Origin: a virus
Length of the DNA stretch: 64,000 nt
Virus record (IMG/VR): IMGVR_UViG_3300035670_000019
Span: 62,001-126,000 of that record
Strand: one strand, 5' to 3'
A program made the translations under genes and the position numbers. Below, piece after piece: positions 1 to 64,000 of the stretch (position 1 is its first letter; each line of letters opens with the position of its first letter). The notes under the pieces were generated by a model. The model did no database searches. It worked only from the letters and a program-made list of their open reading frames with translations, and had not been told where the DNA came from.

Positions 1-546
1 GAAAAATTCAATCATTTAGCTTCTATAGATTCAAGTAAAATATTAACATTAGCTGATGCTATTAATAAATTAAGTGAATCTTTAGCTAGTTTTACTATAG
101 CAACTGCTAATATAGGTGATACATCAAATATAGAAAAAACTATTGCTAAATTAATAGATTTGCATGATGAGTTTGAAGATACACCTATGGAAAAAGTTAT
201 CAATACAGCAGTAACAGGAGTTAGTAATTTATTTGATAAAGCTTCATCATTTGTTTCTTCAGTATTTACTCCATCTGAAACTTCAGAAAATATGCCTGAA
301 ACTCAGATGATGTCTCCTTCAAATATTAACAATGTTAATCAATCATCAACCTCTATTAACAATACATCATCTAATATAGATAATACTAATGTTGTAACTA
401 TATTAAAAGAAGCTGTAAGTGTATTAAAAGCTATCCAAGCTAAAGATACAAGTGTGCAATTAGCTGTAGATGGTGAAGTTATAGCTAAAAAAATAACTCC
501 TAATGTTAGTAGAGAACAAGTTAGAACATACTCATCAGTTTCATAA
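1..546 (+). CDS. Tail structural protein, C-terminal part (possible tape measure)
   Basis: The frame is open from base 1, so the gene starts before the window; about 181 codons are visible. The visible part begins with helical, Ala/Lys/Ile-rich sequence, passes through a Ser/Thr/Asn-rich linker, and ends in a short helix followed by LAVDGEVIAKKITPNVSREQ. A final strand of the type DGxxIAxxxTPxVSRE is common at the end of tail tape-measure proteins. Baseplate-type genes follow directly, which fits that position. The family call is an inference from context and tail motif only. A TTG at 160 lies inside this frame and is not the start. Confidence 0.5.
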   Translation, partial: EKFNHLASIDSSKILTLADAINKLSESLASFTIATANIGDTSNIEKTIAKLIDLHDEFEDTPMEKVINTAVTGVSNLFDKASSFVSSVFTPSETSENMPETQMMSPSNINNVNQSSTSINNTSSNIDNTNVVTILKEAVSVLKAIQAKDTSVQLAVDGEVIAKKITPNVSREQVRTYSSVS

Positions 547-552
547 AATATA

Positions 553-566
553 ATATTTATAATAAA
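553..566 (+). promoter_or_regulatory. ATATTTATAATAAA element (candidate phage promoter)
   Basis: This is an exact copy of a 14-mer found five times in the window, always between genes. It lies 20 nt before the ATG at 587. No TTG -33 box stands upstream, so it is not the same class as the host-type promoters. The promoter role is inferred. Confidence 0.4.
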
Positions 567-586
567 CCCTTAAAATCAATAATAAC

Positions 587-766
587 ATGGCAGAGTACAA
601 AGGAATTGTAAACCGATTAGAAACAGAGGGATCATTATTAACCGCTTTTGATGGTAATACTCCACCACCTGCTGTTTTTCCTGATCCATTAGAATCATCA
701 AACTCAATTTTATCTGGATATAAAGGTATAACTCCAAAAGGATATTTGGATAATCCCCCAAGATAA
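587..766 (+). CDS. Small tail-module protein, 59 aa
   Basis: An ATG ORF of 59 codons fills the gap between two structural genes and ends 4 nt before the next ATG. The protein is proline-rich in the middle (NTPPPAVFPDP) and ends YKGITPKGYLDNPPR. I do not recognise a family. Its location between the presumed tape measure and a baseplate protein suggests a small tail or baseplate component. The spacing and lack of any competing frame make it likely to be real. Confidence 0.6.
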   Translation: MAEYKGIVNRLETEGSLLTAFDGNTPPPAVFPDPLESSNSILSGYKGITPKGYLDNPPR

Positions 767-770
767 TTAA

Positions 771-2945
771 ATGGGTTTAGTTAATCTAAAAACCGATCTA
801 AAATCGTTAAAGTATGGGAATGACAGACCAGGAGGTGGTTCAAGTAACCAACCCTATATTGTCACTCCTATACCTGACGGTTTAACAGCTAATGGTCCTG
901 ACTTTTTATTGAGACAGGGAGCGTTAAAGGCTTCTTTAACAGATATTAGCCGATTAACTAAATGGTTTTCAGATACACAATCTGTAAATGGGTTATTATT
1001 TACTACTAAGCAGATAGCTTTAGAAAGACAAAATCCTAAATTAGTTAACACTAATAGAATTTATTTACCTACTTCAACTATTTCTCAAGTTGGAGCTTTA
1101 GCTGTTGGATCACACTTTAATAAACAAGGTTTAGATCCATTATCACCATTAAGTTATTTCGCTGGAGGAACTGAAGGGTATTATTTTACTACTAGAGGTA
1201 TAGGTGAATATCCTACATTTCAAACTTTACCAAATGGAGAAATTGAAAATAGATTAACCATAGCTTATACAGCTAAAATAGCTAACCAGTCTTTAGGTGG
1301 TTTAGCTATTAACCCATTTGGAATAACTACTCTTAATCCAACCACTTTATTATCTTACTCAGGTGGTCCTAATGCTGTTTTAGGTTTAGGTTCAACTAAC
1401 ATCAGAATTCAAAACCCAACCATTAAACTTAAAGATGTTTATGAAGATGGTGAGGCTAGAACCGCTGAAATATATAATAATCCTAATAATGTATCTGCCC
1501 TAGAAGGCCAGAATTTTTTATCACATAAAATACCTACTTGGATATATAATCCTTCTTATAAAAATCCTGGAGCTTCATTTGAGTACCAAGTATATGCTAG
1601 TGAGAATGGAGTTGATGATGGGTATTTATTTAGACAATTATATAATGATAATATTTCTAATATTTTAAATAGAGATACTACCACTATATATAATAAACCT
1701 TTAGGTAATACTGGGGTTTCTATTAACTATGTTTCTACTGATCCTAGTAAACCTGGTTATTTGACTCCTAAAGGAGAAAAAGGGAATGTTGCTCCTACCA
1801 ACAATTACAATATTGACCAAATAATGTCTGTTGGGGCCAGCCAAAATTATTTTGATATATACAAAGATAAATTAGGTGAAGGAGGAGGATTTAGATTATT
1901 ATCTACTGAACCAAAAGAGATTGTAGAAAGAAATAGTGCTACTAGCCCTATAAGATTTCCTGAATTTAGAGAAGAAGCCACCACTAAAATAGAATACACT
2001 AATAATACTGACCCTACCAAACCAGATTATTTAGTTCCTAAAACTATTAGTGTAGAAAAGATTTATAATCCTACTTCTTCTAATAATAATACTACTTCAA
2101 GTATTACTACTACATTAGCTTTTTTACATCCTAGTTATAATATTAAAAAAAACGGTGAACCTGTACCTCCTCCATACCCTGATATTGAAATATTTAATAG
2201 AGAAGATACTTATAAGGCAATGCCTACAGTATATAAAAATTCTAGAACTAGATTATCTAATGATACTATAAAATCTGATAGAATTAATGAGACAGATATT
2301 GTAAATTCCTCAACAGCATCTCTAGATAATATATCATTACCTAATGTTGATATAACTAAATTTTTCTTTGAAATAAATAACAATGATAGCTCTACTGATA
2401 ATTTCTTTTTATTTTTTAGAGCATACATTAATAACTTAAGTGACAGTTTCCAATCAACATGGCAAGACTACAAATATGTAGGTAGAGGTGAAAATTTCTA
2501 TAGATACAGTGGATTCTCTAGAGATATGTCATTATCATTTACTATATACGCTCACTCAAGAGCTGAGATGATACCATTATATAACAAATTAAATTACTTA
2601 GCAGGCGCCACAGCCCCAGATTACTCAGATGCTGGATATATGAGAGGTAATTTTATTAATATAACAGTAGGTGATTATATCAATAGTATGCCTAGTATAA
2701 TAAAAAACATATCATTAAAACCTTCTTTTGAAGCAGGTTGGGATATAAATAGAAAAGAAGATAATAGTTTATTCACTTCAGCTGATGGAAATTTAAATGT
2801 AGGACAAGTTCCTCGTATGATAGAAGTTGATTTAAGTTTCACTCCACTTCATAATTTTACTCCACAATTTGGAAAAGACTTCATTAGACAAGTATCCTTA
2901 TCTCCACAAATTGGAACAGGTGTTGGAGGTGAAAAAACTGTATAA
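771..2945 (+). CDS. Large baseplate / tail-tube-proximal structural protein
   Basis: A 724-aa acidic, Asn/Thr/Pro-rich protein without signal peptide or membrane segment. The C-terminal 180 residues look folded and contain YKYVGRGENFYRYSGFSRDM followed by an alternating strand pattern and PRMIEVDLSFTPLHNF. This resembles the tube-initiator/baseplate proteins that stand next to a LysM-like wedge protein in contractile tails (position of T4 gp48/gp54). The N-terminal 500 residues are low-complexity loops and strands. The gene sits between the presumed tape measure and the gp53-like gene. The virion role is well supported by context; the exact homology is inferred. Confidence 0.6.
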   Translation: MGLVNLKTDLKSLKYGNDRPGGGSSNQPYIVTPIPDGLTANGPDFLLRQGALKASLTDISRLTKWFSDTQSVNGLLFTTKQIALERQNPKLVNTNRIYLPTSTISQVGALAVGSHFNKQGLDPLSPLSYFAGGTEGYYFTTRGIGEYPTFQTLPNGEIENRLTIAYTAKIANQSLGGLAINPFGITTLNPTTLLSYSGGPNAVLGLGSTNIRIQNPTIKLKDVYEDGEARTAEIYNNPNNVSALEGQNFLSHKIPTWIYNPSYKNPGASFEYQVYASENGVDDGYLFRQLYNDNISNILNRDTTTIYNKPLGNTGVSINYVSTDPSKPGYLTPKGEKGNVAPTNNYNIDQIMSVGASQNYFDIYKDKLGEGGGFRLLSTEPKEIVERNSATSPIRFPEFREEATTKIEYTNNTDPTKPDYLVPKTISVEKIYNPTSSNNNTTSSITTTLAFLHPSYNIKKNGEPVPPPYPDIEIFNREDTYKAMPTVYKNSRTRLSNDTIKSDRINETDIVNSSTASLDNISLPNVDITKFFFEINNNDSSTDNFFLFFRAYINNLSDSFQSTWQDYKYVGRGENFYRYSGFSRDMSLSFTIYAHSRAEMIPLYNKLNYLAGATAPDYSDAGYMRGNFINITVGDYINSMPSIIKNISLKPSFEAGWDINRKEDNSLFTSADGNLNVGQVPRMIEVDLSFTPLHNFTPQFGKDFIRQVSLSPQIGTGVGGEKTV

Positions 2946-2985
2946 TATAATAAAAGTTCTAAACTAATATTTCAATACATTAGAA

Positions 2986-3285
2986 ATGAATAGATATCAA
3001 AACATACCTGTAGTTAGAAATTCACTAGGTAGAAGTTATTACAAAAATAACACATACCCTCAAATTCCATTATCTTCTGATGATATTTATGTAGTGACAG
3101 TTGAAGGTGATAGATTTGATATATTAGCTAACCAGTATTATGGTGATTCTTCTTTATGGTGGATTATATCTATTGCTAATGAAGATTTACCTCAAAATTC
3201 ATTATACCCCCCGCTAGAGACTCAAATCAGAATACCGATTAACTACGCTAATGTACTATCAAGTTATTATGCTCTTAACCAATAA
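2986..3285 (+). CDS. LysM-like baseplate wedge protein (gp53-like)
   Basis: A 99-aa protein whose core, VTVEGDRFDILANQYYGDSSLWWIISIAN at residues 38-66, has the LysM pattern: a strand, then a helix around D-x-LA-x-x-YYGD, then WxxIxxAN. T4 gp53 is a LysM-fold baseplate wedge protein of the same kind, and short LysM proteins are standard in contractile baseplates. It is followed 8 nt later by the hub gene. A TTGG (2923-2926) stands 19 nt before TATAATAA upstream, a weak promoter match. Confidence 0.75.
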   Translation: MNRYQNIPVVRNSLGRSYYKNNTYPQIPLSSDDIYVVTVEGDRFDILANQYYGDSSLWWIISIANEDLPQNSLYPPLETQIRIPINYANVLSSYYALNQ

Positions 3286-3293
3286 ATTATGTT

Positions 3294-6200
3294 ATGCCTG
3301 GAGGAAATATTTTTGGAGAAAGTTTTAAAGATTATGTTGCTAATCAGATTAATATAAGACAGCAGAAATTAGCTAAGTCTAATAGATATGATCCTAATGT
3401 TTTAAAATTTATTAATAACAACACATCATGGCTTAGATTATCTTCTGGGGTTGATGTATCATCTGAAAGAGCAGCTAGTTTAGGTATAGCTGAAACTGGA
3501 GCTAATCTAGCTAAAAAATACACTTTATTCTCAGCTCGTTTTAATAATGCTTTCACATCTGGAGTGAATGAAGGTATAAATTCATCTTATGGCTTTTTAT
3601 CCACTTCAGAATACGGTTTAGTACCCCCTCCAGGTATTATTTCAGCTGAAGTAAAACCAATGAATGATAAAGGTACTTTAAGAACAGCTACAGTCCAAAT
3701 AGAATGTCATAATTTACCTCAATTTAAAGTTATAGAAGCTTTATATTTAAGATTAAAATATAGTATGCTTTTAGAGTGGGGTCATACTGTTTTTTTTGAT
3801 AATAATGGTAATTTACAAAATGCCGGGGGGCAAGATTATCCATACCATGGATTTTTAAATGGTAGTCATAACCAAGATAGTATAATAGACACTTTAGAAA
3901 ATGCTAGGATTCAATCTTGTGGAAACTATGATGGGTTTTTTGGATGGGTTAGAAATTTTAATTGGAACTTAAAACCAAATGGAGGATATGATATAACTTT
4001 AGAGTTAATATCTTTAGGTGATACTATAGAATCATTAAAATTAAATGTTAATTATCCTCAACCTCAAAATGAAGTAGTCAATACAACTAAACCTGAAACC
4101 CCACAGCCTCCTGTTATAGCTAATAAAAACAAATCTACTATACATCAGATATTGTTCGCTATAAAAACAGAACTAGACATTCAAGGATATTTAGATGGCC
4201 CTAATATGGGTGGGAGATCTAGCCTATCAGCTGAAGAAATTGTTAGAATAACAAAAGAACATTCTAAATATGATTTAGGAGGAGTTAATTATAAAGATCC
4301 TGAAGAAAATGCTTTTGCAGTTAATAGTATTCTAACATACCAGGAAGGTATAAAATTAATATATCCTGAGTTAACAACAAAAGAAGATGGCACTGGTGGG
4401 TATTTTTATTATATAAAATTAGGTACATTATTAAGAATTATTGAATCTTTTTTATTAAAATATGATGTATCAAGAAAAGACAATAATGTTTATAGACCTT
4501 TATTTTATATAGACCATAATTATGATACTAACATATGTTTAACTTTACCAAGACAAATAAGTACTGATCCTCGCATTTGTATATTAACTGCTTCTGAAAC
4601 AGCAAATACTTCAAATAATGATTCAAATGCTCAAGCTAAAGTTTCAACAGTTTATACTAAAATATCTTTTCAACGAAAAGAAGAAGAAGTATTTGGATTA
4701 AATAATTATTATTTAGAACAATCCCCATCAGAGACAGTCACTGGAGATGATCCTTCATTTAAAGAAAGTCAAATTATAACTGATTATGAAACTATAACTA
4801 AAGAACAAACTGATGCTGCTGATCAAAATGTAACACGCGTTACTGGAGTAAAAGTTATATTAAAAGATGGTAATGTGAGAACATATTTTAATGGAGAAAC
4901 AATACCTACATTTTATTTAGATAACACATCATTGAGTGAAAACAATAAGGTATTAGTTAAAGATGAAGAAACAGGACAGGTAAAAGCTCAAAATAGTGCT
5001 AATAATACTTCTGGGATAGGACCTTATTTTAGAGTAGAAGGAAATGATTATGCTTTTTTAGGTAAATTCATGCACATACATGTTAATTTAGATCATATCT
5101 CATCCTTACTATCAGGTAACATTGATGAAAATGGTAAAATATCAATATATACCTTCCTTGAACAATTAATGCAAAGCATTCAAGATGCTACAGGTAATAT
5201 AAATGATTATAGAATTTTATATGATGAGTTATCAAACACTTTTTATATAAATGATAACTCAACCTTACCAAATGGAGATAAACTTTTTAGTAAAAATATA
5301 ACCCCAACAGTACTTAATGCTAATATATTAACTAGTACTTTAGGTAGTTTTGTAACTAATGTATCATTAAAAAGTGAATTAAACAATAATTACGCTACAA
5401 TGATTTCAGTTGGGGCTCAATCTAATGGAAATGTTGTAGGAGAAGACGCCACCGCTTTTAGTAGATGGAATGTGGGATACACAGATCGTATTATAACAGA
5501 TAGAAGTAGTGTTATTGATATGCAAAACCAACAAGAATCTGGCTCAAAACCCCCAGAACAAGTATATCTTGATAATCTAATCAAATATGGTGATCTTAAT
5601 AATGCTATAAATAGTGGATTTGTCACTTCAGAAGAAATATCAAATAATGGACAAGCTGTTGTTGATATGTTAAAATATGAGTTAGCTTATTTTACCCAAC
5701 AAAACTGCATACAAGGCCAAGGATTTATTCCTATTAATCTTCAATTAACAATGTTAGGTTTGAGTGGCCCTAGATTATTTGAGTCTTACACTATTAATGA
5801 AACTTTACTCCCAGATAATTATAAAAACAATATTAAATTTTTAACTAAGGGAATAACTCATAGAATAGATACTAATGGTTGGACTACAACTTTAGATAGT
5901 TTTAGTGGCCCAAAAGTTACAGCTTTAAACAAACCTTCTTTTTATGCTCCACCTGAATTAGCACTCTCTCAACCATCACCTAATGATCCTCAAGCAGGAC
6001 CTGCTGGAGTAATATTACCTATAAGTGATGCTAGTGTTAGATCAATTACGCAAATGAAACCAACTACTCAAAATGTTTTAAATAAAGATGGTTTAGTATT
6101 AGTTAGAGAAGGAATGACTGGAAATAGAACATATGGTGCTTTATATTATAAAAAACAATTAGTAGCTGTGACTGTAGAAGATTTAGTTAGAGATAGTAAA

Positions 6201-6563
6201 ATACAAAAACAAACAGCTATACCTGCCAACCCAGACATTGGATATAATGTAACATTAACTCCTACCACTAAAGATTTTATTAGGAAAGCAGCTGTAGATT
6301 TTGGAGATGGAAGAGGATTAATAGTACCTAGAGTAGGTACTTCAGCTAACGCTGTAGACTTAGAAGGCCCAGGTAATTTAGATTTTTCTCATGTTAGAAT
6401 ACATGGTGGTACTAGTGAAAAAAGTAGTGAAGGTTGTATAATTGTATCTAGTGTTCGAAATAAAGATGGAACTATTCAACTAGATCAAAGTAAAGCTCAA
6501 GATGTAACTAGATTGATATATGATAATAAGATTAAAAAGATTTATGTTGTAAACGATTTTTAA
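3294..6563 (+). CDS. Baseplate hub protein with fused DUF5675-like (L,D-transpeptidase-type) domain
   Basis: A 1089-aa protein. Near residue 125 it has TATVQIECHNLPQFKVIEALYLRLKYSMLLEWG, read here in parts: the LYLRLKYSMLLEWGH stretch is typical of phage hub proteins. The last 165 residues form a separate domain: R-TYGALYYKKQLVAVTVED near residue 942, then HGG at 1037-1039 and EGCIIV with Cys1048. This pattern (TxGxLYxxxxxxxxTLED ... IHxGxxxxxxEGCIxV) is that of DUF5675, related to L,D-transpeptidase folds that act on or bind peptidoglycan. I infer a hub whose tip touches the cell wall during injection. No transmembrane segment or signal is seen. The next gene starts 5 nt later. Confidence 0.7.
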   Translation: MPGGNIFGESFKDYVANQINIRQQKLAKSNRYDPNVLKFINNNTSWLRLSSGVDVSSERAASLGIAETGANLAKKYTLFSARFNNAFTSGVNEGINSSYGFLSTSEYGLVPPPGIISAEVKPMNDKGTLRTATVQIECHNLPQFKVIEALYLRLKYSMLLEWGHTVFFDNNGNLQNAGGQDYPYHGFLNGSHNQDSIIDTLENARIQSCGNYDGFFGWVRNFNWNLKPNGGYDITLELISLGDTIESLKLNVNYPQPQNEVVNTTKPETPQPPVIANKNKSTIHQILFAIKTELDIQGYLDGPNMGGRSSLSAEEIVRITKEHSKYDLGGVNYKDPEENAFAVNSILTYQEGIKLIYPELTTKEDGTGGYFYYIKLGTLLRIIESFLLKYDVSRKDNNVYRPLFYIDHNYDTNICLTLPRQISTDPRICILTASETANTSNNDSNAQAKVSTVYTKISFQRKEEEVFGLNNYYLEQSPSETVTGDDPSFKESQIITDYETITKEQTDAADQNVTRVTGVKVILKDGNVRTYFNGETIPTFYLDNTSLSENNKVLVKDEETGQVKAQNSANNTSGIGPYFRVEGNDYAFLGKFMHIHVNLDHISSLLSGNIDENGKISIYTFLEQLMQSIQDATGNINDYRILYDELSNTFYINDNSTLPNGDKLFSKNITPTVLNANILTSTLGSFVTNVSLKSELNNNYATMISVGAQSNGNVVGEDATAFSRWNVGYTDRIITDRSSVIDMQNQQESGSKPPEQVYLDNLIKYGDLNNAINSGFVTSEEISNNGQAVVDMLKYELAYFTQQNCIQGQGFIPINLQLTMLGLSGPRLFESYTINETLLPDNYKNNIKFLTKGITHRIDTNGWTTTLDSFSGPKVTALNKPSFYAPPELALSQPSPNDPQAGPAGVILPISDASVRSITQMKPTTQNVLNKDGLVLVREGMTGNRTYGALYYKKQLVAVTVEDLVRDSKIQKQTAIPANPDIGYNVTLTPTTKDFIRKAAVDFGDGRGLIVPRVGTSANAVDLEGPGNLDFSHVRIHGGTSEKSSEGCIIVSSVRNKDGTIQLDQSKAQDVTRLIYDNKIKKIYVVNDF

Positions 6564-6567
6564 TATT

Positions 6568-7101
6568 ATGTATGTACCAAAAAATAAAATAAGAACTAAT
6601 CTTTACACAGAAGGTAAAGAATATATGTTTTTTTCAACAAAAACACAATATGTTGGGTATTACCATAAATTATACAATGGAAAAACATTCACAGGTAAAA
6701 CTCCAAATGATAATAATGTTAGAGAAATTGTACCTGTCCCTATCGCAGATGGAAACAATTTCTTATCCTCAGCTTTATCTATATCTACCCCATCATTATT
6801 CCCAACTCCTCAAGATTATAAAAATGGAGAATTTACCCGTTATTTTATTGTTAAACGTAATGAACTTATTTTTATAGAAATAACTAAAAAAGAATATGAA
6901 AAATATAAAAATCAAGACCCAAGTGTATATTGGCGTTTATATAGACCGTTTTCTTTATTTTGGGTATTAACAGGTGATATGAATCAAGTAGCTCAAACTA
7001 ATAAAAATGTTACTGAGTTAGTTGAACAAAGAGAAAATGTTTTAGGTTTAAGCATATATTTAAAAGAAGATTGGACTCAATATTATAAAGCTAATCCTTA
7101 A
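6568..7101 (+). CDS. Tail-module protein of unknown function
   Basis: A 177-aa protein that I cannot assign. It begins with extended sequence including YVGYYHKLYNGKTFTGKTPN (residues 29-48) and has a Tyr/Arg-rich centre ending VYWRLYRPFSLFW. No signal peptide or membrane helix is visible. It follows the hub gene at 5 nt and is the last gene before a new promoter at 7103, so it most likely belongs to the baseplate operon. Confidence 0.55.
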   Translation: MYVPKNKIRTNLYTEGKEYMFFSTKTQYVGYYHKLYNGKTFTGKTPNDNNVREIVPVPIADGNNFLSSALSISTPSLFPTPQDYKNGEFTRYFIVKRNELIFIEITKKEYEKYKNQDPSVYWRLYRPFSLFWVLTGDMNQVAQTNKNVTELVEQRENVLGLSIYLKEDWTQYYKANP

Positions 7102-7102
7102 C

Positions 7103-7132
7103 TTGGCTTAAAATAATTTTTTGTTATATTAT
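7103..7132 (+). promoter_or_regulatory. Host-type promoter for the polA-like gene
   Basis: TTGG at 7103-7106 and TATATTAT at 7125-7132 are separated by 18 nt. This fits the Bacteroidota -33 (TTG) and -7 (TAnnTTTG) arrangement. The start codon is at 7147. Confidence 0.6.
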
Positions 7133-7146
7133 GGTAAATAAAGGTT

Positions 7147-8421
7147 ATGTATTATTTAATAGAAAGTCAACATCAATTTGAGGAGTTTGCTCAACAGCAA
7201 ACTAGCAGATGTTTTGTTGAACTTATTCTAAATCATGATCTAATACATCCTGTTTTAAATGATGTTTCATTAGTCTATATTAGACCTGAAGGTGATAAAA
7301 AAGGATATGTTATTCCTATCTCACATAATGAAGCATTTTCTATTCCATTCCAACAAATAAAAAAGTTTATAGCTAGTTATAAAGAAGTATTTGTTAGAGA
7401 TAAAAAAACAAGCATGTGTTTTTTAAATAAAAAGAATTTAATACATGCTCCTATCAATACAGAAAATTTATCATTTCCTATCTATGATTATTACCACAGA
7501 CAATATCCAAACCGAAATGATATAAATAAATTTATTCCTATTGCTAAACACTATGAGCGTTGTGAGGAATATTTTAAACATGTAAACTTCACACCACAAT
7601 CTGAGTTTTATAACAAAGCAATAGAGCTATTCCAGACAATAGAATCAAGTGGTATTAGTGTGAATACAACGCTTATAGACGATTATTTCACACCAAATAA
7701 TATCCTCTATTCAATAAAAAACAATATAATATACTCGCAGTACAACGTAGATACTACAACTAAAAGACCATCAAATAGTTTCAATGGTATTAACTTTGCC
7801 GCGTTACCTAAAGATGGTTCTAGAAAAGCATTTGTTTCGGCTAATGGAAGATTTGTTGATATTGATATTGATTCTTACCACCCAACCCTAATTGCTAAAC
7901 AAATTGGTTATGATTTTGGAGATGAGTCAATACATGATCATATGGCTCAACTATATAGAGTAGATTATAAAACAAGTAAAGAACTTACCTTTAAACAATT
8001 ATATGGAGGTATTTTTCATGATTATAAACATCTAGAATTTTTCTCTAAAACCCAAACATTAATAGATACTTTATGGGAACAGTTCAATACTGAGGGTTAT
8101 ATTGAATGTCCTATATCTAATCATAGGTTTTATCATCATCAATTACCTAATATGGGTCCTCAAAAGTTATTTAACTATTGGGTTCAAAATTTAGAAACAT
8201 CACAAAATATTTTAATATTACAAGATATATTACCAATAATAAAAGGTCATAAAACTAAATTAGTATTGTATACTTACGACGCTTTCTTATTTGACATTAG
8301 CAAAGATGAATTAGAATTGTTAGAAGATATATGTTCTGTTTTTACTAACTATGGCTTAAAATACAAGATGAAGTATGGATACAACTACTATGACCTTAGC
8401 TTACTCACAACATATGTATAA
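7147..8421 (+). CDS. Family-A DNA polymerase-like protein (short)
   Basis: A 424-aa protein with the three palm motifs of family-A polymerases at the expected order and spacing. Motif A is DIDIDSYHPTLIA with Asp242; motif B is K278-x3-F282-x3-Y286-G; motif C is LYTYDAFLF with Asp378. Upstream of motif A, RPSNSFNGINFAALPKDGSRKAF matches the region of Pol I that binds the template-primer. Position E710 of Pol I appears as Thr247. The N-terminal 65 residues resemble an exonuclease fold but lack the DxE catalytic pair. The enzyme is about half the length of Pol I. A second, family-B polymerase is encoded at 26199. Whether this one is catalytic is inferred from the retained aspartates. Confidence 0.7.
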   Translation: MYYLIESQHQFEEFAQQQTSRCFVELILNHDLIHPVLNDVSLVYIRPEGDKKGYVIPISHNEAFSIPFQQIKKFIASYKEVFVRDKKTSMCFLNKKNLIHAPINTENLSFPIYDYYHRQYPNRNDINKFIPIAKHYERCEEYFKHVNFTPQSEFYNKAIELFQTIESSGISVNTTLIDDYFTPNNILYSIKNNIIYSQYNVDTTTKRPSNSFNGINFAALPKDGSRKAFVSANGRFVDIDIDSYHPTLIAKQIGYDFGDESIHDHMAQLYRVDYKTSKELTFKQLYGGIFHDYKHLEFFSKTQTLIDTLWEQFNTEGYIECPISNHRFYHHQLPNMGPQKLFNYWVQNLETSQNILILQDILPIIKGHKTKLVLYTYDAFLFDISKDELELLEDICSVFTNYGLKYKMKYGYNYYDLSLLTTYV

Positions 8422-8851
8422 TAAACCTTATGGGTTTGATATAACAGACTTAAACTTTGATGATGTGAGTAATAAACTATTTTGCACATTTTCAGAATTA
8501 GATGAGATTGATAGTCTTATAGACAGTATAAAAAGTCAGTACGATGTACTGTATAATAAAATATTTGTTTTGCAGATTAAGAATAGTGATGAATATGTTT
8601 GTACATATAACATAGACTACTCCAATTTAAACGAAATTCCTGAAAACACTATATTGGTTCACCGTAAAAAGGAAACCAACACGCTATACACTATTAACGC
8701 ACTTAATGAACTAATTAAGAAGCTAAATGGTGGTGTAGTGGATGTGTCTTACAGAATCAACTGGATGCATTACAGAAACTGTATCTTATTAACCCAACAT
8801 AATGAATTAAAACAATTGAATACAAAAGTGTATAAGATTGTTGAGTTGTAA
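8414..8851 (+). CDS. Conserved-looking phage protein, unknown function
   Basis: A 145-aa cytoplasmic protein starting MYNKPYGFDITDLNFDD. The ATG at 8414 overlaps the stop of the preceding gene by 8 nt; in-frame ATGs at 8375 and 8390 would lengthen it by 13 or 8 residues but increase the overlap, so I prefer 8414. Features are an acidic N-terminus, a central VLQIKNSDEYVCTYNI strand pair, and a C-terminal helix ending in KVYKIVEL. No known motif is seen. It may be cotranscribed with the polymerase-like gene. Confidence 0.6.
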   Translation: MYNKPYGFDITDLNFDDVSNKLFCTFSELDEIDSLIDSIKSQYDVLYNKIFVLQIKNSDEYVCTYNIDYSNLNEIPENTILVHRKKETNTLYTINALNELIKKLNGGVVDVSYRINWMHYRNCILLTQHNELKQLNTKVYKIVEL

Positions 8852-8889
8852 TTTATTGGTAACTAACGTTAACGCTGAATACTTAAAAC

Positions 8890-8921
8890 ACGGCCGTTTA
8901 TAAGCTCTTAGAAGCTAGCTT
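8890..8921. repeat. Two palindromes upstream of the gp32 gene
   Basis: ACGGCCGT (8890-8897) and AAGCTAGCTT (8912-8921) are perfect palindromes in a 125-nt gap. The second overlaps the TTGG -33 box at 8920-8923, as expected of an operator. No protein is assigned to them. Confidence 0.4.
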
Positions 8922-8950
8922 GGCCTTATTAAAAATAAGTAGTATATTAT
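8920..8950 (+). promoter_or_regulatory. Host-type promoter for gp32
   Basis: TTGG (8920-8923), a 19-nt spacer and TATATTAT (8943-8950) match the consensus. An alternative -7 box TATATTAA lies at 8948-8955. The leader to the ATG at 8977 is about 20 nt. Confidence 0.65.
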
Positions 8951-8976
8951 ATTAACAATTTAAAAACCAAATTTTT

Positions 8977-9837
8977 ATGGACATTAATGCTATTAAGCAG
9001 AGATTGAATTCTCTCCAGCAGTCGTCAAGCTCTGGTAAAAAAGAAAAAATTGACTATTCCAAGTACTATTGGAAACCAAAACAAGAAGGTAAGTATCAAA
9101 TCCGAATTGTACCTTCAACTCTCAACAAAGAAAATCCATTTCAAGAAGTGTTTGTACACTACGGATTCTCTAAATTTCCTATTTATGCTTTGACCAACTG
9201 GGGTGAAAAAGATCCTATTGTTGAGTTCGCTAAACAGCTTCGCAACACAAGTGAAAAAGAAAATTGGCAGTTGGCTAAGAAATTAGATCCTAAAATGCGA
9301 GTTTTTGCTCCTGTAGTTGTACGTGGTGAAGAAGACAAAGGTGTTCGCCTTTGGGAATTTGGTAAAGAAATCTATATGCAATTGCTTGGCATCGCTGAGG
9401 ATGAGGATTATGGAGATTTTACAGACATCAATGACGGTCGTGATTTCACAGTTGAAGCAGTGACTGGTGATATTGGTGGTCGCCAAGGCATCAAGTGCTC
9501 AATTCGTGTTAAACCAAAAACATCACCGCTTGGTACTGATAAAAATGAAATTAAGTCTTGGTTATCTGAACAACCAAATGTTCTTGAACTTCAAAAGAAA
9601 ATGACATTTGAGGATCTTAAAAGCGTATTAGAGAAGTTTTTAAATCCTGAAGCTGAAACTGAGGAAGAAGAAGTAGCAGCACCTGCAAAAGCAACTAAAG
9701 CTGCTCCTAAAGACTTACCTTGGGAAGATGATGAGGATGAAGCTCCTGCTCCTAAAGCTAATTACGCTTTGAAGACAGCTCCTACTAAAACATCTAAAGC
9801 AGCCAAGTTTGATGCTTTGTTTGAAGACGAAGAATAA
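8977..9837 (+). CDS. gp32: Single-stranded DNA-binding protein, T4 gp32-like
   Basis: A 286-aa protein with the layout of T4 gp32. A basic N-terminal segment (KQRLNSLQQSSSSGKKEKIDYSKYYWKP in residues 7-34) carries the cooperativity-type residues. The core begins with EGKYQIRIVPS and includes FPIYALTNWGEKDPI and the RVFAPVVVRGEEDKGVRLWEFGK strand pair. The C-terminus is long, acidic and Ala/Pro-rich (LPWEDDEDE ... ALFEDEE), as needed to recruit replication proteins. I do not see the Cys/His zinc ligands of T4 gp32. It would coat ssDNA at the fork and in recombination. It heads the replication operon, with uvsX 20 nt downstream. Confidence 0.85.
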   Translation: MDINAIKQRLNSLQQSSSSGKKEKIDYSKYYWKPKQEGKYQIRIVPSTLNKENPFQEVFVHYGFSKFPIYALTNWGEKDPIVEFAKQLRNTSEKENWQLAKKLDPKMRVFAPVVVRGEEDKGVRLWEFGKEIYMQLLGIAEDEDYGDFTDINDGRDFTVEAVTGDIGGRQGIKCSIRVKPKTSPLGTDKNEIKSWLSEQPNVLELQKKMTFEDLKSVLEKFLNPEAETEEEEVAAPAKATKAAPKDLPWEDDEDEAPAPKANYALKTAPTKTSKAAKFDALFEDEE

Positions 9838-9857
9838 AAATTAATTAATAACAAATT

Positions 9858-10943
9858 ATGGCTAAAAAGAAAGAATCTTTAATGACAGCAGTCTCTGAAG
9901 AAATTAAGGCTAATTTTAACCTTGATAAATTCAAAGAGAAAAAATTGCTTAACAGTACAGTTAAGTTTAAAGAACAGAGATGGATTCCATTTTCAGAAGC
10001 ATTACAAGATTCAACTTCACTTCCAGGTGCAGCCATAGGTCATATTAATCTTTTAAGAGGACACAGTAATACAGGTAAAACAACAGCTTTACTTGAGTTG
10101 GCAATTAATGCCCAGAAAATGGGCATTTTGCCTGTGTTCATTATTACAGAGATGAAATGGTCTTGGGAGCACGCTAAACAAATGGGTTTTCAAGTTGAAG
10201 ATGTTGTTGACACAACAACAGGTGAAATTGTAGATTATAAAGGTTTTTTCCTATATAATGACAGAAGTGCATTAGGTACTATTGAAGATGTAGCAGAGTT
10301 TATAGCTGACTTATTAGATGAACAAAAGAAAGGTAATTTGCCTTATGATTTATGCTTCTTTTGGGATTCAATAGGGTCTATACCTTGTAAAATGAGTGTT
10401 GAAGCAAATAAAAACAATCCAATGTGGAATGCGGGTGCAATGTCACAACAATTTGGAAATTTTATTAATCAACGTTTTCCATTATCACGTAAAGAAAATT
10501 CACAATTTACAAATTCAATGGTAGCAATTAATAAGATCTGGATCGCACCAGCTGAAAATATTTTTGCTCAACCTAAAATGAAGATGAAAAATGGTGAAAC
10601 AATGTTTTTAGATGCTTCAATTGTACTTACATTTGGTAATATTACTAATAGTGGTACTAGTAAATTAAAAGCAACTAAGGATGGTAAAGAAGTAGAATTT
10701 GCAGTTCGCACTAAAGTATCAGTAGATAAAAATCACGTTACTGGACTACAGACTAAAAATACAGTAGTAGCTACAGTTCATGGTTTCATCAGTGATGATA
10801 ATAAAGATATTAATGAGTATAAGAAACAACATGCCCATGAGTGGGTACATATCTTAGGAAGTCTTGATGGTATTGGTCTTACTGAGGATAAATCAGAATG
10901 GGAAGAAAGTAAAGAAAACATTACATTGATTGACGAAGAATAA
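9858..10943 (+). CDS. uvsX: UvsX/RecA-type recombinase
   Basis: A 361-aa RecA-fold ATPase. Walker A is GHSNTGKTT at residues 68-76 and Walker B is LCFFWDSIGSI near 163-173. The catalytic Glu region is FIITEMKW around 94-101, and the DNA-binding loop area is NAGAMSQQFGNFINQRFPL. The C-terminus is acidic. T4 UvsX (391 aa) has the same order, and the gene lies between gp32 and the nuclease/helicase genes as in T4-like replication modules. It would drive strand invasion for recombination-dependent replication. The stop codon is followed by ATG 1 nt later. Confidence 0.88.
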   Translation: MAKKKESLMTAVSEEIKANFNLDKFKEKKLLNSTVKFKEQRWIPFSEALQDSTSLPGAAIGHINLLRGHSNTGKTTALLELAINAQKMGILPVFIITEMKWSWEHAKQMGFQVEDVVDTTTGEIVDYKGFFLYNDRSALGTIEDVAEFIADLLDEQKKGNLPYDLCFFWDSIGSIPCKMSVEANKNNPMWNAGAMSQQFGNFINQRFPLSRKENSQFTNSMVAINKIWIAPAENIFAQPKMKMKNGETMFLDASIVLTFGNITNSGTSKLKATKDGKEVEFAVRTKVSVDKNHVTGLQTKNTVVATVHGFISDDNKDINEYKKQHAHEWVHILGSLDGIGLTEDKSEWEESKENITLIDEE

Positions 10944-10944
10944 T

Positions 10945-11988
10945 ATGGATAAAAAAGATCTGTTTAAGTTATTAGATAACATTCAGCCAGGTAATGAACC
11001 TGGAAAAGCAACGTTTAACAAACATGATAGAGTTCTTATCATTGATGGTTTGAATTTATTCTTACGTAACTTTGCAGTCATCAATTATGTCAATCAAGAT
11101 GGTGTCCATATTGGAGGACTAGGAGGATTTTTACGTTCATTGAGTTTTCTTATCAACCAAAATACCCCAACATCAGTTTACATTGTATTTGATGGAGTTG
11201 GTTCAACCATAAACAGGAAGAACCTTCTCCCCGAATACAAATCAGGTAGAAACTTAACTCGAGTTAATAGGAGCTCAACATTTGAAGACATAGATGAAGA
11301 AAATGAATCTAAGATAAATCAGATATCTAGACTCATTCATTATCTAAAGTGTTTACCCGTCAAACTTATCTCACTCGACAAAGTTGAGGCAGACGACATT
11401 ATAGCTTATTTATCCCACTATTTAGCCACTAAACACAACTCTAAATGTACTATAGTATCAGCAGATAAAGATTTTTTACAATTAGTGAATGAAAACATTA
11501 CAGTTTACAGTCCAATTGCTAAAGAATATTACACACCCAAATTAGTAAAAGAAAAATTTGGCCTGCCTGCTAAAAACTTTATCTTATATAAGACATTAAT
11601 GGGTGACAACTCAGATAAAGTACCTGGATTAAAAGGATTAGGACCTAAAAAATTATTTAAATTCTTTCCAGAGTTGCAAGAAGAAGAGATGTCTTTAGAT
11701 GACTTGCATAATATTTGTGAAGGGAAGTATAAAGAGCATGTTATATACTCGAGGGTTATATATGATTACGAGACGTTACAAAAACACTATAAGTTAATGG
11801 ATCTAAGTAACCCGTTAGTAGATAATACAGAGAAAGGATATATAGAAAACATTACAACATTACCATCAGAGAAAATAAAGGTAGCTGAGTTTTTAAAGAT
11901 GTATAATGAAGATGGGTTAGGACACACATTAAAAAATGTAGATTTTTGGATTAGAAGCACATTTACAACATTAAGTAGTTTTAAATAA
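10945..11988 (+). CDS. rnh: RNase H / 5'-3' flap exonuclease, T4 Rnh-like
   Basis: A 347-aa PIN/FEN-family nuclease. It carries VLIIDGLNLFLRNF, FDGVGST-x-NRKNLLPEYKSGR, VEADDIIAYL, TIVSADKDFLQL and the helix-hairpin-helix metal motif MGDNSDKVPGLKGLGPKK. These supply the acidic residues for two Mg ions. T4 Rnh is 305 aa and removes RNA primers from lagging-strand fragments. I use the ATG at 10945, 1 nt after the uvsX stop; a TTG at 10930 in frame would overlap uvsX and is unlikely. The helicase gene follows at 9 nt. Confidence 0.87.
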   Translation: MDKKDLFKLLDNIQPGNEPGKATFNKHDRVLIIDGLNLFLRNFAVINYVNQDGVHIGGLGGFLRSLSFLINQNTPTSVYIVFDGVGSTINRKNLLPEYKSGRNLTRVNRSSTFEDIDEENESKINQISRLIHYLKCLPVKLISLDKVEADDIIAYLSHYLATKHNSKCTIVSADKDFLQLVNENITVYSPIAKEYYTPKLVKEKFGLPAKNFILYKTLMGDNSDKVPGLKGLGPKKLFKFFPELQEEEMSLDDLHNICEGKYKEHVIYSRVIYDYETLQKHYKLMDLSNPLVDNTEKGYIENITTLPSEKIKVAEFLKMYNEDGLGHTLKNVDFWIRSTFTTLSSFK

Positions 11989-11997
11989 AAATAAGTT

Positions 11998-13362
11998 ATG
12001 ACATTAAGTACATTATCACAGTATGGAACACATTTCCAGACTAAGGTTTTATCTTCTTTACTTACACACAAAGAATTTCTAGTTAATATACATGATATCA
12101 TAAGTGAAGAATATTTTGAAAGTAGTGGCCACAAATGGATTATTAGTGAAATTTTAAAGTATTATGAAAAATACCATACTGTTCCTAGTATGGAGATACT
12201 TAAGGTAGAAGTTAAAAAACTAGAAAACGAAGTACTACAAGTATCAGTTAAAGAACAACTTAAAGAAGCTTATAAAGCATCAGATGAGGATTTAGCTTAT
12301 GTAGAAGAAGAATTTTCTAACTTCTGTAAAAACCAACAGCTTAAAAAAGCACTATTAACATCTGTAGATTTATTAAAAGCAGGTGATTATGACTCAATTA
12401 GAGGATTAGTTGATAATGCTTTAAAAGCAGGTGGTGATAAAAATCTAGGACTAGAATACAGCAAAGATATTGAAACGCGATACAGAGAAGAGCATCGTGT
12501 TACTATTCCTACACCTTGGGATATGTTTAACAATTTAATGCAAGGTGGATTAGGTAATGGTGATTTTGGATTAATATTTGGTAACCCAGGTGGTGGTAAA
12601 TCATGGACATTGATTGCTTTAGGTGGTATAGCTGTTGAATTAGGTTATAATGTAGTACATTATACACTTGAATTAGGTGAAGATTATGTTGGTAGACGAT
12701 ATGATGCTTTCTTTACAGGTATACCTGTAAATGAAATTACTAAATATAAAGATAAAGTTGAATCTGTTATTACTGAGTTACCAGGCAAATTAGTTGTTAA
12801 AGAATATTCACCAGGTAAAGCATCTATCTCAACACTAGAAGCACATGTTCAAAAATGTATTGATCAAGGTTTCAAACCAGATTTGATTATTATTGACTAT
12901 GTAGATCTTCTTCGTTCAAAGAAAAACAATCGTGAGAGGAAAGATGAGATAGATGATATTTATGTAAGCACAAAGGGTTTAGCTCGTGAGTTGAAAGTTC
13001 CAATTTGGAGTGTATCACAAGTTAACCGTGCTGGAGCCAAAGATGATATCATCGAGGGTGACAAAGCCGCAGGTAGCTATGACAAAATCATGATTACGGA
13101 TGTGGCTATTTCTCTCTCACGTAAAAAAGAAGATAAAGTGAAAGGTACAGGTAGATTCCATATAATGAAAAATAGATACGGCATGGATGGTTTAACATTC
13201 GGTGCCAAGATTGACACAGCTACAGGCCGCATGGAAATCTTTGACAATTACGATGATGACCCAGATCAGTATACTCCATCAAAACCAGTCAATAGTTTTA
13301 GTGACGTCACATCTTTAGATAGAGATGTCCTTCAACAAAAATTCTTTGAATTAAGCAAATAA
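11998..13362 (+). CDS. gp41: Replicative DNA helicase, DnaB/T4 gp41-like
   Basis: A 454-aa SF4 helicase. The N-terminal 150 residues are helical like DnaB-N. Walker A is GNPGGGKS at 195-202, followed by the HYTLELGEDYVGRRYDAFF segment, Walker B LIIIDYVDLLRS and motif SVSQVNRAG. A late FHIMKNRYGMDG segment is the usual DnaB/gp41 KNR motif. The C-terminus is acidic and flexible. It unwinds DNA at the fork with 5'-3' polarity. The start context is AAATAAGTT-ATG, a recurrent start context in this genome. Confidence 0.9.
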   Translation: MTLSTLSQYGTHFQTKVLSSLLTHKEFLVNIHDIISEEYFESSGHKWIISEILKYYEKYHTVPSMEILKVEVKKLENEVLQVSVKEQLKEAYKASDEDLAYVEEEFSNFCKNQQLKKALLTSVDLLKAGDYDSIRGLVDNALKAGGDKNLGLEYSKDIETRYREEHRVTIPTPWDMFNNLMQGGLGNGDFGLIFGNPGGGKSWTLIALGGIAVELGYNVVHYTLELGEDYVGRRYDAFFTGIPVNEITKYKDKVESVITELPGKLVVKEYSPGKASISTLEAHVQKCIDQGFKPDLIIIDYVDLLRSKKNNRERKDEIDDIYVSTKGLARELKVPIWSVSQVNRAGAKDDIIEGDKAAGSYDKIMITDVAISLSRKKEDKVKGTGRFHIMKNRYGMDGLTFGAKIDTATGRMEIFDNYDDDPDQYTPSKPVNSFSDVTSLDRDVLQQKFFELSK

Positions 13363-13375
13363 TTTATTATATTAG
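13345..13375 (+). promoter_or_regulatory. Host-type promoter for nrdB-nrdA
   Basis: TTTG (13345-13348), 19 nt, TATATTAG (13368-13375). The ATG is at 13382, so the message would be leaderless or have only a few leader bases. Confidence 0.6.
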
Positions 13376-13381
13376 GAGTAT

Positions 13382-14332
13382 ATGATCACCGACGCAAGGA
13401 ACTACTACAAGCCGTTTGAATATCAAACTGCATTTGATTTCTACAAAGACCAACATAGAGCACATTGGTTAGCAGATGAAGTCCCACTCGCATCAGATTT
13501 GAACGATTGGAAATTAAAATTAACAGAACCCGAAAAGAATTTAATTGGAAACATATTAAAGTCATTTGCTCAAACAGAAGTACATGTTAATGATTATTGG
13601 TCAACAAAAGTATCAGTTTGGTTTCCGAAACCCGAAATACAAGCTATGGCTCGTGTATTTGCTGATTTTGAAAGCATCCACGCTGAAGCTTATGCTCGAT
13701 TAAATGAAGAATTAGGTTTAGATGATTTTAAAGCATTTTTAGAAGACGAAACATCTAAGGCTAAAATCGAACGCTTGATTGAAACACCCGGTGAAACAAC
13801 AGAAGATAGAGCAGTTTCATTAGCCATATTTTCAGCGTTTACTGAGGGTGTAAATTTATTTTCTTCGTTTGCTGTGTTAATGAGTTTCCAATTAAGAAAC
13901 TTAATGAAAGGTACAGGTCAGATTGTTGAATGGAGTGTTAGAGATGAATCACTACATTCAAAAGCAGGTTGTTGGTTATTTAGAACACTACTTGAAGAAC
14001 AACCAGAACTAAACACTGACGAATTAAGAGAAAAAATAATTGAAGCATGCCATTTATCAGTAAAACTTGAATTTGATTTTATTGATAAAGCATTTGAAAT
14101 GGGAAGCATTGATGGTTTAAATAAAGAACAATTAAAAAACTTTATTAAAGCCCGTGCTAATGAAAAAATGATTGAATTAGGTTATAAAGCAATTTATAAT
14201 GATATTGATCCTAACCTTTTAAAACAAATTGAATGGTTTGGACATTTAACATCAGGTAAAACACATCAAGATTTCTTTGCGGGTAGAGTAACAGCTTATG
14301 CTAAGTCTACAGCGGATTGGGATGATTTATAA
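13382..14332 (+). CDS. nrdB: Class I ribonucleotide reductase, beta subunit
   Basis: A 316-aa ferritin-like protein that supplies the radical for ribonucleotide reduction. Metal ligands read as Glu66 (AQTEVHV), Glu97 and His100 (FESIHAEAY), Glu155 (AFTEGVN), Glu189 and His192 (RDESLHSK). Tyr104 stands four residues after His100, the place of the E. coli radical Tyr122. The C-terminus ends ADWDDL, the acidic tail that docks on NrdA. nrdA follows at 9 nt, so the two form an operon. The first ligand is Glu instead of the Asp of E. coli NrdB. Confidence 0.92.
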   Translation: MITDARNYYKPFEYQTAFDFYKDQHRAHWLADEVPLASDLNDWKLKLTEPEKNLIGNILKSFAQTEVHVNDYWSTKVSVWFPKPEIQAMARVFADFESIHAEAYARLNEELGLDDFKAFLEDETSKAKIERLIETPGETTEDRAVSLAIFSAFTEGVNLFSSFAVLMSFQLRNLMKGTGQIVEWSVRDESLHSKAGCWLFRTLLEEQPELNTDELREKIIEACHLSVKLEFDFIDKAFEMGSIDGLNKEQLKNFIKARANEKMIELGYKAIYNDIDPNLLKQIEWFGHLTSGKTHQDFFAGRVTAYAKSTADWDDL

Positions 14333-14341
14333 TATTAAAAA

Positions 14342-16066
14342 ATGAGTATACAAGTGGATTCAACAAATTGGATTAAAGGAAAGCACTATCCGGAATGGAT
14401 GGATGAGATTGCAGTAAGTATGATTTCAAAAGGTTATTTATTACCTGATGAAGATGTATTTGATGCATATAAAAGAGTAAGTAAGTTTGCTGCTCGTCGC
14501 TTACGCCGTAAAGATTTACAACCATTCTTTTATGAGGCGATGGTTAAAAACTGGTTATGCTTAGCATCACCTGTATTATCAAACATGGGTACTGAACGTG
14601 GAATGCCTATTTCATGTTTTGGTATTGATGTAGGTGATAGCATTGAAGGTATTGCTGATGCTAACTCAGAACTAATGAGATTATCGTCTCAAGGTGGAGG
14701 TGTTGGTATTGGTGTATCTCGCATTAGAGGACGAGGTAAAACCATTAAAGACAATGGAGTATCAGAAGGTGTTGTTCCGTGGTGTAAAATTTATGACTCT
14801 ACAATCTTAGCTACTAATCAAGGTAGTGTTCGTAGAGGAGCAGCATCTGTTAACCTAAACATTAACCACTCAGACATTGAAGAATTTTTACAAATTCGTA
14901 GACCAAAAGGTGATGTTAACAGACAATGTTTAAATCTTCATCAATGTGTTGTTATTGATGATGAGTTTATGAATAAACTTGAGAATAAAGATCCTAAATC
15001 ATTAAAGATTTGGGGTGAAATTCTTAAGACACGTCTTGAGACAGGTGAACCTTATATTATGTTTGAGGATAACATTAACAATGCTAATCCTGAAGCATAT
15101 AAAAAGAACAATTTAAAAGTATCAATGACTAATATTTGTACTGAGATTGCTCTCTATACAGATGAATTACACTCATTTATTTGTTGTTTATCATCACTTA
15201 ACTTAGCTCGCTGGGAAGAATGGAATGAGTATAAGTTTGAAAACGGAATGACATTGCCTGAATTGGCTTGTTGGTTCTTGGAAGGTGTGCTTCAAGAATT
15301 TATCGATAGAGCTAAAAATATCAAATTCATGGAAAACACAGTTCGCTCAGCTACTAAAGGTAGAGCAATTGGAGTTGGTGTTTTAGGTTGGCATACTTTC
15401 TTACAACAAAAGGGATTACCATTTGTAGGTATTCAAGCAAATTCTTATACAAGAATAATGTTTGATTTTATTGAAAAAGAAGTATTAAAAGCATCTCGTG
15501 CTCAAGCAGAATTATATGGTGAGCCAGAATGGTGTAAAGGTACAGGTTTGAGACATACTCACCACATGGCACCCGCACCTACAGTATCAAATGCTCATAT
15601 TTCAGGAGGTGTATCACCTTCAATTGAACCTATTCCTGCTAATGTTTATAATTTGAAAACAGCTAAAGGTGTATTTATTAAACGTAATAAAATTCTAGAA
15701 GAATTACTTACTAAAAAAGGATATAACATTGATAGCGTTTGGGATCAGATTTTAAAAGATCAAGGTTCAGTTTTAGGACTACCTGATTATATTTTAACTG
15801 ATGAGGAAAAAGAAGTATTCTTAACATTTAAAGAAATTAATCAGTTAGAAATTGTTAAACAAAATGGCATTAGACAAAAATACGTTGACCAAGCAATTTC
15901 ATTGAATCTCACGTTTGATCCCAATGACGCACCAAAGTGGATCAGTCAAGTACATAAAGAAGCTTGGAAACAAGGAGTTAAAACATTATATTATTTACGC
16001 ACTGAAAGTGTTTTAAGAGGAGATAATTTGCAACGTCTAGCAGATTGTATCAGCTGTGAAGGGTAA
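14342..16066 (+). CDS. nrdA: Class I ribonucleotide reductase, alpha subunit (short form)
   Basis: A 574-aa NrdA. Active-site cysteines are Cys92 (ISCFGID) and Cys282 (CCLSSLN), with Asn264, Cys266 and Glu268 in the loop TNICTEIAL. The radical-transfer tyrosines are in LYYLRTES near the end, and a C-terminal CISC pair gives re-reduction by thioredoxin; two thioredoxin-like genes lie nearby. At 574 aa it is about 190 shorter than E. coli NrdA and lacks the N-terminal ATP-cone, so overall activity is probably not under dATP inhibition. Confidence 0.92.
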   Translation: MSIQVDSTNWIKGKHYPEWMDEIAVSMISKGYLLPDEDVFDAYKRVSKFAARRLRRKDLQPFFYEAMVKNWLCLASPVLSNMGTERGMPISCFGIDVGDSIEGIADANSELMRLSSQGGGVGIGVSRIRGRGKTIKDNGVSEGVVPWCKIYDSTILATNQGSVRRGAASVNLNINHSDIEEFLQIRRPKGDVNRQCLNLHQCVVIDDEFMNKLENKDPKSLKIWGEILKTRLETGEPYIMFEDNINNANPEAYKKNNLKVSMTNICTEIALYTDELHSFICCLSSLNLARWEEWNEYKFENGMTLPELACWFLEGVLQEFIDRAKNIKFMENTVRSATKGRAIGVGVLGWHTFLQQKGLPFVGIQANSYTRIMFDFIEKEVLKASRAQAELYGEPEWCKGTGLRHTHHMAPAPTVSNAHISGGVSPSIEPIPANVYNLKTAKGVFIKRNKILEELLTKKGYNIDSVWDQILKDQGSVLGLPDYILTDEEKEVFLTFKEINQLEIVKQNGIRQKYVDQAISLNLTFDPNDAPKWISQVHKEAWKQGVKTLYYLRTESVLRGDNLQRLADCISCEG

Positions 16067-16077
16067 TATTTATTACC
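16062..16077. repeat. Perfect palindrome GGTAATATTTATTACC before a start codon
   Basis: A 7+7 inverted repeat with a 2-nt centre stands immediately before the ATG at 16078 and covers the nrdA stop codon. Two similar palindromes centred on TATTTA occur at 53308 and 58990. An operator role is inferred. Confidence 0.45.
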
Positions 16078-17097
16078 ATGAAACAGAAATTATTCCCTAT
16101 ATTAATAGCATTGTCAGCATTAGCCGTAAGTGCTAGCGCTGCTTTCTATTCTATAACAGGTTTATCTAAATTATTTGCTGGAGCAAGTACTGAAGTAATT
16201 ATTATGGCTTCTAGTTTAGAAGCAGCTAAATTAGTAATGGCTTCTTTATTATATCAATATTGGGATAAATTAGGTAAATTGCTAAGAACATACCTAACAA
16301 TAGCATTATTAGTACTGATTGGTATTACTTCAGCTGGTATCTATGGTTTTTTAAGTGCTGCTTATCAAGAAACAGCTAGTAAAGCAAGTGTTGTAGATAA
16401 AGAGACTCAAGTGTATAAAGTTAAAAAAGAACGTTTTGAACAATCTAAAACAGATTATACAACTGAAAAACAAAGACTAGATAATGATATCAGCCAATTA
16501 CGAGGTGCTTTAGCTACTGGTAGTACTACTCAGTCTGTAGATGCTAAAACAGGACAAGTAGTCACCCGAGCTAATAATGCTAATAGAAAAACATTTGAAG
16601 CACAATTAAATTCTGCTATACAGAACAAAGAAATAGTTGATAATAAAATTGTAGCAGCAAATGATAGTATAACTGCTTTAGATATGAAAATATTAGAAAT
16701 TGAATCCAAAGCTGAATTAGCAGGTGAGTTAGGCCCTCTCAAATATATAAGTAAACTTACAAGTAAACCTATGGACCAAATTATAAATTGGTTCTTACTT
16801 GTAATTATATTTGTATTTGACCCCTTAGCTATATGTTTAGTAATCGCAGCTAATATCGCTTTTAATCAACTAAAACCTAAACCCACACCAGAAGCATCAC
16901 CTAAAGAATATGAGATTTATACTTCACCCGCAGTTGTAGAAAACCAATCTAATCCAATAAAAGAATCTAAATCTGATAATCTTCAAGAACAAATAAATGA
17001 CATAATGTCTCAAAATATATCAAGTTGGAAAAAGAATAAATTAATAGAAGAATTACAAAATAAAAAAAAAGATGATACAACTATAATTTATTATTAA
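16078..17097 (+). CDS. Membrane protein with a long coiled coil
   Basis: A 339-aa protein with hydrophobic helices at about 5-32, 37-60 and 70-92. A long charged coiled coil (about 100-215) follows, then a strong hydrophobic segment at 236-262 (INWFLLVIIFVFDPLAICLVIAA) and a polar C-terminal tail with a Pro-rich hinge. The pattern of four membrane segments flanking a coiled-coil loop is common among large phages, where its role is unknown. It could act in the envelope during infection or lysis. The start lies 11 nt after nrdA. Confidence 0.6.
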   Translation: MKQKLFPILIALSALAVSASAAFYSITGLSKLFAGASTEVIIMASSLEAAKLVMASLLYQYWDKLGKLLRTYLTIALLVLIGITSAGIYGFLSAAYQETASKASVVDKETQVYKVKKERFEQSKTDYTTEKQRLDNDISQLRGALATGSTTQSVDAKTGQVVTRANNANRKTFEAQLNSAIQNKEIVDNKIVAANDSITALDMKILEIESKAELAGELGPLKYISKLTSKPMDQIINWFLLVIIFVFDPLAICLVIAANIAFNQLKPKPTPEASPKEYEIYTSPAVVENQSNPIKESKSDNLQEQINDIMSQNISSWKKNKLIEELQNKKKDDTTIIYY

Positions 17098-17148
17098 AAG
17101 AATAATATGTATAACTAAACACTAACAATCATAAAACCCTAAAATACC

Positions 17149-17547
17149 ATGCCAACATTAACCGCACAAGCAGTTTTATCATCAACCACATTATTTCCCA
17201 ATCCTGCTTCTGTTAGCTTAACAGCCACTGAAGTAGTTAGTGGATCAGCTGAATACCAATACAGAATTGTTTCTGCTTCATCTACTACTATTCTTTATGG
17301 TCCTTCAACAGCTGCTGATACTTCAGAAACAGTATATTTTTACGCTGCTTCTCCATCAACTTCTCCTGTGACTATAACTTTAAACATTACTGGATCAAAT
17401 ACATCAGCTAGCTCAGCTGTTGTGTTACGCCCAGGTGACTGGACATGGATTCCATTACACGTTAATGGTGCAGGATACACAGTAACAGCTGTTAACGCTA
17501 CTACTACATCTTCACTTCTTAACGTATTCTATGGTGAAAGATCATAA
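17149..17547 (+). CDS. Ser/Thr-rich protein, possible virion surface protein
   Basis: A 132-aa protein made almost entirely of beta-strand-forming Ser/Thr/Val/Ala residues, with VVLRPGDWTWIPLHVNGAGY at about 91-110. Low charge and a repetitive Ser/Thr pattern are typical of head-decoration or fibre proteins. It has no signal peptide. A transcription terminator follows directly at 17572, so it ends its own unit. The virion role is an inference. Confidence 0.5.
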   Translation: MPTLTAQAVLSSTTLFPNPASVSLTATEVVSGSAEYQYRIVSASSTTILYGPSTAADTSETVYFYAASPSTSPVTITLNITGSNTSASSAVVLRPGDWTWIPLHVNGAGYTVTAVNATTTSSLLNVFYGERS

Positions 17548-17571
17548 TTAAAAATACATATTTTTCAAATT

Positions 17572-17596
17572 AGGCTTGGATTTCCAAGCCTTTTTT
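17572..17596 (+). terminator. Intrinsic terminator fused to a promoter
   Basis: GGCTTGG (17573-17579), loop ATTT, CCAAGCC (17584-17590) and six T residues. The left arm contains the -33 box of the next promoter, and the right arm plus T-run fill its spacer exactly. Confidence 0.85.
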
Positions 17597-17606
17597 GTTA
17601 TATTTA
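17576..17606 (+). promoter_or_regulatory. Host-type promoter inside a terminator hairpin
   Basis: TTGG (17576-17579), 19 nt, TATATTTA (17599-17606). The ATG at 17611 is 4 nt beyond the -7 box, so a leaderless mRNA is expected. Confidence 0.7.
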
Positions 17607-17610
17607 GGCT

Positions 17611-18240
17611 ATGAGAAAGATAATATGGTTGTTTATAACAGTTATGTTCATTTCTTGCTCTAAAGAACAAGAAACCCCAACTGAAGTATGTACAGGAGGA
17701 TGTGAAGTATTATTTGCTATCTCCACAGGTGAATTACAATCTGATGGATACTGGCATGTACCATTTTTAGGATACAATTATTTCACTATTAGAGGCAACT
17801 TGACTCCAATGAATCCCCAATATGAAGTTAATGATGTACCATTAGTGGAAACAGCCTTTGACTCTGATTATTGGATTTTAATTGACACTATTCATTTTAT
17901 TACACCTATGTATTCTTATTTAGGTTGGTTTAGTGATAATAATTTCCAAAATCCTATACCTATAGGTAACCATGAATATGATATAACTTATTTAGCTGAT
18001 ACTTATGCTCCATATAATATAGCTGGGTATCAATTAAGCCCCAACATATGCTGGGATTGTCCCTACACTGAAACTTTGTTTGGCTCTTACAGTAAGTATA
18101 CTTATATTCCGTCTCAAAACATATTTTTTGATAATGAGATGGTAGGCGATACTGCTAACATTTTTATTAGAGTTACCTTCAACACAGACTTAGGTCCTCG
18201 TGAAGTTAAAAATGAAACATTAAAAATAATCTTTGAATAA
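17611..18240 (+). CDS. Secreted lipoprotein, unknown function
   Basis: A 209-aa protein with a short lipoprotein signal: MRKIIWLFITVMFIS followed by Cys16 and SKEQ. The mature part has two Cys pairs (CTGGC near 27-31 and CWDC near 149-152) and is rich in aromatic beta-strand sequence. It is expressed from its own strong promoter. Phage lipoproteins of this kind often block superinfection, but nothing in the sequence proves this. A second gene overlaps its stop codon (TAATG). Confidence 0.65.
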   Translation: MRKIIWLFITVMFISCSKEQETPTEVCTGGCEVLFAISTGELQSDGYWHVPFLGYNYFTIRGNLTPMNPQYEVNDVPLVETAFDSDYWILIDTIHFITPMYSYLGWFSDNNFQNPIPIGNHEYDITYLADTYAPYNIAGYQLSPNICWDCPYTETLFGSYSKYTYIPSQNIFFDNEMVGDTANIFIRVTFNTDLGPREVKNETLKIIFE

Positions 18241-18530
18241 TGAAAATAGGCACACTAGTAGAATGCGTTGATGATCGGTTCAATGCTGAACAATTAGAAA
18301 AAATACTTAATCGCCCTAAAAAAGGTAATCACTACATGATTAGGGAAATTATTGAATTAGGACACTTAGTTGGAGTGTTATTAGAAGAAGTTCGTAATCC
18401 TATAACAGCTAAACTAAATGGTATACCTGTTGAACCTAATTTTAATATTGAACGGTTCCGAGAAATAGAAGGACTAGATGATTTATATGAAGAACTAGTT
18501 GAAGAAGTATTTGCAGAAGAATTAATATAA
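18240..18530 (+). CDS. Small acidic phage protein
   Basis: A 96-aa protein starting MKIGTLVECVDDRF. It reads as a small beta-barrel (KKGNHYMIREI-x-GHLVGVLLEEV) followed by FNIERFREIEGLDDL and a Glu-rich C-terminus. I recall proteins of this pattern as frequent hypotheticals in Bacteroidota phages, with no known role. It is translationally coupled to the lipoprotein gene by a 1-nt overlap. Confidence 0.6.
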   Translation: MKIGTLVECVDDRFNAEQLEKILNRPKKGNHYMIREIIELGHLVGVLLEEVRNPITAKLNGIPVEPNFNIERFREIEGLDDLYEELVEEVFAEELI

Positions 18531-18536
18531 AACAAT

Positions 18537-19058
18537 ATGGTTACAGCTAAAGAAGTTTTACAAGAATTTAATCCTACATTTGGTATCAAAGCTCCTGCTA
18601 AACCACCAAAGATGAAAAAGTTCAATGTTTTTTATTGGCATAGGCGTTATCCAACTCATAAGTTTTTGCCTGATAAAGAACATATATGGAATAAATGTAA
18701 AAATGGAGACTTTGAATATTCACCGTATGCTAAGTATATTAACTATGAGTATTGGTGGATGGCTGAAGAAATAGCTGCTCTTCGCAACAGTGACAAATCA
18801 CACTCAGTAAAACAAGAATTAGAACGTGAAATTATAACCAGTTATAACAAACGCCTAAAAAACCTCAGACAAGATTTTCAGCGTGATGAATTTGAACGTA
18901 TGCAAAATCTAAAAAACAGTCTCCGCAAAACATTTGGTGGTACTAAAGCAGATGTTGATGAGTTTATTGAGAAACGAGCATTTGGCACCACAGATGAAGT
19001 AATCAGACAGTACTATGCTTGGATAAGTACTGCAAAAACTGATACTCTTCCTTTTTAA
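18537..19058 (+). CDS. Unknown basic helical protein
   Basis: A 173-aa protein, basic and rich in aromatic residues in the first half (FNVFYWHRRYPTHKFLPDKEH) and in charged helices in the second (REIITSYNKRLKNLRQDF and beyond). No motif is recognised. It follows the preceding gene at 6 nt and ends before the promoter at 19067, closing the 17611 operon. Confidence 0.55.
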   Translation: MVTAKEVLQEFNPTFGIKAPAKPPKMKKFNVFYWHRRYPTHKFLPDKEHIWNKCKNGDFEYSPYAKYINYEYWWMAEEIAALRNSDKSHSVKQELEREIITSYNKRLKNLRQDFQRDEFERMQNLKNSLRKTFGGTKADVDEFIEKRAFGTTDEVIRQYYAWISTAKTDTLPF

Positions 19059-19066
19059 AAGTGTGT

Positions 19067-19097
19067 TTGGCAAACATTAAAATAATATTTATATTAA
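19067..19097 (+). promoter_or_regulatory. Host-type promoter for the DNA-modification cluster
   Basis: TTGG (19067-19070), 19 nt, TATATTAA (19090-19097); ATG at 19104. The -33 box sits inside the palindrome GTTTGGCAAAC (19065-19075), a possible operator. Confidence 0.65.
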
Positions 19098-19103
19098 ATC
19101 GTT

Positions 19104-19889
19104 ATGAAAGTATCTCACGAAGTTCCATTAGCATTATTAGAAATGTCAAAAAGTTTTAATGATTATGACTACTGTCTACCTCATTTGCTAGACAAATATG
19201 AAGAATACAAAAAGTATTTTCAATGGGCTAAAGAAAATAATCGTTATATCATTATGGATAATTCATTACATGAATTAGGTCATGCTTATGATACTGACCG
19301 TTTAATGCATTGGATTAATGAATTACAACCAGATGAGTTTATTGTTCCTGATGTTTGGGAAGATATGGAAGCATCAATTAAAAATGCTGCTGAATGGATT
19401 AGAATTGCTCTTCCTCCTAATATTCTTAAAGTAGCTGTTGTTCAAGCTAAAAGTATTAGAGAAGCAGCTGAATGTTATTTTAAATATAAAACATTAGGTT
19501 ATAAGAAAATAGCATTCTCATATGGTGCCGCTTATTATAAAGAACATTTTCCGCATCCAACATCAGCTGTAGCAACAGCAGTAGGACGAGTATCTGTTAT
19601 AAGTAAACTATACAAAGAAGGTATTATCAAAGACACAGACAATGTTCACTTGCTAGGATGTGCTATTCCACAAGAATTTGTTCACTATAGAAACATGCCT
19701 TTTATCACTACTATTGATACATCAAATCCTATTATGGCAGCAATTGAAGGTACACTTTATGAACCATATGGTTTAGATCAAAAACCTAAAACTAAAATTG
19801 ATGATGTTATAGATAGTAAAATTGATAAAGTACAGTTTGGAAAAGTTATTATGAATACTAAATATTTTAGAACAATAAATGGAATATAA
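19104..19889 (+). CDS. dpdA: DpdA-like 7-deazaguanine DNA transglycosylase
   Basis: A 261-aa TIM-barrel protein of the tRNA-guanine transglycosylase superfamily. Recognisable barrel segments are IIMDNSLHELG (Asp52), EFIVPDVWEDMEASI (Asp83), VAVVQAKSIREAA, YKKIAFSYG and HLLGCAIPQEF (182-192). The last is the counterpart of the LMGVGTPEDL strand of TGT, and TTIDTSNP (Asp205) follows at the position of the TGT nucleophile. It is much shorter than bacterial Tgt (about 375 aa) and I see no zinc site. Together with queC, queD, queE and folE in the next 6 kb this strongly suggests that it swaps guanine in phage DNA for a 7-deazaguanine. It is the first gene after its promoter. Confidence 0.75.
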   Translation: MKVSHEVPLALLEMSKSFNDYDYCLPHLLDKYEEYKKYFQWAKENNRYIIMDNSLHELGHAYDTDRLMHWINELQPDEFIVPDVWEDMEASIKNAAEWIRIALPPNILKVAVVQAKSIREAAECYFKYKTLGYKKIAFSYGAAYYKEHFPHPTSAVATAVGRVSVISKLYKEGIIKDTDNVHLLGCAIPQEFVHYRNMPFITTIDTSNPIMAAIEGTLYEPYGLDQKPKTKIDDVIDSKIDKVQFGKVIMNTKYFRTINGI

Positions 19890-20064
19890 ATCACTTTATG
19901 ATCATTTAGGCAGAGCCGCAGGTGGTCAACTAGGAAAACAAGTAGCTGAGGCTGCTGTTCGAGATGGAGTAAAAATTCAAACTCGACAAGTATCTAACCC
20001 TAAGTATGAAGGAGAAGTAATGCTGTATCCTTCAGATTGGCTTGAAAATTATTTTAATAAATAA
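19879..20064 (+). CDS. Small protein in the dpdA operon
   Basis: A 61-aa protein overlapping the end of dpdA by 11 nt. It starts MEYKSLYDHLGRAAG, continues LGKQVAEAA and ends in a hydrophobic/aromatic YPSDWLENYF segment. No family is recognised. Tight coupling to dpdA suggests co-expression; function unknown. Confidence 0.55.
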   Translation: MEYKSLYDHLGRAAGGQLGKQVAEAAVRDGVKIQTRQVSNPKYEGEVMLYPSDWLENYFNK

Positions 20065-20078
20065 AAACAATAAAAGTT

Positions 20079-20348
20079 ATGCCTTATTTTTCTACAGACG
20101 CCGAATTAGACATTTCAATTGATGAATTTCTTTCTGAATGTGATTCAGGAGATATTAGAGAGCTTATTAACGCACTTATTGAAGATGGTCATTTAACTCC
20201 AAAACAGGTATTTAACCATAAAGCATCTGGAGTAACAGCAATGGAACAAGATCATATCAATATGTGTAATAAACTATCTGATAAATTCTATCAAATGAGT
20301 AATGAAGATATTCAAGTATTAGAAACCTTATATAAAAAATATTGTTAA
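20079..20348 (+). CDS. Small acidic protein, unknown
   Basis: An 89-aa acidic helical protein (ELDISIDEFLSECDSGDIRELINALIEDG at residues 8-36). Similar short acidic proteins are common phage hypotheticals. The start codon has the recurrent AAAAGTT-ATG context. It sits directly upstream of queC with a 1-nt gap. Confidence 0.6.
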   Translation: MPYFSTDAELDISIDEFLSECDSGDIRELINALIEDGHLTPKQVFNHKASGVTAMEQDHINMCNKLSDKFYQMSNEDIQVLETLYKKYC

Positions 20349-20349
20349 T

Positions 20350-21234
20350 ATGAAAAAACAAGCAGTATTATCCTTAAGTGGAGGAATGGATAGCTCCACA
20401 TTGCTGCTTCATCTACTTGCCAATGGCTATGAAGTAACAGCGTTATCATTTGATTATGGGCAAAAACATAATGTTGAATTAGAACGTGCTAAAGATTTAG
20501 TTAAGTATATTAATGGTAATCCAAGTCGTTTATTCCATCATGATCATGCTCCAAATGGATTTGATGAAATTTATCCACTAGTAAAACATCAAGTAATTGA
20601 ACTTAAAGGACTATCTGAACTATTAAATTCAGCATTAGTAACTGGAGGTGAAGAAGTACCTGAAGGACACTATGCTGAAGAAAATATGAAGGCAACAGTA
20701 GTTCCTAATCGTAATAAGATTTTTAGTTCAATTATTCAAGCAGTAGCATTATCAATTGCTGAACAAAAGAATACTGAATGTGCTATTGCAATGGGTATTC
20801 ATGCAGGTGATCATGCTATTTATCCTGATTGTCGTCAAGAGTTTCGAGATATTGATTTTGAAGCATTTAAAGCAGGCAATTGGGGAAGTGAGAAAGTAAA
20901 AATTTATACTCCATATCTTGATACTGATAAGTTTGGTATTTTAGAGGATGGTGATAAATGTATAGAATGCTTGAAACTAGACTTTAATGAAGTATATAAG
21001 CGCACTAATACATCTTATAAACCAATTAATTGGACCTGGACAGATGTAAATGGTGAAATTCGCTCTAAATGGTACTCAGATTACAAATCAGCATCATCTG
21101 TAGAACGTATTGAAGCATTTATGAAACTAGGAAAACCAGACCCAGTAGAATATGCTGATGAAGAAGGTCCTACAACTTGGAGAATGGTAACAAATCATGT
21201 TAAACAAATATTAGAAAATCATGCCAACATCTAA
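20350..21234 (+). CDS. queC: 7-cyano-7-deazaguanine (preQ0) synthase QueC, cysteine-poor variant
   Basis: A 294-aa ATP-pyrophosphatase-fold enzyme converting CDG to preQ0. It has the P-loop SGGMDSS (10-16), TVVPNRN (116-122), GIHAGDHAIYPDCR (149-162) and the late VERIEAF segment of QueC. Canonical QueC binds zinc with four Cys in the C-terminal part (SCY ... CGxCxxCxxR). Here the aligned positions read Ser222, Asp244, Ser247 and Ser250, so all four are replaced. A CIEC pair at 204-207 lies in a short extra segment instead. It is about 60 aa longer than E. coli QueC. It lies in the operon with dpdA. Confidence 0.85.
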   Translation: MKKQAVLSLSGGMDSSTLLLHLLANGYEVTALSFDYGQKHNVELERAKDLVKYINGNPSRLFHHDHAPNGFDEIYPLVKHQVIELKGLSELLNSALVTGGEEVPEGHYAEENMKATVVPNRNKIFSSIIQAVALSIAEQKNTECAIAMGIHAGDHAIYPDCRQEFRDIDFEAFKAGNWGSEKVKIYTPYLDTDKFGILEDGDKCIECLKLDFNEVYKRTNTSYKPINWTWTDVNGEIRSKWYSDYKSASSVERIEAFMKLGKPDPVEYADEEGPTTWRMVTNHVKQILENHANI

Positions 21235-21409
21235 AAAACGAGGTGGGAAAAAAGCCCACAACAAACGAGTAGCAAAACGTAATACAAATATTGCTACAGC
21301 ACAACGTGCGTATGAAAAACTTTATACTAATGCACTTCAAGAACATTTAAATAAATTAAATCAAGAACAAAATGGAACATCCAAACCCGAAGAAACACCA
21401 GCGGATTAG
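21221..21409 (+). CDS. Small basic protein
   Basis: A 62-aa protein overlapping queC by 14 nt. The first 25 residues are strongly basic (SKKRGGKKAHNKRVAKRN), followed by a helix and an acidic end. It could bind nucleic acid; no family is recognised. Confidence 0.5.
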   Translation: MPTSKKRGGKKAHNKRVAKRNTNIATAQRAYEKLYTNALQEHLNKLNQEQNGTSKPEETPAD

Positions 21410-21527
21410 TTTTGTTAAATCTGCTTTACGAATTATAGGTTATTTATTAATATTAACAGAACCAGCAGCTGCTGTCACATTTTTAGTATGTAGTGAAGCT
21501 TTAGGTATATTGGAGGAATTAGTATGA
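21372..21527 (+). CDS. Small single-span membrane protein, 51 aa
   Basis: A 51-codon ATG ORF overlapping the preceding gene by 38 nt and the next by ATGA. After a basic N-terminus (NPKKHQRISFVKSALR) it has one hydrophobic segment of about 22 residues (IIGYLLILTEPAAAVTFLVC) and ends LGILEELV. The positive-inside pattern and exact stop/start coupling to the thioredoxin gene argue that it is expressed. Function unknown. Confidence 0.6.
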   Translation: MEHPNPKKHQRISFVKSALRIIGYLLILTEPAAAVTFLVCSEALGILEELV

Positions 21528-21778
21528 GTAAACAATTATTTTATTATAGCGCACCTTGGTGCCAACCATGTGAAACATTAGGCCCAATTATGGACCAAGT
21601 AAACAAACAAATACCTATCTGTAAAATTAATATTGACTATGCTGACCCAGCTGTTATTGAATCAGCACAAATAAGAAACATTCCTACAGTGGTGTTAGTA
21701 GAAAATGGAAAAGAAGTTCGTAGATTTACAGGTGTAAAATCATATAACCAAATAATAGACTTTTTAAATTATGGCTGA
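21524..21778 (+). CDS. Thioredoxin-like protein
   Basis: An 84-aa minimal thioredoxin fold. The active site is PWCQPC at residues 10-15, with the cis-Pro segment IRNIPTVVLV near 56-65 and the C-terminal helix IIDFLNYG. It could reduce the class I ribonucleotide reductase encoded at 13382-16066. It is coupled by overlaps on both sides. Confidence 0.85.
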   Translation: MSKQLFYYSAPWCQPCETLGPIMDQVNKQIPICKINIDYADPAVIESAQIRNIPTVVLVENGKEVRRFTGVKSYNQIIDFLNYG

Positions 21779-22031
21779 ATTTAGTAAACAATGGGCTGAA
21801 AAATATGACCCTGAAGGTGGTTGGGATTTTGATATTGAAGAAGTATCAAACCAATTAGATCCAAACCATTATGTACCTATGATCTGTGAAGGTTTTGGAT
21901 TTATAGCTATTGGACGAGATGAAAATTATAATGTTTTGCTTGCTATGCCTACTGGTGAAACAGAAACAGATGAAAATGGTCAAATTTCTGATATAGTAAC
22001 TTGGCAAGCATATGAAGATATCGTAAAATAA
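21771..22031 (+). CDS. Unknown small protein
   Basis: An 86-aa acidic protein (MAEFSKQWAEKYDPEGGWDFDIEE at the start) overlapping the thioredoxin gene by 8 nt. A central strand GFGFIAIGRDENYNVLLAMP suggests a small mixed fold. Not recognised. Confidence 0.55.
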   Translation: MAEFSKQWAEKYDPEGGWDFDIEEVSNQLDPNHYVPMICEGFGFIAIGRDENYNVLLAMPTGETETDENGQISDIVTWQAYEDIVK

Positions 22032-22037
22032 AATAAT

Positions 22038-22502
22038 ATGGGAAAATTTCAATCAACAAAATTATTTGATGGATACAGTACTTGTTTCCGTCAATGGAAA
22101 GCAGAAGGAACTCATTGTAGATTCTTACATGGTTATGCTGTATCATTTCGAGTATGGTTTGAAGGTGATTTAGATGAGCGTAATTGGGTATTTGATTTTG
22201 GAGGCATGAAACGTGCCAAACATAAAATATCAGGCATGGCTCCTAAAGATTATTTTACTTGGTTACTTGATCATACAACAATCATAGCTGAAGATGATCC
22301 TTACATGAACCAATTTTTACAAATGCATATAGACGGTGTTATTCAATTGCGAGTATTACCAGCTACTGGTTGTGAAAGATTTGCTGAGTACCTTCATACA
22401 ACTATTAATAATTTTCTAAAAAAAGAAACAGATGGAAGAGTTAAAGCTGTCAAAGTTGAAGTTTACGAACATGAAAGAAACAGTGCTAGTTATGGAGAAT
22501 AA
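22038..22502 (+). CDS. queD: 6-carboxytetrahydropterin synthase-like QueD (variant metal site)
   Basis: A 154-aa T-fold protein making CPH4 from dihydroneopterin triphosphate in the preQ0 pathway. It has FRQWKAEGTHCRFLHGY (17-33), WVFDFGGMKRAK, LLDHTTIIAEDDP and VKVEVYEHERN. In canonical QueD the catalytic Cys precedes HGH and an earlier His completes the zinc site. Here Cys27 and His31 are kept, the second His of HGH is Tyr33, and the earlier His is Phe17. This FRQWxA...LHGY form is, to my memory, a known divergent branch of the family. Context with queC/queE/folE supports the role. Confidence 0.8.
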   Translation: MGKFQSTKLFDGYSTCFRQWKAEGTHCRFLHGYAVSFRVWFEGDLDERNWVFDFGGMKRAKHKISGMAPKDYFTWLLDHTTIIAEDDPYMNQFLQMHIDGVIQLRVLPATGCERFAEYLHTTINNFLKKETDGRVKAVKVEVYEHERNSASYGE

Positions 22503-22549
22503 CTACTGGACTTCAACCCCAACATATAATACTAATTTTATTTATAACT

Positions 22550-23332
22550 ATGAAACCAGGAAGAATAACTGATTATAACAAAACTCTACCAATTGTAGAA
22601 CTATACCCCGCAGTGCAAAGTGAAGGCAGTAGAGCCGGAATGCCTACTATTGTTATTAGAACTACAGGTTGTACTCACAGATGTTGGTTTGGAGAAGGTG
22701 GATGGTGTGACTCATGGTACACCTCAATCCACCCCGAAAAAGGCAAATACACATTCAATGATATAATTGAAATGTATAACAAATACCCACATGCAAGAGA
22801 AATGATGCTAACAGGTGGTTCACCAACTATGCATCCTGATCTTGTTAATGAACTTACTCATTTTGCATATCAACGTGGGATATTTATTACAATAGAAACT
22901 GAAGGTTCCCATTTTATTGAAACAGACTATCCAATCGGCTTGGTATCTTTGTCTCCTAAGTTTAGCAATAGCAATCCTAGGATTGGAATTCTTACTCCTC
23001 AAGGTAAAGAAGTGGATCAAAAGATGATAGATCAACATAATAAGTTGCGTCTTAATAAAGAAGCAATTAGACAGATGCTTGAGTATCATGATGATTTTCA
23101 TTTTAAGCCTGTTTGTAATCCTATTGAGATGCCTGAAGTATGGGAAGAGATAGAGGCGTTTAGACATGAAATGGATATTTCAAAACGTAAAACATGGATT
23201 ATGCCTCCTGGTGATACTAGAGAAGAATTAATTCGAGTTTATCCTATGGTAATGGATTTCTGTAGAGACAATGGATACAACTTTACAGGTAGAGAACATA
23301 TTATTGCTTTTGATGTTCAACGGTGTGTTTGA
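22550..23332 (+). CDS. queE: 7-carboxy-7-deazaguanine synthase QueE (radical SAM)
   Basis: A 260-aa radical-SAM enzyme. EGSRAGMPTIVIRTTGC at 25-41 is the typical QueE lead-in. The cluster cysteines are Cys41, Cys45 and Cys53, in GCTHRCWFGEGGWCDSWYT. The usual C-x3-C-x2-C motif is thus stretched to C-x3-C-x7-C by an insertion before WCDS. LTGGSPTMHP follows at about 89-98. It would form CDG from CPH4. A HNH endonuclease gene is inserted right after it. Confidence 0.87.
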   Translation: MKPGRITDYNKTLPIVELYPAVQSEGSRAGMPTIVIRTTGCTHRCWFGEGGWCDSWYTSIHPEKGKYTFNDIIEMYNKYPHAREMMLTGGSPTMHPDLVNELTHFAYQRGIFITIETEGSHFIETDYPIGLVSLSPKFSNSNPRIGILTPQGKEVDQKMIDQHNKLRLNKEAIRQMLEYHDDFHFKPVCNPIEMPEVWEEIEAFRHEMDISKRKTWIMPPGDTREELIRVYPMVMDFCRDNGYNFTGREHIIAFDVQRCV

Positions 23333-23367
23333 TCCTAAATAAAGAGTATATTTTTATATTTTTTAGG

Positions 23368-23381
23368 ATATTTATAATAAA
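23368..23381 (+). promoter_or_regulatory. ATATTTATAATAAA element (candidate phage promoter)
   Basis: Exact copy of the recurrent 14-mer, 2 nt before the ATG of the HNH endonuclease gene. No -33 box at the proper spacing. Confidence 0.4.
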
Positions 23382-23383
23382 AT

Positions 23384-24007
23384 ATGAATTTCCCGTACAA
23401 ACAAATATGTAAAGAATGCTTAATAGATTTTAAATCTAAAGGTTCAAATAAAAAATTCTGTTCTAAAGAATGTAAACTTAAATGGAATGCTAAAAATATT
23501 TACTCATATACATCATGCTCAAATTGTGGAGAACAAGTAAGACATTCACCTAGTGATAAATATAAACACAAATTTTGCTCCAATACATGCCAGGGAAAAT
23601 GGAGAATGGATAATTTAAAAGAAGAAAATATTCAATTAGCATCTAAAATGAGAGAAAGCTGGTGTGAAGATAGTTGGAAAAAAAGTATAGAGACTCGAAA
23701 GAAAAATGGTAATATAATTACTAGTCATAATTGGAAACAATTTTGGAAAAAATGTGATTATTTAACTAGAAAAATAAGACAAAAAATGCTTGAAAATTGG
23801 GATGGATTTGATTATATTGATGGAGAATATATTAAAGACAACTTAAAACTTCATTATACAGATACTAATTATCCAACATTAGATCATGTTAAACCTAGAA
23901 GTGTATGTTTTAAAGAAGGATTAACTCCTGAAGAAACTACTAAACCTGAAAATTTAAAATGGACTAAAAGAGTAAATAATAGTTCTAAAAGTAACAAATA
24001 TGAGTAA
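23384..24007 (+). CDS. Free-standing HNH homing endonuclease
   Basis: A 207-aa protein with two N-terminal Cys4-type zinc-finger pairs (CKEC ... CSKEC; CSNC ... CSNTC) and a C-terminal HNH core: YPTLDHVKPRSVCF, then KPENLKWTKRVNNSSKSNK. The DH, N and NNSSK residues match the phage HNH group that carries its zinc fingers at the N-terminus. It interrupts the preQ0 cluster between queE and a small gene and has its own upstream 14-mer element. The base composition is more AT-rich than its neighbours. It is probably selfish and not part of the modification pathway. Confidence 0.8.
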   Translation: MNFPYKQICKECLIDFKSKGSNKKFCSKECKLKWNAKNIYSYTSCSNCGEQVRHSPSDKYKHKFCSNTCQGKWRMDNLKEENIQLASKMRESWCEDSWKKSIETRKKNGNIITSHNWKQFWKKCDYLTRKIRQKMLENWDGFDYIDGEYIKDNLKLHYTDTNYPTLDHVKPRSVCFKEGLTPEETTKPENLKWTKRVNNSSKSNKYE

Positions 24008-24236
24008 ACCAATTTTTATAATACGATTTCCATATAGTGATAATAATATGGATAGAGATATTTTTAAAAAAAATTATGAAGATATAAGTAACAAATTAAA
24101 TGATTATCATGTATTAACAATAATGGGTGATGATGTTGAAACAGTAACATTTGAATGTTTTAATGCTCCTCATACTGAAATAGAATTTGAAGAATTAAAG
24201 TATCGTGTATTAGAATTACTGAAATACAGAGTATAA
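24000..24236 (+). CDS. Unknown small protein
   Basis: A 78-aa protein overlapping the endonuclease gene by 8 nt. It reads as strand-helix-strand (PIFIIRFPYSD, DIFKKNYEDISNKL, YHVLTIMGDD) with an acidic C-terminus. Not recognised. Confidence 0.55.
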   Translation: MSKPIFIIRFPYSDNNMDRDIFKKNYEDISNKLNDYHVLTIMGDDVETVTFECFNAPHTEIEFEELKYRVLELLKYRV

Positions 24237-24237
24237 T

Positions 24238-24513
24238 ATGGATAAAAAATTACTAAAAGAAACAGTAGAAAAAGAAAATGTTATATTATTTTTCTACGCT
24301 GACTGGTGCGGTGGTTGTAAAGTAGCAAACCCAATGGTTCAAAAAATAGCTACTAAACTTAACCTTAGGTTGATTCGAATTAATGAAAATACAGAACTAG
24401 AAGAAGAATATGAAGTAGATTATTACCCACATCTTATTCTAGCTAATAAAGGCAAACTTCGACATTACCCAGGTGCAACTATGATAAGAGATCTATATGA
24501 AAGTATTATTTGA
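24238..24513 (+). CDS. Second thioredoxin-like protein
   Basis: A 91-aa thioredoxin fold with active site DWCGGC near residues 22-27 and cis-Pro segment YYPHLILAN. It is distinct from the one at 21524 (WCQPC). It may serve RNR or another thiol enzyme. It overlaps the next gene by 17 nt. Confidence 0.8.
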   Translation: MDKKLLKETVEKENVILFFYADWCGGCKVANPMVQKIATKLNLRLIRINENTELEEEYEVDYYPHLILANKGKLRHYPGATMIRDLYESII

Positions 24514-25006
24514 AAAATCCCAAATTGAAAACCGAATTAAAGAAATCGGTATTCAAATCCTTAATCGCCATAAAGAAGAAAACAATCCAATTGTATTAGT
24601 TGGAGTACTAAATGGTGGTTTTATGTTTTATTCTAAGCTAGTAGATCAACTAGCTCTTTTAGACCCACAATGTGATTTTATTAGAGTAAAATCATACAAA
24701 GGTAGAGAGCATGAAGTACCTGAAATTATTATTCCCTCATCTTTAGATGTTGAGAATAAATTTGTCTATATTATAGATGACATTTATGATACAGGTTTAA
24801 CAATGCAAGTACTTAAAAACCAATTTACAGATTTAGGAGCATCAGGAGTTAGTGTTATAACACTAGTTAAACGAGCAATTAATGAAGTAGATATGCCTAT
24901 AAATTCACTTTATGGTTTTGAGATTCATGATGAATGGGTTGTTGGTTATGGAATGGACGATGAAGATGGTAGAAAAAGAAGTCTGCCTTATATTTTGGCA
25001 ATTTAA
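24497..25006 (+). CDS. hpt: Hypoxanthine-guanine phosphoribosyltransferase-like enzyme
   Basis: A 169-aa PRTase. It has VGVLNGGFMFYSKLV (PPi loop), the PRPP motif YIIDDIYDTGLTMQ and the end VVGYGMDDEDGRKRSLPYI, all standard for HPRT. It converts a purine base and PRPP to the nucleotide. Its presence between queE and folE raises the possibility of a role in recycling the guanine released by DpdA, which is my inference only. Confidence 0.85.
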   Translation: MKVLFEKSQIENRIKEIGIQILNRHKEENNPIVLVGVLNGGFMFYSKLVDQLALLDPQCDFIRVKSYKGREHEVPEIIIPSSLDVENKFVYIIDDIYDTGLTMQVLKNQFTDLGASGVSVITLVKRAINEVDMPINSLYGFEIHDEWVVGYGMDDEDGRKRSLPYILAI

Positions 25007-25025
25007 GAATAATAAGTTATATTAA
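24995..25025 (+). promoter_or_regulatory. Host-type promoter for folE
   Basis: TTGG (24995-24998), 19 nt, TATATTAA (25018-25025), ATG at 25032. The -33 box lies within the end of the hpt gene. Confidence 0.6.
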
Positions 25026-25031
25026 GGTTAT

Positions 25032-25727
25032 ATGGAAAACAATAGAAGAAAATTTCACAATGACATTGAATGTGTCCCTACAGGTTTTGCTAATGGATCA
25101 GCAACTGATAGGCCTCTAACAAATGAGGAAAAACAACAAATGATTGAAGAAGCCACTGTTCATTTTGGTAACTTCTTAACAGCACTAAAATGTGATTGGC
25201 AAAACGATCCTAACTCTGCTGATACACCTCGTCGTGTAGCTAAAGCATATGTTAATGATTTGTGGGCTGGTCGTTATAATGGATTTACTGATATTACTTC
25301 ATTCCCATCAGACGGATATGATGGAGTAATTATTGAACGTAATATCCCACTAACATCAATGTGTTCTCATCATCACCAAACAATTAGTGGTGTAGTTCAT
25401 ATTGGTTATATTGCTGGTGAGAAAGGTCGAGTGATTGGTTTATCTAAACTAAATCGTATTGTAGAGCACTTTGGTCGTAGAGGTGCTATTCAAGAACAAT
25501 TAACTGCTGCTATCCATCAAGCTGTAAATAAGGTTTGTGAAGGTAATAAAGGTGTAGTTGTAACTGTAGTAGCATCTCACAATTGTGTAAGTTGTAGAGG
25601 TGTTAAACATCAAGGTGCTGCAATGATTACTACTAAAGCATCAGGTGTGTTTATGGAAAATGACAATTTAGCTCGTAAAGAGTTTTTTGATTCACTTAAA
25701 ATCAATAACGGAAATGTCTCAATCTAA
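25032..25727 (+). CDS. folE: GTP cyclohydrolase I
   Basis: A 231-aa type I enzyme making dihydroneopterin triphosphate from GTP, the first step to preQ0. It has TPRRVAKAYVNDLWAG, IPLTSMCSHHHQTISG (zinc Cys and His), IGLSKLNRIVEHFGRR, QEQLT and ASHNCVSCRGVKHQGA with the second zinc Cys. These are complete. The long N-terminal 35 residues are variable. It is driven by its own promoter and overlaps the MazG-like gene. Confidence 0.92.
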   Translation: MENNRRKFHNDIECVPTGFANGSATDRPLTNEEKQQMIEEATVHFGNFLTALKCDWQNDPNSADTPRRVAKAYVNDLWAGRYNGFTDITSFPSDGYDGVIIERNIPLTSMCSHHHQTISGVVHIGYIAGEKGRVIGLSKLNRIVEHFGRRGAIQEQLTAAIHQAVNKVCEGNKGVVVTVVASHNCVSCRGVKHQGAAMITTKASGVFMENDNLARKEFFDSLKINNGNVSI

Positions 25728-26199
25728 AGAAAATTATGTACCATTTGTAAGCGAGGTAGAGGAGTTTAACGCTACAATGGGCAAACCAAATAACTATACT
25801 CCTAGTATTCCAGATGAAAAAGAATGGATGTTTGTTTATAATTTTATTCTAGAGGAACTAGAAGAATATAAAGAAGCATGTCAACAAGGAGATATTGTAG
25901 GTGTATTAGATGCACTATGTGATATTACTTATGTTTCATTAGGTAACGGAGCAATGTTACACGGTCTAAAAGATAAAGTACAAGACGCGTATGCTGAGGT
26001 ACAAGCATCAAATATGTCTAAGGCTTGTAAAACAGAAGAAGAAGCTCAACAAACTGTTAACCGTAGAACAATAGAGCAAGGAATGGAATGTCACTATGAA
26101 AAACAAGGTGATTATTGGGTAGTGTATCGTACTTCTGATCGTAAGGTGATGAAGTCAATTAACTATTTTAAACCAAATCTAGAACAATTCTTTAAATAA
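25714..26199 (+). CDS. MazG-like nucleotide pyrophosphohydrolase
   Basis: A 161-aa all-alpha NTP pyrophosphatase-like protein. The metal motif EELEEYKEA (near 47-55) plus VLDALCDITYVSLG (near 64-77) is the ExxE...ExxD/DxxxD pattern of the MazG/HisE superfamily. It could remove unwanted dNTPs, for instance modified or host-signal nucleotides. I choose the ATG at 25714 (14-nt overlap with folE); a TTG at 25687 would add nine residues. Confidence 0.75.
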   Translation: MSQSKENYVPFVSEVEEFNATMGKPNNYTPSIPDEKEWMFVYNFILEELEEYKEACQQGDIVGVLDALCDITYVSLGNGAMLHGLKDKVQDAYAEVQASNMSKACKTEEEAQQTVNRRTIEQGMECHYEKQGDYWVVYRTSDRKVMKSINYFKPNLEQFFK

Positions 26200-28787
26200 T
26201 GTACCAATCAATCTATTACGATTTTAGTACTTACACCTATTATTTACGAGACGATAAGCAAGGCTGGATGGAATTCCAATACCAGCCTACTTATTGGCAA
26301 CGTACAAACGAATGGTCTGAGAATGCTAGACCTGTTCTAACAGGTGGATGGGCTGTACCTACTAAAAAGTATAGTAAAGATGATCCTGATTTATTAGAAA
26401 AAGATATTGATAAGTCACTTGTTGTATTACGAGAGTTGTACTATAAGGAAGATGATGTTGTACCTGCTTGGCATAACATAGTTTATATTGATATTGAGAT
26501 TGAAATGGGAGGTGCTTTGACACCTCACTATATTCAACAAGCACCTATGCCTCTTACATCTATTGCTCTTATAGATGTGACCACTAAACAAAAAATATGT
26601 TTTGTTGTTGACCCATCAGGCCAAATTAAAGAAACAAATCAAGATGATAAGTTAATCATACCTTGTAGAAACGAAAAAGAATTAATAGGTAAATTCTTAT
26701 CCAAATTTGAAGAACTAGATCCCACAATATTAGTTGGTTACAATTCAGATTACTTTGATATGCCTTACCTATACTTCCGAATTAAGCAAGTTGTAGGCGA
26801 AGATGAGGTACTACGTTTATCTCCAATCAGAAAGGTAACTGCTAGAGAATTTAATGGTGAAAACCAAATTACTATTGGGGGTGTTAATTGTCTAGACTAT
26901 ATGTTGCTTCATAAAAAATACATTATGAAGGAAGAACCATCATATAAATTAGGCGACATTGGAACCAAATATGTTAATCTAGGTAAAATTGAATATGAAG
27001 GTAATTTAAATACATTGTTTAAAGACGATATAAGCAAGTTTATAGACTATAACCTTCGAGATGTTGAAATCATTGAAGCACTAGAAGCTAAACTTAAGTT
27101 TATTGACTTAACAATAATGATTTCTCATATCTGTAATATTCCATATGAAAGCATTTATTGGAATACAGTTATGAATGAGGGTGCTATTTTGAAGTATCTT
27201 AAACGTGAAGGTATTATTTCACCTAATAAACCAACAACTCATAATCCATCACTTAAAAACTTTAAAGAAACATATGCTGGTGGTTATCTATTAGAACCTA
27301 TTCCTGGATTGTACTTTGATGTTATTGATTTAGACTTTACATCACTGTATCCTTCAATTATTAAGTCACTTAATTTAGGTATTGAAACATTAGTAGGTCG
27401 AATCAAAGTACCTTATATGGCTACCTATGAACAAAATCATAGTCTAGATAAACTTAAAGAACGTGATCCAAATGAAGAAGTTGTAGTTGAAAAAGTAAAT
27501 AAAAGAAACTATACTTTAACCCAAGCAAAAGTTAAACTAGGAGACCTAATTAAAATTATTGAAGACAATAACTTTACCATCTCAGCCTCAGGTGCTATGT
27601 TTAAAACTGATGAACAAAGTGTTGTAGCTAAGATTTTGGAAGGATGGTTTGATAAACGAGAACATTATAGAGGTTTAAAGAAAAAAGCAGGTAAAGAAGA
27701 AGATTGGGCTAATTATAAATTATATGATTTGTTCCAACATGCATTTAAAATCCTACAGAATGCAATGTATGGTACATTCGCTAAAAGTGGATGGCGTTAT
27801 ACTGACGGACAATTAATTTGTAGCGCCGCTATTACTAATACAGGTCAATCATTAACTCAAAATTCAATTAAGTTTGTTAATAATAAACTAAACACTGAAT
27901 TAGAATCCGATAAACAATACATTTGTATTAGTGATACAGATTCTATGTATATTGAATTAGGTGATTTATTAAAACACAGACACCCAAATTCAGTTCCTGA
28001 AGATAAAGACAAACATATCCTAGAGTTAGCAACTGAAATTCAAGATGAATCTAATCATCATCTAAATACTTTATGTAAAGAGCTATTCAATATTGACCCT
28101 AAAAAACATTACTTCCAGTTAAAACAAGAAGTAATTGCTAAAGGTATCTTAGTTACAGGTAAGAGAAGATATGCTATGTATATCACTAATAAAGAAGGTG
28201 TCACTGTTGAAGAACTAGATATGAAAGGTATTGAATTGATGAAATCCAATATGAATAAAATGTTTAAGTCATTTGGAGAACAATTCATTAAAGATGTTTT
28301 ATTTGGTAAACCTAAATCTGAAATTGATAAGTCAATTATTGACTTCTATAAATCACTCAAATCAGTAGACCCCAAACAACTAGGCAAACCTACTGGAGTA
28401 AAACAAATATCCTCATACCATATACCAGCTCGTGCAGGTGAAATGTTTAGTAATTTTAAATTGAAAGCACCTTCAAATACTAAAGCAGCTGTTCGTTATA
28501 ATGACTTATTAAAGTTTAAAAAACTAGATAAAAAATATGAATCAATAATTGAAGGTGATAAGATTTTTATTATTAACCTAAAACCAAACATGTATAAATT
28601 AGAAACTATTGGTTTACCAAATGCTAAAGTACCTGATGAGATAGAAAAGTTTGTTAAAATGTATATTGATATAGATGAAATTTTTGAATCATTATTATTG
28701 AATAAGTTAAAAGAACTCTATAGTGATCTTAAGTGGGAATTCCCGCCACTAAATGCTAATGTAACTAAATTTTTCTCCTTTGGATAA
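26199..28787 (+). CDS. gp43: DNA polymerase, family B (T4 gp43-like)
   Basis: An 862-aa replicative polymerase. The proofreading exonuclease has Asp98/Glu100 (YIDIEIE), LVGYNSDYFDMPYL and the Exo III helix FIDYNLRDVEIIEAL. Palm motif A is DLDFTSLYPSII (Asp379), motif B is the helix ILQNAMYGTFAKSGWRYTD, and motif C is SDTDSMY (Asp579, Asp581). VTGKRRYAMY follows as the Kx(K/R)Y motif. The C-terminal end NANVTKFFSFG resembles the clamp-binding tail of gp43. All catalytic residues are intact. It overlaps the previous stop by 1 nt. Confidence 0.93.
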   Translation: MYQSIYYDFSTYTYYLRDDKQGWMEFQYQPTYWQRTNEWSENARPVLTGGWAVPTKKYSKDDPDLLEKDIDKSLVVLRELYYKEDDVVPAWHNIVYIDIEIEMGGALTPHYIQQAPMPLTSIALIDVTTKQKICFVVDPSGQIKETNQDDKLIIPCRNEKELIGKFLSKFEELDPTILVGYNSDYFDMPYLYFRIKQVVGEDEVLRLSPIRKVTAREFNGENQITIGGVNCLDYMLLHKKYIMKEEPSYKLGDIGTKYVNLGKIEYEGNLNTLFKDDISKFIDYNLRDVEIIEALEAKLKFIDLTIMISHICNIPYESIYWNTVMNEGAILKYLKREGIISPNKPTTHNPSLKNFKETYAGGYLLEPIPGLYFDVIDLDFTSLYPSIIKSLNLGIETLVGRIKVPYMATYEQNHSLDKLKERDPNEEVVVEKVNKRNYTLTQAKVKLGDLIKIIEDNNFTISASGAMFKTDEQSVVAKILEGWFDKREHYRGLKKKAGKEEDWANYKLYDLFQHAFKILQNAMYGTFAKSGWRYTDGQLICSAAITNTGQSLTQNSIKFVNNKLNTELESDKQYICISDTDSMYIELGDLLKHRHPNSVPEDKDKHILELATEIQDESNHHLNTLCKELFNIDPKKHYFQLKQEVIAKGILVTGKRRYAMYITNKEGVTVEELDMKGIELMKSNMNKMFKSFGEQFIKDVLFGKPKSEIDKSIIDFYKSLKSVDPKQLGKPTGVKQISSYHIPARAGEMFSNFKLKAPSNTKAAVRYNDLLKFKKLDKKYESIIEGDKIFIINLKPNMYKLETIGLPNAKVPDEIEKFVKMYIDIDEIFESLLLNKLKELYSDLKWEFPPLNANVTKFFSFG

Positions 28788-28813
28788 TATGTATAACATA
28801 TAAACTCGTTATC

Positions 28814-28969
28814 ATGAAATTTACAAATTCTTGGAAAGCAATTAATACACAACATGACAAACTTAGATTTGTTGCTCGTGTATCATCTTTAACATTACTT
28901 GAAGTTAACATTGATGTTTCTTCAAAAGTATACAAATTAACAATCTTTAACTTCGGAATTCAACTATGA
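28814..28969 (+). CDS. Small protein, 51 aa
   Basis: An ATG ORF of 51 codons ending by ATGA overlap with the next gene. It reads MKFTNSWKAINTQHDKLR followed by an alternating hydrophobic strand region (SLTLLEVNIDV, VYKLTIFNFG). The precise coupling makes expression likely. Not recognised. Confidence 0.5.
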   Translation: MKFTNSWKAINTQHDKLRFVARVSSLTLLEVNIDVSSKVYKLTIFNFGIQL

Positions 28970-29562
28970 AAAAATCAGAATTGCAGCAAATCATAAGAGA
29001 AGAGATTAATAAAACAATCAACGAAGCAAAAATTTATAACTCATCTAGTGACGCTGCTAAAAAACTAATGCGACAATTAGAAGATCTAGTTCTTAATGGA
29101 GAAATATCAAACCCAGATATAGAAGAACTTAGAAGTAGATTACGCACTGCTAATCTATTTTCTAAATATAAACTATCTCCTGAAAAACGTAGAGCGGCCT
29201 TTGATAAAGAATTTAAAGATAGTGAAAAAGCTGAAAAAGAATTAGCTCGTGATACTAAAAAACCAGATGATGCTTTTAAAGTTGGATCATTAACTAAAAA
29301 ACAAAATAAAGAAAGAAAAGACGCTAATAAATTACCTTTAGTAATTTACACATCTGGAAGAGTAGGAGCAATCGGAACAGAATTAGGTGATATGAGAAAA
29401 TATTATGATATAGTTACACCTGAAATAGATCTTCAATTTCATACTGGTGCGGTATATGGTGATAAACCATCTTATATACTTAATCCAAAATATAGAGATA
29501 AATCATTCGCTAAAGCTAAAATCGCTTGGAGTGTATGGGAATCAATTAATGGAAAACTTTAA
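28966..29562 (+). CDS. Protein with possible capsid-targeting N-terminus (paralogue A)
   Basis: A 198-aa protein, very rich in Lys and Glu. Its first 21 residues (MKKSELQQIIREEINKTINE then A) are shared with the gene at 29615, while the rest differs. A short amphipathic start ending in I/L-x-E resembles T4 capsid-targeting peptides cut by the prohead protease. The C-terminal half (LPLVIYTSGRVGAIGTELGD) looks like a separate folded domain. Packaging in the head is inferred. Confidence 0.55.
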   Translation: MKKSELQQIIREEINKTINEAKIYNSSSDAAKKLMRQLEDLVLNGEISNPDIEELRSRLRTANLFSKYKLSPEKRRAAFDKEFKDSEKAEKELARDTKKPDDAFKVGSLTKKQNKERKDANKLPLVIYTSGRVGAIGTELGDMRKYYDIVTPEIDLQFHTGAVYGDKPSYILNPKYRDKSFAKAKIAWSVWESINGKL

Positions 29563-29614
29563 TCAAAAAAAAATTAATATATTTATAAACAAATGTAAAA
29601 ATCTATAATAAAAA

Positions 29615-29884
29615 ATGAAAAAATCACAATTGCAACAAATCATCAGAGAAGAGATTCAAAACACTCTTAATGAAGCATTAAAAATTAATTCTAATCCTAA
29701 TGTTACAAATGATAATCAAAGAGGATATAAAGATACAATAGTAAATAAAACTACTAGAGCAGATCGTGATACTGTATTTCCTGGGGTAGAAATTACTCAA
29801 CCTGGAAGTGGTGGACTTAAAACTGTATTTATTCCAAGTAGTGAGTTTCCGAAGTTGATAGCTTTTTTACAAAAAAGTATGTAA
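29615..29884 (+). CDS. Small protein with possible capsid-targeting N-terminus (paralogue B)
   Basis: An 89-aa protein. Its N-terminus MKKSQLQQIIREEIQNTLNE matches paralogue A at 28966; 39 of the first 42 bases are identical. The remainder (NPNVTNDNQRGYKDTIV ... FPGVEITQPGSGG) is unrelated to it. A terminator follows at 29907. An ATATTTATAA element at 29579 precedes the gene. Function unknown. Confidence 0.55.
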   Translation: MKKSQLQQIIREEIQNTLNEALKINSNPNVTNDNQRGYKDTIVNKTTRADRDTVFPGVEITQPGSGGLKTVFIPSSEFPKLIAFLQKSM

Positions 29885-29906
29885 ATAATGTAAAATACTT
29901 TAAATT

Positions 29907-29931
29907 AGGCTTGCAAACGCAAGCCTTTTTT
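29907..29931 (+). terminator. Intrinsic terminator fused to a promoter
   Basis: GGCTTGC (29908-29914), loop AAAC, GCAAGCC (29919-29925), six T residues. The stem differs in sequence from the 17572 hairpin but pairs perfectly, showing compensatory change. Confidence 0.85.
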
Positions 29932-29941
29932 GTTATATTAC
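29911..29941 (+). promoter_or_regulatory. Host-type promoter inside a terminator hairpin
   Basis: TTGC (29911-29914), 19 nt, TATATTAC (29934-29941). The ATG at 29946 lies 4 nt beyond the -7 box. Confidence 0.6.
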
Positions 29942-29945
29942 AAAC

Positions 29946-30668
29946 ATGATATCAAAACTAGAATTACAAAGCGTTATAGAAAAATACCATCTAAATGGTT
30001 TAATTGAAAATGTTAAATGGGAAATAAGTAAAGATAAACAACTTACTATCAATTTTATGTCCCCATCTAGGGAAATGATAGGTAAAGTAGTTTATACTGG
30101 TTTTCCACTGCCTGAATCTGCTATTGGTATTAATAATACCACTCAATTAGATAAACTACTAGCCATCACAAGTGGTGATTTAGTACTTGATTATGTTAAG
30201 GAAGGTAAAGTAATATCTAAACTATTAATAGCAGATGAGCAATTTAATCTAAACTATGCTCTATCAGATCTACTAACCATCCCTAAACCAGGTGAATATA
30301 ATGGTTCTGAAGAATTTGATACCGAATCAGTATTAGATAATGAAATCATTAGTGCATTGATTAAAGCTAAAAACGCTCTAACCAATAGTGAAAATGTAGT
30401 TGTTAAACCAGATACATTAGGTTTAGGATTTACATTTGGAGGTGATGTTGAGTATGCTAATAAAGTATCTTATTACATTCAAAATGCAACACCTTCAGAA
30501 GTAGATTTTGAACTTGTATATAATTCAAATCTATTAAAAGAGATATTAGCTTGTAATAAAGATATGGAAAATGGTACACTATATGTTAAAAACATAGGTT
30601 TAATGAAACTTATGTTCACTAGCAAAAATATTCAAAGTACTTATTATATTGTCGCGAAAGAAAATTAA
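29946..30668 (+). CDS. gp45: DNA polymerase sliding clamp, T4 gp45-like
   Basis: A 240-aa protein of alternating strands with two similar halves and no catalytic motifs. The length is close to T4 gp45 (228 aa). Matches to the clamp pattern include SREMIGKVVYTGFPLPESAIGI, QLDKLLAITSGDLVLDYV and the final strand STYYIVAKEN, comparable with NYVVALE at the end of gp45. The clamp-loader genes at 34321 and 35472 and the polymerase at 26199 make a clamp gene expected here. A homotrimeric ring tethering the polymerase is inferred. Confidence 0.72.
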   Translation: MISKLELQSVIEKYHLNGLIENVKWEISKDKQLTINFMSPSREMIGKVVYTGFPLPESAIGINNTTQLDKLLAITSGDLVLDYVKEGKVISKLLIADEQFNLNYALSDLLTIPKPGEYNGSEEFDTESVLDNEIISALIKAKNALTNSENVVVKPDTLGLGFTFGGDVEYANKVSYYIQNATPSEVDFELVYNSNLLKEILACNKDMENGTLYVKNIGLMKLMFTSKNIQSTYYIVAKEN

Positions 30669-30675
30669 TTCACAT

Positions 30676-30689
30676 ATATTTATAATAAA
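30676..30689 (+). promoter_or_regulatory. ATATTTATAATAAA element (candidate phage promoter)
   Basis: Exact copy of the recurrent 14-mer, in the gap before the groES operon and upstream of a host-type promoter. Confidence 0.35.
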
Positions 30690-30700
30690 GGTTACAACTT

Positions 30701-30733
30701 GCTTGGCTTCCCAAGCAGAAGATGTTATATTTA
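30701..30733 (+). promoter_or_regulatory. Host-type promoter with inverted repeat at -33
   Basis: TTGG (30703-30706), 19 nt, TATATTTA (30726-30733). The -33 box is in the perfect inverted repeat GCTTGG-CTTC-CCAAGC (30701-30716). No T-run follows, so this hairpin is not a terminator; it may be an operator or the relic of one of the terminator-promoter units. Confidence 0.7.
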
Positions 30734-30748
30734 ATTAAATAATAAGTT

Positions 30749-31075
30749 ATGAAAGAAGAAAAACAAGCGTTGTCGTCTTTGACGCTAATCAAAGACCCAC
30801 TCATTGAACCTTATTTTATCGGTAAAGATGCTAGCAGTTACACTGTCTATGAAACCTTAATGCCTGGTAATAATAAAAAAGGCAGAGGACGTCAAACTCG
30901 AGAAAAAGAAGGTATTAAACCATTATCATTCCATTCTAATTTCGATTCATGTTTAGCTTCAATCGCTAAACTAAAAATTGAAAATCGCCCAGTTTACAAC
31001 TCAATTTCAGAGTATGTAGCAGAATGGAGACGAGTAAAAGAAGAAATCAACCAAATAGTTAATATAGAAAAATGA
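30749..31075 (+). CDS. Small phage protein upstream of groES
   Basis: A 108-aa basic protein. LIKDPLIEPYFIGKDASSYTVYE at 13-35 is a pattern I associate with a recurrent phage hypothetical family; the C-terminus is a charged helix. It overlaps the groES start by ATGA and shares its promoter. Function unknown. Confidence 0.6.
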   Translation: MKEEKQALSSLTLIKDPLIEPYFIGKDASSYTVYETLMPGNNKKGRGRQTREKEGIKPLSFHSNFDSCLASIAKLKIENRPVYNSISEYVAEWRRVKEEINQIVNIEK

Positions 31076-31398
31076 AAAAGTTACAAGCAACATTTAACGC
31101 AGTTATAGTTAAGCCTCGCGAAGAAGAAGAAACAATGTATGGAGGTATCATTGTACCCGATTTGGGTAAAGAAAAAGCACTTATTGGAACAATTGTCTCA
31201 ATTGGTGAAGGTTACCATTCAGCAACTGGTACTTGGATAGACACAAGTCTAAGAGTAGGAATGGAAGTAATGCTGCCTAGTATGGGTCCTAACAAAATTG
31301 AATTTGATGGACAAGAATATTGGGTATGCCCTGAAAACCAAGTGCTAGCAGTTATTGAGGATGCTAAAGAAGTTGAATTAGAAGTTACAAACAAATAA
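31072..31398 (+). CDS. groES: GroES-type co-chaperonin
   Basis: A 108-aa beta-barrel co-chaperonin. It has LQATFNAVIVKPREEEE, the mobile loop ETMYGGIIVPD near 19-29, GTIVSIGEGY and the closing EYWVCPENQVLAVIED. It caps the GroEL ring encoded 6 nt downstream. The loop tip GGIIVP is close to the canonical GGIVL and should fit a bacterial or the cognate GroEL. Confidence 0.9.
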   Translation: MKKLQATFNAVIVKPREEEETMYGGIIVPDLGKEKALIGTIVSIGEGYHSATGTWIDTSLRVGMEVMLPSMGPNKIEFDGQEYWVCPENQVLAVIEDAKEVELEVTNK

Positions 31399-31404
31399 AA
31401 AGTT

Positions 31405-33024
31405 ATGAGTAAAATTATAGAATTCGGACCCGAAGCAAGGAAAAAACTCGTAAACGGTATCGATAAGTTGTCGAATGCTGTTACGTCAACATTAGGACCT
31501 AATGGCCGCAATGTTGTTATTTCAAACAATCAAGGCTACCCACAATCAACAAAAGATGGAGTGACAGTAGCTAAAACAATCACACTTGAAGATCCAATTG
31601 AAGAATTGGGTGCTCAACTTGTTAAACAAGCAGCTATTAAAACAGCTGATGGAGCGGGTGATGGTACAACCACTTCTACACTGTTGGCACAGGAGATGGT
31701 TAAAAACGGTTTAGTACACCTTAACAACGGTGTTAACGCTGTTAAAATCAAGCGTGATATTGATTCTGCTGTTAAAGAAGTAGTTAAGGAACTACGTAAA
31801 GGTATCTCACAAGACATTAGCTCTGAAGATCAACTTAAACAAGTTGCTACTATCTCAGCAAACAATGATCCTGAAGTGGGTGAATTGATTGCTACTGCAA
31901 TGCAAAAAGTAGGTCGTGAAGGTGTAGTTCACATTGAAGAATCAAAATCAGGTGAAACATATCTTGAAACAGTAGAAGGTATGCAGTTTGATCGAGGCTA
32001 TAAGTCACATTACTTTGTTACTGATAACAATACAATGACTTGTACTCTCGAGAATCCATTGATTCTTATTGCTGATAAGCGTTTTACTTCAATTAAAGAA
32101 CTACTCCCAGTACTAGAAGCAGTATCTAATCAAGGTAAACCATTGTTTATCATCGCTGAAGATTTAGATGGTGAAGCACTTGCTACACTTATTGTAAATA
32201 AGATGCGAGGTACTATTAAAGTATGTGCTGTTAAAGCTCCTGACTTTGGTGACCGTAGAAAATTGCTTTTGGACGACATTGCGATTTTGACAGGAGGTGA
32301 GGTATTTAGTACTGATAAGGGCATGAAGCTAGACAAATTCGATTGGAAATGGTTTGGCGAAGCTCGTTTAGTAACAGTAACAAAAGACCAAACAACAATT
32401 GTTGATGGAAAAGGAGAATCTGAGAGAATTCAAACACGTATTGAAGAATTACAACAACAAATCGAAAAAGCAAAGACCCCTTTCGAACAAGAAAAATTAC
32501 AAGAAAGGCTCGCGAAATTTGTCGGAGGAGTAGCAATCATTCACGTAGGAGGCAATACAGAAACCGAGGTTAAAGAAAAGAAAGACCGCGTGGACGATGC
32601 TTTGCAAGCCACTAAAGCCGCAATTGAAGAAGGTATTGTACCAGGTGGTGGCTCAGCTCTATTGTATGCTCGTGAAGCAATCACAAACGCAAATACTGTT
32701 GGTGGAGGAATTGTATGGAAAGCATGTTCTGCTCCATTTATGAAAATTCTTACTAATGCTGGCTATGAAGAAATGGAAGCATATCAGTTGATCAATAATA
32801 TGTTTAATGTTCGTGATAACTGGAGAGGTTATGATCTTGAAGCACAAAAGTTTGTTGATATGAAACAAGCTGGAATTATAGATCCCACCAAGGTCACAAG
32901 AACCGCAATTGAAAACGCGGCATCAGTAGCTGGAACAATTCTATTAACTGAATGTACTGTTGTAGACAAGCCTGAAGATAACAAACAGGATGATATGATG
33001 GCAGGAATGGGAGGAATGTATTAA
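31405..33024 (+). CDS. groEL: GroEL-type chaperonin
   Basis: A 539-aa full-length 60-kDa chaperonin. Key segments are NAVTSTLGPNGRNVVI, the ATP loop DGAGDGTTTSTLLAQ, the apical-domain region LLPVLEAVSNQGKPLFIIAED, VDDALQATKAAIEEGIVPGGG with the catalytic Asp of RVDDAL, and the C-terminal MMAGMGGMY tail of the GGM type. Catalytic Asp residues for ATP hydrolysis are retained. One unusual stretch lies in the apical region (DKFDWKWFGEARLVTV). It may fold phage capsid proteins. It forms an operon with groES. Confidence 0.95.
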   Translation: MSKIIEFGPEARKKLVNGIDKLSNAVTSTLGPNGRNVVISNNQGYPQSTKDGVTVAKTITLEDPIEELGAQLVKQAAIKTADGAGDGTTTSTLLAQEMVKNGLVHLNNGVNAVKIKRDIDSAVKEVVKELRKGISQDISSEDQLKQVATISANNDPEVGELIATAMQKVGREGVVHIEESKSGETYLETVEGMQFDRGYKSHYFVTDNNTMTCTLENPLILIADKRFTSIKELLPVLEAVSNQGKPLFIIAEDLDGEALATLIVNKMRGTIKVCAVKAPDFGDRRKLLLDDIAILTGGEVFSTDKGMKLDKFDWKWFGEARLVTVTKDQTTIVDGKGESERIQTRIEELQQQIEKAKTPFEQEKLQERLAKFVGGVAIIHVGGNTETEVKEKKDRVDDALQATKAAIEEGIVPGGGSALLYAREAITNANTVGGGIVWKACSAPFMKILTNAGYEEMEAYQLINNMFNVRDNWRGYDLEAQKFVDMKQAGIIDPTKVTRTAIENAASVAGTILLTECTVVDKPEDNKQDDMMAGMGGMY

Positions 33025-33284
33025 TGAAAATCGAGATCCAAGAACAATTAGAACTAATCGCTACACGCGTTCCACCTGGAGACAGGTGGACGCTTGTAGG
33101 TGATAAGACTAAAGTATACAATTCAATAACTGATACTTTAGAAGCGTATTTTCAACTAACTAGGAGAGCATGTGAATATAGATTAGCTCCTTTAAAAGGT
33201 GAGTTATATGCTGTTCATTCTCAAGAAGTTGAAATTGCACCTGAACCACCTAAACGCTATGATATTTATGGAGACTATCAATAA
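33024..33284 (+). CDS. Unknown small protein
   Basis: An 86-aa protein overlapping the groEL stop by 1 nt (TAATG). A central RWTLVGDKTKVYNSITDTLEAYFQLTRRACEYRL segment suggests a mixed fold; the end is Pro-rich. Not recognised. Confidence 0.5.
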   Translation: MKIEIQEQLELIATRVPPGDRWTLVGDKTKVYNSITDTLEAYFQLTRRACEYRLAPLKGELYAVHSQEVEIAPEPPKRYDIYGDYQ

Positions 33285-33319
33285 AGGTAGTAATATGTAT
33301 AATAAAACATACTAATACA

Positions 33320-33592
33320 ATGAATAAAGAGTTTCTTAAAATGCAAAAATTGGCTGGTTTGATTACTGAAAGCCAAGTAGAAGAAATAATAGGTGATATT
33401 GATGATACTCCATCCCCTGATGGAAAATTTAACCCAATGGATTACGCTGATGATCCTGGGTATAGCAGTGATAAGGTTGCTTTTTTAGCAAACGCCTTTC
33501 AATATATTTGGAATATGGGTAAAGGTAATAATAAGATTGATTTTGAAGATATGGCTAAATCCACTATTGAAGATTTAGAAACCAGATTTTAA
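33320..33592 (+). CDS. Small protein with possible capsid-targeting N-terminus
   Basis: A 90-aa acidic protein. The start MNKEFLKMQKLAGLITESQ is of the LAGLITE type that I associate with several small proteins in large marine phages; ITE|S fits an I-x-E prohead-protease site. The rest is acidic with a C-terminal helix. A terminator follows at 33619. Confidence 0.55.
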   Translation: MNKEFLKMQKLAGLITESQVEEIIGDIDDTPSPDGKFNPMDYADDPGYSSDKVAFLANAFQYIWNMGKGNNKIDFEDMAKSTIEDLETRF

Positions 33593-33618
33593 TAATCTTT
33601 AATACAATACTTTAAACT

Positions 33619-33643
33619 AGGCTTGGGAAACCAGGCCTTTTTT
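33619..33643 (+). terminator. Intrinsic terminator fused to a promoter
   Basis: AGGCTTGG (33619-33626), loop GAAA, CCAGGCCT (33631-33638) with one G-T pair, and a six-T run. The -33 box of the following promoter is in the left arm. Confidence 0.82.
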
Positions 33644-33653
33644 ATTATATTAA
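33623..33653 (+). promoter_or_regulatory. Host-type promoter inside a terminator hairpin
   Basis: TTGG (33623-33626), 19 nt, TATATTAA (33646-33653). The next ATG is at 33708, giving a leader of about 50 nt. Confidence 0.6.
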
Positions 33654-33665
33654 GTTATAAACACA

Positions 33666-33702
33666 TTTGATGAAAGGGGAGATGGTGTATATTTATAATA
33701 AA
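33666..33702 (+). promoter_or_regulatory. Second promoter plus 14-mer before the endonuclease gene
   Basis: TTTG (33666-33669), 18 nt, TATATTTA (33688-33695). The recurrent 14-mer ATATTTATAATAAA (33689-33702) overlaps the -7 box. The ATG is at 33708. Confidence 0.5.
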
Positions 33703-33707
33703 ATAAT

Positions 33708-34346
33708 ATGAAAGAATATACATGCCCATCATGTGGTAGCACTAAATTTTTAAAAGAAAATTCCCATTATGAAGCAACTCGATTAAAAAGAATTTGTAAA
33801 AGTTGTGCTATGAAAAAATGGCAAGATAAAAAATACGGCAAAAAAGAAATATATAAATTTAATAGCACTTGCCCTAACTGCAAACAAACCAAAACCCATA
33901 CATATAAAAATCCATTAAGCCCTACCCAGGCTCAAACCTTATCAAACAGATTATCATCTCAATTATGTTATTCATGCTCAAATTCAGAGTATTATGTTTT
34001 GTCTAAAAATAAAATAAATACTAAACCTGAGCAAGAATTTAAAATAATATTAAATGAATTAAAGATAAATTACATTCATGGTTTTAAATATCAAAAATAT
34101 AATTTTGATTTTTATTTACCACATTTTGATGTTTTAGTAGAAATAGATGGTGTTTACTGGCATGGGAAAAATTTAGATTGGGGTAATCTAAATGAAACTC
34201 AAAAAACATCAAGAAAAAATGATGAAAAGAAAAATCAAATTTGCTTGGAAAATAATAAAAAGCTTATTAGATTATGGGAAGACGAGATAAATAAAGAAAA
34301 TATTATTAATAAAATAGGTTATGAAACAACATTCAATTTGGAATGA
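33708..34346 (+). CDS. Vsr-like homing endonuclease
   Basis: A 212-aa protein. Zinc ribbons occupy the N-terminus (CPSCGS ... CKSC; CPNCKQ ... CYSC). The C-terminal half has the Vsr/EDxHD-type nuclease core: TKPEQEFKIILNELKINY, YNFDFYLPHFDVLVEIDGVYWHG, KNDEKKNQICLENNKKLIRLWEDEI. Asp and Glu of the core and the late WED are in place. It is very Lys/Asn-rich and AT-rich. It is inserted just ahead of the clamp-loader gene, whose start it overlaps by 26 nt. T4-like phages often carry such genes next to replication genes. Confidence 0.8.
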   Translation: MKEYTCPSCGSTKFLKENSHYEATRLKRICKSCAMKKWQDKKYGKKEIYKFNSTCPNCKQTKTHTYKNPLSPTQAQTLSNRLSSQLCYSCSNSEYYVLSKNKINTKPEQEFKIILNELKINYIHGFKYQKYNFDFYLPHFDVLVEIDGVYWHGKNLDWGNLNETQKTSRKNDEKKNQICLENNKKLIRLWEDEINKENIINKIGYETTFNLE

Positions 34347-35241
34347 AAAATATCGCCCGAATGATTTAACAACATTTATAGGTAATGAACAATTAAAAGA
34401 CATTATATCACAATATATAAATAAAAATGATTTAATTAATATGTTGTTTTATGGACCTCCAGGTAGTGGTAAAACAACATTAGCTAAATTGATTGTAAAT
34501 AATCTTAATTGTGATTATCTTTTTTTAAATGCATCGGATGAGAGGGGGATCGACACTATTAGAGATAAAGTGCAGGGTTTTGCCTCAAGTGCTTCATTCA
34601 AACCCCTTAAGATTATTATCTTAGATGAAGCTGATTTCTTAACTATTCAGGCCCAAGCGTCATTAAGGAATATTATCGAGACATATTCTCGTACTACACG
34701 TTTTATCTTAACATGTAATTATCTTGAACGTATCATCGATCCCCTTCAATCCCGATGTCAAGTATTAAAAATTACTCCTCCATCTAAAAAAGAAGTAGCA
34801 CAACATGTTGCTAATGTTTTAGAACAGGAAAACATTAACTATGAATTAAATGACTTAGTATTAGTAGTTAATAAACATTATCCTGATGTTAGAAAAATAC
34901 TTAATACCTGCCAGGTTAATACTGTTGATAGTAATCTAAAAGTTGATACTTCAATTCTAACCTCAAGCAACTATACAGATGCTATTCTAAAAGAACTTAA
35001 AGCAGCAAATAAAAACAGCTTCAAAAACATCAGACAAATACTTGCAGATAGCAATTTGGATGACTTTGAAGAAATTTATAGATTCCTATATGATAATTTA
35101 GATGAGTATGGTAAAGATGACTTAACCAAAGTATCAATTATCATTGAAATAGAAAATTATATGTACCACGCCAATTTTAGAATTGATAAAGAAATCAATG
35201 TAATGGCTTTAATATGTTCAATCTTAAAAACAATACAATAA
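34321..35241 (+). CDS. gp44: Clamp-loader ATPase, T4 gp44/RFC-like
   Basis: A 306-aa AAA+ ATPase. WNEKYRPNDLTTFIGNEQL opens the protein as in RFC subunits. Walker A is GPPGSGKTT (45-53), Walker B is ILDEADF (100-106), and the sensor/arginine-finger segment is LQSRCQVLKI. It opens the gp45-like clamp and loads it at primer ends with the gp62-like partner. T4 gp44 is 319 aa. The start overlaps the upstream endonuclease gene. Confidence 0.92.
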   Translation: MKQHSIWNEKYRPNDLTTFIGNEQLKDIISQYINKNDLINMLFYGPPGSGKTTLAKLIVNNLNCDYLFLNASDERGIDTIRDKVQGFASSASFKPLKIIILDEADFLTIQAQASLRNIIETYSRTTRFILTCNYLERIIDPLQSRCQVLKITPPSKKEVAQHVANVLEQENINYELNDLVLVVNKHYPDVRKILNTCQVNTVDSNLKVDTSILTSSNYTDAILKELKAANKNSFKNIRQILADSNLDDFEEIYRFLYDNLDEYGKDDLTKVSIIIEIENYMYHANFRIDKEINVMALICSILKTIQ

Positions 35242-35242
35242 A

Positions 35243-35485
35243 ATGAATAAGACAGAAAAACCGCTCAATGTTAACATTGACATCAAATCATCTCAACCAA
35301 TCACTTCACCTGAAGGCAATCATATCTTTGCTGAAGGTGTAATTTTGAGAAAAGTATCTAAATTTGTAGCAGGCACAGCTGAAGACGCTATTATTCCTAT
35401 TCCTGTAATGTATGATGTAAAAACAGGTAATGTGTTAGTAGAGTTGTTGCCTAAAGAACTCCGAGACGAATATGCAAATATTTGA
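35243..35485 (+). CDS. Small protein between the clamp-loader genes
   Basis: An 80-aa protein of mainly beta sequence (NVNIDIKSSQPITSPEGN, AEGVILRKVSKFV, NVLVELLPKELR). Not recognised. It overlaps the gp62-like gene by 14 nt and follows gp44 at 1 nt, so it is certainly co-expressed with the loader. Confidence 0.6.
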   Translation: MNKTEKPLNVNIDIKSSQPITSPEGNHIFAEGVILRKVSKFVAGTAEDAIIPIPVMYDVKTGNVLVELLPKELRDEYANI

Positions 35486-35882
35486 TTGGCTTAAACAAAT
35501 TACTTACGAAAAACAATCTTGGGACTCATTTACTGAGGAAGATAGAGCATCATTTAATCCATATATGATACATCGCTTCCTCAGTATGAATCCTGAGTAT
35601 ATTGAGTTTGTAAATTTAATTCAAAATATTCCTTATACTGAAAAGGAAAAAATATATAAACTGTATTTATATATGATTCCAAAGAAAAATATGTTTTTAA
35701 AATATATTAAATCAACAAGAACCAAAACTAGAGAGGAGCTATTACAACACTTAGCTTCTTACTATGGATGCTCTTTGCGTGAGGCAGATGAATACTATCA
35801 TATGCTTCATAATGATACTATTAAAGGCATTTTAAAGAAAAAAGGTATTGATGATAAAGAAATTAAAAAGTTATTAAAATGA
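35472..35882 (+). CDS. gp62: Clamp-loader small subunit, T4 gp62-like
   Basis: A 136-aa helical protein without an ATP site. FNPYMIHRFLSMNPEYIEFVNLI and the C-terminal LLQHLASYYGCSLREADEYY are typical of the gp62 family; the latter parallels the AKRYQVNTNDAINY helix of T4 gp62 (187 aa). Its position right after gp44 supports the call. It completes the loader complex. Confidence 0.75.
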   Translation: MQIFDWLKQITYEKQSWDSFTEEDRASFNPYMIHRFLSMNPEYIEFVNLIQNIPYTEKEKIYKLYLYMIPKKNMFLKYIKSTRTKTREELLQHLASYYGCSLREADEYYHMLHNDTIKGILKKKGIDDKEIKKLLK

Positions 35883-36556
35883 AACTACTAAACATATTAT
35901 TAGAAGTATATAAAGAAGAATATGAATTAAATCTTAAAGAGGGTTTAATTAAAACTACTAATATTGGAAAAACTTTAAACATTTTAGAAAAAAAATATTC
36001 ATCTAAATTTATATTTACTAAAAGTAAAAATTCATTTTACATTAAAACATTTAGTACAGACATTAATACTTTATTAAACAGTATCATTAAAGATGCTGAT
36101 AATTTAGGATGGTTTCCTTCCTTTATGGAAACAGAAGAATATACAGGAAAATGGGATGAAAAGTATTTTAAAGAAGGTGAAATTAAATTAAGATTTGAAG
36201 CTAAATTTGATGAAGAGATAGTTGAAAAAATACCTGAAATTCTTTATCATATCACCCCAACACAAAACTCTGATAAGATTTTAAAAATAGGATTAGTACC
36301 TAAATCAAGATCAAAAGCATCTTACCACCCAGATAGAGTTTATTTATCTAAAGATTTAGAAGATATAGAAAACTTAGGAGAAATGTTTTATCAAAAAACA
36401 GGAATAAAAGATTGGTCTATATTAAAAATAGAAACAGATTTTATTCCTGGAAATTATTTAAGGTTATATACTGACCCGAATTATACTCAAGGTTATTATA
36501 CTCTAAATAATATTCCTCCACAAGCAATAGAAAAAATAAAAGATATAAATTATTAA
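35879..36556 (+). CDS. Possible ADP-ribosyltransferase-fold protein
   Basis: A 225-aa protein overlapping gp62 by ATGA. The C-terminal half has ILYHITPTQNSDKILKIGLVP followed by SYHPDRVYLSKDLEDIE, which matches the order His ... GL-x-P ... H-x-x-x-VYLS seen in ART/KptA-like folds. The N-terminus MKLLNILLEVYKEEYE is a short helix with a possible L-x-E cut site, as in T4 Alt, a capsid-packaged ADP-ribosyltransferase. I do not see an unambiguous catalytic Glu. Both the enzyme class and the packaging are inferences. Confidence 0.5.
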   Translation: MKLLNILLEVYKEEYELNLKEGLIKTTNIGKTLNILEKKYSSKFIFTKSKNSFYIKTFSTDINTLLNSIIKDADNLGWFPSFMETEEYTGKWDEKYFKEGEIKLRFEAKFDEEIVEKIPEILYHITPTQNSDKILKIGLVPKSRSKASYHPDRVYLSKDLEDIENLGEMFYQKTGIKDWSILKIETDFIPGNYLRLYTDPNYTQGYYTLNNIPPQAIEKIKDINY

Positions 36557-36559
36557 AAA

Positions 36560-36763
36560 ATGAAACTAGATAGTATAGTAACATCAGTTATAAAACAATT
36601 TGAAGAACGTAGTATCAAAGGTAAAGAAAAATATGGTACTGACTTGGATAGAGAAGATTTAGCCTTAATAGATTGGATAGAGCATGCTAAGCAAGAGCAT
36701 ATGGATGCTATCTTGTACTTAGAAAAAATCAAACAGCAGTATCTTAAAGAACTTGAATCGTGA
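36560..36763 (+). CDS. Small MazG-like helical protein
   Basis: A 67-aa protein. FEERSIKGKEKYGTDLDRED then WIEHAKQEHMDAILYLEK matches a short phage helix-hairpin resembling the second half of dNTP pyrophosphatase-type proteins (helix with E/H-x-x-D). It may be a minimal member of the MazG superfamily. The next gene begins on a GTG overlapping the stop. Confidence 0.55.
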   Translation: MKLDSIVTSVIKQFEERSIKGKEKYGTDLDREDLALIDWIEHAKQEHMDAILYLEKIKQQYLKELES

Positions 36764-37689
36764 AAATACCTTCCATTGTAAAAACGATTCAAAAACAACC
36801 TATACAGGAAATAAACTATGCATTCCATAAAACAATTTCTTATAGCCAGTTCTCTATATATCATGAGTGCCCTCACAAATGGGAACTACAATACAAAGAC
36901 AATCTACAACAATATGAACCTACTATCCATACTGTGTTCGGAACCGCAATGCATACTGTTATTCAGCATTACCTTACTGTAATGTATAATGAAAGTGGAG
37001 CAGTAGCAGATAGAATAGATATAGAGACATTTTTTGAAGACGAGTTTAGAAAAGTATACTTAGAAGAATATAAAGCAAATAAAAACACTCACTTCAGTGG
37101 AGCAGCAGAAATGAGAGAGTTTTATGATGATGGTATTGCTATATTAAATTTCTTTAAAAAACGCAAAGGACAATATTTCAGTAAACGAGGATGGTATTTG
37201 GTTGCTTGTGAGTTACCTATTGTTATAACACCTAATAATGCGTTTAAAAACGTTTTATATAAGGGTTATATTGATCTTGTAATGTATCATGAACCTACAA
37301 ATACCTTTAAAATATACGACTTTAAAACGTCTACTCGAGGATGGAATGATGATGCTAAAAGAGATGAACGTAAACAATTTCAATTACTATTCTATAAAAA
37401 ATACTTTAGTGAACAATATAATGTTCCTGAAGACAATGTTGAAGTTGAGTTTGTTATCTTAAAAAGAAAAATATGGGAGGAAAGTGAGTATCCACAAAGT
37501 CGTATTCAAGAATTTGCTCCTCCAAGCGGTAAAATCAAAATGAAAAAAGCATTAACCGCTATAGATAATTTTCTAAATGAATGTTTTAACATTGATGGAT
37601 CATACAAAGACACATCACATCCTGCGACTCCAAGTAAAAGCTGTCAATGGTGTCCTTATAATGAGAGAAAAGATCTTTGTAACAAATAG
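36760..37689 (+). CDS. PD-(D/E)XK nuclease, Cas4/RecB-like
   Basis: A 309-aa nuclease. YSQFSIYHECPHKWELQY holds Cys37; HTVFGTAMH contains the motif-I His65. Catalytic Asp172 is in GYIDLVM, and Asp187 and Lys189 in YDFKTS. A C-terminal CQWC ... C cluster with Cys37 would bind a 4Fe-4S centre as in AddB/Cas4. It starts on GTG at 36760, which overlaps the previous stop. It may act in host DNA degradation or recombination. Confidence 0.82.
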   Translation: MKIPSIVKTIQKQPIQEINYAFHKTISYSQFSIYHECPHKWELQYKDNLQQYEPTIHTVFGTAMHTVIQHYLTVMYNESGAVADRIDIETFFEDEFRKVYLEEYKANKNTHFSGAAEMREFYDDGIAILNFFKKRKGQYFSKRGWYLVACELPIVITPNNAFKNVLYKGYIDLVMYHEPTNTFKIYDFKTSTRGWNDDAKRDERKQFQLLFYKKYFSEQYNVPEDNVEVEFVILKRKIWEESEYPQSRIQEFAPPSGKIKMKKALTAIDNFLNECFNIDGSYKDTSHPATPSKSCQWCPYNERKDLCNK

Positions 37690-37707
37690 TGTTTTCGTAT
37701 ATATTTA
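37676..37707 (+). promoter_or_regulatory. Host-type promoter for the RHH gene and glycan island
   Basis: TTTG (37676-37679), 20 nt, TATATTTA (37700-37707), ATG at 37724. A TATAAATA at 37710-37717 is noted but not repeated elsewhere. Confidence 0.45.
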
Positions 37708-37723
37708 TATATAAATAAGTGTT

Positions 37724-37909
37724 ATGGATAAAAAGGATATGACATTAACAAGCGTGAAAGTTCAAAGCGACTTGTTTGAAGATTTCAAATTAGAATGTGT
37801 TAAGCGAAAATTTTCTTTACAAAAGCTTGTAGATAGAGCAGTCCATTTATATCTTACATCAGACGAATTTAGGAAGTCAATTCACAATCACAATAATTTA
37901 AATCGATAA
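37724..37909 (+). CDS. Ribbon-helix-helix DNA-binding protein
   Basis: A 61-aa protein: MTLTSVKVQSDLFEDFKLECVKRKFSLQKLVDRAVHLYL has a short strand followed by two helices, the pattern of Arc/MetJ/CopG repressors. Such proteins act as dimers on short palindromes. It precedes the glycan island by 8 nt and could control it or the palindromes described elsewhere. The target is unknown. Confidence 0.65.
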   Translation: MDKKDMTLTSVKVQSDLFEDFKLECVKRKFSLQKLVDRAVHLYLTSDEFRKSIHNHNNLNR

Positions 37910-37917
37910 AAAGTTTT

Positions 37918-39354
37918 ATGAATCAAAGTTTTGGTTATCTTCCTCAAAATGAGAGGAAAAAAATCTTACTAATTTGTGACGATATTAGAGTACATTCAGG
38001 TGTAGCTACTGTTGCTCGAGAATTAGTATTAAATACAGCTCAACATTTTAATTGGATTAATGTAGGAGGTGCTATCAACCATCCTGAACAAGGTAAACGA
38101 TTAGATTTATCTGATAACACTAATGAAAATACTGGTTTAACAGATAGCTCAGTCATTTTATATCCAACTAACGGATATGGAGATGCTCGTTTGATTAGAC
38201 AACTAATCCAAGTAGAAAAGCCAGATGCTATTTTCTTAATCACTGATCCAAGATATTTTATTTGGTTGTTCCAAATTGAAAATGAAATCAGAAAGAAAAT
38301 GCCTATTATCTATCTCAATATTTGGGATGATTATCCAGCTCCAATGTATAATAGAGCGTATTATGAGTCATGTGATGCTTTGTTATCTATCTCTAAACAA
38401 ACTAAAAACATTAATACTTTAGTATTAGGCGATAAAGCTAAAAACAAAATTATTCAATATGTACCTCATGGTTTAAATGAAGATGTCTTTAAACCACTTG
38501 ATGTTAATGCACCTGAATTAAAAGAGTTTAAAAAGAAATTATTTGGAGGTAAAGAAATTGATTTCGCTTTATTCTTTAACTCTCGAAACATTCGCCGCAA
38601 ACAAATCCCAGATACAATGATGGCTTATAAGTTATTTGTTGATGGATTATCTGAAGAACAAGCAAAACGTTGTGCGTTTGTATTACATACTCAAGTAGTA
38701 GATGATAATGGTACTGACTTAGAAGCAGTAAGAGAATTATTGTTTGGTGATGATCCAAAATATAACATTATTTTCTCACAACAGATGCTCCCAGCTGGTC
38801 AAATGAATTTGCTCTACAATAGCACTGACTGCCAGATCCTATTAACTAACAATGAAGGTTGGGGATTGAGCTTAACTGAAGCGATATTAGTAGGTAATCC
38901 AATTATCGCTAATGTGACAGGTGGAATGCAGGATCAAATGCGCTTTAGTAAAAAAGGTAAGTGGATTGATTTTGATGATAAATTCCCTTCAAATCATACT
39001 GGCACAATTAAAGAACATGGTGAGTGGGCATTTCCGGTTTATCCAACTAATCGTTCAATTCAAGGTTCACCATTAACTCCTTATATTTGGGATGATAGAT
39101 GTAACGCTGAAGATGCAGCTAAACAAATTAAAGCAGTTTATAACTTATCTAAAGAAGAAAGAAAAACATTAGGTTTAAAAGGTCGTGAGTGGGCTTTATC
39201 TGATGAAGCAGGATTCACAAGTAAAAAAATGGGTATTAATGTTATTAAAACTTTAGATAAATTATTTAAAACTTGGAAACCAAGAAAAACATATGAGTTA
39301 GTAAATGCTAATGAAACTAAACCTAAAACTGTACCTCACCAATTAGTTTATTAA
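37918..39354 (+). CDS. Glycosyltransferase, GT4/GT-B-like
   Basis: A 478-aa GT-B protein. The N-terminal Rossmann domain has ILLICDDIRVHSGVATVAREL; the C-terminal domain has FNSRNIRRKQIPDTMMAY, a segment ending NLLYNSTDCQILLTNNEGWGLSLTEAILVG with the Glu-x7-Glu of GT4 enzymes, and GNPIIANVTGGMQDQM. No signal peptide is seen, so it acts in the cytoplasm on an activated sugar. It is the first of about 14 sugar-related genes. Donor and acceptor are unknown. Confidence 0.82.
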   Translation: MNQSFGYLPQNERKKILLICDDIRVHSGVATVARELVLNTAQHFNWINVGGAINHPEQGKRLDLSDNTNENTGLTDSSVILYPTNGYGDARLIRQLIQVEKPDAIFLITDPRYFIWLFQIENEIRKKMPIIYLNIWDDYPAPMYNRAYYESCDALLSISKQTKNINTLVLGDKAKNKIIQYVPHGLNEDVFKPLDVNAPELKEFKKKLFGGKEIDFALFFNSRNIRRKQIPDTMMAYKLFVDGLSEEQAKRCAFVLHTQVVDDNGTDLEAVRELLFGDDPKYNIIFSQQMLPAGQMNLLYNSTDCQILLTNNEGWGLSLTEAILVGNPIIANVTGGMQDQMRFSKKGKWIDFDDKFPSNHTGTIKEHGEWAFPVYPTNRSIQGSPLTPYIWDDRCNAEDAAKQIKAVYNLSKEERKTLGLKGREWALSDEAGFTSKKMGINVIKTLDKLFKTWKPRKTYELVNANETKPKTVPHQLVY

Positions 39355-39372
39355 TATTAAAAAAAAAGTTAT

Positions 39373-40683
39373 ATGAAACCATTATTTTTTATTAGTTGCC
39401 CTATTGACACATATAGTGGATATGGAGCACGTTCTCGAGATTTAGTTAAAGCAATCATTGCGTTAAATAAATATGATGTTAAAATTATTCCCCAAATGTG
39501 GGGTAATACACCTTGGGGTTTTATTGATGATAATCCTGAGTGGTTATTTTTAATACCTCATTTATGGACCCAACCTCAACTTCCAAAACAACCTGAAATT
39601 TGGATGCAAATTACAATTCCAAATGAGTTTCAACCTATTGGTAAATATAACATTGGAGTAACAGCTGGTGTTGAAACAACATTAGCTCCTGGGGATTGGA
39701 TTGAAGGAATTAATAGAATGAATTTAACATTAACTTCTTCTGAGCATTCAAAAGAAACATTTATTAAAACTGTTTTACAAAAAGTAAACCAACATACTAA
39801 TCAACCAATTGAGCAAATCCAAGTCAACCAACCTATTGAAGTATTATTTGAAGGTGCTAATATTGATATCTATAAATCACTTGATACAGTAGAATCATTT
39901 CCTGAGTTAACTGATATTAAAGAAAAATTCTGTTATTTGTTTGTAGGTCACTGGATTAATGGTGATTTAGGTGAAGATAGAAAAAATGTTGGTTTGTTAA
40001 TTAAAGCGTTTTATGAAACATTTAAAAATAAAAAACAAAAACCAGCCCTTATTTTAAAAACATCTCAAATGGGTTCTTCATATGTTGATCGAGATGAGAT
40101 ATTAAAAAAAATAACAGCTATTAAAAAAACAGTTAATTCAAAAGATTTACCAAACATTTATCTATTACATGGTGAATTTAGTGATTCTGAAATGAATGAA
40201 TTATATAATCATTCTAAAGTAAAAGCAATGATTAATTTAACTAAAGGTGAAGGTTTTGGTCGCCCATTATTAGAATTTAGTTTAACTAAAAAACCAATCA
40301 TCACAACTAATTGGAGTGGCCATAAAGATTTTCTAGATGAAAACTTCACCACTATGCTCCCAGGCGCTATGGCTAATGTCCACCCAAGCGCAGCTAATCA
40401 GTGGTTACTGAAAGAATCACAATGGTTTAATGTTGATACAGGATATGTAGGACATCATTTAAAGAATATGTTTGAAAATTATAAAACATATATTGATGGT
40501 GCTAAACGCCAAGCGTATAAAAGTAAAAATGAATTTAGTTGGGATAAAATGAAAGATAAATTAAATCAATTATTTGATCAATATATCCCTGAGTTCCCAA
40601 AACAAATTCAATTACAACTTCCTAAATTAAATAAAATTGAATTACCAAAACTTAAAAAAGTAGAAGAAAATGTCACAGGATAA
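39373..40683 (+). CDS. Glycosyltransferase, GT4-like
   Basis: A 436-aa GT-B-type protein. PIDTYSGYGARSRDLVKAI opens it; the nucleotide-sugar half has FLFVGHW-type sequence (YLFVGHWINGDLGEDRKNVG), and NLTKGEGFGRPLLEFSLTKKPIITT gives the E-x7-E motif. Its C-terminal 30 residues are Leu/Pro/Lys repeats (LPKLNKIELPKLKK). It overlaps the next gene by 14 nt. Confidence 0.8.
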   Translation: MKPLFFISCPIDTYSGYGARSRDLVKAIIALNKYDVKIIPQMWGNTPWGFIDDNPEWLFLIPHLWTQPQLPKQPEIWMQITIPNEFQPIGKYNIGVTAGVETTLAPGDWIEGINRMNLTLTSSEHSKETFIKTVLQKVNQHTNQPIEQIQVNQPIEVLFEGANIDIYKSLDTVESFPELTDIKEKFCYLFVGHWINGDLGEDRKNVGLLIKAFYETFKNKKQKPALILKTSQMGSSYVDRDEILKKITAIKKTVNSKDLPNIYLLHGEFSDSEMNELYNHSKVKAMINLTKGEGFGRPLLEFSLTKKPIITTNWSGHKDFLDENFTTMLPGAMANVHPSAANQWLLKESQWFNVDTGYVGHHLKNMFENYKTYIDGAKRQAYKSKNEFSWDKMKDKLNQLFDQYIPEFPKQIQLQLPKLNKIELPKLKKVEENVTG

Positions 40684-41131
40684 AATTATTATATGCCCTA
40701 AATCAGGAGGTGACTTATGTTATGAAACACAAGTTACACCTGAAATTACAAATTGGATGTCTTTATCTTGTGGGTATTGGACTAATAGTTTAATGACTAA
40801 AAATAGTGATTTTTATAAAGAACAATTTGAAGTACTACCTGAATTATATAAAGATTTAGCCTGGGAAGATTTAAATACAGGTTTAATTTGGTTACCTCAA
40901 ACAATTAATCATCCATCTCAAGGTATGATATTCGCTAATGGGACATCATCTGATGACTGGAAATGGGCAGCTGTTAAAGCTATTAAAGTAACTGAAGAAG
41001 AAAAAGAAAAATATCCAATCCCAAAACAACCAGGTAAATTCTATGAATACAGAATGAATATGGAAACACTTCAACATTTTGAAGAAAGAGAGTTTATAGA
41101 TGCTTTAGAATATATTGGCTTAATAAATTAA
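40670..41131 (+). CDS. Unknown protein in the glycan island
   Basis: A 153-aa protein. ICPKSGGDLCYETQVTPEITNWMSLSCGYWTN has three Cys that might bind a metal; the rest includes EVLPELYKDLAWEDLNTGLIWLPQTINHP. It resembles small phage structural or assembly hypotheticals more than a sugar enzyme. Promoter 41115 lies inside its end. Confidence 0.5.
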   Translation: MSQDKIIICPKSGGDLCYETQVTPEITNWMSLSCGYWTNSLMTKNSDFYKEQFEVLPELYKDLAWEDLNTGLIWLPQTINHPSQGMIFANGTSSDDWKWAAVKAIKVTEEEKEKYPIPKQPGKFYEYRMNMETLQHFEEREFIDALEYIGLIN

Positions 41132-41145
41132 TTTTATTATATTAT
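41115..41145 (+). promoter_or_regulatory. Host-type promoter inside the glycan island
   Basis: TTGG (41115-41118), 19 nt, TATATTAT (41138-41145), ATG at 41150: leaderless or nearly so. Confidence 0.62.
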
Positions 41146-41149
41146 AATT

Positions 41150-41782
41150 ATGAAAATAAGTTATGGTTTAACAGTTTGTAATGAGCATCAAGAATTATTA
41201 AATCTTATTACATATTTAGAAAATAAAATAGATCATGAAGATGAAATAGTTGTTGTTTATGATCAAAATAGAGTCACTGATGAAGTAATAAATATATTAG
41301 AAAAACATAAAGAAAAAATACATTATTACCCATTTAATTTCCAACAAAATTTCTTAGAAAACAAAAACTATTTAGGTTCTAAATGTACTGGAGATTATAT
41401 TTTTCAGATTGATGCTGATGAAATTCCAGAAGAATTCCTTATTCAAAATCTAAAATCAGTATTAGAATTAAATCCAGTTGAGTGTCTTATTATACCTAGA
41501 AAAAATTTAGTTGAAGGTTTAACCCAAGAACATATTCATAAATGGAAATGGAATGTAAATGAAAAAGGATGGGTAAATTGGCCTGATCCTCAAAAACGTG
41601 TCTATAAAAATGATCCTAAAATACAATGGTCAGGACATCAAGTTCATGGTATGGTTGAAGGATATAAAACTTTTGTAGCTTTACCATTTGAAGAAGAATG
41701 GAGTATTATTCATAATAAAACTATTGATCGTCAAGAGAAACAAAATGAACGTTACACTAAAATAGATTTAAAACAAATATGA
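41150..41782 (+). CDS. Glycosyltransferase family 2-like
   Basis: A 210-aa GT-A protein. ISYGLTVCNEHQELLNLI is the GT2 nucleotide-binding start, and YIFQIDADEIPEE holds the D-x-D motif. NYLGSKCTGDYI precedes it. The C-terminus contains the HQVHGMVEGY segment that may bind metal or acceptor. ATGA overlap to the next gene. Confidence 0.75.
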   Translation: MKISYGLTVCNEHQELLNLITYLENKIDHEDEIVVVYDQNRVTDEVINILEKHKEKIHYYPFNFQQNFLENKNYLGSKCTGDYIFQIDADEIPEEFLIQNLKSVLELNPVECLIIPRKNLVEGLTQEHIHKWKWNVNEKGWVNWPDPQKRVYKNDPKIQWSGHQVHGMVEGYKTFVALPFEEEWSIIHNKTIDRQEKQNERYTKIDLKQI

Positions 41783-42597
41783 AAAAAATAGCAATCACTG
41801 TTTTAGCTAAAGGTTATCCTTATGAAAATATGTATGAATCTAATTTAATTAGGCGAAACATGTATTTAGAGCAAACCCTATTATCTTATGATAAGAGTAA
41901 TTATGACTTTATAATTGTTCATGAAGGTAATATCACTAAAGAACATCAAGATTATATATCACAGTATACTCCTAATTTAGATATTATTTTTTGGAACATA
42001 AAAGATATTGAACCAAAAAATGCTTTTGATGATAGTAAAAATATAGTTAATCAATTATGTCCACCTAATCATTTTACTTCAAATTTCTTTGTGGGATATA
42101 AACATATGTGTCACTTTTGGTCAATAGATTTTTTAGAGTATTTTAAAAATTATAAGTATATAGTGCGAGTAGATGATGATTGTTTTGTTGATCAATTTGA
42201 CTTAAGTATATTAGACATGATGGAAAAAGAAAATATATTATTTGCTTCCCCAATGTTTCAAGGTCAAGATGATCCTTTAGTAGTTAATGGTTTAGAAAAA
42301 TTTAGAGAAAAATTTACCGCAGAAAACTCAATTTCTATAAAAACTCCATTTAATGAGATAAAATGTCCTTATACTAATTTCATGATAGTAGATATTGAGA
42401 ATATAAATAAAAATAATCTTATTAAATCATTTTTAAATGAAATTGATAAATGCAGTTGCATTTATAGTAATAGGTGGGGTGATCTTCCTATTTGGGGTAT
42501 GATTTTAGATCTATTTCTTAATAAATCAGAATATAAAGAAATAAAAGAAATTAAATACTATCATGGTAGTCATAATACATTAATAAATTTTAATTAA
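41779..42597 (+). CDS. GT15-like alpha-mannosyltransferase homologue
   Basis: A 272-aa protein with strong resemblance to the eukaryotic Kre2/Mnt1 family (GT15). VGYKHMCHFWSIDFLEYFKNYKYIVRVDDDCF parallels the YRHMCRFxSGFF ... YYWRVEPDV segment, and SNRWGDLPIWGMILDLFL parallels YERWGDAPVHSIAASLFL. The final KYYHGSHN corresponds to the IGYYH strand. GT15 enzymes transfer mannose from GDP-Man. It lacks the membrane anchor of the yeast enzymes. The catalytic pattern is kept; substrate unknown. Confidence 0.72.
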   Translation: MKKIAITVLAKGYPYENMYESNLIRRNMYLEQTLLSYDKSNYDFIIVHEGNITKEHQDYISQYTPNLDIIFWNIKDIEPKNAFDDSKNIVNQLCPPNHFTSNFFVGYKHMCHFWSIDFLEYFKNYKYIVRVDDDCFVDQFDLSILDMMEKENILFASPMFQGQDDPLVVNGLEKFREKFTAENSISIKTPFNEIKCPYTNFMIVDIENINKNNLIKSFLNEIDKCSCIYSNRWGDLPIWGMILDLFLNKSEYKEIKEIKYYHGSHNTLINFN

Positions 42598-42606
42598 ATC
42601 TAACTA

Positions 42607-43395
42607 ATGAAAATAGATAGAGCAATTTTAATATCAGATAATAATCCATTATATTATTCTTTTTGGAATAATTTATCAAAAACATATAAAGAAAAATTTA
42701 ATATTAACCCAACTTTAATATTTTTTGGAACTCAAGAAGAATTAGAAACAGCTAATCTGTCTACTAAATATGGTAATATTATTATAGAAACTTCAGTGAA
42801 TAATGTATTACCATGGCAATACACTTGGGCTTTATTTTACTATACAAAATTTTACCTTAATGAAGTTTGTGTTATTATGGGGATTGATCAAATACCTTTA
42901 GGTACATATTTTTTAAAAGATATTATTCAAGATGTTAATGATGATCAATATGTTATGTTAATTGATGACCAATATACTTTAGAAAACAAATTCCCAAAAA
43001 AGTGGGACCAAGGAGGATTTAGCCCATCTGCTTATCATATAGCTAAAGGAAGTACATTTAATAGTATATATAATTTTGAAGATTCTTTTGAAAAAGAAAT
43101 TAAAAAAATAAATTCATTAAATATACCCACAATGTGGATTGATGGTTGGGGTACAGATGAAGCGTATAGTTCAAAAATGTTAAGAGAATATCACAATAGA
43201 GATAGAATATCTGATTTGAGTGCTTCTGATTCTTTTTTAAAAAGACGAATAGATTGCCATAGACATAATGAAGTACCATATGATATAAATTTATTAAATT
43301 CTAATTATTTTATTGAATGTCATGCTTGTAGACCTTATGAACATCATCAACAGTATTTAGATACTTTATTTAATAATATACCTAAATTTAATTAA
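42607..43395 (+). CDS. Putative glycosyltransferase-like protein
   Basis: A 262-aa protein with a GT-A-like course: [46 protein letters not shown] (a D-x-x pair in place of DXD) and [14 protein letters not shown] near 178-191, the latter like the acceptor-side motif of nucleotide-sugar transferases. No family can be named. Its place among sugar genes supports the call. Confidence 0.5.
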
Positions 43396-43396
43396 A

Positions 43397-43864
43397 ATGA
43401 AAAATTACTTTTTTCATGAAACATCAATAATTGAAAGTGATAATATTGGTGAAGGTACTAAAATATGGGCTTTTAGCCATATATGTAAAGAATCTATTAT
43501 AGGTAAAAATTGTGTGATAGGTGAAGGTGTTTATATTGGCCCTAAAGTTATTATTGGAGATAATTGTAAAATCCAAAATAATTCTTTAATCTATGAAGGT
43601 GTAATCTTAGAAGATAATGTTTTTTTAGGACCTAACACTGTGACTACAAATGATCATAAACCTAAAGTAGATGGAGATTGGAAAAATTCTGATAGATTTA
43701 GATCAACATTATTTAAAAAAGGATGTTCTATAGGAGCAAATAGTGTCATTATTTGTGGAATAACAATCGGAGAAAATAGCTTAATAGGAGCTGGCTCAGT
43801 TATCACAAAAGACATTCCAGATAATAGCCTAGCATATGGTAACCCAGCTAAAATTAAAAAATAA
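43397..43864 (+). CDS. Hexapeptide-repeat N-acetyltransferase, WlbB/WbpD-like
   Basis: A 155-aa left-handed beta-helix protein with at least six I-G-x hexapeptide turns ([60 protein letters not shown]). TVTTNDHKP contains the catalytic-type His. The end is [16 protein letters not shown]. WlbB/WbpD acetylate the 3-amino group of UDP-GlcNAc3NA. The neighbouring dehydrogenase fits the same pathway. Confidence 0.82.
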
Positions 43865-43869
43865 CAATT

Positions 43870-44883
43870 ATGAGTAAATATAAAGTAGCTATTATTGGAT
43901 GTGGAGCAATTTTACCTAGACATTTAGAATCAATAGAAATGAATGATGATTTTGAATTAGTAGGATTATGTGATATTCAAGAAGATTTAGTTAAAAATTT
44001 AGGAGAAAAATTAAAAGTTAAAAGTTTTATAAATTTTAAAGAATTAATTGATAGTAAAATTGCTAATTTTATAACAATAGCAACTCCAAATTCACTTCAT
44101 ATTGATCAAGCTATATATGCTTTAGAAAATGGATGTGATGTTCTTATAGAAAAACCTGTAGCTTTTAGTGAGCAAGAAGTTGAAGAGATTATTCAAACTG
44201 CTAAAAATAATAACCAAAAAGCATATTGTGTATTACAAGTTAGATTAAACCCAACTGTGTCTTTATTAAAAGAAGTTTTAGATCTAAATTTACTAGGAAA
44301 AATAAGATCAGTTAATTTTATACAAAGATGGCAAAGACCATTTGAATATTTTACTGGGTGGAGAGCATTACCTAATGTTGGAGGAGGAACATTATATGAG
44401 GTAGGAATTCATTATTTAGATGTTTTACAAAAGTTATTTGGTAAACCTAAAGTTCATTCTTCAATTGTGTATTCAACTAAACATACTAATGTGGATATTG
44501 AAGACACTATTTATAGTATTTTTGATTTTGGAGAATTTGGTGGAACATGTGAAGTCACAATAGCGGCAGAACCAAGAAATTTAGAATGCTCATTAAGTGT
44601 ATTAGGAGCAAATGGTTATCTGAAATTAGGAGGTAAAGCCCTTAACATTGTAGAATCAGCTAATTTCTTAAGTCAAGGAAGCCAAAACAAATTTGATGAT
44701 ATAATTAAGAATTATAATATTAATACTGAACCTAATAATTATGGCTCATATCAAGGATCATGTCCAAACCATCCTTACGTCTACCAGAACCTAAATGAAT
44801 TTGAAATAACAGAGACAGTAAATGTTATTTCCCTTATTGATGAAATTTATAAATACTCAAACATCCAATACCAAAGAAACTAA
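43870..44883 (+). CDS. Gfo/Idh/MocA oxidoreductase, WlbA/WbpB-like
   Basis: A 337-aa NAD(P)-dependent dehydrogenase. VAIIGCGAILPRHLESI is the Rossmann motif, IATPNSLHIDQAIYALENGCDVLIEKPVA holds the conserved EKP, and GGGTLYEVGIHYLDVL supplies the catalytic His. The arrangement is that of WlbA/WbpB, which oxidise UDP-GlcNAcA at C3. The aminotransferase that links this step to the acetyltransferase is not in the window. Confidence 0.85.
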   Translation: MSKYKVAIIGCGAILPRHLESIEMNDDFELVGLCDIQEDLVKNLGEKLKVKSFINFKELIDSKIANFITIATPNSLHIDQAIYALENGCDVLIEKPVAFSEQEVEEIIQTAKNNNQKAYCVLQVRLNPTVSLLKEVLDLNLLGKIRSVNFIQRWQRPFEYFTGWRALPNVGGGTLYEVGIHYLDVLQKLFGKPKVHSSIVYSTKHTNVDIEDTIYSIFDFGEFGGTCEVTIAAEPRNLECSLSVLGANGYLKLGGKALNIVESANFLSQGSQNKFDDIIKNYNINTEPNNYGSYQGSCPNHPYVYQNLNEFEITETVNVISLIDEIYKYSNIQYQRN

Positions 44884-45686
44884 TGATTAATCATAATCTA
44901 ATACAAATGTCAAGATTTTGTAATGATTTACATGACGATGAAAGAATTATTTTTTGTAAAACTGATTTTATTTTAAATGAATTTGAACGTATAAAAAATT
45001 TAAATAAAAAAGTTATATTAATAATTGCAAACAGTGATTATAGTGTTACTGAAGAAATCATGTCTATGTGTCCTTCAAATGTTGAGCATGTCTTTGCAAC
45101 TAACACAACTTGTTACTCTGATAGAGTCACTCCATTACCTATTGGAGTCGAAATTGAAGAACTAACTAAAAGGCCAGGCCATGGAATGATTAACCCAGGT
45201 ATTTTTGAAAAAAAACCTTACCTTTTAGGGGAAATTAAAATTAAAACTACAGAAATATTAGATAAAATATATTCAAATTTTAATACCCATACTAATCCAT
45301 CAGTTAGAGTTCCACTTAAAAACCATACATTATCTAATGATATTTTTTTAAATAAAGAAGGTCTTACATATCATGATTTTGTAAAAGATGTTAAGAGTAC
45401 TATAGCGACTTTATCTCCAAGAGGAAATGGTATTGAATGTATTAGAACATATGAAGTTTTATATCTAAATTCAATACCAATTGTGTATGGTGATTATAAA
45501 GAATATAAAGCAATTAATGAAAAAATTTATAAAAACTTACCAATAGTTTTTATTGATGATATCACAGAATTTAAAGATTTTAATAAAATAGAAAATAAAA
45601 TAAAAAATGTTAAAAATAATAGTTTAGAAACTTTAGATTACTATTATTGGGTTGACAAAATTAATAAAACCGCTTATAAAATTTAA
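44883..45686 (+). CDS. Exostosin-like glycosyltransferase
   Basis: A 267-aa protein. SPRGNGIECIRTYEVLYLNSIPIVYGDYKEYKAI near 179-212 is the GT-B donor-site pattern of exostosin/GT47-type transferases (C-x-R-x-x-E/Y-x-L ... G-x-IPV-x). KVILIIANSDYSVTEEI forms part of the first Rossmann domain. It overlaps the dehydrogenase stop by 1 nt. Confidence 0.6.
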   Translation: MINHNLIQMSRFCNDLHDDERIIFCKTDFILNEFERIKNLNKKVILIIANSDYSVTEEIMSMCPSNVEHVFATNTTCYSDRVTPLPIGVEIEELTKRPGHGMINPGIFEKKPYLLGEIKIKTTEILDKIYSNFNTHTNPSVRVPLKNHTLSNDIFLNKEGLTYHDFVKDVKSTIATLSPRGNGIECIRTYEVLYLNSIPIVYGDYKEYKAINEKIYKNLPIVFIDDITEFKDFNKIENKIKNVKNNSLETLDYYYWVDKINKTAYKI

Positions 45687-45701
45687 AAAATAACTAATAA
45701 A

Positions 45702-46304
45702 ATGGGAGCACAAAACAACATTGATGGTATAATACTGAAAAACATAGGTAATACCGGATTTTTCATTGAAGCCGGTGGTTCGGACCCTAATGACCAAAAT
45801 AACACCAGTTTACTAGAATCTTCAGGATGGAAAGGAATGATTATAGAACCAAAAACTGAATTTAATAGTTCCTATCAAAGATTTAGACCAAACTCAATAC
45901 TTGAAAATTATGTACTAGTTAGCTCAGAATATAGTGAGTCGACAATCGATGGAGATTTCTCACATTATATGATGGGAGGTGTTGTAAACACTCATAACTT
46001 CCAAAATTGGTCACCGGCTTCATACCCATGTATTACTTTAGATACATTATTAAAAAAACATAACATAAGTGAAGTTACATTTTTTTCATTAGATGTTGAG
46101 GGATATGAAATTGAGGTATTAAATGGAATCAACTTTAATGATGTGTTTTTTCATGTTTTAGTTATTGAAAATCATGAACAAAAAGGAGTTAAAGATGACT
46201 TTTCATTTTTAGAAAATTTTGGATTTGATAGGAAATTTGTCATCAGTCAACATGAATTTTTTATAAATAAAGAATCTAAATACTATAATAATTTTTTATT
46301 ATAA
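45702..46304 (+). CDS. FkbM-family methyltransferase
   Basis: A 200-aa SAM-dependent O-methyltransferase. FFIEAGGSDPNDQNNTSLLE is motif I, GWKGMIIEPKTE gives the acidic ribose ligand, and VTFFSLDVEGYEIEVLNGI is the diagnostic FkbM segment. It would methylate a sugar hydroxyl. The gene is slightly richer in G+C at its start than its neighbours. Confidence 0.82.
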   Translation: MGAQNNIDGIILKNIGNTGFFIEAGGSDPNDQNNTSLLESSGWKGMIIEPKTEFNSSYQRFRPNSILENYVLVSSEYSESTIDGDFSHYMMGGVVNTHNFQNWSPASYPCITLDTLLKKHNISEVTFFSLDVEGYEIEVLNGINFNDVFFHVLVIENHEQKGVKDDFSFLENFGFDRKFVISQHEFFINKESKYYNNFLL

Positions 46305-46317
46305 AAATATAATACTT

Positions 46318-47025
46318 ATGAAAATTCATTTATTAGTAGATTATTATAAAAATCCACGTCCTGAACGAGCTGAAGAATTAGATTTTTGTTTTAATGAAAA
46401 TATAAATTCTAAAGAATTTGATTATATTCATATATTTCAAGAATCTCCTTTACCCATAAAAAATATACCTTCTAAAGTTAATGTCACTCCAATAACAAAA
46501 AGATTAACTTACCAATATTATTTTGATTATGCTAAACAAAATATACCTCAAGATGATATTGTTATATTAAGCAACTCAGATATATTCTTTGACGAGTCTA
46601 TTTCAATAGTTAAAGAATTAGATCTATCAAATAAAGTATTAGCTTTAACTAGATTTTGTCCATATCATGGACATTGGGTTAATGAATTAGGTGAAGTAAT
46701 TCCTTATGCTATACATAATAGATCTCAAGATGTTTGGATTTGGAAAAATCCTTTAGATACAAAAAATATTGATTTTAATTTTAATATAGGTGTATTAGGT
46801 TGTGATAATAAAATAGCTTATCAATTACATCAAGCTAACTATCAAGTTTGGAACCCCAGTTATTCTATCATATGTTATCATAAGCATAAAGAAAGAGATG
46901 ATGATAAAGATCTCCATAAATCAAAACCTAAACAATGGCTCCCAGGGCCTTATTTATTCCCTGATGCTTGTTCTATAGAACATATGATAGATAAAAATTA
47001 TAAATCTTATATAAATTTTAATTAA
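46318..47025 (+). CDS. Glycosyltransferase-like (GT-A fold)
   Basis: A 235-aa protein. DIVILSNSDIFFDES contains the D-x-D-like SDIF motif, preceded by VTPITKRLTYQYYFDYAKQNIP. RSQDVWIWK and NFNIGVLGCDNKIAYQLHQAN parallel acceptor-side motifs of phage and bacterial GT-A proteins. Substrate unknown. Confidence 0.6.
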   Translation: MKIHLLVDYYKNPRPERAEELDFCFNENINSKEFDYIHIFQESPLPIKNIPSKVNVTPITKRLTYQYYFDYAKQNIPQDDIVILSNSDIFFDESISIVKELDLSNKVLALTRFCPYHGHWVNELGEVIPYAIHNRSQDVWIWKNPLDTKNIDFNFNIGVLGCDNKIAYQLHQANYQVWNPSYSIICYHKHKERDDDKDLHKSKPKQWLPGPYLFPDACSIEHMIDKNYKSYINFN

Positions 47026-47036
47026 AAAATAAAATT

Positions 47037-47621
47037 ATGATAAACTTAGAAGAAAAAGTAAATGAACTTTATACAACACCATCTGATATTAATGAACATT
47101 TCCCAGCTATAATTAAATATGGTAGTGAATGTGAAACTATTACTGAGATGGGAGTTAGAGGTATTGTCTCAACTTGGGGATGGTTAGCGTGTGCTCCTAA
47201 AAAATTAATATCATATGATATTCATAATCCTGCAAAGTGGGGAGGAGATATTCAAAGTGTTTATGACACTGCTGCAGCTTATAATTTAAATTTTGAATTT
47301 AAGATAGCTGATGTATTAAAAATAGAAATTGATGAAACAGATTTATTGTTTATTGATACATGGCATGCATATGATCAATTAAAACAAGAATTAAAAATTC
47401 ATTCTGATAAGGTAAAAAAATACATTTGTTTCCATGATACTACTTCTTATGAGTTTAATGATGAACCTAAAAACCATGAAAACACCTGGGAAGGACAATC
47501 CTCAGGGAAAGGAATTTGGCCAGCTATTGAAGAATTTCTTATGGAAAATAATGACACTTGGATATTAAAAGAACGCTTTAAGAACAATAATGGATTCACT
47601 GTAATAGAAAGAATTAAATGA
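47037..47621 (+). CDS. SAM-dependent methyltransferase-like protein
   Basis: A 194-aa protein. ETITEMGVRGIVSTWGWL is the glycine motif I, LISYDIHNP motif II, and TDLLFIDTWHAYDQLKQEL with ICFHDTT gives the Asp/His pair of the class that includes cephalosporin-hydroxylase-like and macrocin-like methyltransferases. It probably modifies a sugar. It overlaps the next gene by ATGA. Confidence 0.68.
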   Translation: MINLEEKVNELYTTPSDINEHFPAIIKYGSECETITEMGVRGIVSTWGWLACAPKKLISYDIHNPAKWGGDIQSVYDTAAAYNLNFEFKIADVLKIEIDETDLLFIDTWHAYDQLKQELKIHSDKVKKYICFHDTTSYEFNDEPKNHENTWEGQSSGKGIWPAIEEFLMENNDTWILKERFKNNNGFTVIERIK

Positions 47622-48313
47622 AAATAATTTATAGAATAAGTGACACTGGTTATAATAAAATTAAACCAACCTATATTAATAATGAAGCTTGTTTAAAAAA
47701 CTTCTGTAATGTATTCTTTGAATATATCCATGATATACTAATTGTGGCAGATAATTGCAGTGAAACAACAATTACTATGATTAACAAATACATTGATCCA
47801 ATCAATATAGTTAAAGTATCAGTTGGTCATGGTGCTGGTACATTCAACCTAGCTTTAGACCAAGCACTTAAACTAGACGACAATGAGCTAGTATATTTCC
47901 TGGAAAACGACTACCTACATAAACATGGAAGTCCAGAAGTCCTAAGAGAAGGATTTGAATTAGGAGCATCCTTCGTATCCCTATACGATCATCCTGATAA
48001 GTACATAGACCCCAGCATAGGAGGAAACCCCTATTGTGGAGGTGGTGCTGAGGATACGAGAGTTTATCTAACGAAGTCTTCACATTGGAAGATGACAAAT
48101 AGTACAACTATGACCTTTGCATCTAAGGTGTCTACTTTGAAACGAGTAGAATCTACTCTGAGAAAGTGGACATCAGGTACACACCCTGATGACTTTAAAA
48201 TGTTCTTAGATCTAAGAGCACAAGGAGAGTTTTTAATAACACCTGTTCCAGGATACTCTACTCACGGAGAGACAGCTTGGTTAACCCCTTTAACAGATTG
48301 GAGCACTTTATGA
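47618..48313 (+). CDS. Glycosyltransferase-like protein
   Basis: A 231-aa protein. ILIVADNCSETTITMINKY and the strand-Asp motif VYFLENDYLHKHGSPEVLREGFE (ENDY in the DXD place) suggest a GT2-like GT-A fold. GTHPDDFKMFLDLRAQG looks like the acceptor half. GC content and codon choice in its second half (AGC, CCC, CGA) are a little higher than neighbours. Overlaps the next gene by 4 nt. Confidence 0.6.
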   Translation: MKIIYRISDTGYNKIKPTYINNEACLKNFCNVFFEYIHDILIVADNCSETTITMINKYIDPINIVKVSVGHGAGTFNLALDQALKLDDNELVYFLENDYLHKHGSPEVLREGFELGASFVSLYDHPDKYIDPSIGGNPYCGGGAEDTRVYLTKSSHWKMTNSTTMTFASKVSTLKRVESTLRKWTSGTHPDDFKMFLDLRAQGEFLITPVPGYSTHGETAWLTPLTDWSTL

Positions 48314-49086
48314 TAAGCGTAATTATACCAACATATAAAGAACCTGAAGCTTTAAATTTATGTCTTCAATCATGTATTGAGGGCCAGGTTAATAAAAACC
48401 AAATTATAGTTGTTGTAGATGGGTTTTATGATTTAAATAAAGAAGTACTTGAAAAATGGGCTGAATATATTGATGTTTTAAACTTAGAACAAAACGTAGG
48501 GTTATGTAGAGGTACTAATTTAGGTGTATATAATGCTCAACATGATAAAATATTAATTGTTAATGATGATAATGTATTTCCTTTAAATTGGGATATTCAC
48601 TTAGAAACAGATTATATTGAAAATTCATTATTAACTCCTAATCAAATTGAACCATATCCTAGTATATTTAATCAATTTCATATTAAGGATTTAGGTAGGT
48701 CAATTGATACATTTGATTTAAAATGTTTTCAAGAATATGAAAAAACTTTAAATGAAATAATTTATAAGAAAACACCTGAAGAAACAGGCTCAACTTTACC
48801 TATATTCATGTCTAAAATGGATTATTTAAAAGTAGGAGGTTGGGATGAAAATTATGAATTAGGTATGGTTGCTGATTGGGATTTCTTTTTAAAATGCCAT
48901 CTATCAGGATTAAAAATGCTTAGAACCTACAACTGCCATTTCTATCATTTTGTATCATTATCCACTACAACCCCAGAAAAATTAACTTATAGACAACAAT
49001 CTGAACAAAATGGTCATGAGTATGCTAAATATAAATGGGGTAGTTATATTAAACATAATCCCCAAAATAATTTGAAATCTTTATAA
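48310..49086 (+). CDS. Glycosyltransferase family 2
   Basis: A 258-aa GT2 enzyme. ISVIIPTYKEPEALNLCLQSC is the classical start, QNVGLCRGTNLGVYNAQHDKILIVNDDN holds the NDD metal motif, and GGWDENYELGMVADWDFFLK the ED-type catalytic base region. I use the ATG at 48310 overlapping the previous stop; a TTG at 48277 is not needed. It is the last gene of the island; a new promoter follows. Confidence 0.85.
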   Translation: MISVIIPTYKEPEALNLCLQSCIEGQVNKNQIIVVVDGFYDLNKEVLEKWAEYIDVLNLEQNVGLCRGTNLGVYNAQHDKILIVNDDNVFPLNWDIHLETDYIENSLLTPNQIEPYPSIFNQFHIKDLGRSIDTFDLKCFQEYEKTLNEIIYKKTPEETGSTLPIFMSKMDYLKVGGWDENYELGMVADWDFFLKCHLSGLKMLRTYNCHFYHFVSLSTTTPEKLTYRQQSEQNGHEYAKYKWGSYIKHNPQNNLKSL

Positions 49087-49091
49087 TTAGT

Positions 49092-49122
49092 TTGGCTTTC
49101 TAATTTCTTGATGTTATCTTTA
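49092..49122 (+). promoter_or_regulatory. Host-type promoter at the start of the small-gene region
   Basis: TTGG (49092-49095), 19 nt, TATCTTTA (49115-49122), ATG at 49139. The spacer begins CTTTCTAA and ends TTGATGT, shared with the promoters at 51654 and 53907. Confidence 0.65.
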
Positions 49123-49138
49123 GTAAAAATTAAGATAC

Positions 49139-49321
49139 ATGGAATACAATCATAGTAATTATTATTTTTACTCACATTTAGATCCTAATAAAGAACCTAT
49201 TGGTACATGTCGAGCAGGTACTTTAGGTATAGCAACTTATTATTTTGCATCTATGAAGAGTATGAATGTTGAAGAGTTTTTAAAATTATATTCTATAAGT
49301 ATAAAAAATGAATCTAAATAA
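49139..49321 (+). CDS. Unknown small protein
   Basis: A 60-aa protein, aromatic at the start (SNYYFYSHLD) with GTCRAGTLGIATYYFAS in the centre. Not recognised. Overlaps the next gene by 14 nt. Confidence 0.5.
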   Translation: MEYNHSNYYFYSHLDPNKEPIGTCRAGTLGIATYYFASMKSMNVEEFLKLYSISIKNESK

Positions 49322-49697
49322 TTTTGGAAATAGATTAAAAATTAATAGAAACAAACAAACACAAGAAAAAGATGTATTTGTTGAATTTATTAATATGTTA
49401 GATGAATGTTGGGCTAGAACTAATTTTCTTCATGATCATTTAAAAATTGATTTCTATAACTATGAAGAATCATATTATAGTATTATTGAAGATCTTATCT
49501 ATCTCAAGTATGGAGATGAAGTAGGTGCTTTGATTTTATGGTATGTATATGACAGATTTGATTCTGAAGGTAATCTTCAAAAACTAGAAGTAACTATTCC
49601 TGGTAAAGATAAAAAAGTCTATACTCTTAAGACAGCTCTTGATCTTTGGAATCTAATTGATAAAATAAATAAAGCAAACCAAAATAATAATTTATGA
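49308..49697 (+). CDS. Unknown acidic helical protein
   Basis: A 129-aa protein. VFVEFINMLDECWARTNFLHDHLKIDFYNYEE and LIYLKYGDEVGALILWYVYDRFD form two helical regions, and a C-terminal helix follows. Not recognised. It overlaps the next gene by ATGA. Confidence 0.55.
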   Translation: MNLNNFGNRLKINRNKQTQEKDVFVEFINMLDECWARTNFLHDHLKIDFYNYEESYYSIIEDLIYLKYGDEVGALILWYVYDRFDSEGNLQKLEVTIPGKDKKVYTLKTALDLWNLIDKINKANQNNNL

Positions 49698-50077
49698 GTA
49701 GACACTGTAAAGTATGTGATGTGATGATTGATCCACGTAGAATTGCTATTCTGCCAGACACCCAAACCTGCACTCAGCATTCAACAGCTGAGAAGAAAGT
49801 AGCAATGGTAGTCCAAATGGGAGAAGGTGATCATACATGGACTGAGACTTATGCTGTGGAAAGAGAAGTGTATGATAAGATTCAAGAAGCAGAAAAGAAT
49901 TTTAGAAAAACAACTAATCCTACTCCTAAAGTAAAAAATAAATTAGTTGAAGAAGATGAATCATCTGTACTTGATAATATTGAGGAAGAAATTAATCTCC
50001 CTTTTGAAAATGAAGTAGATGAGTATGTTGATAATGAAGATGATTATTCAATTGATGACCTTTCAGAAGAAGAATAA
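49694..50077 (+). CDS. Zinc-finger protein, DksA/TraR-like
   Basis: A 127-aa protein. HCKVCDVMIDPRRIAILPDTQTCTQH (residues 4-29) is a C-x2-C...C-x2-H finger with the I-x-P-R-x-x-AxP pattern of DksA/TraR-type fingers. A helix follows, then a long acidic tail (about residues 85-127). It could touch RNA polymerase, which would fit a regulator in an early region; this is inference. Confidence 0.6.
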   Translation: MSRHCKVCDVMIDPRRIAILPDTQTCTQHSTAEKKVAMVVQMGEGDHTWTETYAVEREVYDKIQEAEKNFRKTTNPTPKVKNKLVEEDESSVLDNIEEEINLPFENEVDEYVDNEDDYSIDDLSEEE

Positions 50078-50721
50078 TGCCTAAAGCAATACATTTAAGT
50101 AAAGAGCAAATTTTAGCAGCAATGGATAAGACAAAATCTGTCCGTGCCGCGGCTCGTTATTTAAATATTTCATACCAGCACCTTAAAAAATGGATGAAGG
50201 TGTATAAGGATGAAAATGGAGTGACCTTATTTGAAGCACATAAAAACCAATCAGGTAAAGGTATTCCTAAATTCTTATCAGCATCTCATTATAATAAAAA
50301 AGAACCAGCGTTATTAGATATACTAGAAGGCAGAGTTAATCCAGCTCACTTCAACCCTCAAAAGATAAAGTATAGAATGATAACTGAGGGTTATTTAAAA
50401 GAAGAATGTTATAATTGCGGATTCCATGAACGTCGAGTATCTGATTATAAAACCCCACTTATCCTACATTTTAAGAATGGTAACAAACAGCATTACTCTT
50501 TAAATAATATGGAGATGTTATGTTACAATTGTTACTATTTGACAGTAGGAGACTTATACACAGACAAACAGCTTGAGGGATTAGAAGACCATAAACCAAT
50601 GAATGAAAGTCATGTTGATTGGGAATTAGATGATTATACTCTCCAACGATTAAAAGAGTTAGGTTTAGATAAATCTCATCCCCCTACCGATGATGGAAGT
50701 GAATTTATTAGTAGGCTTTAA
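50077..50721 (+). CDS. HTH plus HNH-like zinc protein
   Basis: A 214-aa protein. The first 45 residues (SKEQILAAMDKTKSVRAAARYLNISYQHLKKWMK) form a helix-turn-helix like resolvase or Fis-type domains. The centre has CYNCGF ... LILHFKNGNKQHYSLNNMEMLCYNC, the arrangement of an HNH fold (C-x2-C ... H-x2-N ... N ... C-x2-C), although the first His of the catalytic pair is replaced by Leu. It may be a DNA-binding regulator derived from an endonuclease. It overlaps the previous stop by 1 nt. Confidence 0.65.
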   Translation: MPKAIHLSKEQILAAMDKTKSVRAAARYLNISYQHLKKWMKVYKDENGVTLFEAHKNQSGKGIPKFLSASHYNKKEPALLDILEGRVNPAHFNPQKIKYRMITEGYLKEECYNCGFHERRVSDYKTPLILHFKNGNKQHYSLNNMEMLCYNCYYLTVGDLYTDKQLEGLEDHKPMNESHVDWELDDYTLQRLKELGLDKSHPPTDDGSEFISRL

Positions 50722-50735
50722 ATATTTATTGATAG

Positions 50736-50891
50736 ATGAAGAAGAAAAAACACGATAGTATTATTAATGATTATGACAAAATTAAGTCTAAACATCTTGA
50801 TAATCTAGCTAGTAAAATGTTAGCTAATGATGAAAAGATGAATAAACTTAAAGGTAAAGATATTAACCCTAAATTTTTAGACTTATTTTAA
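50736..50891 (+). CDS. Small basic protein, 51 aa
   Basis: A 51-codon ATG ORF. It is Lys-rich (MKKKKHDSIINDYDKIKSKH) and ends INPKFLDLF. The following ATG is 1 nt after its stop. Likely expressed; function unknown. Confidence 0.55.
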   Translation: MKKKKHDSIINDYDKIKSKHLDNLASKMLANDEKMNKLKGKDINPKFLDLF

Positions 50892-50892
50892 T

Positions 50893-51252
50893 ATGGCTAT
50901 TGAGATTAACCTAAATAATAGTGACGAGTTTCAAGATATGATTGATAGGAAAGATTTCACTATAGCTAAAGCGGTGGTGGAAACCATTCTAGCCAATCTA
51001 AACACTCGCAAAAAGCATCTCCATGTACTATCAGTTAATTGTTTAGAAGATGGGGCCACATATGATATTACTTTAGAAAAAAAGTATTTTGCTGAAACGT
51101 TACAAGAAAATTTAAAATACTATGTTGAGAAGGAACTTTATGAAGAATGTACTCAAATAGTAGAAGCTATAAACCAATTAAAAGAAAAACCAGATGGCAC
51201 TAAAGACCCAGACACACCAAATAGAAAATCTAAGAAAAAAGAGACCAAATAG
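50893..51252 (+). CDS. Unknown protein
   Basis: A 119-aa protein. FTIAKAVVETILANLNTRKKHLHVLSVNCLEDGATYDITLEKKYF shows a helix then two strands; a helix and a basic tail (NRKSKKKETK) end it. It resembles phage hypotheticals I cannot name. Confidence 0.55.
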   Translation: MAIEINLNNSDEFQDMIDRKDFTIAKAVVETILANLNTRKKHLHVLSVNCLEDGATYDITLEKKYFAETLQENLKYYVEKELYEECTQIVEAINQLKEKPDGTKDPDTPNRKSKKKETK

Positions 51253-51328
51253 GCACTCAAAAAAGAAATCAAGCAAGATTAAAACAAGTAAAAATTATAA
51301 AAAACCTTATAAAGGTCAAGGTAGATAA
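51194..51328 (+). CDS. Very small basic protein, 44 aa
   Basis: An ATG ORF in another frame overlapping the end of the 50893 gene by 59 nt. The product is almost entirely basic (NLRKKRPNRHSKKKSSKIK) and ends YKKPYKGQGR. Expression is uncertain, but it fills the gap to the next start. Confidence 0.4.
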   Translation: MALKTQTHQIENLRKKRPNRHSKKKSSKIKTSKNYKKPYKGQGR

Positions 51329-51346
51329 TAAATTTAAAATAAAGTT

Positions 51347-51505
51347 ATGAGTAAAAATTCACCAATTCAAAATTATGAATGTGCTAAAGCATTCGCTCAG
51401 GTTATGGAATCAATTCGTAAAAAGAATCAACGCCAACAACAATCTAATCAACCTACACAAAAACTAGAAAAGTACCATCCTGCTTTAAAATACAATGGGC
51501 AGTAG
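51347..51505 (+). CDS. Small Gln-rich protein, 52 aa
   Basis: A 52-codon ORF with the recurrent AATAAAGTT-ATG start context. It reads NYECAKAFAQVMESIRKKNQRQQQ and ends PALKYNGQ. It overlaps the next small ORF by 11 nt. Function unknown. Confidence 0.5.
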   Translation: MSKNSPIQNYECAKAFAQVMESIRKKNQRQQQSNQPTQKLEKYHPALKYNGQ

Positions 51506-51644
51506 TGTTCTAGCTTATTTTGATGAGATTCCTGATAAGTATTTAGTTTTAATGGCTGAGTATAATTGGGATAAGTTAGAAGAGTTGTGTATGCTTCTAA
51601 CATTAGATATTGAAATAGCCAATCAAGGGAGGTTAAGTAATTAA
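51495..51644 (+). CDS. Small acidic protein, 49 aa
   Basis: A 49-codon ORF: MGSSVLAYFDEIPDKYLVLM then an acidic helix. Its stop lies in a hairpin (GGTTAA/TTAACC, 51631-51646). Function unknown. Confidence 0.5.
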   Translation: MGSSVLAYFDEIPDKYLVLMAEYNWDKLEELCMLLTLDIEIANQGRLSN

Positions 51645-51653
51645 CCCTCTTGT
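51631..51653 (+). terminator. Possible weak terminator
   Basis: GGTTAA (51631-51636), loop GTAA, TTAACC (51641-51646) followed by CTCTTGT. The T-run is poor, so termination is uncertain. Confidence 0.3.
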
Positions 51654-51684
51654 TTGGCTTTCTAAATCTTTGATGTTATATTTA
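51654..51684 (+). promoter_or_regulatory. Host-type promoter, leaderless
   Basis: TTGG (51654-51657), 19 nt, TATATTTA (51677-51684). The ATG at 51689 follows by 4 nt. Confidence 0.68.
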
Positions 51685-51688
51685 GGAC

Positions 51689-51991
51689 ATGAAAGATGAG
51701 ATATTTAAAGTTAAAAGTTTTTATCCACCAATGATAATCAACATTAGTGATAAAACATATATTTTACCTGTTTGGTTAAGAGTACCAAATGGGACTACTT
51801 TAAATCAAATTAAATGGGAAAAAGAAATACCTGCTCCTAAATCTCAACCAAACCTAATTGAAGTAGATTCTAGTTCAGGTGGAGGTAAGTATCAAATTCA
51901 AAAAGTAGGTGACACCTATAAATGTAATTGTCCTGGTTATTATAGGAGTAAAGATCGTATCTGTAAGCATATTAAACAAATAATAAATTAA
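51689..51991 (+). CDS. SWIM-type zinc-finger protein
   Basis: A 100-aa protein. The C-terminal half reads YQIQKVGDTYKCNCPGYYRSK then CKHIKQI: a C-x-C ... C-x-H SWIM finger. SWIM fingers bind DNA or protein. The N-terminal half has INISDKTYILPVWLRVPNGTT. Role unknown. Confidence 0.7.
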   Translation: MKDEIFKVKSFYPPMIINISDKTYILPVWLRVPNGTTLNQIKWEKEIPAPKSQPNLIEVDSSSGGGKYQIQKVGDTYKCNCPGYYRSKDRICKHIKQIIN

Positions 51992-51995
51992 GGTT

Positions 51996-52229
51996 ATGAA
52001 AAAAGTAGGAAAAATCACTAACACATGGAAACGAGCACTCCAACAAATCCGCTCAAATCAACTCAATGAGGCTATTGAGACATTAGATGAATGTTTAATG
52101 ATTTTAGCTTTAGCAACTGAAGATAATACTGAAGATCTAGACGGTGTAAGTATTGATCTTTGGAAAACACGAGTATGGGTTAAATTAGAAGATTTAGACG
52201 CAGTACCAGCTTATGATCAGTATATCTAA
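51996..52229 (+). CDS. Unknown small protein
   Basis: A 77-aa protein with two helices (TWKRALQQIRSNQLNEAIETLDECLMILAL). Start context AAGGTT-ATG. Its end overlaps the next gene by 17 nt. Confidence 0.5.
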   Translation: MKKVGKITNTWKRALQQIRSNQLNEAIETLDECLMILALATEDNTEDLDGVSIDLWKTRVWVKLEDLDAVPAYDQYI

Positions 52230-52434
52230 GAAAAAACTAGTAAATGAAGACCCAGATAGAAAACCATACATTGTTTATAATGAACATCTACAAGTATGGG
52301 TGGGTCTGAAGAATGGAGGTAGAGTAGCTTTATTCTCAGATGAGTATGATGATGCAAAACCACTCCATTACGATCAACAGTTTAGAACCCTGCAGCGTGT
52401 AGCTGGATGTAAATTAGAAAAAGAATATATATGA
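52213..52434 (+). CDS. Unknown small protein
   Basis: A 73-aa protein. RKPYIVYNEHLQVWVGLKNGG suggests a small beta domain. It overlaps neighbours on both sides. Not recognised. Confidence 0.5.
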   Translation: MISISKKKLVNEDPDRKPYIVYNEHLQVWVGLKNGGRVALFSDEYDDAKPLHYDQQFRTLQRVAGCKLEKEYI

Positions 52435-52769
52435 AATTACTAATAGGAATAGGGATGGGAATGTTAGCTCAATTGCTTACATTCATCCAACTTCAAGGCA
52501 GATGGAAATTTCCTTGGATGAAAGATCACCCCCATATAGTTGTATGGTTAGGCATCCCTATTTCTTATATGTTCATGTACTCAGTTCAATGTATGGTAGA
52601 ACATTTTGGAGGACAACTTTGGCCTTCTAGACTAATAGGTTTTGCTATTGGAACTATTATTTTTACATTTATGTCAGTAAGTTGGTTTAATGAACCTATA
52701 TCTATGAAAACAGGTATATGTTTATTATTAAGTATTTGTATTTTGTGTGTTCAATTATTTATGAAATAA
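52431..52769 (+). CDS. Membrane protein, about four spans
   Basis: A 112-aa hydrophobic protein with segments near 2-20, 37-57, 66-84 and 92-110. It has no signal or catalytic motif. The ATGA overlap with the upstream gene indicates coupling. Role unknown. Confidence 0.6.
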   Translation: MKLLIGIGMGMLAQLLTFIQLQGRWKFPWMKDHPHIVVWLGIPISYMFMYSVQCMVEHFGGQLWPSRLIGFAIGTIIFTFMSVSWFNEPISMKTGICLLLSICILCVQLFMK

Positions 52770-52770
52770 T

Positions 52771-53070
52771 ATGGCTGAAAAGAAAGGTAATACAGTAAAA
52801 TTAATTTATGATTTTCCTACTCAATTAAGTACTGAGGTGTTTAGTGGTGGGGAATGGAGTCGAGCTACATGTCGATATTTTAGAAGTTTCAATGGCCCGA
52901 GACGTATTATGAAATTCAATAAACAAAATGAATCATACTATGAAGATTATAACGGCCCAGTCTTTTTATTTGAAACAAATATCAGGTTAAAAGACATGAA
53001 CAAAAAAGGATATGTTTATCCTCATGATACACCTCCTAAAGCTAAGCCAAGACCTTACGAATATTTATAA
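52771..53070 (+). CDS. Unknown protein
   Basis: A 99-aa basic, aromatic protein (VKLIYDFPTQLSTEVFSGGEWSRATCRYFRSFNGPRR). The end is Pro-rich (PPKAKPRPYEYL). Not recognised. Confidence 0.55.
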   Translation: MAEKKGNTVKLIYDFPTQLSTEVFSGGEWSRATCRYFRSFNGPRRIMKFNKQNESYYEDYNGPVFLFETNIRLKDMNKKGYVYPHDTPPKAKPRPYEYL

Positions 53071-53077
53071 TTAACCA

Positions 53078-53302
53078 ATGAAAAACCTAACCATGAACCC
53101 AACATCAGTAACCATGGAGTATATCATTAAGTCCGCCATTTATGAAAATAAAATGGAATTGATAACCCCATCTAGAGAGTATAGTGATAAAGAGGTTGCT
53201 TATATCAAAGGTTATATACAAAGTTTAGAGGACATATTAGAAGAATTATCACTTTTGAACAAAGAGGATTTGACTTCTACTTATAAGATATGTTTAAATT
53301 AG
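53078..53302 (+). CDS. Unknown small protein
   Basis: A 74-aa protein. Acidic helices (EYSDKEVAYIKGYIQSLEDILEELSLL) follow a short start with several Met codons (53078, 53093), so the start is uncertain. Preceded by ATATTTATAATTAA at 53061. Confidence 0.5.
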   Translation: MKNLTMNPTSVTMEYIIKSAIYENKMELITPSREYSDKEVAYIKGYIQSLEDILEELSLLNKEDLTSTYKICLN

Positions 53303-53307
53303 TTATA

Positions 53308-53329
53308 GGTATCGTATTTATACGGTACC
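53308..53329. repeat. Inverted repeat before a start codon
   Basis: GGTATCGTAT (53308-53317) and ATACGGTACC (53320-53329) pair except for one G-T position. The repeat ends 1 nt before the ATG at 53331. It may be an operator or a hairpin that masks the start. Confidence 0.45.
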
Positions 53330-53330
53330 A

Positions 53331-53549
53331 ATGGCTGAAAAATTATTAACATATCATTTTCATAAGATAGTTAAAGTAATTAGCTCATGCAAGAGTGAGG
53401 AACAGTTACTGACTACTAAAAAAATGATAGTTAATTTTACTTGGTATTGGAAAAGTAAAGGATTAGATGTTAAAACACTAGACCATTACTTAAAATATTT
53501 TAGCATATTGTTTAACTATAAAAAAAGTTCCATCTTAAACTATGAGTAA
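53331..53549 (+). CDS. Unknown small protein
   Basis: A 72-aa basic helical protein (HKIVKVISSCKSEEQLLTTKKMIVNF). It overlaps the next ORF by 8 nt. Not recognised. Confidence 0.5.
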   Translation: MAEKLLTYHFHKIVKVISSCKSEEQLLTTKKMIVNFTWYWKSKGLDVKTLDHYLKYFSILFNYKKSSILNYE

Positions 53550-53715
53550 CGAAGAACGCATCGAGGACATTTGCTACCATGCTTATCATAGAGGAGACTA
53601 TGATCAATTAATAGAGTTGGTTATTGAAAGTGAAAAGAAAAATCCTCATAAACGAAGAATTGAACACTTTGAATATGCTAATTTTAAACTAAAAACTAGC
53701 TACATGCTAAAATAA
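53542..53715 (+). CDS. Small protein, 57 aa
   Basis: A 57-codon ATG ORF: MSNEERIEDICYHAYHRGDYDQLIELV then a basic helix. Composition is ordinary and it fits the gap exactly; function unknown. Confidence 0.5.
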   Translation: MSNEERIEDICYHAYHRGDYDQLIELVIESEKKNPHKRRIEHFEYANFKLKTSYMLK

Positions 53716-53725
53716 ATTAAAGAAT

Positions 53726-53899
53726 ATGTGGTTTATATTTGCTTTATTATTTGTTCTTATAATTGGAGGTACATTCATGGATTTGATGTACAGACTTGAA
53801 AAAGCGCCAAAACCTGAATCCAAGTATGTTCGAATTATACATTGGTGTTTAGTAGCTCTTTTTTATATTACTATTATATATTGGATTAGAACTTGGTAA
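53726..53899 (+). CDS. Small membrane protein, 57 aa, two spans
   Basis: A 57-codon ORF. WFIFALLFVLIIGGTFM and CLVALFYITIIYWI are membrane segments joined by a charged loop (LEKAPKPESK). Holin-like size, but its location in a small-gene region far from the lysis genes argues against assigning it. Confidence 0.55.
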   Translation: MWFIFALLFVLIIGGTFMDLMYRLEKAPKPESKYVRIIHWCLVALFYITIIYWIRTW

Positions 53900-53906
53900 A
53901 ACAAGT

Positions 53907-53937
53907 TTGGCTTTCCAAGGTCTTGATGTTATATTTA
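53907..53937 (+). promoter_or_regulatory. Host-type promoter
   Basis: TTGG (53907-53910), 19 nt, TATATTTA (53930-53937), ATG at 53955. TTGG-CTTT-CCAA forms an inverted repeat around the -33 box. Confidence 0.68.
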
Positions 53938-53954
53938 TAGTATAATTAAAACAC

Positions 53955-54089
53955 ATGGAAAAGAATACCACATACAATGGATTATCAGAGCGACATGTAG
54001 CTCAGATTATCAGAAGAAAAATGATTCAAAAAGTTAAACCCTCAGGTAAAGCTTATAAAAGAGAGAAATTTAGGTTTATAGGTGAATGA
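53955..54089 (+). CDS. Very small basic protein, 44 aa
   Basis: A 44-codon ORF right after a promoter: LSERHVAQIIRRKMIQKVKPSGKAYKREKF. The strongly basic helix may bind nucleic acid. ATGA overlap with the next gene. Confidence 0.55.
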   Translation: MEKNTTYNGLSERHVAQIIRRKMIQKVKPSGKAYKREKFRFIGE

Positions 54090-54346
54090 AAAGGTTATAT
54101 TTTTATAATGATAATGTTTATGTTATACTAAGAGCTATCCCTGTTAGTAACTTCTATAAAAAAGAAGAATTAAATAGAGAGTTTCTTAATGGTTGGAAAG
54201 AGTATTTAGGGGCAGACCATGTACTGAAAACTGATACTCATTTTTTGTTTTGTGAGACAGTACCTGAACCTGAATGGAGTGAAGTTATAGATGAAATAAT
54301 AGTTACAGATGAAGAACAGTTACAACCCGAACAGCAAGATATTTAG
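54086..54346 (+). CDS. Unknown protein
   Basis: An 86-aa protein, strand-rich at first (RLYFYNDNVYVILRAIPVS) and acidic at the end. It overlaps the ClpP-like gene by 38 nt. Not recognised. Confidence 0.5.
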   Translation: MKRLYFYNDNVYVILRAIPVSNFYKKEELNREFLNGWKEYLGADHVLKTDTHFLFCETVPEPEWSEVIDEIIVTDEEQLQPEQQDI

Positions 54347-54851
54347 AACAATTGTTTTAAGTGGTGAAATAGATGAATCATCTGTTAAGGATGCTATTCA
54401 AACTATCTCATTTATAAATGAAATTGATAATGGTAAAGATGAAGTTGAACCCATAAAACTAATCATTAATAGTTTAGGTGGTAATATACTTGATGGTTTT
54501 GCTTTAATTGGTGTTATAGAAAATTCATTTGTTCCTGTCTACACATATGGTTATGGATCAATAATGTCAATGGCATTACCTATACTAGTGGCTGGTGATA
54601 GACGTTTTGGACACCATTTAGCCACATTCATGTACCATGAGTGTTTGGATAGTGTACCTTATGATAAAATGTCTATCATAAAAGAAAATATAGAAGAAAC
54701 AGATCGATTAATGGATATGTACGATGATTATCTCATCTCCAGAACATCACTGACTCAAAAGCAGTTAAATAAAGTTAAGAATAAAAAAACTGACTGGTAT
54801 TTTGGCTCTGATGAAGCTCTTAGTTATAATATAATAAATGAAGTAATATGA
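54309..54851 (+). CDS. ClpP-like serine peptidase (catalytic Asp replaced)
   Basis: A 180-aa S14-type protein. IKLIINSLGGNILDGFALI, then GYGSIMSMALPILVAG with Ser87, and TFMYHE with His110 match ClpP. In the EAxxYGLID motif it reads EALSYNIIN, so the third catalytic residue is Asn177. About 15 residues shorter than E. coli ClpP. In phages S14 peptidases often mature the capsid, but this one is among small accessory genes. It may be slow or act as a decoy subunit; this is inferred. Confidence 0.75.
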   Translation: MKNSYNPNSKIFRTIVLSGEIDESSVKDAIQTISFINEIDNGKDEVEPIKLIINSLGGNILDGFALIGVIENSFVPVYTYGYGSIMSMALPILVAGDRRFGHHLATFMYHECLDSVPYDKMSIIKENIEETDRLMDMYDDYLISRTSLTQKQLNKVKNKKTDWYFGSDEALSYNIINEVI

Positions 54852-55087
54852 AAGGAACACTTGAATTTGATTTAGATGATTTTGATGATCGTTTAGCCCA
54901 TGAACGTTGTGTTAAATCTCTTGATATGGCTCTAGTGTTATGGGAAGTAATGACTAACTCATATCGTAGTTTAACTAATGGATATGCTGAAGATGATGCC
55001 TACCATAAAGGTGTAGATGCTGTTTATGACCACCTAAAAGAACTATTATATGAACATAGTGTTGATGTTGATAAATTAATTCGATAA
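54848..55087 (+). CDS. Small acidic phage protein
   Basis: A 79-aa protein, MKGTLEFDLDDFDDRLAHERCVKSLDMALVLWEV. The start matches a frequent phage hypothetical of the form MKxTLEFDLPEE, with the C-terminal helical half (DHLKELLYEHSVDVDKL). Function unknown. Confidence 0.6.
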   Translation: MKGTLEFDLDDFDDRLAHERCVKSLDMALVLWEVMTNSYRSLTNGYAEDDAYHKGVDAVYDHLKELLYEHSVDVDKLIR

Positions 55088-55089
55088 AC

Positions 55090-55608
55090 ATGCTTAATAA
55101 TATTACCTACCCATTTAGAGACTTCTATCGCCGAGTAAAAAATGTACTACGATGGTTACCTACTATTTGGAAAGACAGAGACTGGGATGATAGTTACATA
55201 ACAGAAATCCTAATTAAGAAACTTGAGTTTACTAGAGACTTCTACCTATCAGGCAAAGCATATAGTGCTGAAGCAGAGAAAGTTGCTAGTGAGATAAAAG
55301 AAGCAATTGATCGTCTTCATATGACTCGAGACAGTTGGGAATTTTATGAAGACTTAGCTATGGAACAGTTAGAGCAAAAATGGGGTAAAACAGCTTTTAG
55401 TTTTGAACCTTATAAGCATGATGAAAATGGCAATGTACTTTCATATGAAATGAAATCAAAGACTGAAAATGTTATAGACGCTGAAGATGAAGAGCAATAT
55501 CGTAAAGAGTTTAGAGAAACACTTGATGCTGCTCGCAAACAGTATATGAAAGATAAAATAAAAGCATATAAATTTATAGCTAAAAATATAGATAAATGGT
55601 GGGACTAA
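55090..55608 (+). CDS. Phage protein with Trp-rich N-terminus
   Basis: A 172-aa protein. FYRRVKNVLRWLPTIWKDRDWDDSYITEILIKKLEF is a recurrent start among hypothetical proteins of large phages. The remainder is charged helices ending KNIDKWWD. Function unknown. Confidence 0.6.
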   Translation: MLNNITYPFRDFYRRVKNVLRWLPTIWKDRDWDDSYITEILIKKLEFTRDFYLSGKAYSAEAEKVASEIKEAIDRLHMTRDSWEFYEDLAMEQLEQKWGKTAFSFEPYKHDENGNVLSYEMKSKTENVIDAEDEEQYRKEFRETLDAARKQYMKDKIKAYKFIAKNIDKWWD

Positions 55609-55970
55609 AAAAGAAATTAACACTATGGTGGGAGAAGAAAACCAAATTCAATCCATATGGTGTTTGGCCTATAGGTGCTTGCCCTGTACAAGCAGAAGGT
55701 TATACTAAAGATGGTAAGTGGTACTATTTTCGATCTAGAGGGGGTCATGCTCGACTTGTAATATGTGAGTCAGAAGATGATTATAGTAACTGGCCTGACA
55801 CTAAGTACTTATTCAAAAGAGAATTAGAATATGGAGATGGAATATCCCAGGCAGGATGGATGCATCATGATGATGCTGTACGTTTAGCCACAGTGTGGTT
55901 AAATGAATATTATGAAGTAATGCAAGAACTTAAATTAAACAAAAAGTGGTTAAAAAAACTACGTTCTTAA
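55596..55970 (+). CDS. Unknown protein
   Basis: A 124-aa protein. PYGVWPIGACPVQAEGYTKDGKWYYFRSRGGHARLVIC forms a small beta domain and a helix ends it. The start overlaps the previous gene by 13 nt. Confidence 0.55.
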   Translation: MVGLKKKLTLWWEKKTKFNPYGVWPIGACPVQAEGYTKDGKWYYFRSRGGHARLVICESEDDYSNWPDTKYLFKRELEYGDGISQAGWMHHDDAVRLATVWLNEYYEVMQELKLNKKWLKKLRS

Positions 55971-56491
55971 TATTATTATTATTATGCTTTATAACTGGGT
56001 ATGGTCAAACTAGACGCCCTAAAAGCACCAAAAAACCTACTATCCAAGATGTAATTGAAGAGAAAAAAACACCTGAGGATATATTAAAAGAAATATATAA
56101 AGCTAGGCTTGACTCAGCATCTCAATTATCTTATTCTTGTATTCAAATGTTGGTTGAGACTAAAATTGAACTTGATAGTGTTAGGAAACATAACCAAACA
56201 TTGTATGTTATAATTGATAGACAATTAGATACACTTGAATCAGCTCGTAATAAAGAAAGACGAGCAATAAAAGTAATGCTAAAAGAACATTATAAAAAAA
56301 GATCATGGGTTAAAGCATTTATTGGTCAAACTGTTTTTGTAATTGGAGGAGTTGGAGCATTTATAACAGGCGCTTGGGTTCCTATAGGAATGGGAGTATT
56401 AGCAGTTGAAATATTTTTAGTATTAGAAAGTAGATATAGTGAAGTTAAATTAGAAGATAATAAACAAGAAGTCAAACGATATAAAATGTAA
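55946..56491 (+). CDS. Exported coiled-coil protein with C-terminal membrane segments
   Basis: A 181-aa protein starting on GTG, 25 nt inside the previous gene. It has a signal-like start (VKKTTFLILLLLCFITGYGQ), a long charged coil (about 35-115), and a Gly-rich hydrophobic segment (VFVIGGVGAFITGAWVPIGMGVLAVEIFLV) near 128-157. Topology suggests periplasmic coil plus membrane anchor, as in spanin-like or envelope proteins. Not proven. Confidence 0.55.
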   Translation: MVKKTTFLILLLLCFITGYGQTRRPKSTKKPTIQDVIEEKKTPEDILKEIYKARLDSASQLSYSCIQMLVETKIELDSVRKHNQTLYVIIDRQLDTLESARNKERRAIKVMLKEHYKKRSWVKAFIGQTVFVIGGVGAFITGAWVPIGMGVLAVEIFLVLESRYSEVKLEDNKQEVKRYKM

Positions 56492-56494
56492 ATT

Positions 56495-56665
56495 ATGTTA
56501 AATACAATTATTAGTATAGCTATTATAGCTTTTGGATTAAATTATTATTTTAAGTATCAAAACCTTAAAAAACAAATGACTACACCTCCAACCACACCAA
56601 CAGGTGATGAACCAAATGATGTTTCACAACCAACAAGTGTACCTGAGAAACAAATTGGAGACTAA
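56495..56665 (+). CDS. Small membrane protein with Thr/Pro tail, 56 aa
   Basis: A 56-codon ORF. One N-terminal membrane segment (NTIISIAIIAFGLNYYF) and a Thr/Pro/Gln-rich tail. It starts 3 nt after the previous stop. Possibly partner of the preceding exported protein. Confidence 0.5.
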   Translation: MLNTIISIAIIAFGLNYYFKYQNLKKQMTTPPTTPTGDEPNDVSQPTSVPEKQIGD

Positions 56666-56680
56666 AGTAAATAATAAGTT

Positions 56681-56962
56681 ATGAATAAAGAAATTGAAAT
56701 AACATCAGTACCCGAAGTGGTTGCTGACACAAGACGAGTTTGTGAGATACGATTTGATTGTATGGTAACAATGCATGATGTTGCTTATAGAACATATAAG
56801 GGAATGTGGGGGCAGGAAAAACAATCAAAAACACCTCAATGGTTTAAAGCCAATCATGTTCTAACATTAGAAACAGTTAAACATGCTGACCCATACAATT
56901 TGGGAATGAGAATTAAAGAAATGTTTCATCAACTAGAAAAAACAATAGAAAGTTATGACTGA
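56681..56962 (+). CDS. Unknown small protein
   Basis: A 93-aa protein. DTRRVCEIRFDCMVTMHDVAYRTYKGMWGQEKQ forms strands and a basic loop. The start context is AATAAGTT-ATG. Overlaps the next gene by 8 nt. Confidence 0.5.
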   Translation: MNKEIEITSVPEVVADTRRVCEIRFDCMVTMHDVAYRTYKGMWGQEKQSKTPQWFKANHVLTLETVKHADPYNLGMRIKEMFHQLEKTIESYD

Positions 56963-57149
56963 AGAAAAAACATTAGTTGCAGACCCTGATGAAATTTTTA
57001 CAATAGACAAGTATTATTCCACAAAATATCCAGGTTATTATCAACTAGGTGGAAGTGGAGGATTACAAATTTATCTTGCTAAAAAACCAAAATGGCTTCA
57101 TAGAAAAATGATGAAGATATGCTTGGGAGTGGAGTGGATTAACAATTAA
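56955..57149 (+). CDS. Unknown small protein
   Basis: A 64-aa protein ending in a basic helix (PKWLHRKMMKICLGVEWI). GGSGGLQIYLAKK precedes it. Not recognised. Confidence 0.5.
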   Translation: MTEEKTLVADPDEIFTIDKYYSTKYPGYYQLGGSGGLQIYLAKKPKWLHRKMMKICLGVEWINN

Positions 57150-57162
57150 AAAACAACAAATT

Positions 57163-58170
57163 ATGATATCAGATGATTTCCAAATTGGACCTAACGGTGC
57201 TTATGAGCATGTAGGTAATCAATTAGACATACAATACCAAGACCTACTAGAATATATTCTAGACAATGGTGTTGAGAAAAAAGATAGAACAGGTACTGGT
57301 ACCTTATCAGTATTTGGACATCAGATTAGACACAACATGCAAGATGGGTTTCCATTGCTTACAACAAAGAAGATGGCTTGGAAACAAATTGTGACTGAGT
57401 TGTTATGGTTTCTAAGAGGTGATACCAATATCAAATTCTTACATGACAATGGATGTCATATATGGGATGGTGATTATGCTAAGTCAGGCAGGACAGATGG
57501 TGAACTAGGTCCAATCTATGGAAAGCAATGGAGAAATTGGCATACAGGTTGGGATGTAGTTACTGATAACAGTAAAGAGGCAGGTGTAAGAAGGGTTGAG
57601 TACGGAATAGACCAAATCGCAAACCTAATCTCTGAACTCAAAACAACCCCAGACTCAAGACGATTAATGGTTAATGCTTGGAATGTAGGTGAATTAGATC
57701 AAATGGTACTTCCACCTTGTCATTATGGATTTCAAGTTTATACAAGAGAGTTAAGTTGGGAAGAGCAAGTTCAATGGGTAATGAAGAATACTAATATTGA
57801 ATTAGAAAATCTCTATATTGTAGAAGAAATTGCTAAACCATCTACTCCTAAACGAGCAATCTCTTTAATGTGGAATCAACGTTCAGTAGATACATTCTTA
57901 GGTTTACCATTCAACATTGCTTCTTACGGGTTGTTATTAGAAATTATTGCTAAAGAGGTTAATATGATGCCTGATGAATTGATTGGCAACTTAGGTGATG
58001 TTCATTTATACTCAAATCATATTGAACAGGCAAAAGAACAGATTAGTAGAACACCTTATGATTTGCCTAAATTAATAATAGAACATAGTAGTTTAGAACC
58101 AGTTGAATTAGTTTATAAATTAGAAAACTATCAATCACACCCAACAATTAAAGCGCCTTTATCAAATTAA
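57163..58170 (+). CDS. thyA: Thymidylate synthase
   Basis: A 335-aa ThyA: methylates dUMP to dTMP using methylene-THF. KDRTGTGTLSVFGHQIRHNM, LLTTKKMAWKQIVTELLWFLRGDTN, the catalytic Cys segment LPPCHYGFQV, and MWNQRSVDTFLGLPFNIASYG are all intact. It is longer than the usual 264 aa, owing to a long N-terminus, the VTDNSKEAGVRRVEYG loop and an insert after the catalytic Cys (SWEEQVQWVMKNTNIELEN). The last 12 codons are repeated downstream at 58643-58678. Confidence 0.93.
   Translation: MISDDFQIGPNGAYEHVGNQLDIQYQDLLEYILDNGVEKKDRTGTGTLSVFGHQIRHNMQDGFPLLTTKKMAWKQIVTELLWFLRGDTNIKFLHDNGCHIWDGDYAKSGRTDGELGPIYGKQWRNWHTGWDVVTDNSKEAGVRRVEYGIDQIANLISELKTTPDSRRLMVNAWNVGELDQMVLPPCHYGFQVYTRELSWEEQVQWVMKNTNIELENLYIVEEIAKPSTPKRAISLMWNQRSVDTFLGLPFNIASYGLLLEIIAKEVNMMPDELIGNLGDVHLYSNHIEQAKEQISRTPYDLPKLIIEHSSLEPVELVYKLENYQSHPTIKAPLSN
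58130..58170 (+). repeat. thyA 3'-end direct repeat, copy 1
   Basis: 25 bases (58130-58154) are identical to 58638-58662, then one mismatch and six more identical bases. The differences are synonymous (GCG/GCA Ala; TCA/AGT Ser). It encodes QSHPTIKAPLSN and the stop. Confidence 0.85.
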
Positions 58171-58184
58171 GAAATTATATTAAT

Positions 58185-58400
58185 ATGAAACAGCTAGAAA
58201 AGTTAGTAGCACAAGGATATGAGGATTTAACAATATCAAAACAAAACCTCATTAAACTTATTGATGAATATGGACATAATATACCATTACTTATTAATGA
58301 TAGGAAAATATGGATTCACTTTACAGAATCTGATAAAATATTAATGGAATGTGATATAAGTGATGGAAGTGGTGTAGAATTAAATATTGAAGAAATATGA
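58185..58400 (+). CDS. Unknown small protein in the thyA insert
   Basis: A 71-aa protein (MKQLEKLVAQGYEDLTISKQNLIKLIDEY ...). It is acidic and helical with a short strand HFTESDKILMECDI. A TATATTAA at 58176 precedes it without a -33 box. It lies between the two thyA-end copies. Confidence 0.55.
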   Translation: MKQLEKLVAQGYEDLTISKQNLIKLIDEYGHNIPLLINDRKIWIHFTESDKILMECDISDGSGVELNIEEI

Positions 58401-58678
58401 AATACAAAAAATTAACTAAAGAACAATTAGAAGAATATGAGAATAAAAAACTCACTTCAAAAGATATAATAGAAATGGAACAACGAGGTTTTAAAGTACC
58501 TTTAGCAGTAAAGTTACATAATTTAGAAAAAGGAGATAAAATAGAGTTTACTGAAGACATAATAAAAGATATGCTAAAATTTGCTATTGAAAGAGAGTAT
58601 TATGAAAAAGCAGCATTATTGAAAACACACTTAGACAATCAATCACACCCAACAATTAAAGCACCTTTAAGTAATTAA
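58397..58678 (+). CDS. Protein ending in the thyA C-terminus
   Basis: A 93-aa protein. The first 80 residues are charged helices of unknown family (KLTKEQLEEYENKKLTSKDIIEMEQRG). It ends NQSHPTIKAPLSN, the same 12 residues as ThyA, encoded in frame by the repeat. This suggests a fusion created when an insert carried its own thyA end. It overlaps the 58185 gene by ATGA. Confidence 0.6.
   Translation: MKYKKLTKEQLEEYENKKLTSKDIIEMEQRGFKVPLAVKLHNLEKGDKIEFTEDIIKDMLKFAIEREYYEKAALLKTHLDNQSHPTIKAPLSN
58638..58678 (+). repeat. thyA 3'-end direct repeat, copy 2
   Basis: Second copy of the thyA end; see 58130. The two repeats bound a 508-nt unit (period from copy to copy). Confidence 0.85.
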
Positions 58679-58681
58679 GTT

Positions 58682-58978
58682 ATGACATACGAAACATTTT
58701 TAAAAATAACACTTGAGTTACAAAAACAAGAGCGTATTGTAGACAACTTGTATGAAAACAAAATTGACCTACTTGAATTTATAGATCCGTATCACGGTCT
58801 AATCCATTTACTGATGAAAGAAATCTATGGTGAGGAAGGTGTTGATTGGTTCTCTTGGTTCTGTTATGAGAATGATTATGGTCAAGGGACATTAGAGGCA
58901 TGGGATGAGAATAAGAACCCAATCTGTTATAGTTTTGAATCGCTTTGGGAGTATTTAGAGAAACTTAGAAATAAATGA
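58682..58978 (+). CDS. Unknown small acidic protein
   Basis: A 98-aa protein. DPYHGLIHLLMKEIYGEEGVDWFSWFCYENDYGQGTLEAWDE has a helix then an aromatic acidic loop. Start context TTAAGTT-ATG. It resembles phage hypotheticals but I cannot name one. Confidence 0.55.
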   Translation: MTYETFLKITLELQKQERIVDNLYENKIDLLEFIDPYHGLIHLLMKEIYGEEGVDWFSWFCYENDYGQGTLEAWDENKNPICYSFESLWEYLEKLRNK

Positions 58979-58989
58979 TTATCATAGGT

Positions 58990-59003
58990 GTTATATTTAT
59001 AAC
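58990..59003. repeat. Palindrome GTTATATTTATAAC upstream of a lipoprotein gene
   Basis: A 6+6 inverted repeat with a 2-nt centre, 14 nt before the ATG at 59018. It contains TATATTTA but no -33 TTG is at the right distance. Similar to the repeats at 16062 and 53308. Confidence 0.4.
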
Positions 59004-59017
59004 CAAACATATACACC

Positions 59018-59257
59018 ATGAAAAAGACAACCATTGTTTTGTTATTTCTTATTTTAATAACTAGTTGTCGACCATACACTTATGTCACATATAATAGAAA
59101 AGGACAAGGTGATGTAAAACTTAAAAAAAGCCTAATATACGATGACCCAGATGAAGGAAACCCATTGGTTAATCCAAGGTTTAGATCTGAAGGCCGACCT
59201 TTGAAACAAAAAAAATGGAGAATAAGGAAAGCTAAAGAAAAGTATAGAGGGATTTAA
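59018..59257 (+). CDS. Small lipoprotein
   Basis: A 79-aa protein with a lipoprotein signal: KKTTIVLLFLILITS then Cys17. The mature part is short, basic and Pro/Lys-rich. An outer-membrane spanin (Rz1-like) would look similar, and lysis-type genes follow, but no paired inner-membrane spanin can be assigned. Confidence 0.6.
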   Translation: MKKTTIVLLFLILITSCRPYTYVTYNRKGQGDVKLKKSLIYDDPDEGNPLVNPRFRSEGRPLKQKKWRIRKAKEKYRGI

Positions 59258-59292
59258 TCTATAAAAAATTGTAATCTATCTCATTTGTGATT

Positions 59293-59312
59293 ATGAACAT
59301 TATGCTGTTCAT
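59293..59312 (+). other. Hairpin in the leader region of the protease gene
   Basis: ATGAACA (59293-59299), 6-nt loop, TGTTCAT (59306-59312). No T-run, so not a terminator. It lies 50 nt before the protease start. Confidence 0.35.
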
Positions 59313-59362
59313 GATGAGGATAGAGGCTTGAATATTTATTACCACAATAAAATAACAAAATA

Positions 59363-61648
59363 ATGAAAAAATTAATTTCCGTTCTGTTATTAACAGTTTT
59401 TTCTATCATAGGTTTCTCCCAAAACTTAGTTGAGAATGTTAATAACCAAGTAATCTTAAGATACAAGCAAGGTACTCCTTATAGACTTGTAGACGCATTC
59501 ACTGAATTTTATAATGTTCCTGTAGTTGCTCAATATGATCAACTTGGAATGATTGTAGTACAATTCTCTGGTAACTATGATGATTTCTATAAGAGCTGTA
59601 CTGACAGTGACTTATTTGACATTATCGAGCGAGATCAAGTTCAAGAAATGAAGATGGATTATATTCCAAATGATCCTGAATTTTCTTCTTGCTGGCATCT
59701 AAGACAATCAACTGATAAAGATATTGATGCTGATGAGGCTTGGGACTTGCTCCCAACTACCAATCAGTGGGTATCAGTTGCAATGTTTGATGGTGGTTTA
59801 GATATGACAATCCCTGACTTTGCAGGCAACATTGATAGCCCGTTTAACGCTGTTAATGGTACTAATGCTATTCCATATGTTAATTCATATGACAATCACG
59901 GTACTACTTGCTCAGGTACAATCGCCGCTAGAACTAATAATGGCATTGGTGTTAGTAGTGTAGGTAATAACTACGTTAGAGTTATGCCTGTTAACATCAT
60001 GTCACAGGTTTATAGTGGTGGTAGTTTTAGTACAACATCTACCATTCAAATCGCGGCTGTTAATGCTGCTATGAATAATCCAAACTGTGTTGCTATTGCA
60101 ATGTCATATGGTGGTAGTACATATTCAGCAGCTTTAGATGCTGCTTTCCAATCTGCTAGAATAAATGGTAGAGGCGGAAAAGGAATGATGGTATTTGCTT
60201 CTTCAGGCAATAATTACTCAGGAACCGCTGCTCAATACCCAGCCCAATATCCTGCAGTGTGGGGTGTAGGTGCAACAACAAGTTCAGATGTTAGAGCATC
60301 TTTCTCTAATTATGGTCAAATTTGTGATATCTCAGCCCCAGGACAAGGTATTAGAACAATTGATAGACCAGGTGCTGATGGTTATGTGGCTGGTGATTAC
60401 CATTCAATTAGTGGTACTTCCTTTAGTTGCCCTATCACAGCAGCTGCCTCCGCGGTTATTGCTTATAAAAACTGGGAATTGACTGATGATGAAATTTTAC
60501 AAATTCTATCTTCAACTTGTGAAAAAGTAGGTGGTTATACTTATTCTAATGATCCTGCTTGGCCTTATAGTACCCGTAGTAATGAATTGGGTTATGGTCG
60601 TATCAATCTTAAAAACGCTGTTGTAGCCACACCAAACCCAGGTGGCCCACCACCACCACCTCCGACTATTGTATCTAACTACACTGTTAATAACATCATT
60701 GTATCTCCAGCAAGTGTTAACTTAGGAAGTACTATTTTAGTAGACTACACTGCTCACGTTATGGAAGAAATTAACGTGTTGTCAACATTTGCTACTTTTG
60801 TAAAAGTACAATATCGTTACTCAACCAATCCTACTTTAGGTGATGCTGATGATATTATCATTGGCATTGATAGTGTTAGTTTAGGTGGTGGAATCAACTC
60901 AGTAACTAACTCATTCTCATATACAGTAGGTGGAACAGCAGGTACAAGATATATTTTTGTAACTATAAATTATGATAATGCAGTTGAGGAAACTATAACT
61001 ACAGATAATACTAGTTTTAAAGCATTTAATGTTATTAATCCTTCCTTTACTGGTACTGATGTTAGAATTGAATTAGTACAACCAGTAGCTAATCCTTGGA
61101 CTACATCTTTACAAGTTGTCAACACACAATGGAGAGCGGTTAATACAGGTACTGTTCCTATTACTCAAATTAATTATACTAGAGGATGGGTTGATTGTAC
61201 AGCTGCTTTTGGATGTATTACTAATAACACTTGGACAGGTAACTTACAACCAGGCCAATCAACACTACTACCAGCTAATAACTCTTACATAAGCATTAAT
61301 CTATGCCATCCAATACGTTGTGCTGTACCAGTAGGCACTTCTAATACTTTTAGACTAAATGTAGTTAGTGTTAATGGATCAACTGGTGATGCTGATTTGA
61401 CTAATAATAGATTAGATTTAGTATTTAATCGAATTAGTACAAGTCAAGAAGATATCATTGGTAACTATCCTTTAATAGATGATCCAAATTCTATTTACAT
61501 TGAGGATGAGTTTCCTGTTTCTGTTGATATTTATACCGTGACAGGCATGTTGTTGGATATCAATAGATACAATGAATTGCCTAGTGGAATCTATATTTTA
61601 AAAGCGAATTATTTAGACCGCTCTGAAACATTTAAATGGGCTAAATAA
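59363..61648 (+). CDS. Secreted subtilisin-family protease with T9SS-like C-terminus
   Basis: A 761-aa S8 peptidase. A signal peptide ends near FSQ (residue 20), followed by an inhibitor-like propeptide up to about 115. The catalytic triad is Asp143 (AMFDGG), His179 (DNHGTT), and Ser353 (ISGTSFS), with Asn283 in SSGNN as oxyanion residue. A Pro-rich linker (427-435) leads to two CARDB-like beta domains (about 440-700). The last 45 residues, with VSVDIYTVTGMLL and LPSGIYILKANY and a final Lys, match the type A sorting domain of type IX secretion, a system limited to Bacteroidota. It would thus be exported to the surface of the infected host or carried to lysis. Rare in phages as far as I know. 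Confidence 0.85.
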   Translation: MKKLISVLLLTVFSIIGFSQNLVENVNNQVILRYKQGTPYRLVDAFTEFYNVPVVAQYDQLGMIVVQFSGNYDDFYKSCTDSDLFDIIERDQVQEMKMDYIPNDPEFSSCWHLRQSTDKDIDADEAWDLLPTTNQWVSVAMFDGGLDMTIPDFAGNIDSPFNAVNGTNAIPYVNSYDNHGTTCSGTIAARTNNGIGVSSVGNNYVRVMPVNIMSQVYSGGSFSTTSTIQIAAVNAAMNNPNCVAIAMSYGGSTYSAALDAAFQSARINGRGGKGMMVFASSGNNYSGTAAQYPAQYPAVWGVGATTSSDVRASFSNYGQICDISAPGQGIRTIDRPGADGYVAGDYHSISGTSFSCPITAAASAVIAYKNWELTDDEILQILSSTCEKVGGYTYSNDPAWPYSTRSNELGYGRINLKNAVVATPNPGGPPPPPPTIVSNYTVNNIIVSPASVNLGSTILVDYTAHVMEEINVLSTFATFVKVQYRYSTNPTLGDADDIIIGIDSVSLGGGINSVTNSFSYTVGGTAGTRYIFVTINYDNAVEETITTDNTSFKAFNVINPSFTGTDVRIELVQPVANPWTTSLQVVNTQWRAVNTGTVPITQINYTRGWVDCTAAFGCITNNTWTGNLQPGQSTLLPANNSYISINLCHPIRCAVPVGTSNTFRLNVVSVNGSTGDADLTNNRLDLVFNRISTSQEDIIGNYPLIDDPNSIYIEDEFPVSVDIYTVTGMLLDINRYNELPSGIYILKANYLDRSETFKWAK

Positions 61649-61660
61649 TTTTCATGGTTG

Positions 61661-61700
61661 TTAGTTGCACTTAAGCCGTTACGATTGGCTAAGTAACTAA
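61661..61700 (+). other. Imperfect hairpin downstream of the protease gene
   Basis: TTAGTT...CTTAAGCC pairs with GGCTAAG...AACTAA with one bulge, around a 9-nt loop. No T-run follows. Could be an RNA stability or processing element. Confidence 0.3.
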
Positions 61701-61713
61701 TTAAACCTTAAAT

Positions 61714-62085
61714 ATGAAACACTTATTTTTAGCTTTATTGCTAGCAATAGGTTTCGCTGCAAGTGCTCAGGTTGATGGAATGTTTGCTTTTACCCTTGAT
61801 GGGGAACAAGATACTGTTTTTAGCATGTATAATGTCTCCCCAGATATTAGAAATGAATTAAAAGATTATCTAATAGAAGCAATTCATGGATATGAAGTAA
61901 TTGATGGTGGATGGATAATAGATTTACCTAATAGTAACTCTAGGGTATTAGGTGATTTGTTTTTAATAGAAACCCACAATTGTGTTTTATTTGATTTTTA
62001 TGTTGATGAAATAAAATACTCAGATGGTACGAGTTACCAAGCTGAACGTTTTAAAAAACCTCTTAGAGTATTAAATAAATATTAA
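61714..62085 (+). CDS. Secreted protein, unknown
   Basis: A 123-aa protein with a signal peptide (KHLFLALLLAIGFAASAQ). The mature part is acidic and beta-rich (MFAFTLDGEQDTVFSMY). It may be periplasmic. Not recognised. Confidence 0.6.
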   Translation: MKHLFLALLLAIGFAASAQVDGMFAFTLDGEQDTVFSMYNVSPDIRNELKDYLIEAIHGYEVIDGGWIIDLPNSNSRVLGDLFLIETHNCVLFDFYVDEIKYSDGTSYQAERFKKPLRVLNKY

Positions 62086-62093
62086 AGAATAAT

Positions 62094-62131
62094 TTTGACA
62101 TATTACTAAATTTTCATATATTTATAATATA
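62094..62131 (+). promoter_or_regulatory. Host-type promoter overlapping an ATATTTATAAT element
   Basis: TTTG (62094-62097), 19 nt, TATATTTA (62117-62124). ATATTTATAATATA (62118-62131) overlaps it. ATG at 62146. Confidence 0.6.
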
Positions 62132-62145
62132 TAAAAGATAAACCA

Positions 62146-62463
62146 ATGAATAAAGATTTTAATGTGTATAAGTGGAGACGTGATCATTTAGTTGAGAATG
62201 AAATAGATGCATCACCTGAATATCAAGTAGCTAAAAAATTTACTGAAAAATACTCCACCCAACCAAATATAAAATTTAGTGATCGTGGTCAGGGTAAATA
62301 TCGAGTTCAATTATATGATAGTAATTCAAAATTTGATTTTAATAATCTTGAAAGTAAAAAAGAAGCAAAAGAATTTTTTGAAAGCGAAGGATACACAGTT
62401 GATATTAACTTAGATGATAGGTCTAGAAGCTGGATATGGGATTTTGATTTCAAAAAGATTTAA
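62146..62463 (+). CDS. Small protein with possible capsid-targeting N-terminus
   Basis: A 105-aa protein starting MNKDFNVYKWRRDHLVENE. I associate this FxVxxWRxxxLxEN start with small proteins in other large phages; LVE|N fits an L-x-E cut site. The C-terminal half looks like a small alpha/beta domain (KYRVQLYDSNSKFDF). A terminator follows. Confidence 0.55.
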   Translation: MNKDFNVYKWRRDHLVENEIDASPEYQVAKKFTEKYSTQPNIKFSDRGQGKYRVQLYDSNSKFDFNNLESKKEAKEFFESEGYTVDINLDDRSRSWIWDFDFKKI

Positions 62464-62485
62464 AAACACCTTCATAAAATAAAAT

Positions 62486-62516
62486 TAGGCCTTCGGGCCT
62501 TTTTTTATTATACTTA
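62486..62516 (+). promoter_or_regulatory. Weak host-type promoter at a terminator
   Basis: TAGG (62486-62489), 19 nt, TATACTTA (62509-62516); ATG 62534. The -33 box departs from TTGG. Confidence 0.4.
62487..62506 (+). terminator. Intrinsic terminator with UUCG loop, fused to a promoter
   Basis: AGGCC (62487-62491), loop TTCG, GGCCT (62496-62500), seven T residues. The -7 box of the next promoter follows at 62509. Confidence 0.85.
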
Positions 62517-62533
62517 GTCTAAACTTAAACACT

Positions 62534-63097
62534 ATGAAAAAATTATTAATTTTAACTGCTATACTAGCAGTAGTGATTTGTATTGTTTCTTTTAGTAATA
62601 AAGAAACACCTGTTAAACTAAATTCCGCTCAACGACTGTACGCATCCATTATGACATATGCTAAACAGTACAATGTACCTTTACATGTTGCGTTTAATGT
62701 CGCTAGAATAGAGACTGGATATAAAGGTCCATTTCATGATGATTATAATCATAAACAAACTTCAAGTGTTGGAGCGTTAGGTGCTATGCAGATTATGCCT
62801 CAATATGCCTCACATTATGCTGGTTTTAAAGTGAAAAAGCCGGTTTTAAAAGACAGCATTGAGTTGAACGTTAAGATATCTATGAGTATGCTTCGTGAGT
62901 GGTATAACCGTTATAACGACTGGGGTAAAGCCGCTGGTGCTTATAATACAGGTAGACCTGTCATGAATAATTATGCTCGTAATGCAATCAAGAAAAATTA
63001 TATTGACTACTGGATTAAACCAGACTCAACAGATGTTGTACCTGACACTCTAGCTTATTTATCCAGAGTAGATTTGGTAGCTTTCCTTAAAGATTAA
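62534..63097 (+). CDS. Lytic transglycosylase (SLT-like)
   Basis: A 187-aa goose-lysozyme/SLT-fold protein with an N-terminal signal or anchor (LLILTAILAVVICIVSF). Catalytic Glu60 is in VARIETGYKG, followed by GALGAMQIMPQYASHYAG and AAGAYNTGRP. This is the ES-GAMQ-AYN pattern. It cleaves peptidoglycan; the signal anchor would allow export by Sec. It is a lysis candidate. Confidence 0.85.
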   Translation: MKKLLILTAILAVVICIVSFSNKETPVKLNSAQRLYASIMTYAKQYNVPLHVAFNVARIETGYKGPFHDDYNHKQTSSVGALGAMQIMPQYASHYAGFKVKKPVLKDSIELNVKISMSMLREWYNRYNDWGKAAGAYNTGRPVMNNYARNAIKKNYIDYWIKPDSTDVVPDTLAYLSRVDLVAFLKD

Positions 63098-63098
63098 T

Positions 63099-63129
63099 TT
63101 TGAAGTTTTAAAGAGCAATATTATATTTA
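63099..63129 (+). promoter_or_regulatory. Host-type promoter
   Basis: TTTG (63099-63102), 19 nt, TATATTTA (63122-63129), ATG at 63146. Confidence 0.65.
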
Positions 63130-63145
63130 ATTTAAACCTAAAGTT

Positions 63146-63481
63146 ATGATAAAAACAGTTGCAATTAAAGACAATTACGCAGTACAAATCGTTCCTGATG
63201 CATGGGACAAAAACATTAAAGTTTATTTAGTAGATGAAGTTAATGATGCTCAAACAACATTAGCCACTTGGCAAGGAGGAAGATGGATCTCAGACTCATA
63301 TATGAACCTAAATAAATTCTTTGAAATTATCAATATGTACCCCAAAGTTAAAAAATATCTTAAACAAACATATCAGTATTTAGAAACAAATGTTTATGAG
63401 GCTAACCTTAAAGTATGGTCTAAAACATTTGATTGTTTTAAGAGACGAGTTAAAATTAAAATTTACAGGGCGTTGAAATAA
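63146..63481 (+). CDS. Unknown protein
   Basis: A 111-aa basic protein. VAIKDNYAVQIVPDAWDKNIKVYLVDEV forms strands and a basic helical half follows. Start context AAAGTT-ATG. The stop is inside the hairpin at 63467. Confidence 0.55.
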   Translation: MIKTVAIKDNYAVQIVPDAWDKNIKVYLVDEVNDAQTTLATWQGGRWISDSYMNLNKFFEIINMYPKVKKYLKQTYQYLETNVYEANLKVWSKTFDCFKRRVKIKIYRALK

Positions 63482-63489
63482 CGCCCTTT
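63467..63489 (+). terminator. Possible terminator
   Basis: AGGGCGTT (63467-63474), loop GAAAT, AACGCCCT (63480-63487), then TTTATAAT. The stem is strong and the T-run short. Confidence 0.5.
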
Positions 63490-63492
63490 ATA

Positions 63493-63506
63493 ATATTTAT
63501 AATAAA
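63493..63506 (+). promoter_or_regulatory. ATATTTATAATAAA element (candidate phage promoter)
   Basis: Exact copy of the recurrent 14-mer, 7 nt before the ATG at 63514. Confidence 0.4.
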
Positions 63507-63513
63507 TGTTACT

Positions 63514-63882
63514 ATGAAACGACTATTAAGATGGCTTAAGTTATGGGATTTTGTTTGGAGTGTACCTCTAGCATTCGTTGGTTTTTTTGTTTATGGAATG
63601 GTTCAAGAAGAAGTATTTGGTGATCCAATGTACTCAACTGACTGGTTCCATAGAGCAATACTTGCTAGTTTAATCATGATTCTATTTAATGGAATTATTT
63701 TAGGTGGAATGTATTTTACATTCAAGGGTATTTATAAGTACTTCTACTCCACAACATCAACTGTTAAAGAAGATTTTAAAGACCTACCCATATGGCTAAA
63801 ACTATCATACTATCCTATTTGCTTCTTTTTATACCTCTATATGCTTATACAGGTGTTCCGAGTGATAATTCCGATTGTCTAA
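63514..63882 (+). CDS. Membrane protein, three spans
   Basis: A 122-aa protein with segments near 12-31, 50-72 and 98-120. The N-terminus is basic (KRLLRWLKLW). Size and location among lysis-type genes fit a holin, but this is only suggestive. Its last 91 nt overlap the next gene. Confidence 0.55.
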   Translation: MKRLLRWLKLWDFVWSVPLAFVGFFVYGMVQEEVFGDPMYSTDWFHRAILASLIMILFNGIILGGMYFTFKGIYKYFYSTTSTVKEDFKDLPIWLKLSYYPICFFLYLYMLIQVFRVIIPIV

Positions 63883-64000
63883 GTGAATATAACTACAAAG
63901 CAGGTGTTGCTGTTCAAATAGCAGATAGCTTTGAAGGTATAAAAGAAATAGGTGACAATCAAGGATTTGACAATAAAAGCTTTGAGCGAATGATGCTTGA
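63792..64000 (+). CDS. Secreted protein, start only (possible cell-wall hydrolase)
   Basis: The first 69 codons of a gene that runs past the window. It has a signal peptide (KTIILSYLLLFIPLYAYTG). IADSFEGIKEIGDNQGFDNKSFERMML recalls the lead-in of CHAP-type amidase domains (NxGFxxxxFxxMM). The catalytic part is not visible. The start overlaps the membrane-protein gene by 91 nt in another frame. Confidence 0.55.
   Translation, partial: MAKTIILSYLLLFIPLYAYTGVPSDNSDCLSEYNYKAGVAVQIADSFEGIKEIGDNQGFDNKSFERMML

Follow-up and report, generated by a model that had tools for sequence, protein, structure and literature searches.

A DpdA3-like 7-deazaguanine operon in a large phage, with a phosphoribosyltransferase predicted to recycle guanine

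The transglycosylases of CP220-type Campylobacter phages were reportedly grouped as DpdA3 by Cui et al. in 2023 and tied to complete guanine replacement, a label that we take to cover transglycosylases of the CP220 and immuto type, including the one described here. In phages CP220 and CPt10, 100% of dG is replaced by dADG (PMC8306585), and a 2019 survey scored CP220-type phages as being without DpdA (PMC6884629). DpdA2, described in Vibrio phage nt-1, goes with dPreQ0 in DNA (PMC6884629).

Here we analysed a 64-kb stretch of phage DNA (the window; bases 62001–126000 of the 163,030-bp virus record IMGVR_UViG_3300035670_000019) that carries a 7-deazaguanine system of the DpdA3-like type, a known kind. 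Three of its features appear to be undescribed in the accessible literature: the linkage of a phosphoribosyltransferase (PRTase) to the pathway, a QueC that lacks its zinc cysteines and a coupled helical protein.

A large phage related to immuto

The source is probably a large phage with a host in the phylum Bacteroidota. Gene order in the window parallels that of the 160-kb Flavobacterium phage vB_FspM_immuto (MW353176; hereafter immuto; terminase, 60%; major capsid protein, 57%), and the ribonucleotide reductase, helicase and tail genes have matches in the same order. Because both ends of the record match neighbouring tail-region genes of immuto, the 163-kb record is probably close to complete. 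No tRNA genes were found in the 64-kb window, and no Rfam elements, such as a preQ1 riboswitch, between its positions 15000 and 32000.

Away from the operon, a 424-aa protein (7147–8421) is a 39% homologue of an immuto protein annotated as DNA polymerase A; the immuto copy has a weak match to PF00476, the window copy none to any Pfam family. Several genes at 37918–49086 match immuto glycosyltransferases, in a block that is shared with immuto only in part. A subtilisin-like S8 peptidase (59363–61648; Pfam 7.1e-30) is unusual cargo for a phage.

A conserved operon for preQ0 synthesis

All of the genes named in an earlier note on this DNA, made from the sequence alone, are intact open reading frames (ORFs) on the plus strand (Table 1). 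The note had placed the full pathway from GTP to preQ0 (FolE, QueD, QueE and QueC) in 6 kb, and this holds: all four enzymes are encoded within 6 kb of the transglycosylase gene, and Pfam agrees with PHROGs, in which the proteins match QueC-, QueD- and QueE-like families and GTP cyclohydrolase, each at 1e-36 or better. The MazG-like ORF overlaps the 3′ end of folE.

Table 1. Features of the operon in window coordinates
Feature	Position	Strand	Evidence
Conserved small protein, 173 aa, candidate DpdA partner	18537..19058	+	Homologues near dpdA
Predicted DpdA3-like DNA-guanine transglycosylase, 261 aa	19104..19889	+	tblastn, conserved residues, AF2 fold
Small conserved ORF, 61 aa, 3′ of dpdA	19879..20064	+	In 33/80 loci; 54% identity to immuto homologue
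Predicted QueC-type preQ0 synthase, zinc-less variant, 294 aa	20350..21234	+	Pfam QueC 3.8e-39
Thioredoxin-like protein	21524..21778	+	Pfam Thioredoxin 1.4e-13
QueD (6-carboxytetrahydropterin synthase)	22038..22502	+	Pfam PTPS/QueD 3.3e-15; phrog_2389 1.6e-36; 61% identity to immuto QueD
QueE	22550..23332	+	Pfam Radical_SAM 1.6e-8; phrog_2076 3.5e-47; 68% identity to immuto QueE
Second thioredoxin-like protein	24238..24513	+	Pfam Thioredoxin 2.3e-15
HGPRT, predicted guanine-recycling enzyme	24497..25006	+	Pfam Pribosyltran 5.1e-18; NCBIfam HGPRTase 3.8e-36; PDB HGPRT 2e-22
FolE (GTP cyclohydrolase I)	25032..25727	+	Pfam GTP_cyclohydroI 7.9e-42; phrog_2197 1.1e-57
MazG/PRA-PH-like nucleotide pyrophosphohydrolase	25714..26199	+	Pfam PRA-PH 1.9e-10; 74% identity to immuto
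Family B DNA polymerase, conserved downstream operon end	26199..28787	+	Pfam DNA_pol_B 2.8e-30; in 34/80 loci

The operon occurs widely among phages from the environment, with more than 500 relatives of the DpdA-like protein in IMG/VR, and few isolates carry such a DpdA. In the 80 closest loci the same order recurs with few changes, (173-aa protein)–DpdA–QueC–(thioredoxin)–QueD–QueE–PRTase–FolE–MazG–PolB, and this conservation rules out a chance arrangement. We found no cellular version: the search of bacterial genome contigs yielded only eight, each of them part of an assembled bin and not of a named isolate's genome. The cluster had been thought to differ from known ones, a view that does not stand because immuto has nearly the same set (QueC, QueD, QueE, PRTase, FolE, MazG, DpdA and GroES/EL).

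In 61 of the 80 loci, a homologue of the 173-aa protein is encoded no more than about 10 kb from dpdA, in many of them directly 5′ of it with a stop/start overlap or a short gap. Its AF2 model is all-helical (pLDDT 85) and had no match in a PDB fold search at E ≤ 0.001; tblastn against GenBank phages returned no match, and PHROGs only scattered weak ones. We regard it as a candidate partner of DpdA.

Between QueE and the PRTase, a 207-aa protein (23384–24007) with Cys-rich motifs and an HNH-like C terminus is possibly, judged by eye, an inserted homing-type endonuclease. Near GroES/EL, the window phage carries a family B polymerase and immuto one of family A (locus L005, 37854–40187); these related phages have apparently swapped polymerases.

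A short, predicted transglycosylase

The 261-aa protein has no Pfam match above the cut-off. It matches phrog_19058, a family of unknown function (1.3e-51), and, weakly, the PADLOC DpdA profile (0.012); profile comparison with DpdA1 gave no match. Searches of PDB sequences, with the single sequence or with a profile, returned only sub-threshold matches, of which the sole partial one to the tRNA-guanine transglycosylase (TGT) superfamily was to the DNA-guanine transglycosylase 7ui4. There, Asp205 aligns with the SIDSTTP motif of 7ui4, as expected of the catalytic Asp in the DpdA-like SID-S/T-P motif. By tblastn, the protein is 39% identical over its full length to proteins of CP220-type Campylobacter phages and 39% over 86% to an immuto protein annotated as DpdA (range of identity to immuto, 37–39%).

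Fold comparison decided the matter. In a PDB fold search with an AlphaFold2 model built from 49 relatives (pLDDT 95, pTM 0.91), the best 50 matches were all tRNA-guanine transglycosylases (E 1.8e-8 to 7e-7; TMq 0.61–0.69). Among BFVD viral structures, the model matched M4SLA5 of phage phiST (TM 0.82) and, more weakly, R9TGF0 of nt-1. Residues D52, N53, D83, Q114, H182, G185 and D205 are invariant among the 49 relatives, and the HLLG/PQEF motif is invariant or nearly so; from their order along the chain, which we equate with that of the nucleophile and base-binding residues of TGT, Asp205 is the predicted nucleophile, and Asp52, Asp83 and Gln114 are predicted to help in binding the base. As sequence libraries scarcely recognize the protein as a DpdA, assignment to the TGT/DpdA family rests on the fold and on the CP220 and immuto homologues. 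In the structural check suggested in the earlier note the match is to TGT, which supports its proposal that a short TGT-like protein fits DpdA, and the model is consistent with a DNA-guanine transglycosylase whose substrate is probably phage DNA.

The same genes might instead raise queuosine in host tRNA, with the TGT-like protein acting on tRNA, a reading that has been offered for phages without DpdA (PMC6884629). The precursor pathway would be identical, and the predicted fold matches tRNA TGT. However, the absence of QueF means that no phage-made preQ1 would be available to a bacterial TGT, the only partial superfamily match is to the DNA-acting 7ui4, and the relative in CP220 belongs to a phage with fully modified DNA; we consider action on tRNA highly improbable.

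QueC without zinc cysteines and the final base

The window QueC keeps the SGGxDS, YxQxHxxE, VPxRN and YPDC motifs, as do all 73 long homologues. The zinc motif C(x)8CxxCxxC is absent from it and from 73/73 long QueC proteins of its clade, with all four cysteines lost and SASS in their place in 70 of the 73. In one study this motif is taken to mark QueC enzymes that make preQ0, and loss of preQ0 synthesis is predicted for clusters whose active-site signature is altered (PMC13329287; the canonical QueC reference here is cluster 1 of that study).

It is therefore worth asking whether the final base is something other than preQ0, with the zinc-less QueC stopping at the amide, to give dADG, or with a host QueF giving preQ1. 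The loss of all four cysteines and the pairing of the CP220 relative of this DpdA with dADG (PMC8306585) point in that direction. Against it, immuto combines a zinc-less QueC, 61% identical to that of the window, with a QueF that requires the nitrile preQ0, and this favours preQ0 synthesis by the zinc-less form. CP220, whose QueC keeps the zinc cysteines, makes dADG, so loss of zinc does not track with the amide product, and the other catalytic motifs of QueC are retained. A final base other than preQ0 is thus possible but doubtful, and we favour the reading, based on sequence comparison, that QueC of this clade is a zinc-independent preQ0 synthase. If so, zinc is not essential to preQ0 synthesis.

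Extending the search to the whole 163-kb record revealed no QueF above the cut-off and no formyltransferase. One QueF family match (E 0.005) was rejected as it lies inside FolE, a related T-fold protein, and sub-cut-off QueF matches in relatives look like the same cross-match. None of the 20 related contigs has a QueF above the cut-off; immuto is the only one of 26 related or reference records that does; and 0/80 of the closest loci match the immuto QueF or formyltransferase. Because both enzymes are absent from the record, dPreQ0 is the default predicted product, in line with the earlier expectation that the likely base is preQ0, although a QueF supplied by the host may change it.

Partial replacement of guanine, which had been anticipated, gives way to a different expectation. 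As the closest characterized relative, CP220, has 100% of its dG replaced (PMC8306585), replacement in the window phage is, by analogy, expected to be near-complete, and our best prediction is dPreQ0 in place of most, or probably all, guanines. On complete replacement, the base exchanges in one genome would number in the tens of thousands: each genome copy with all of its guanine replaced would set free a computed 51,606 guanines and consume an equal number of GTP. What becomes of the released guanine is a question that we did not find asked in the accessible literature.

A phosphoribosyltransferase tied to FolE and QueE

The HGPRT had been listed as part of a mixed content; it is not incidental, and that content proved to be the most informative part of the locus. 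A PRTase is present, beside QueE/FolE, in 34/34 loci that span QueE, FolE and MazG or PolB. Sorted by C-terminal motif, 49 PRTases comprise 37 of the HGPRT type, as in the window, and 12 of a shorter Gpt type. On the QueC tree, well-supported branches show at least 6 switches of type (parsimony counts 9), and a close sister of the window phage (L017) has the opposite, Gpt type. In the window HGPRT, the PRPP motif DDIYDTG and the base-site residues Lys125, Trp147 and Asp154 align with HGPRTs of the PDB, and the enzyme looks catalytically complete from these residues, with a family score (TIGR01203) of 124 bits against a curated equivalog cut-off of 150. The short Gpt forms are missing some of the stretch in which Escherichia coli Gpt has its mobile loop, and some of them may bind guanine rather than convert it.

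The association extends to other lineages. In VpKK5, MMDA13 and Stenotrophomonas and Pseudomonas phages, the FolE encoded beside DpdA carries an N-terminally fused Gpt-like domain, and tblastn finds such fusions in approximately 33 GenBank phage records. Brevundimonas phage MaInes has a Gpt gene directly 3′ of FolE and Pseudomonas phage MIJ3 one directly 5′ of QueE; phiST also carries such a gene, with a DpdA3-like fold, FolE and QueD and, beside them, a gene for a radical SAM protein. At four loci (L096, L097, L099 and L100), proteins annotated as GTP cyclohydrolase only are FolE fusions of about 300 aa whose N-terminal part is a Gpt-like PRTase domain. In the accessible literature we found no description of a PRTase in phage 7-deazaguanine clusters, though one may exist in Cui et al. 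(2023) or Crippen et al. (2019).

The PRTase could serve ordinary purine salvage, raising the supply of nucleotides with no bearing on DNA modification, as might suit a phage that also encodes ribonucleotide reductase and other nucleotide enzymes. This seems unlikely to us given the FolE/QueE linkage in 34/34 loci with in-place family swaps, and the FolE fusion and FolE/QueE adjacency in two further lineages, which point to the preQ0 pathway.

A more direct role is also conceivable, in which the PRTase makes a 7-deazaguanine nucleotide that becomes a dNTP and is incorporated by the phage polymerase, leaving the TGT-like protein secondary; the PRTase is tied to FolE and QueE, and the operon ends in a DNA polymerase. 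However, a transglycosylase that looks active from sequence and model is always present, and CP220 achieves complete replacement without a PRTase. The window HGPRT retains the Asp of DDIYDTG, which in established HGPRT chemistry acts at purine N7, an atom missing from 7-deazaguanines, and to our knowledge no dADG nucleotide has been detected in infected Campylobacter. We rate incorporation from a dNTP as very unlikely.

The HGPRT and Gpt families have guanine as their common substrate, and guanine is also what a guanine transglycosylase sets free. From this shared substrate, the release of guanine and the number released per genome, we propose a recycling loop. No PRTase is detectable in CP220, MA9V-3 or CAjan, and as CP220 is fully replaced, recycling would not be obligatory.

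A proposed guanine cycle

We propose, and consider likely, that the operon works as follows. FolE, QueD, QueE and the zinc-less QueC would convert GTP to preQ0, which the short TGT-fold enzyme, with Asp205 as nucleophile, would swap for guanine in phage DNA that has already been synthesized. The swap, probably at most or all guanines, would shield the genome from host nucleases, and each exchange would free one guanine. The PRTase, here of the HGPRT type, would then join guanine to PRPP to form GMP and hence GTP, refilling the substrate pool of FolE. If this is correct, the phage could re-base most of its genome at the cost of PRPP and ATP rather than of new purines.

More broadly, we see about an even chance that phage 7-deazaguanine systems commonly include a guanine recycling loop, fused to FolE in several lineages and accompanied here by a zinc-free QueC. 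The PRTase linkage, the family swapping and the FolE fusion make the fate of guanine directly testable, and the PRTase is a candidate marker for 7-deazaguanine phages.

Comparison with known systems

A close counterpart is immuto, in which QueC, QueD, QueE, FolE and MazG are 61–74% identical to those of the window and DpdA 37%, a PRTase likewise sits between QueE and FolE, and GroES/EL adjoin. It differs in that QueF and a formyltransferase adjoin DpdA, the PRTase is of the Gpt type and not HGPRT, PolA rather than PolB lies near GroES/EL, and the genes are split over several blocks. The Campylobacter phages CP220 and CPt10 (Firehammervirus) share the transglycosylase (39% identical, full length), FolE and QueC with the window; unlike it, they have a zinc-bearing QueC, no PRTase, scattered genes and dADG as the final base (PMC8306585).

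The systems of Seuratvirus CAjan and the 9g type also combine FolE, QueD, QueE and QueC with a DpdA, but theirs is DpdA1, which profile comparison does not detect from the DpdA3-like protein, and CAjan has an unfused FolE and no PRTase. Phages of the VpKK5, MMDA13 and PaMx25 type resemble the window in having a guanine-type PRTase in physical linkage with FolE, next to que genes and DpdA, whereas their PRTase is fused, shortened and Gpt-like and their DpdA is of the DpdA1 type.
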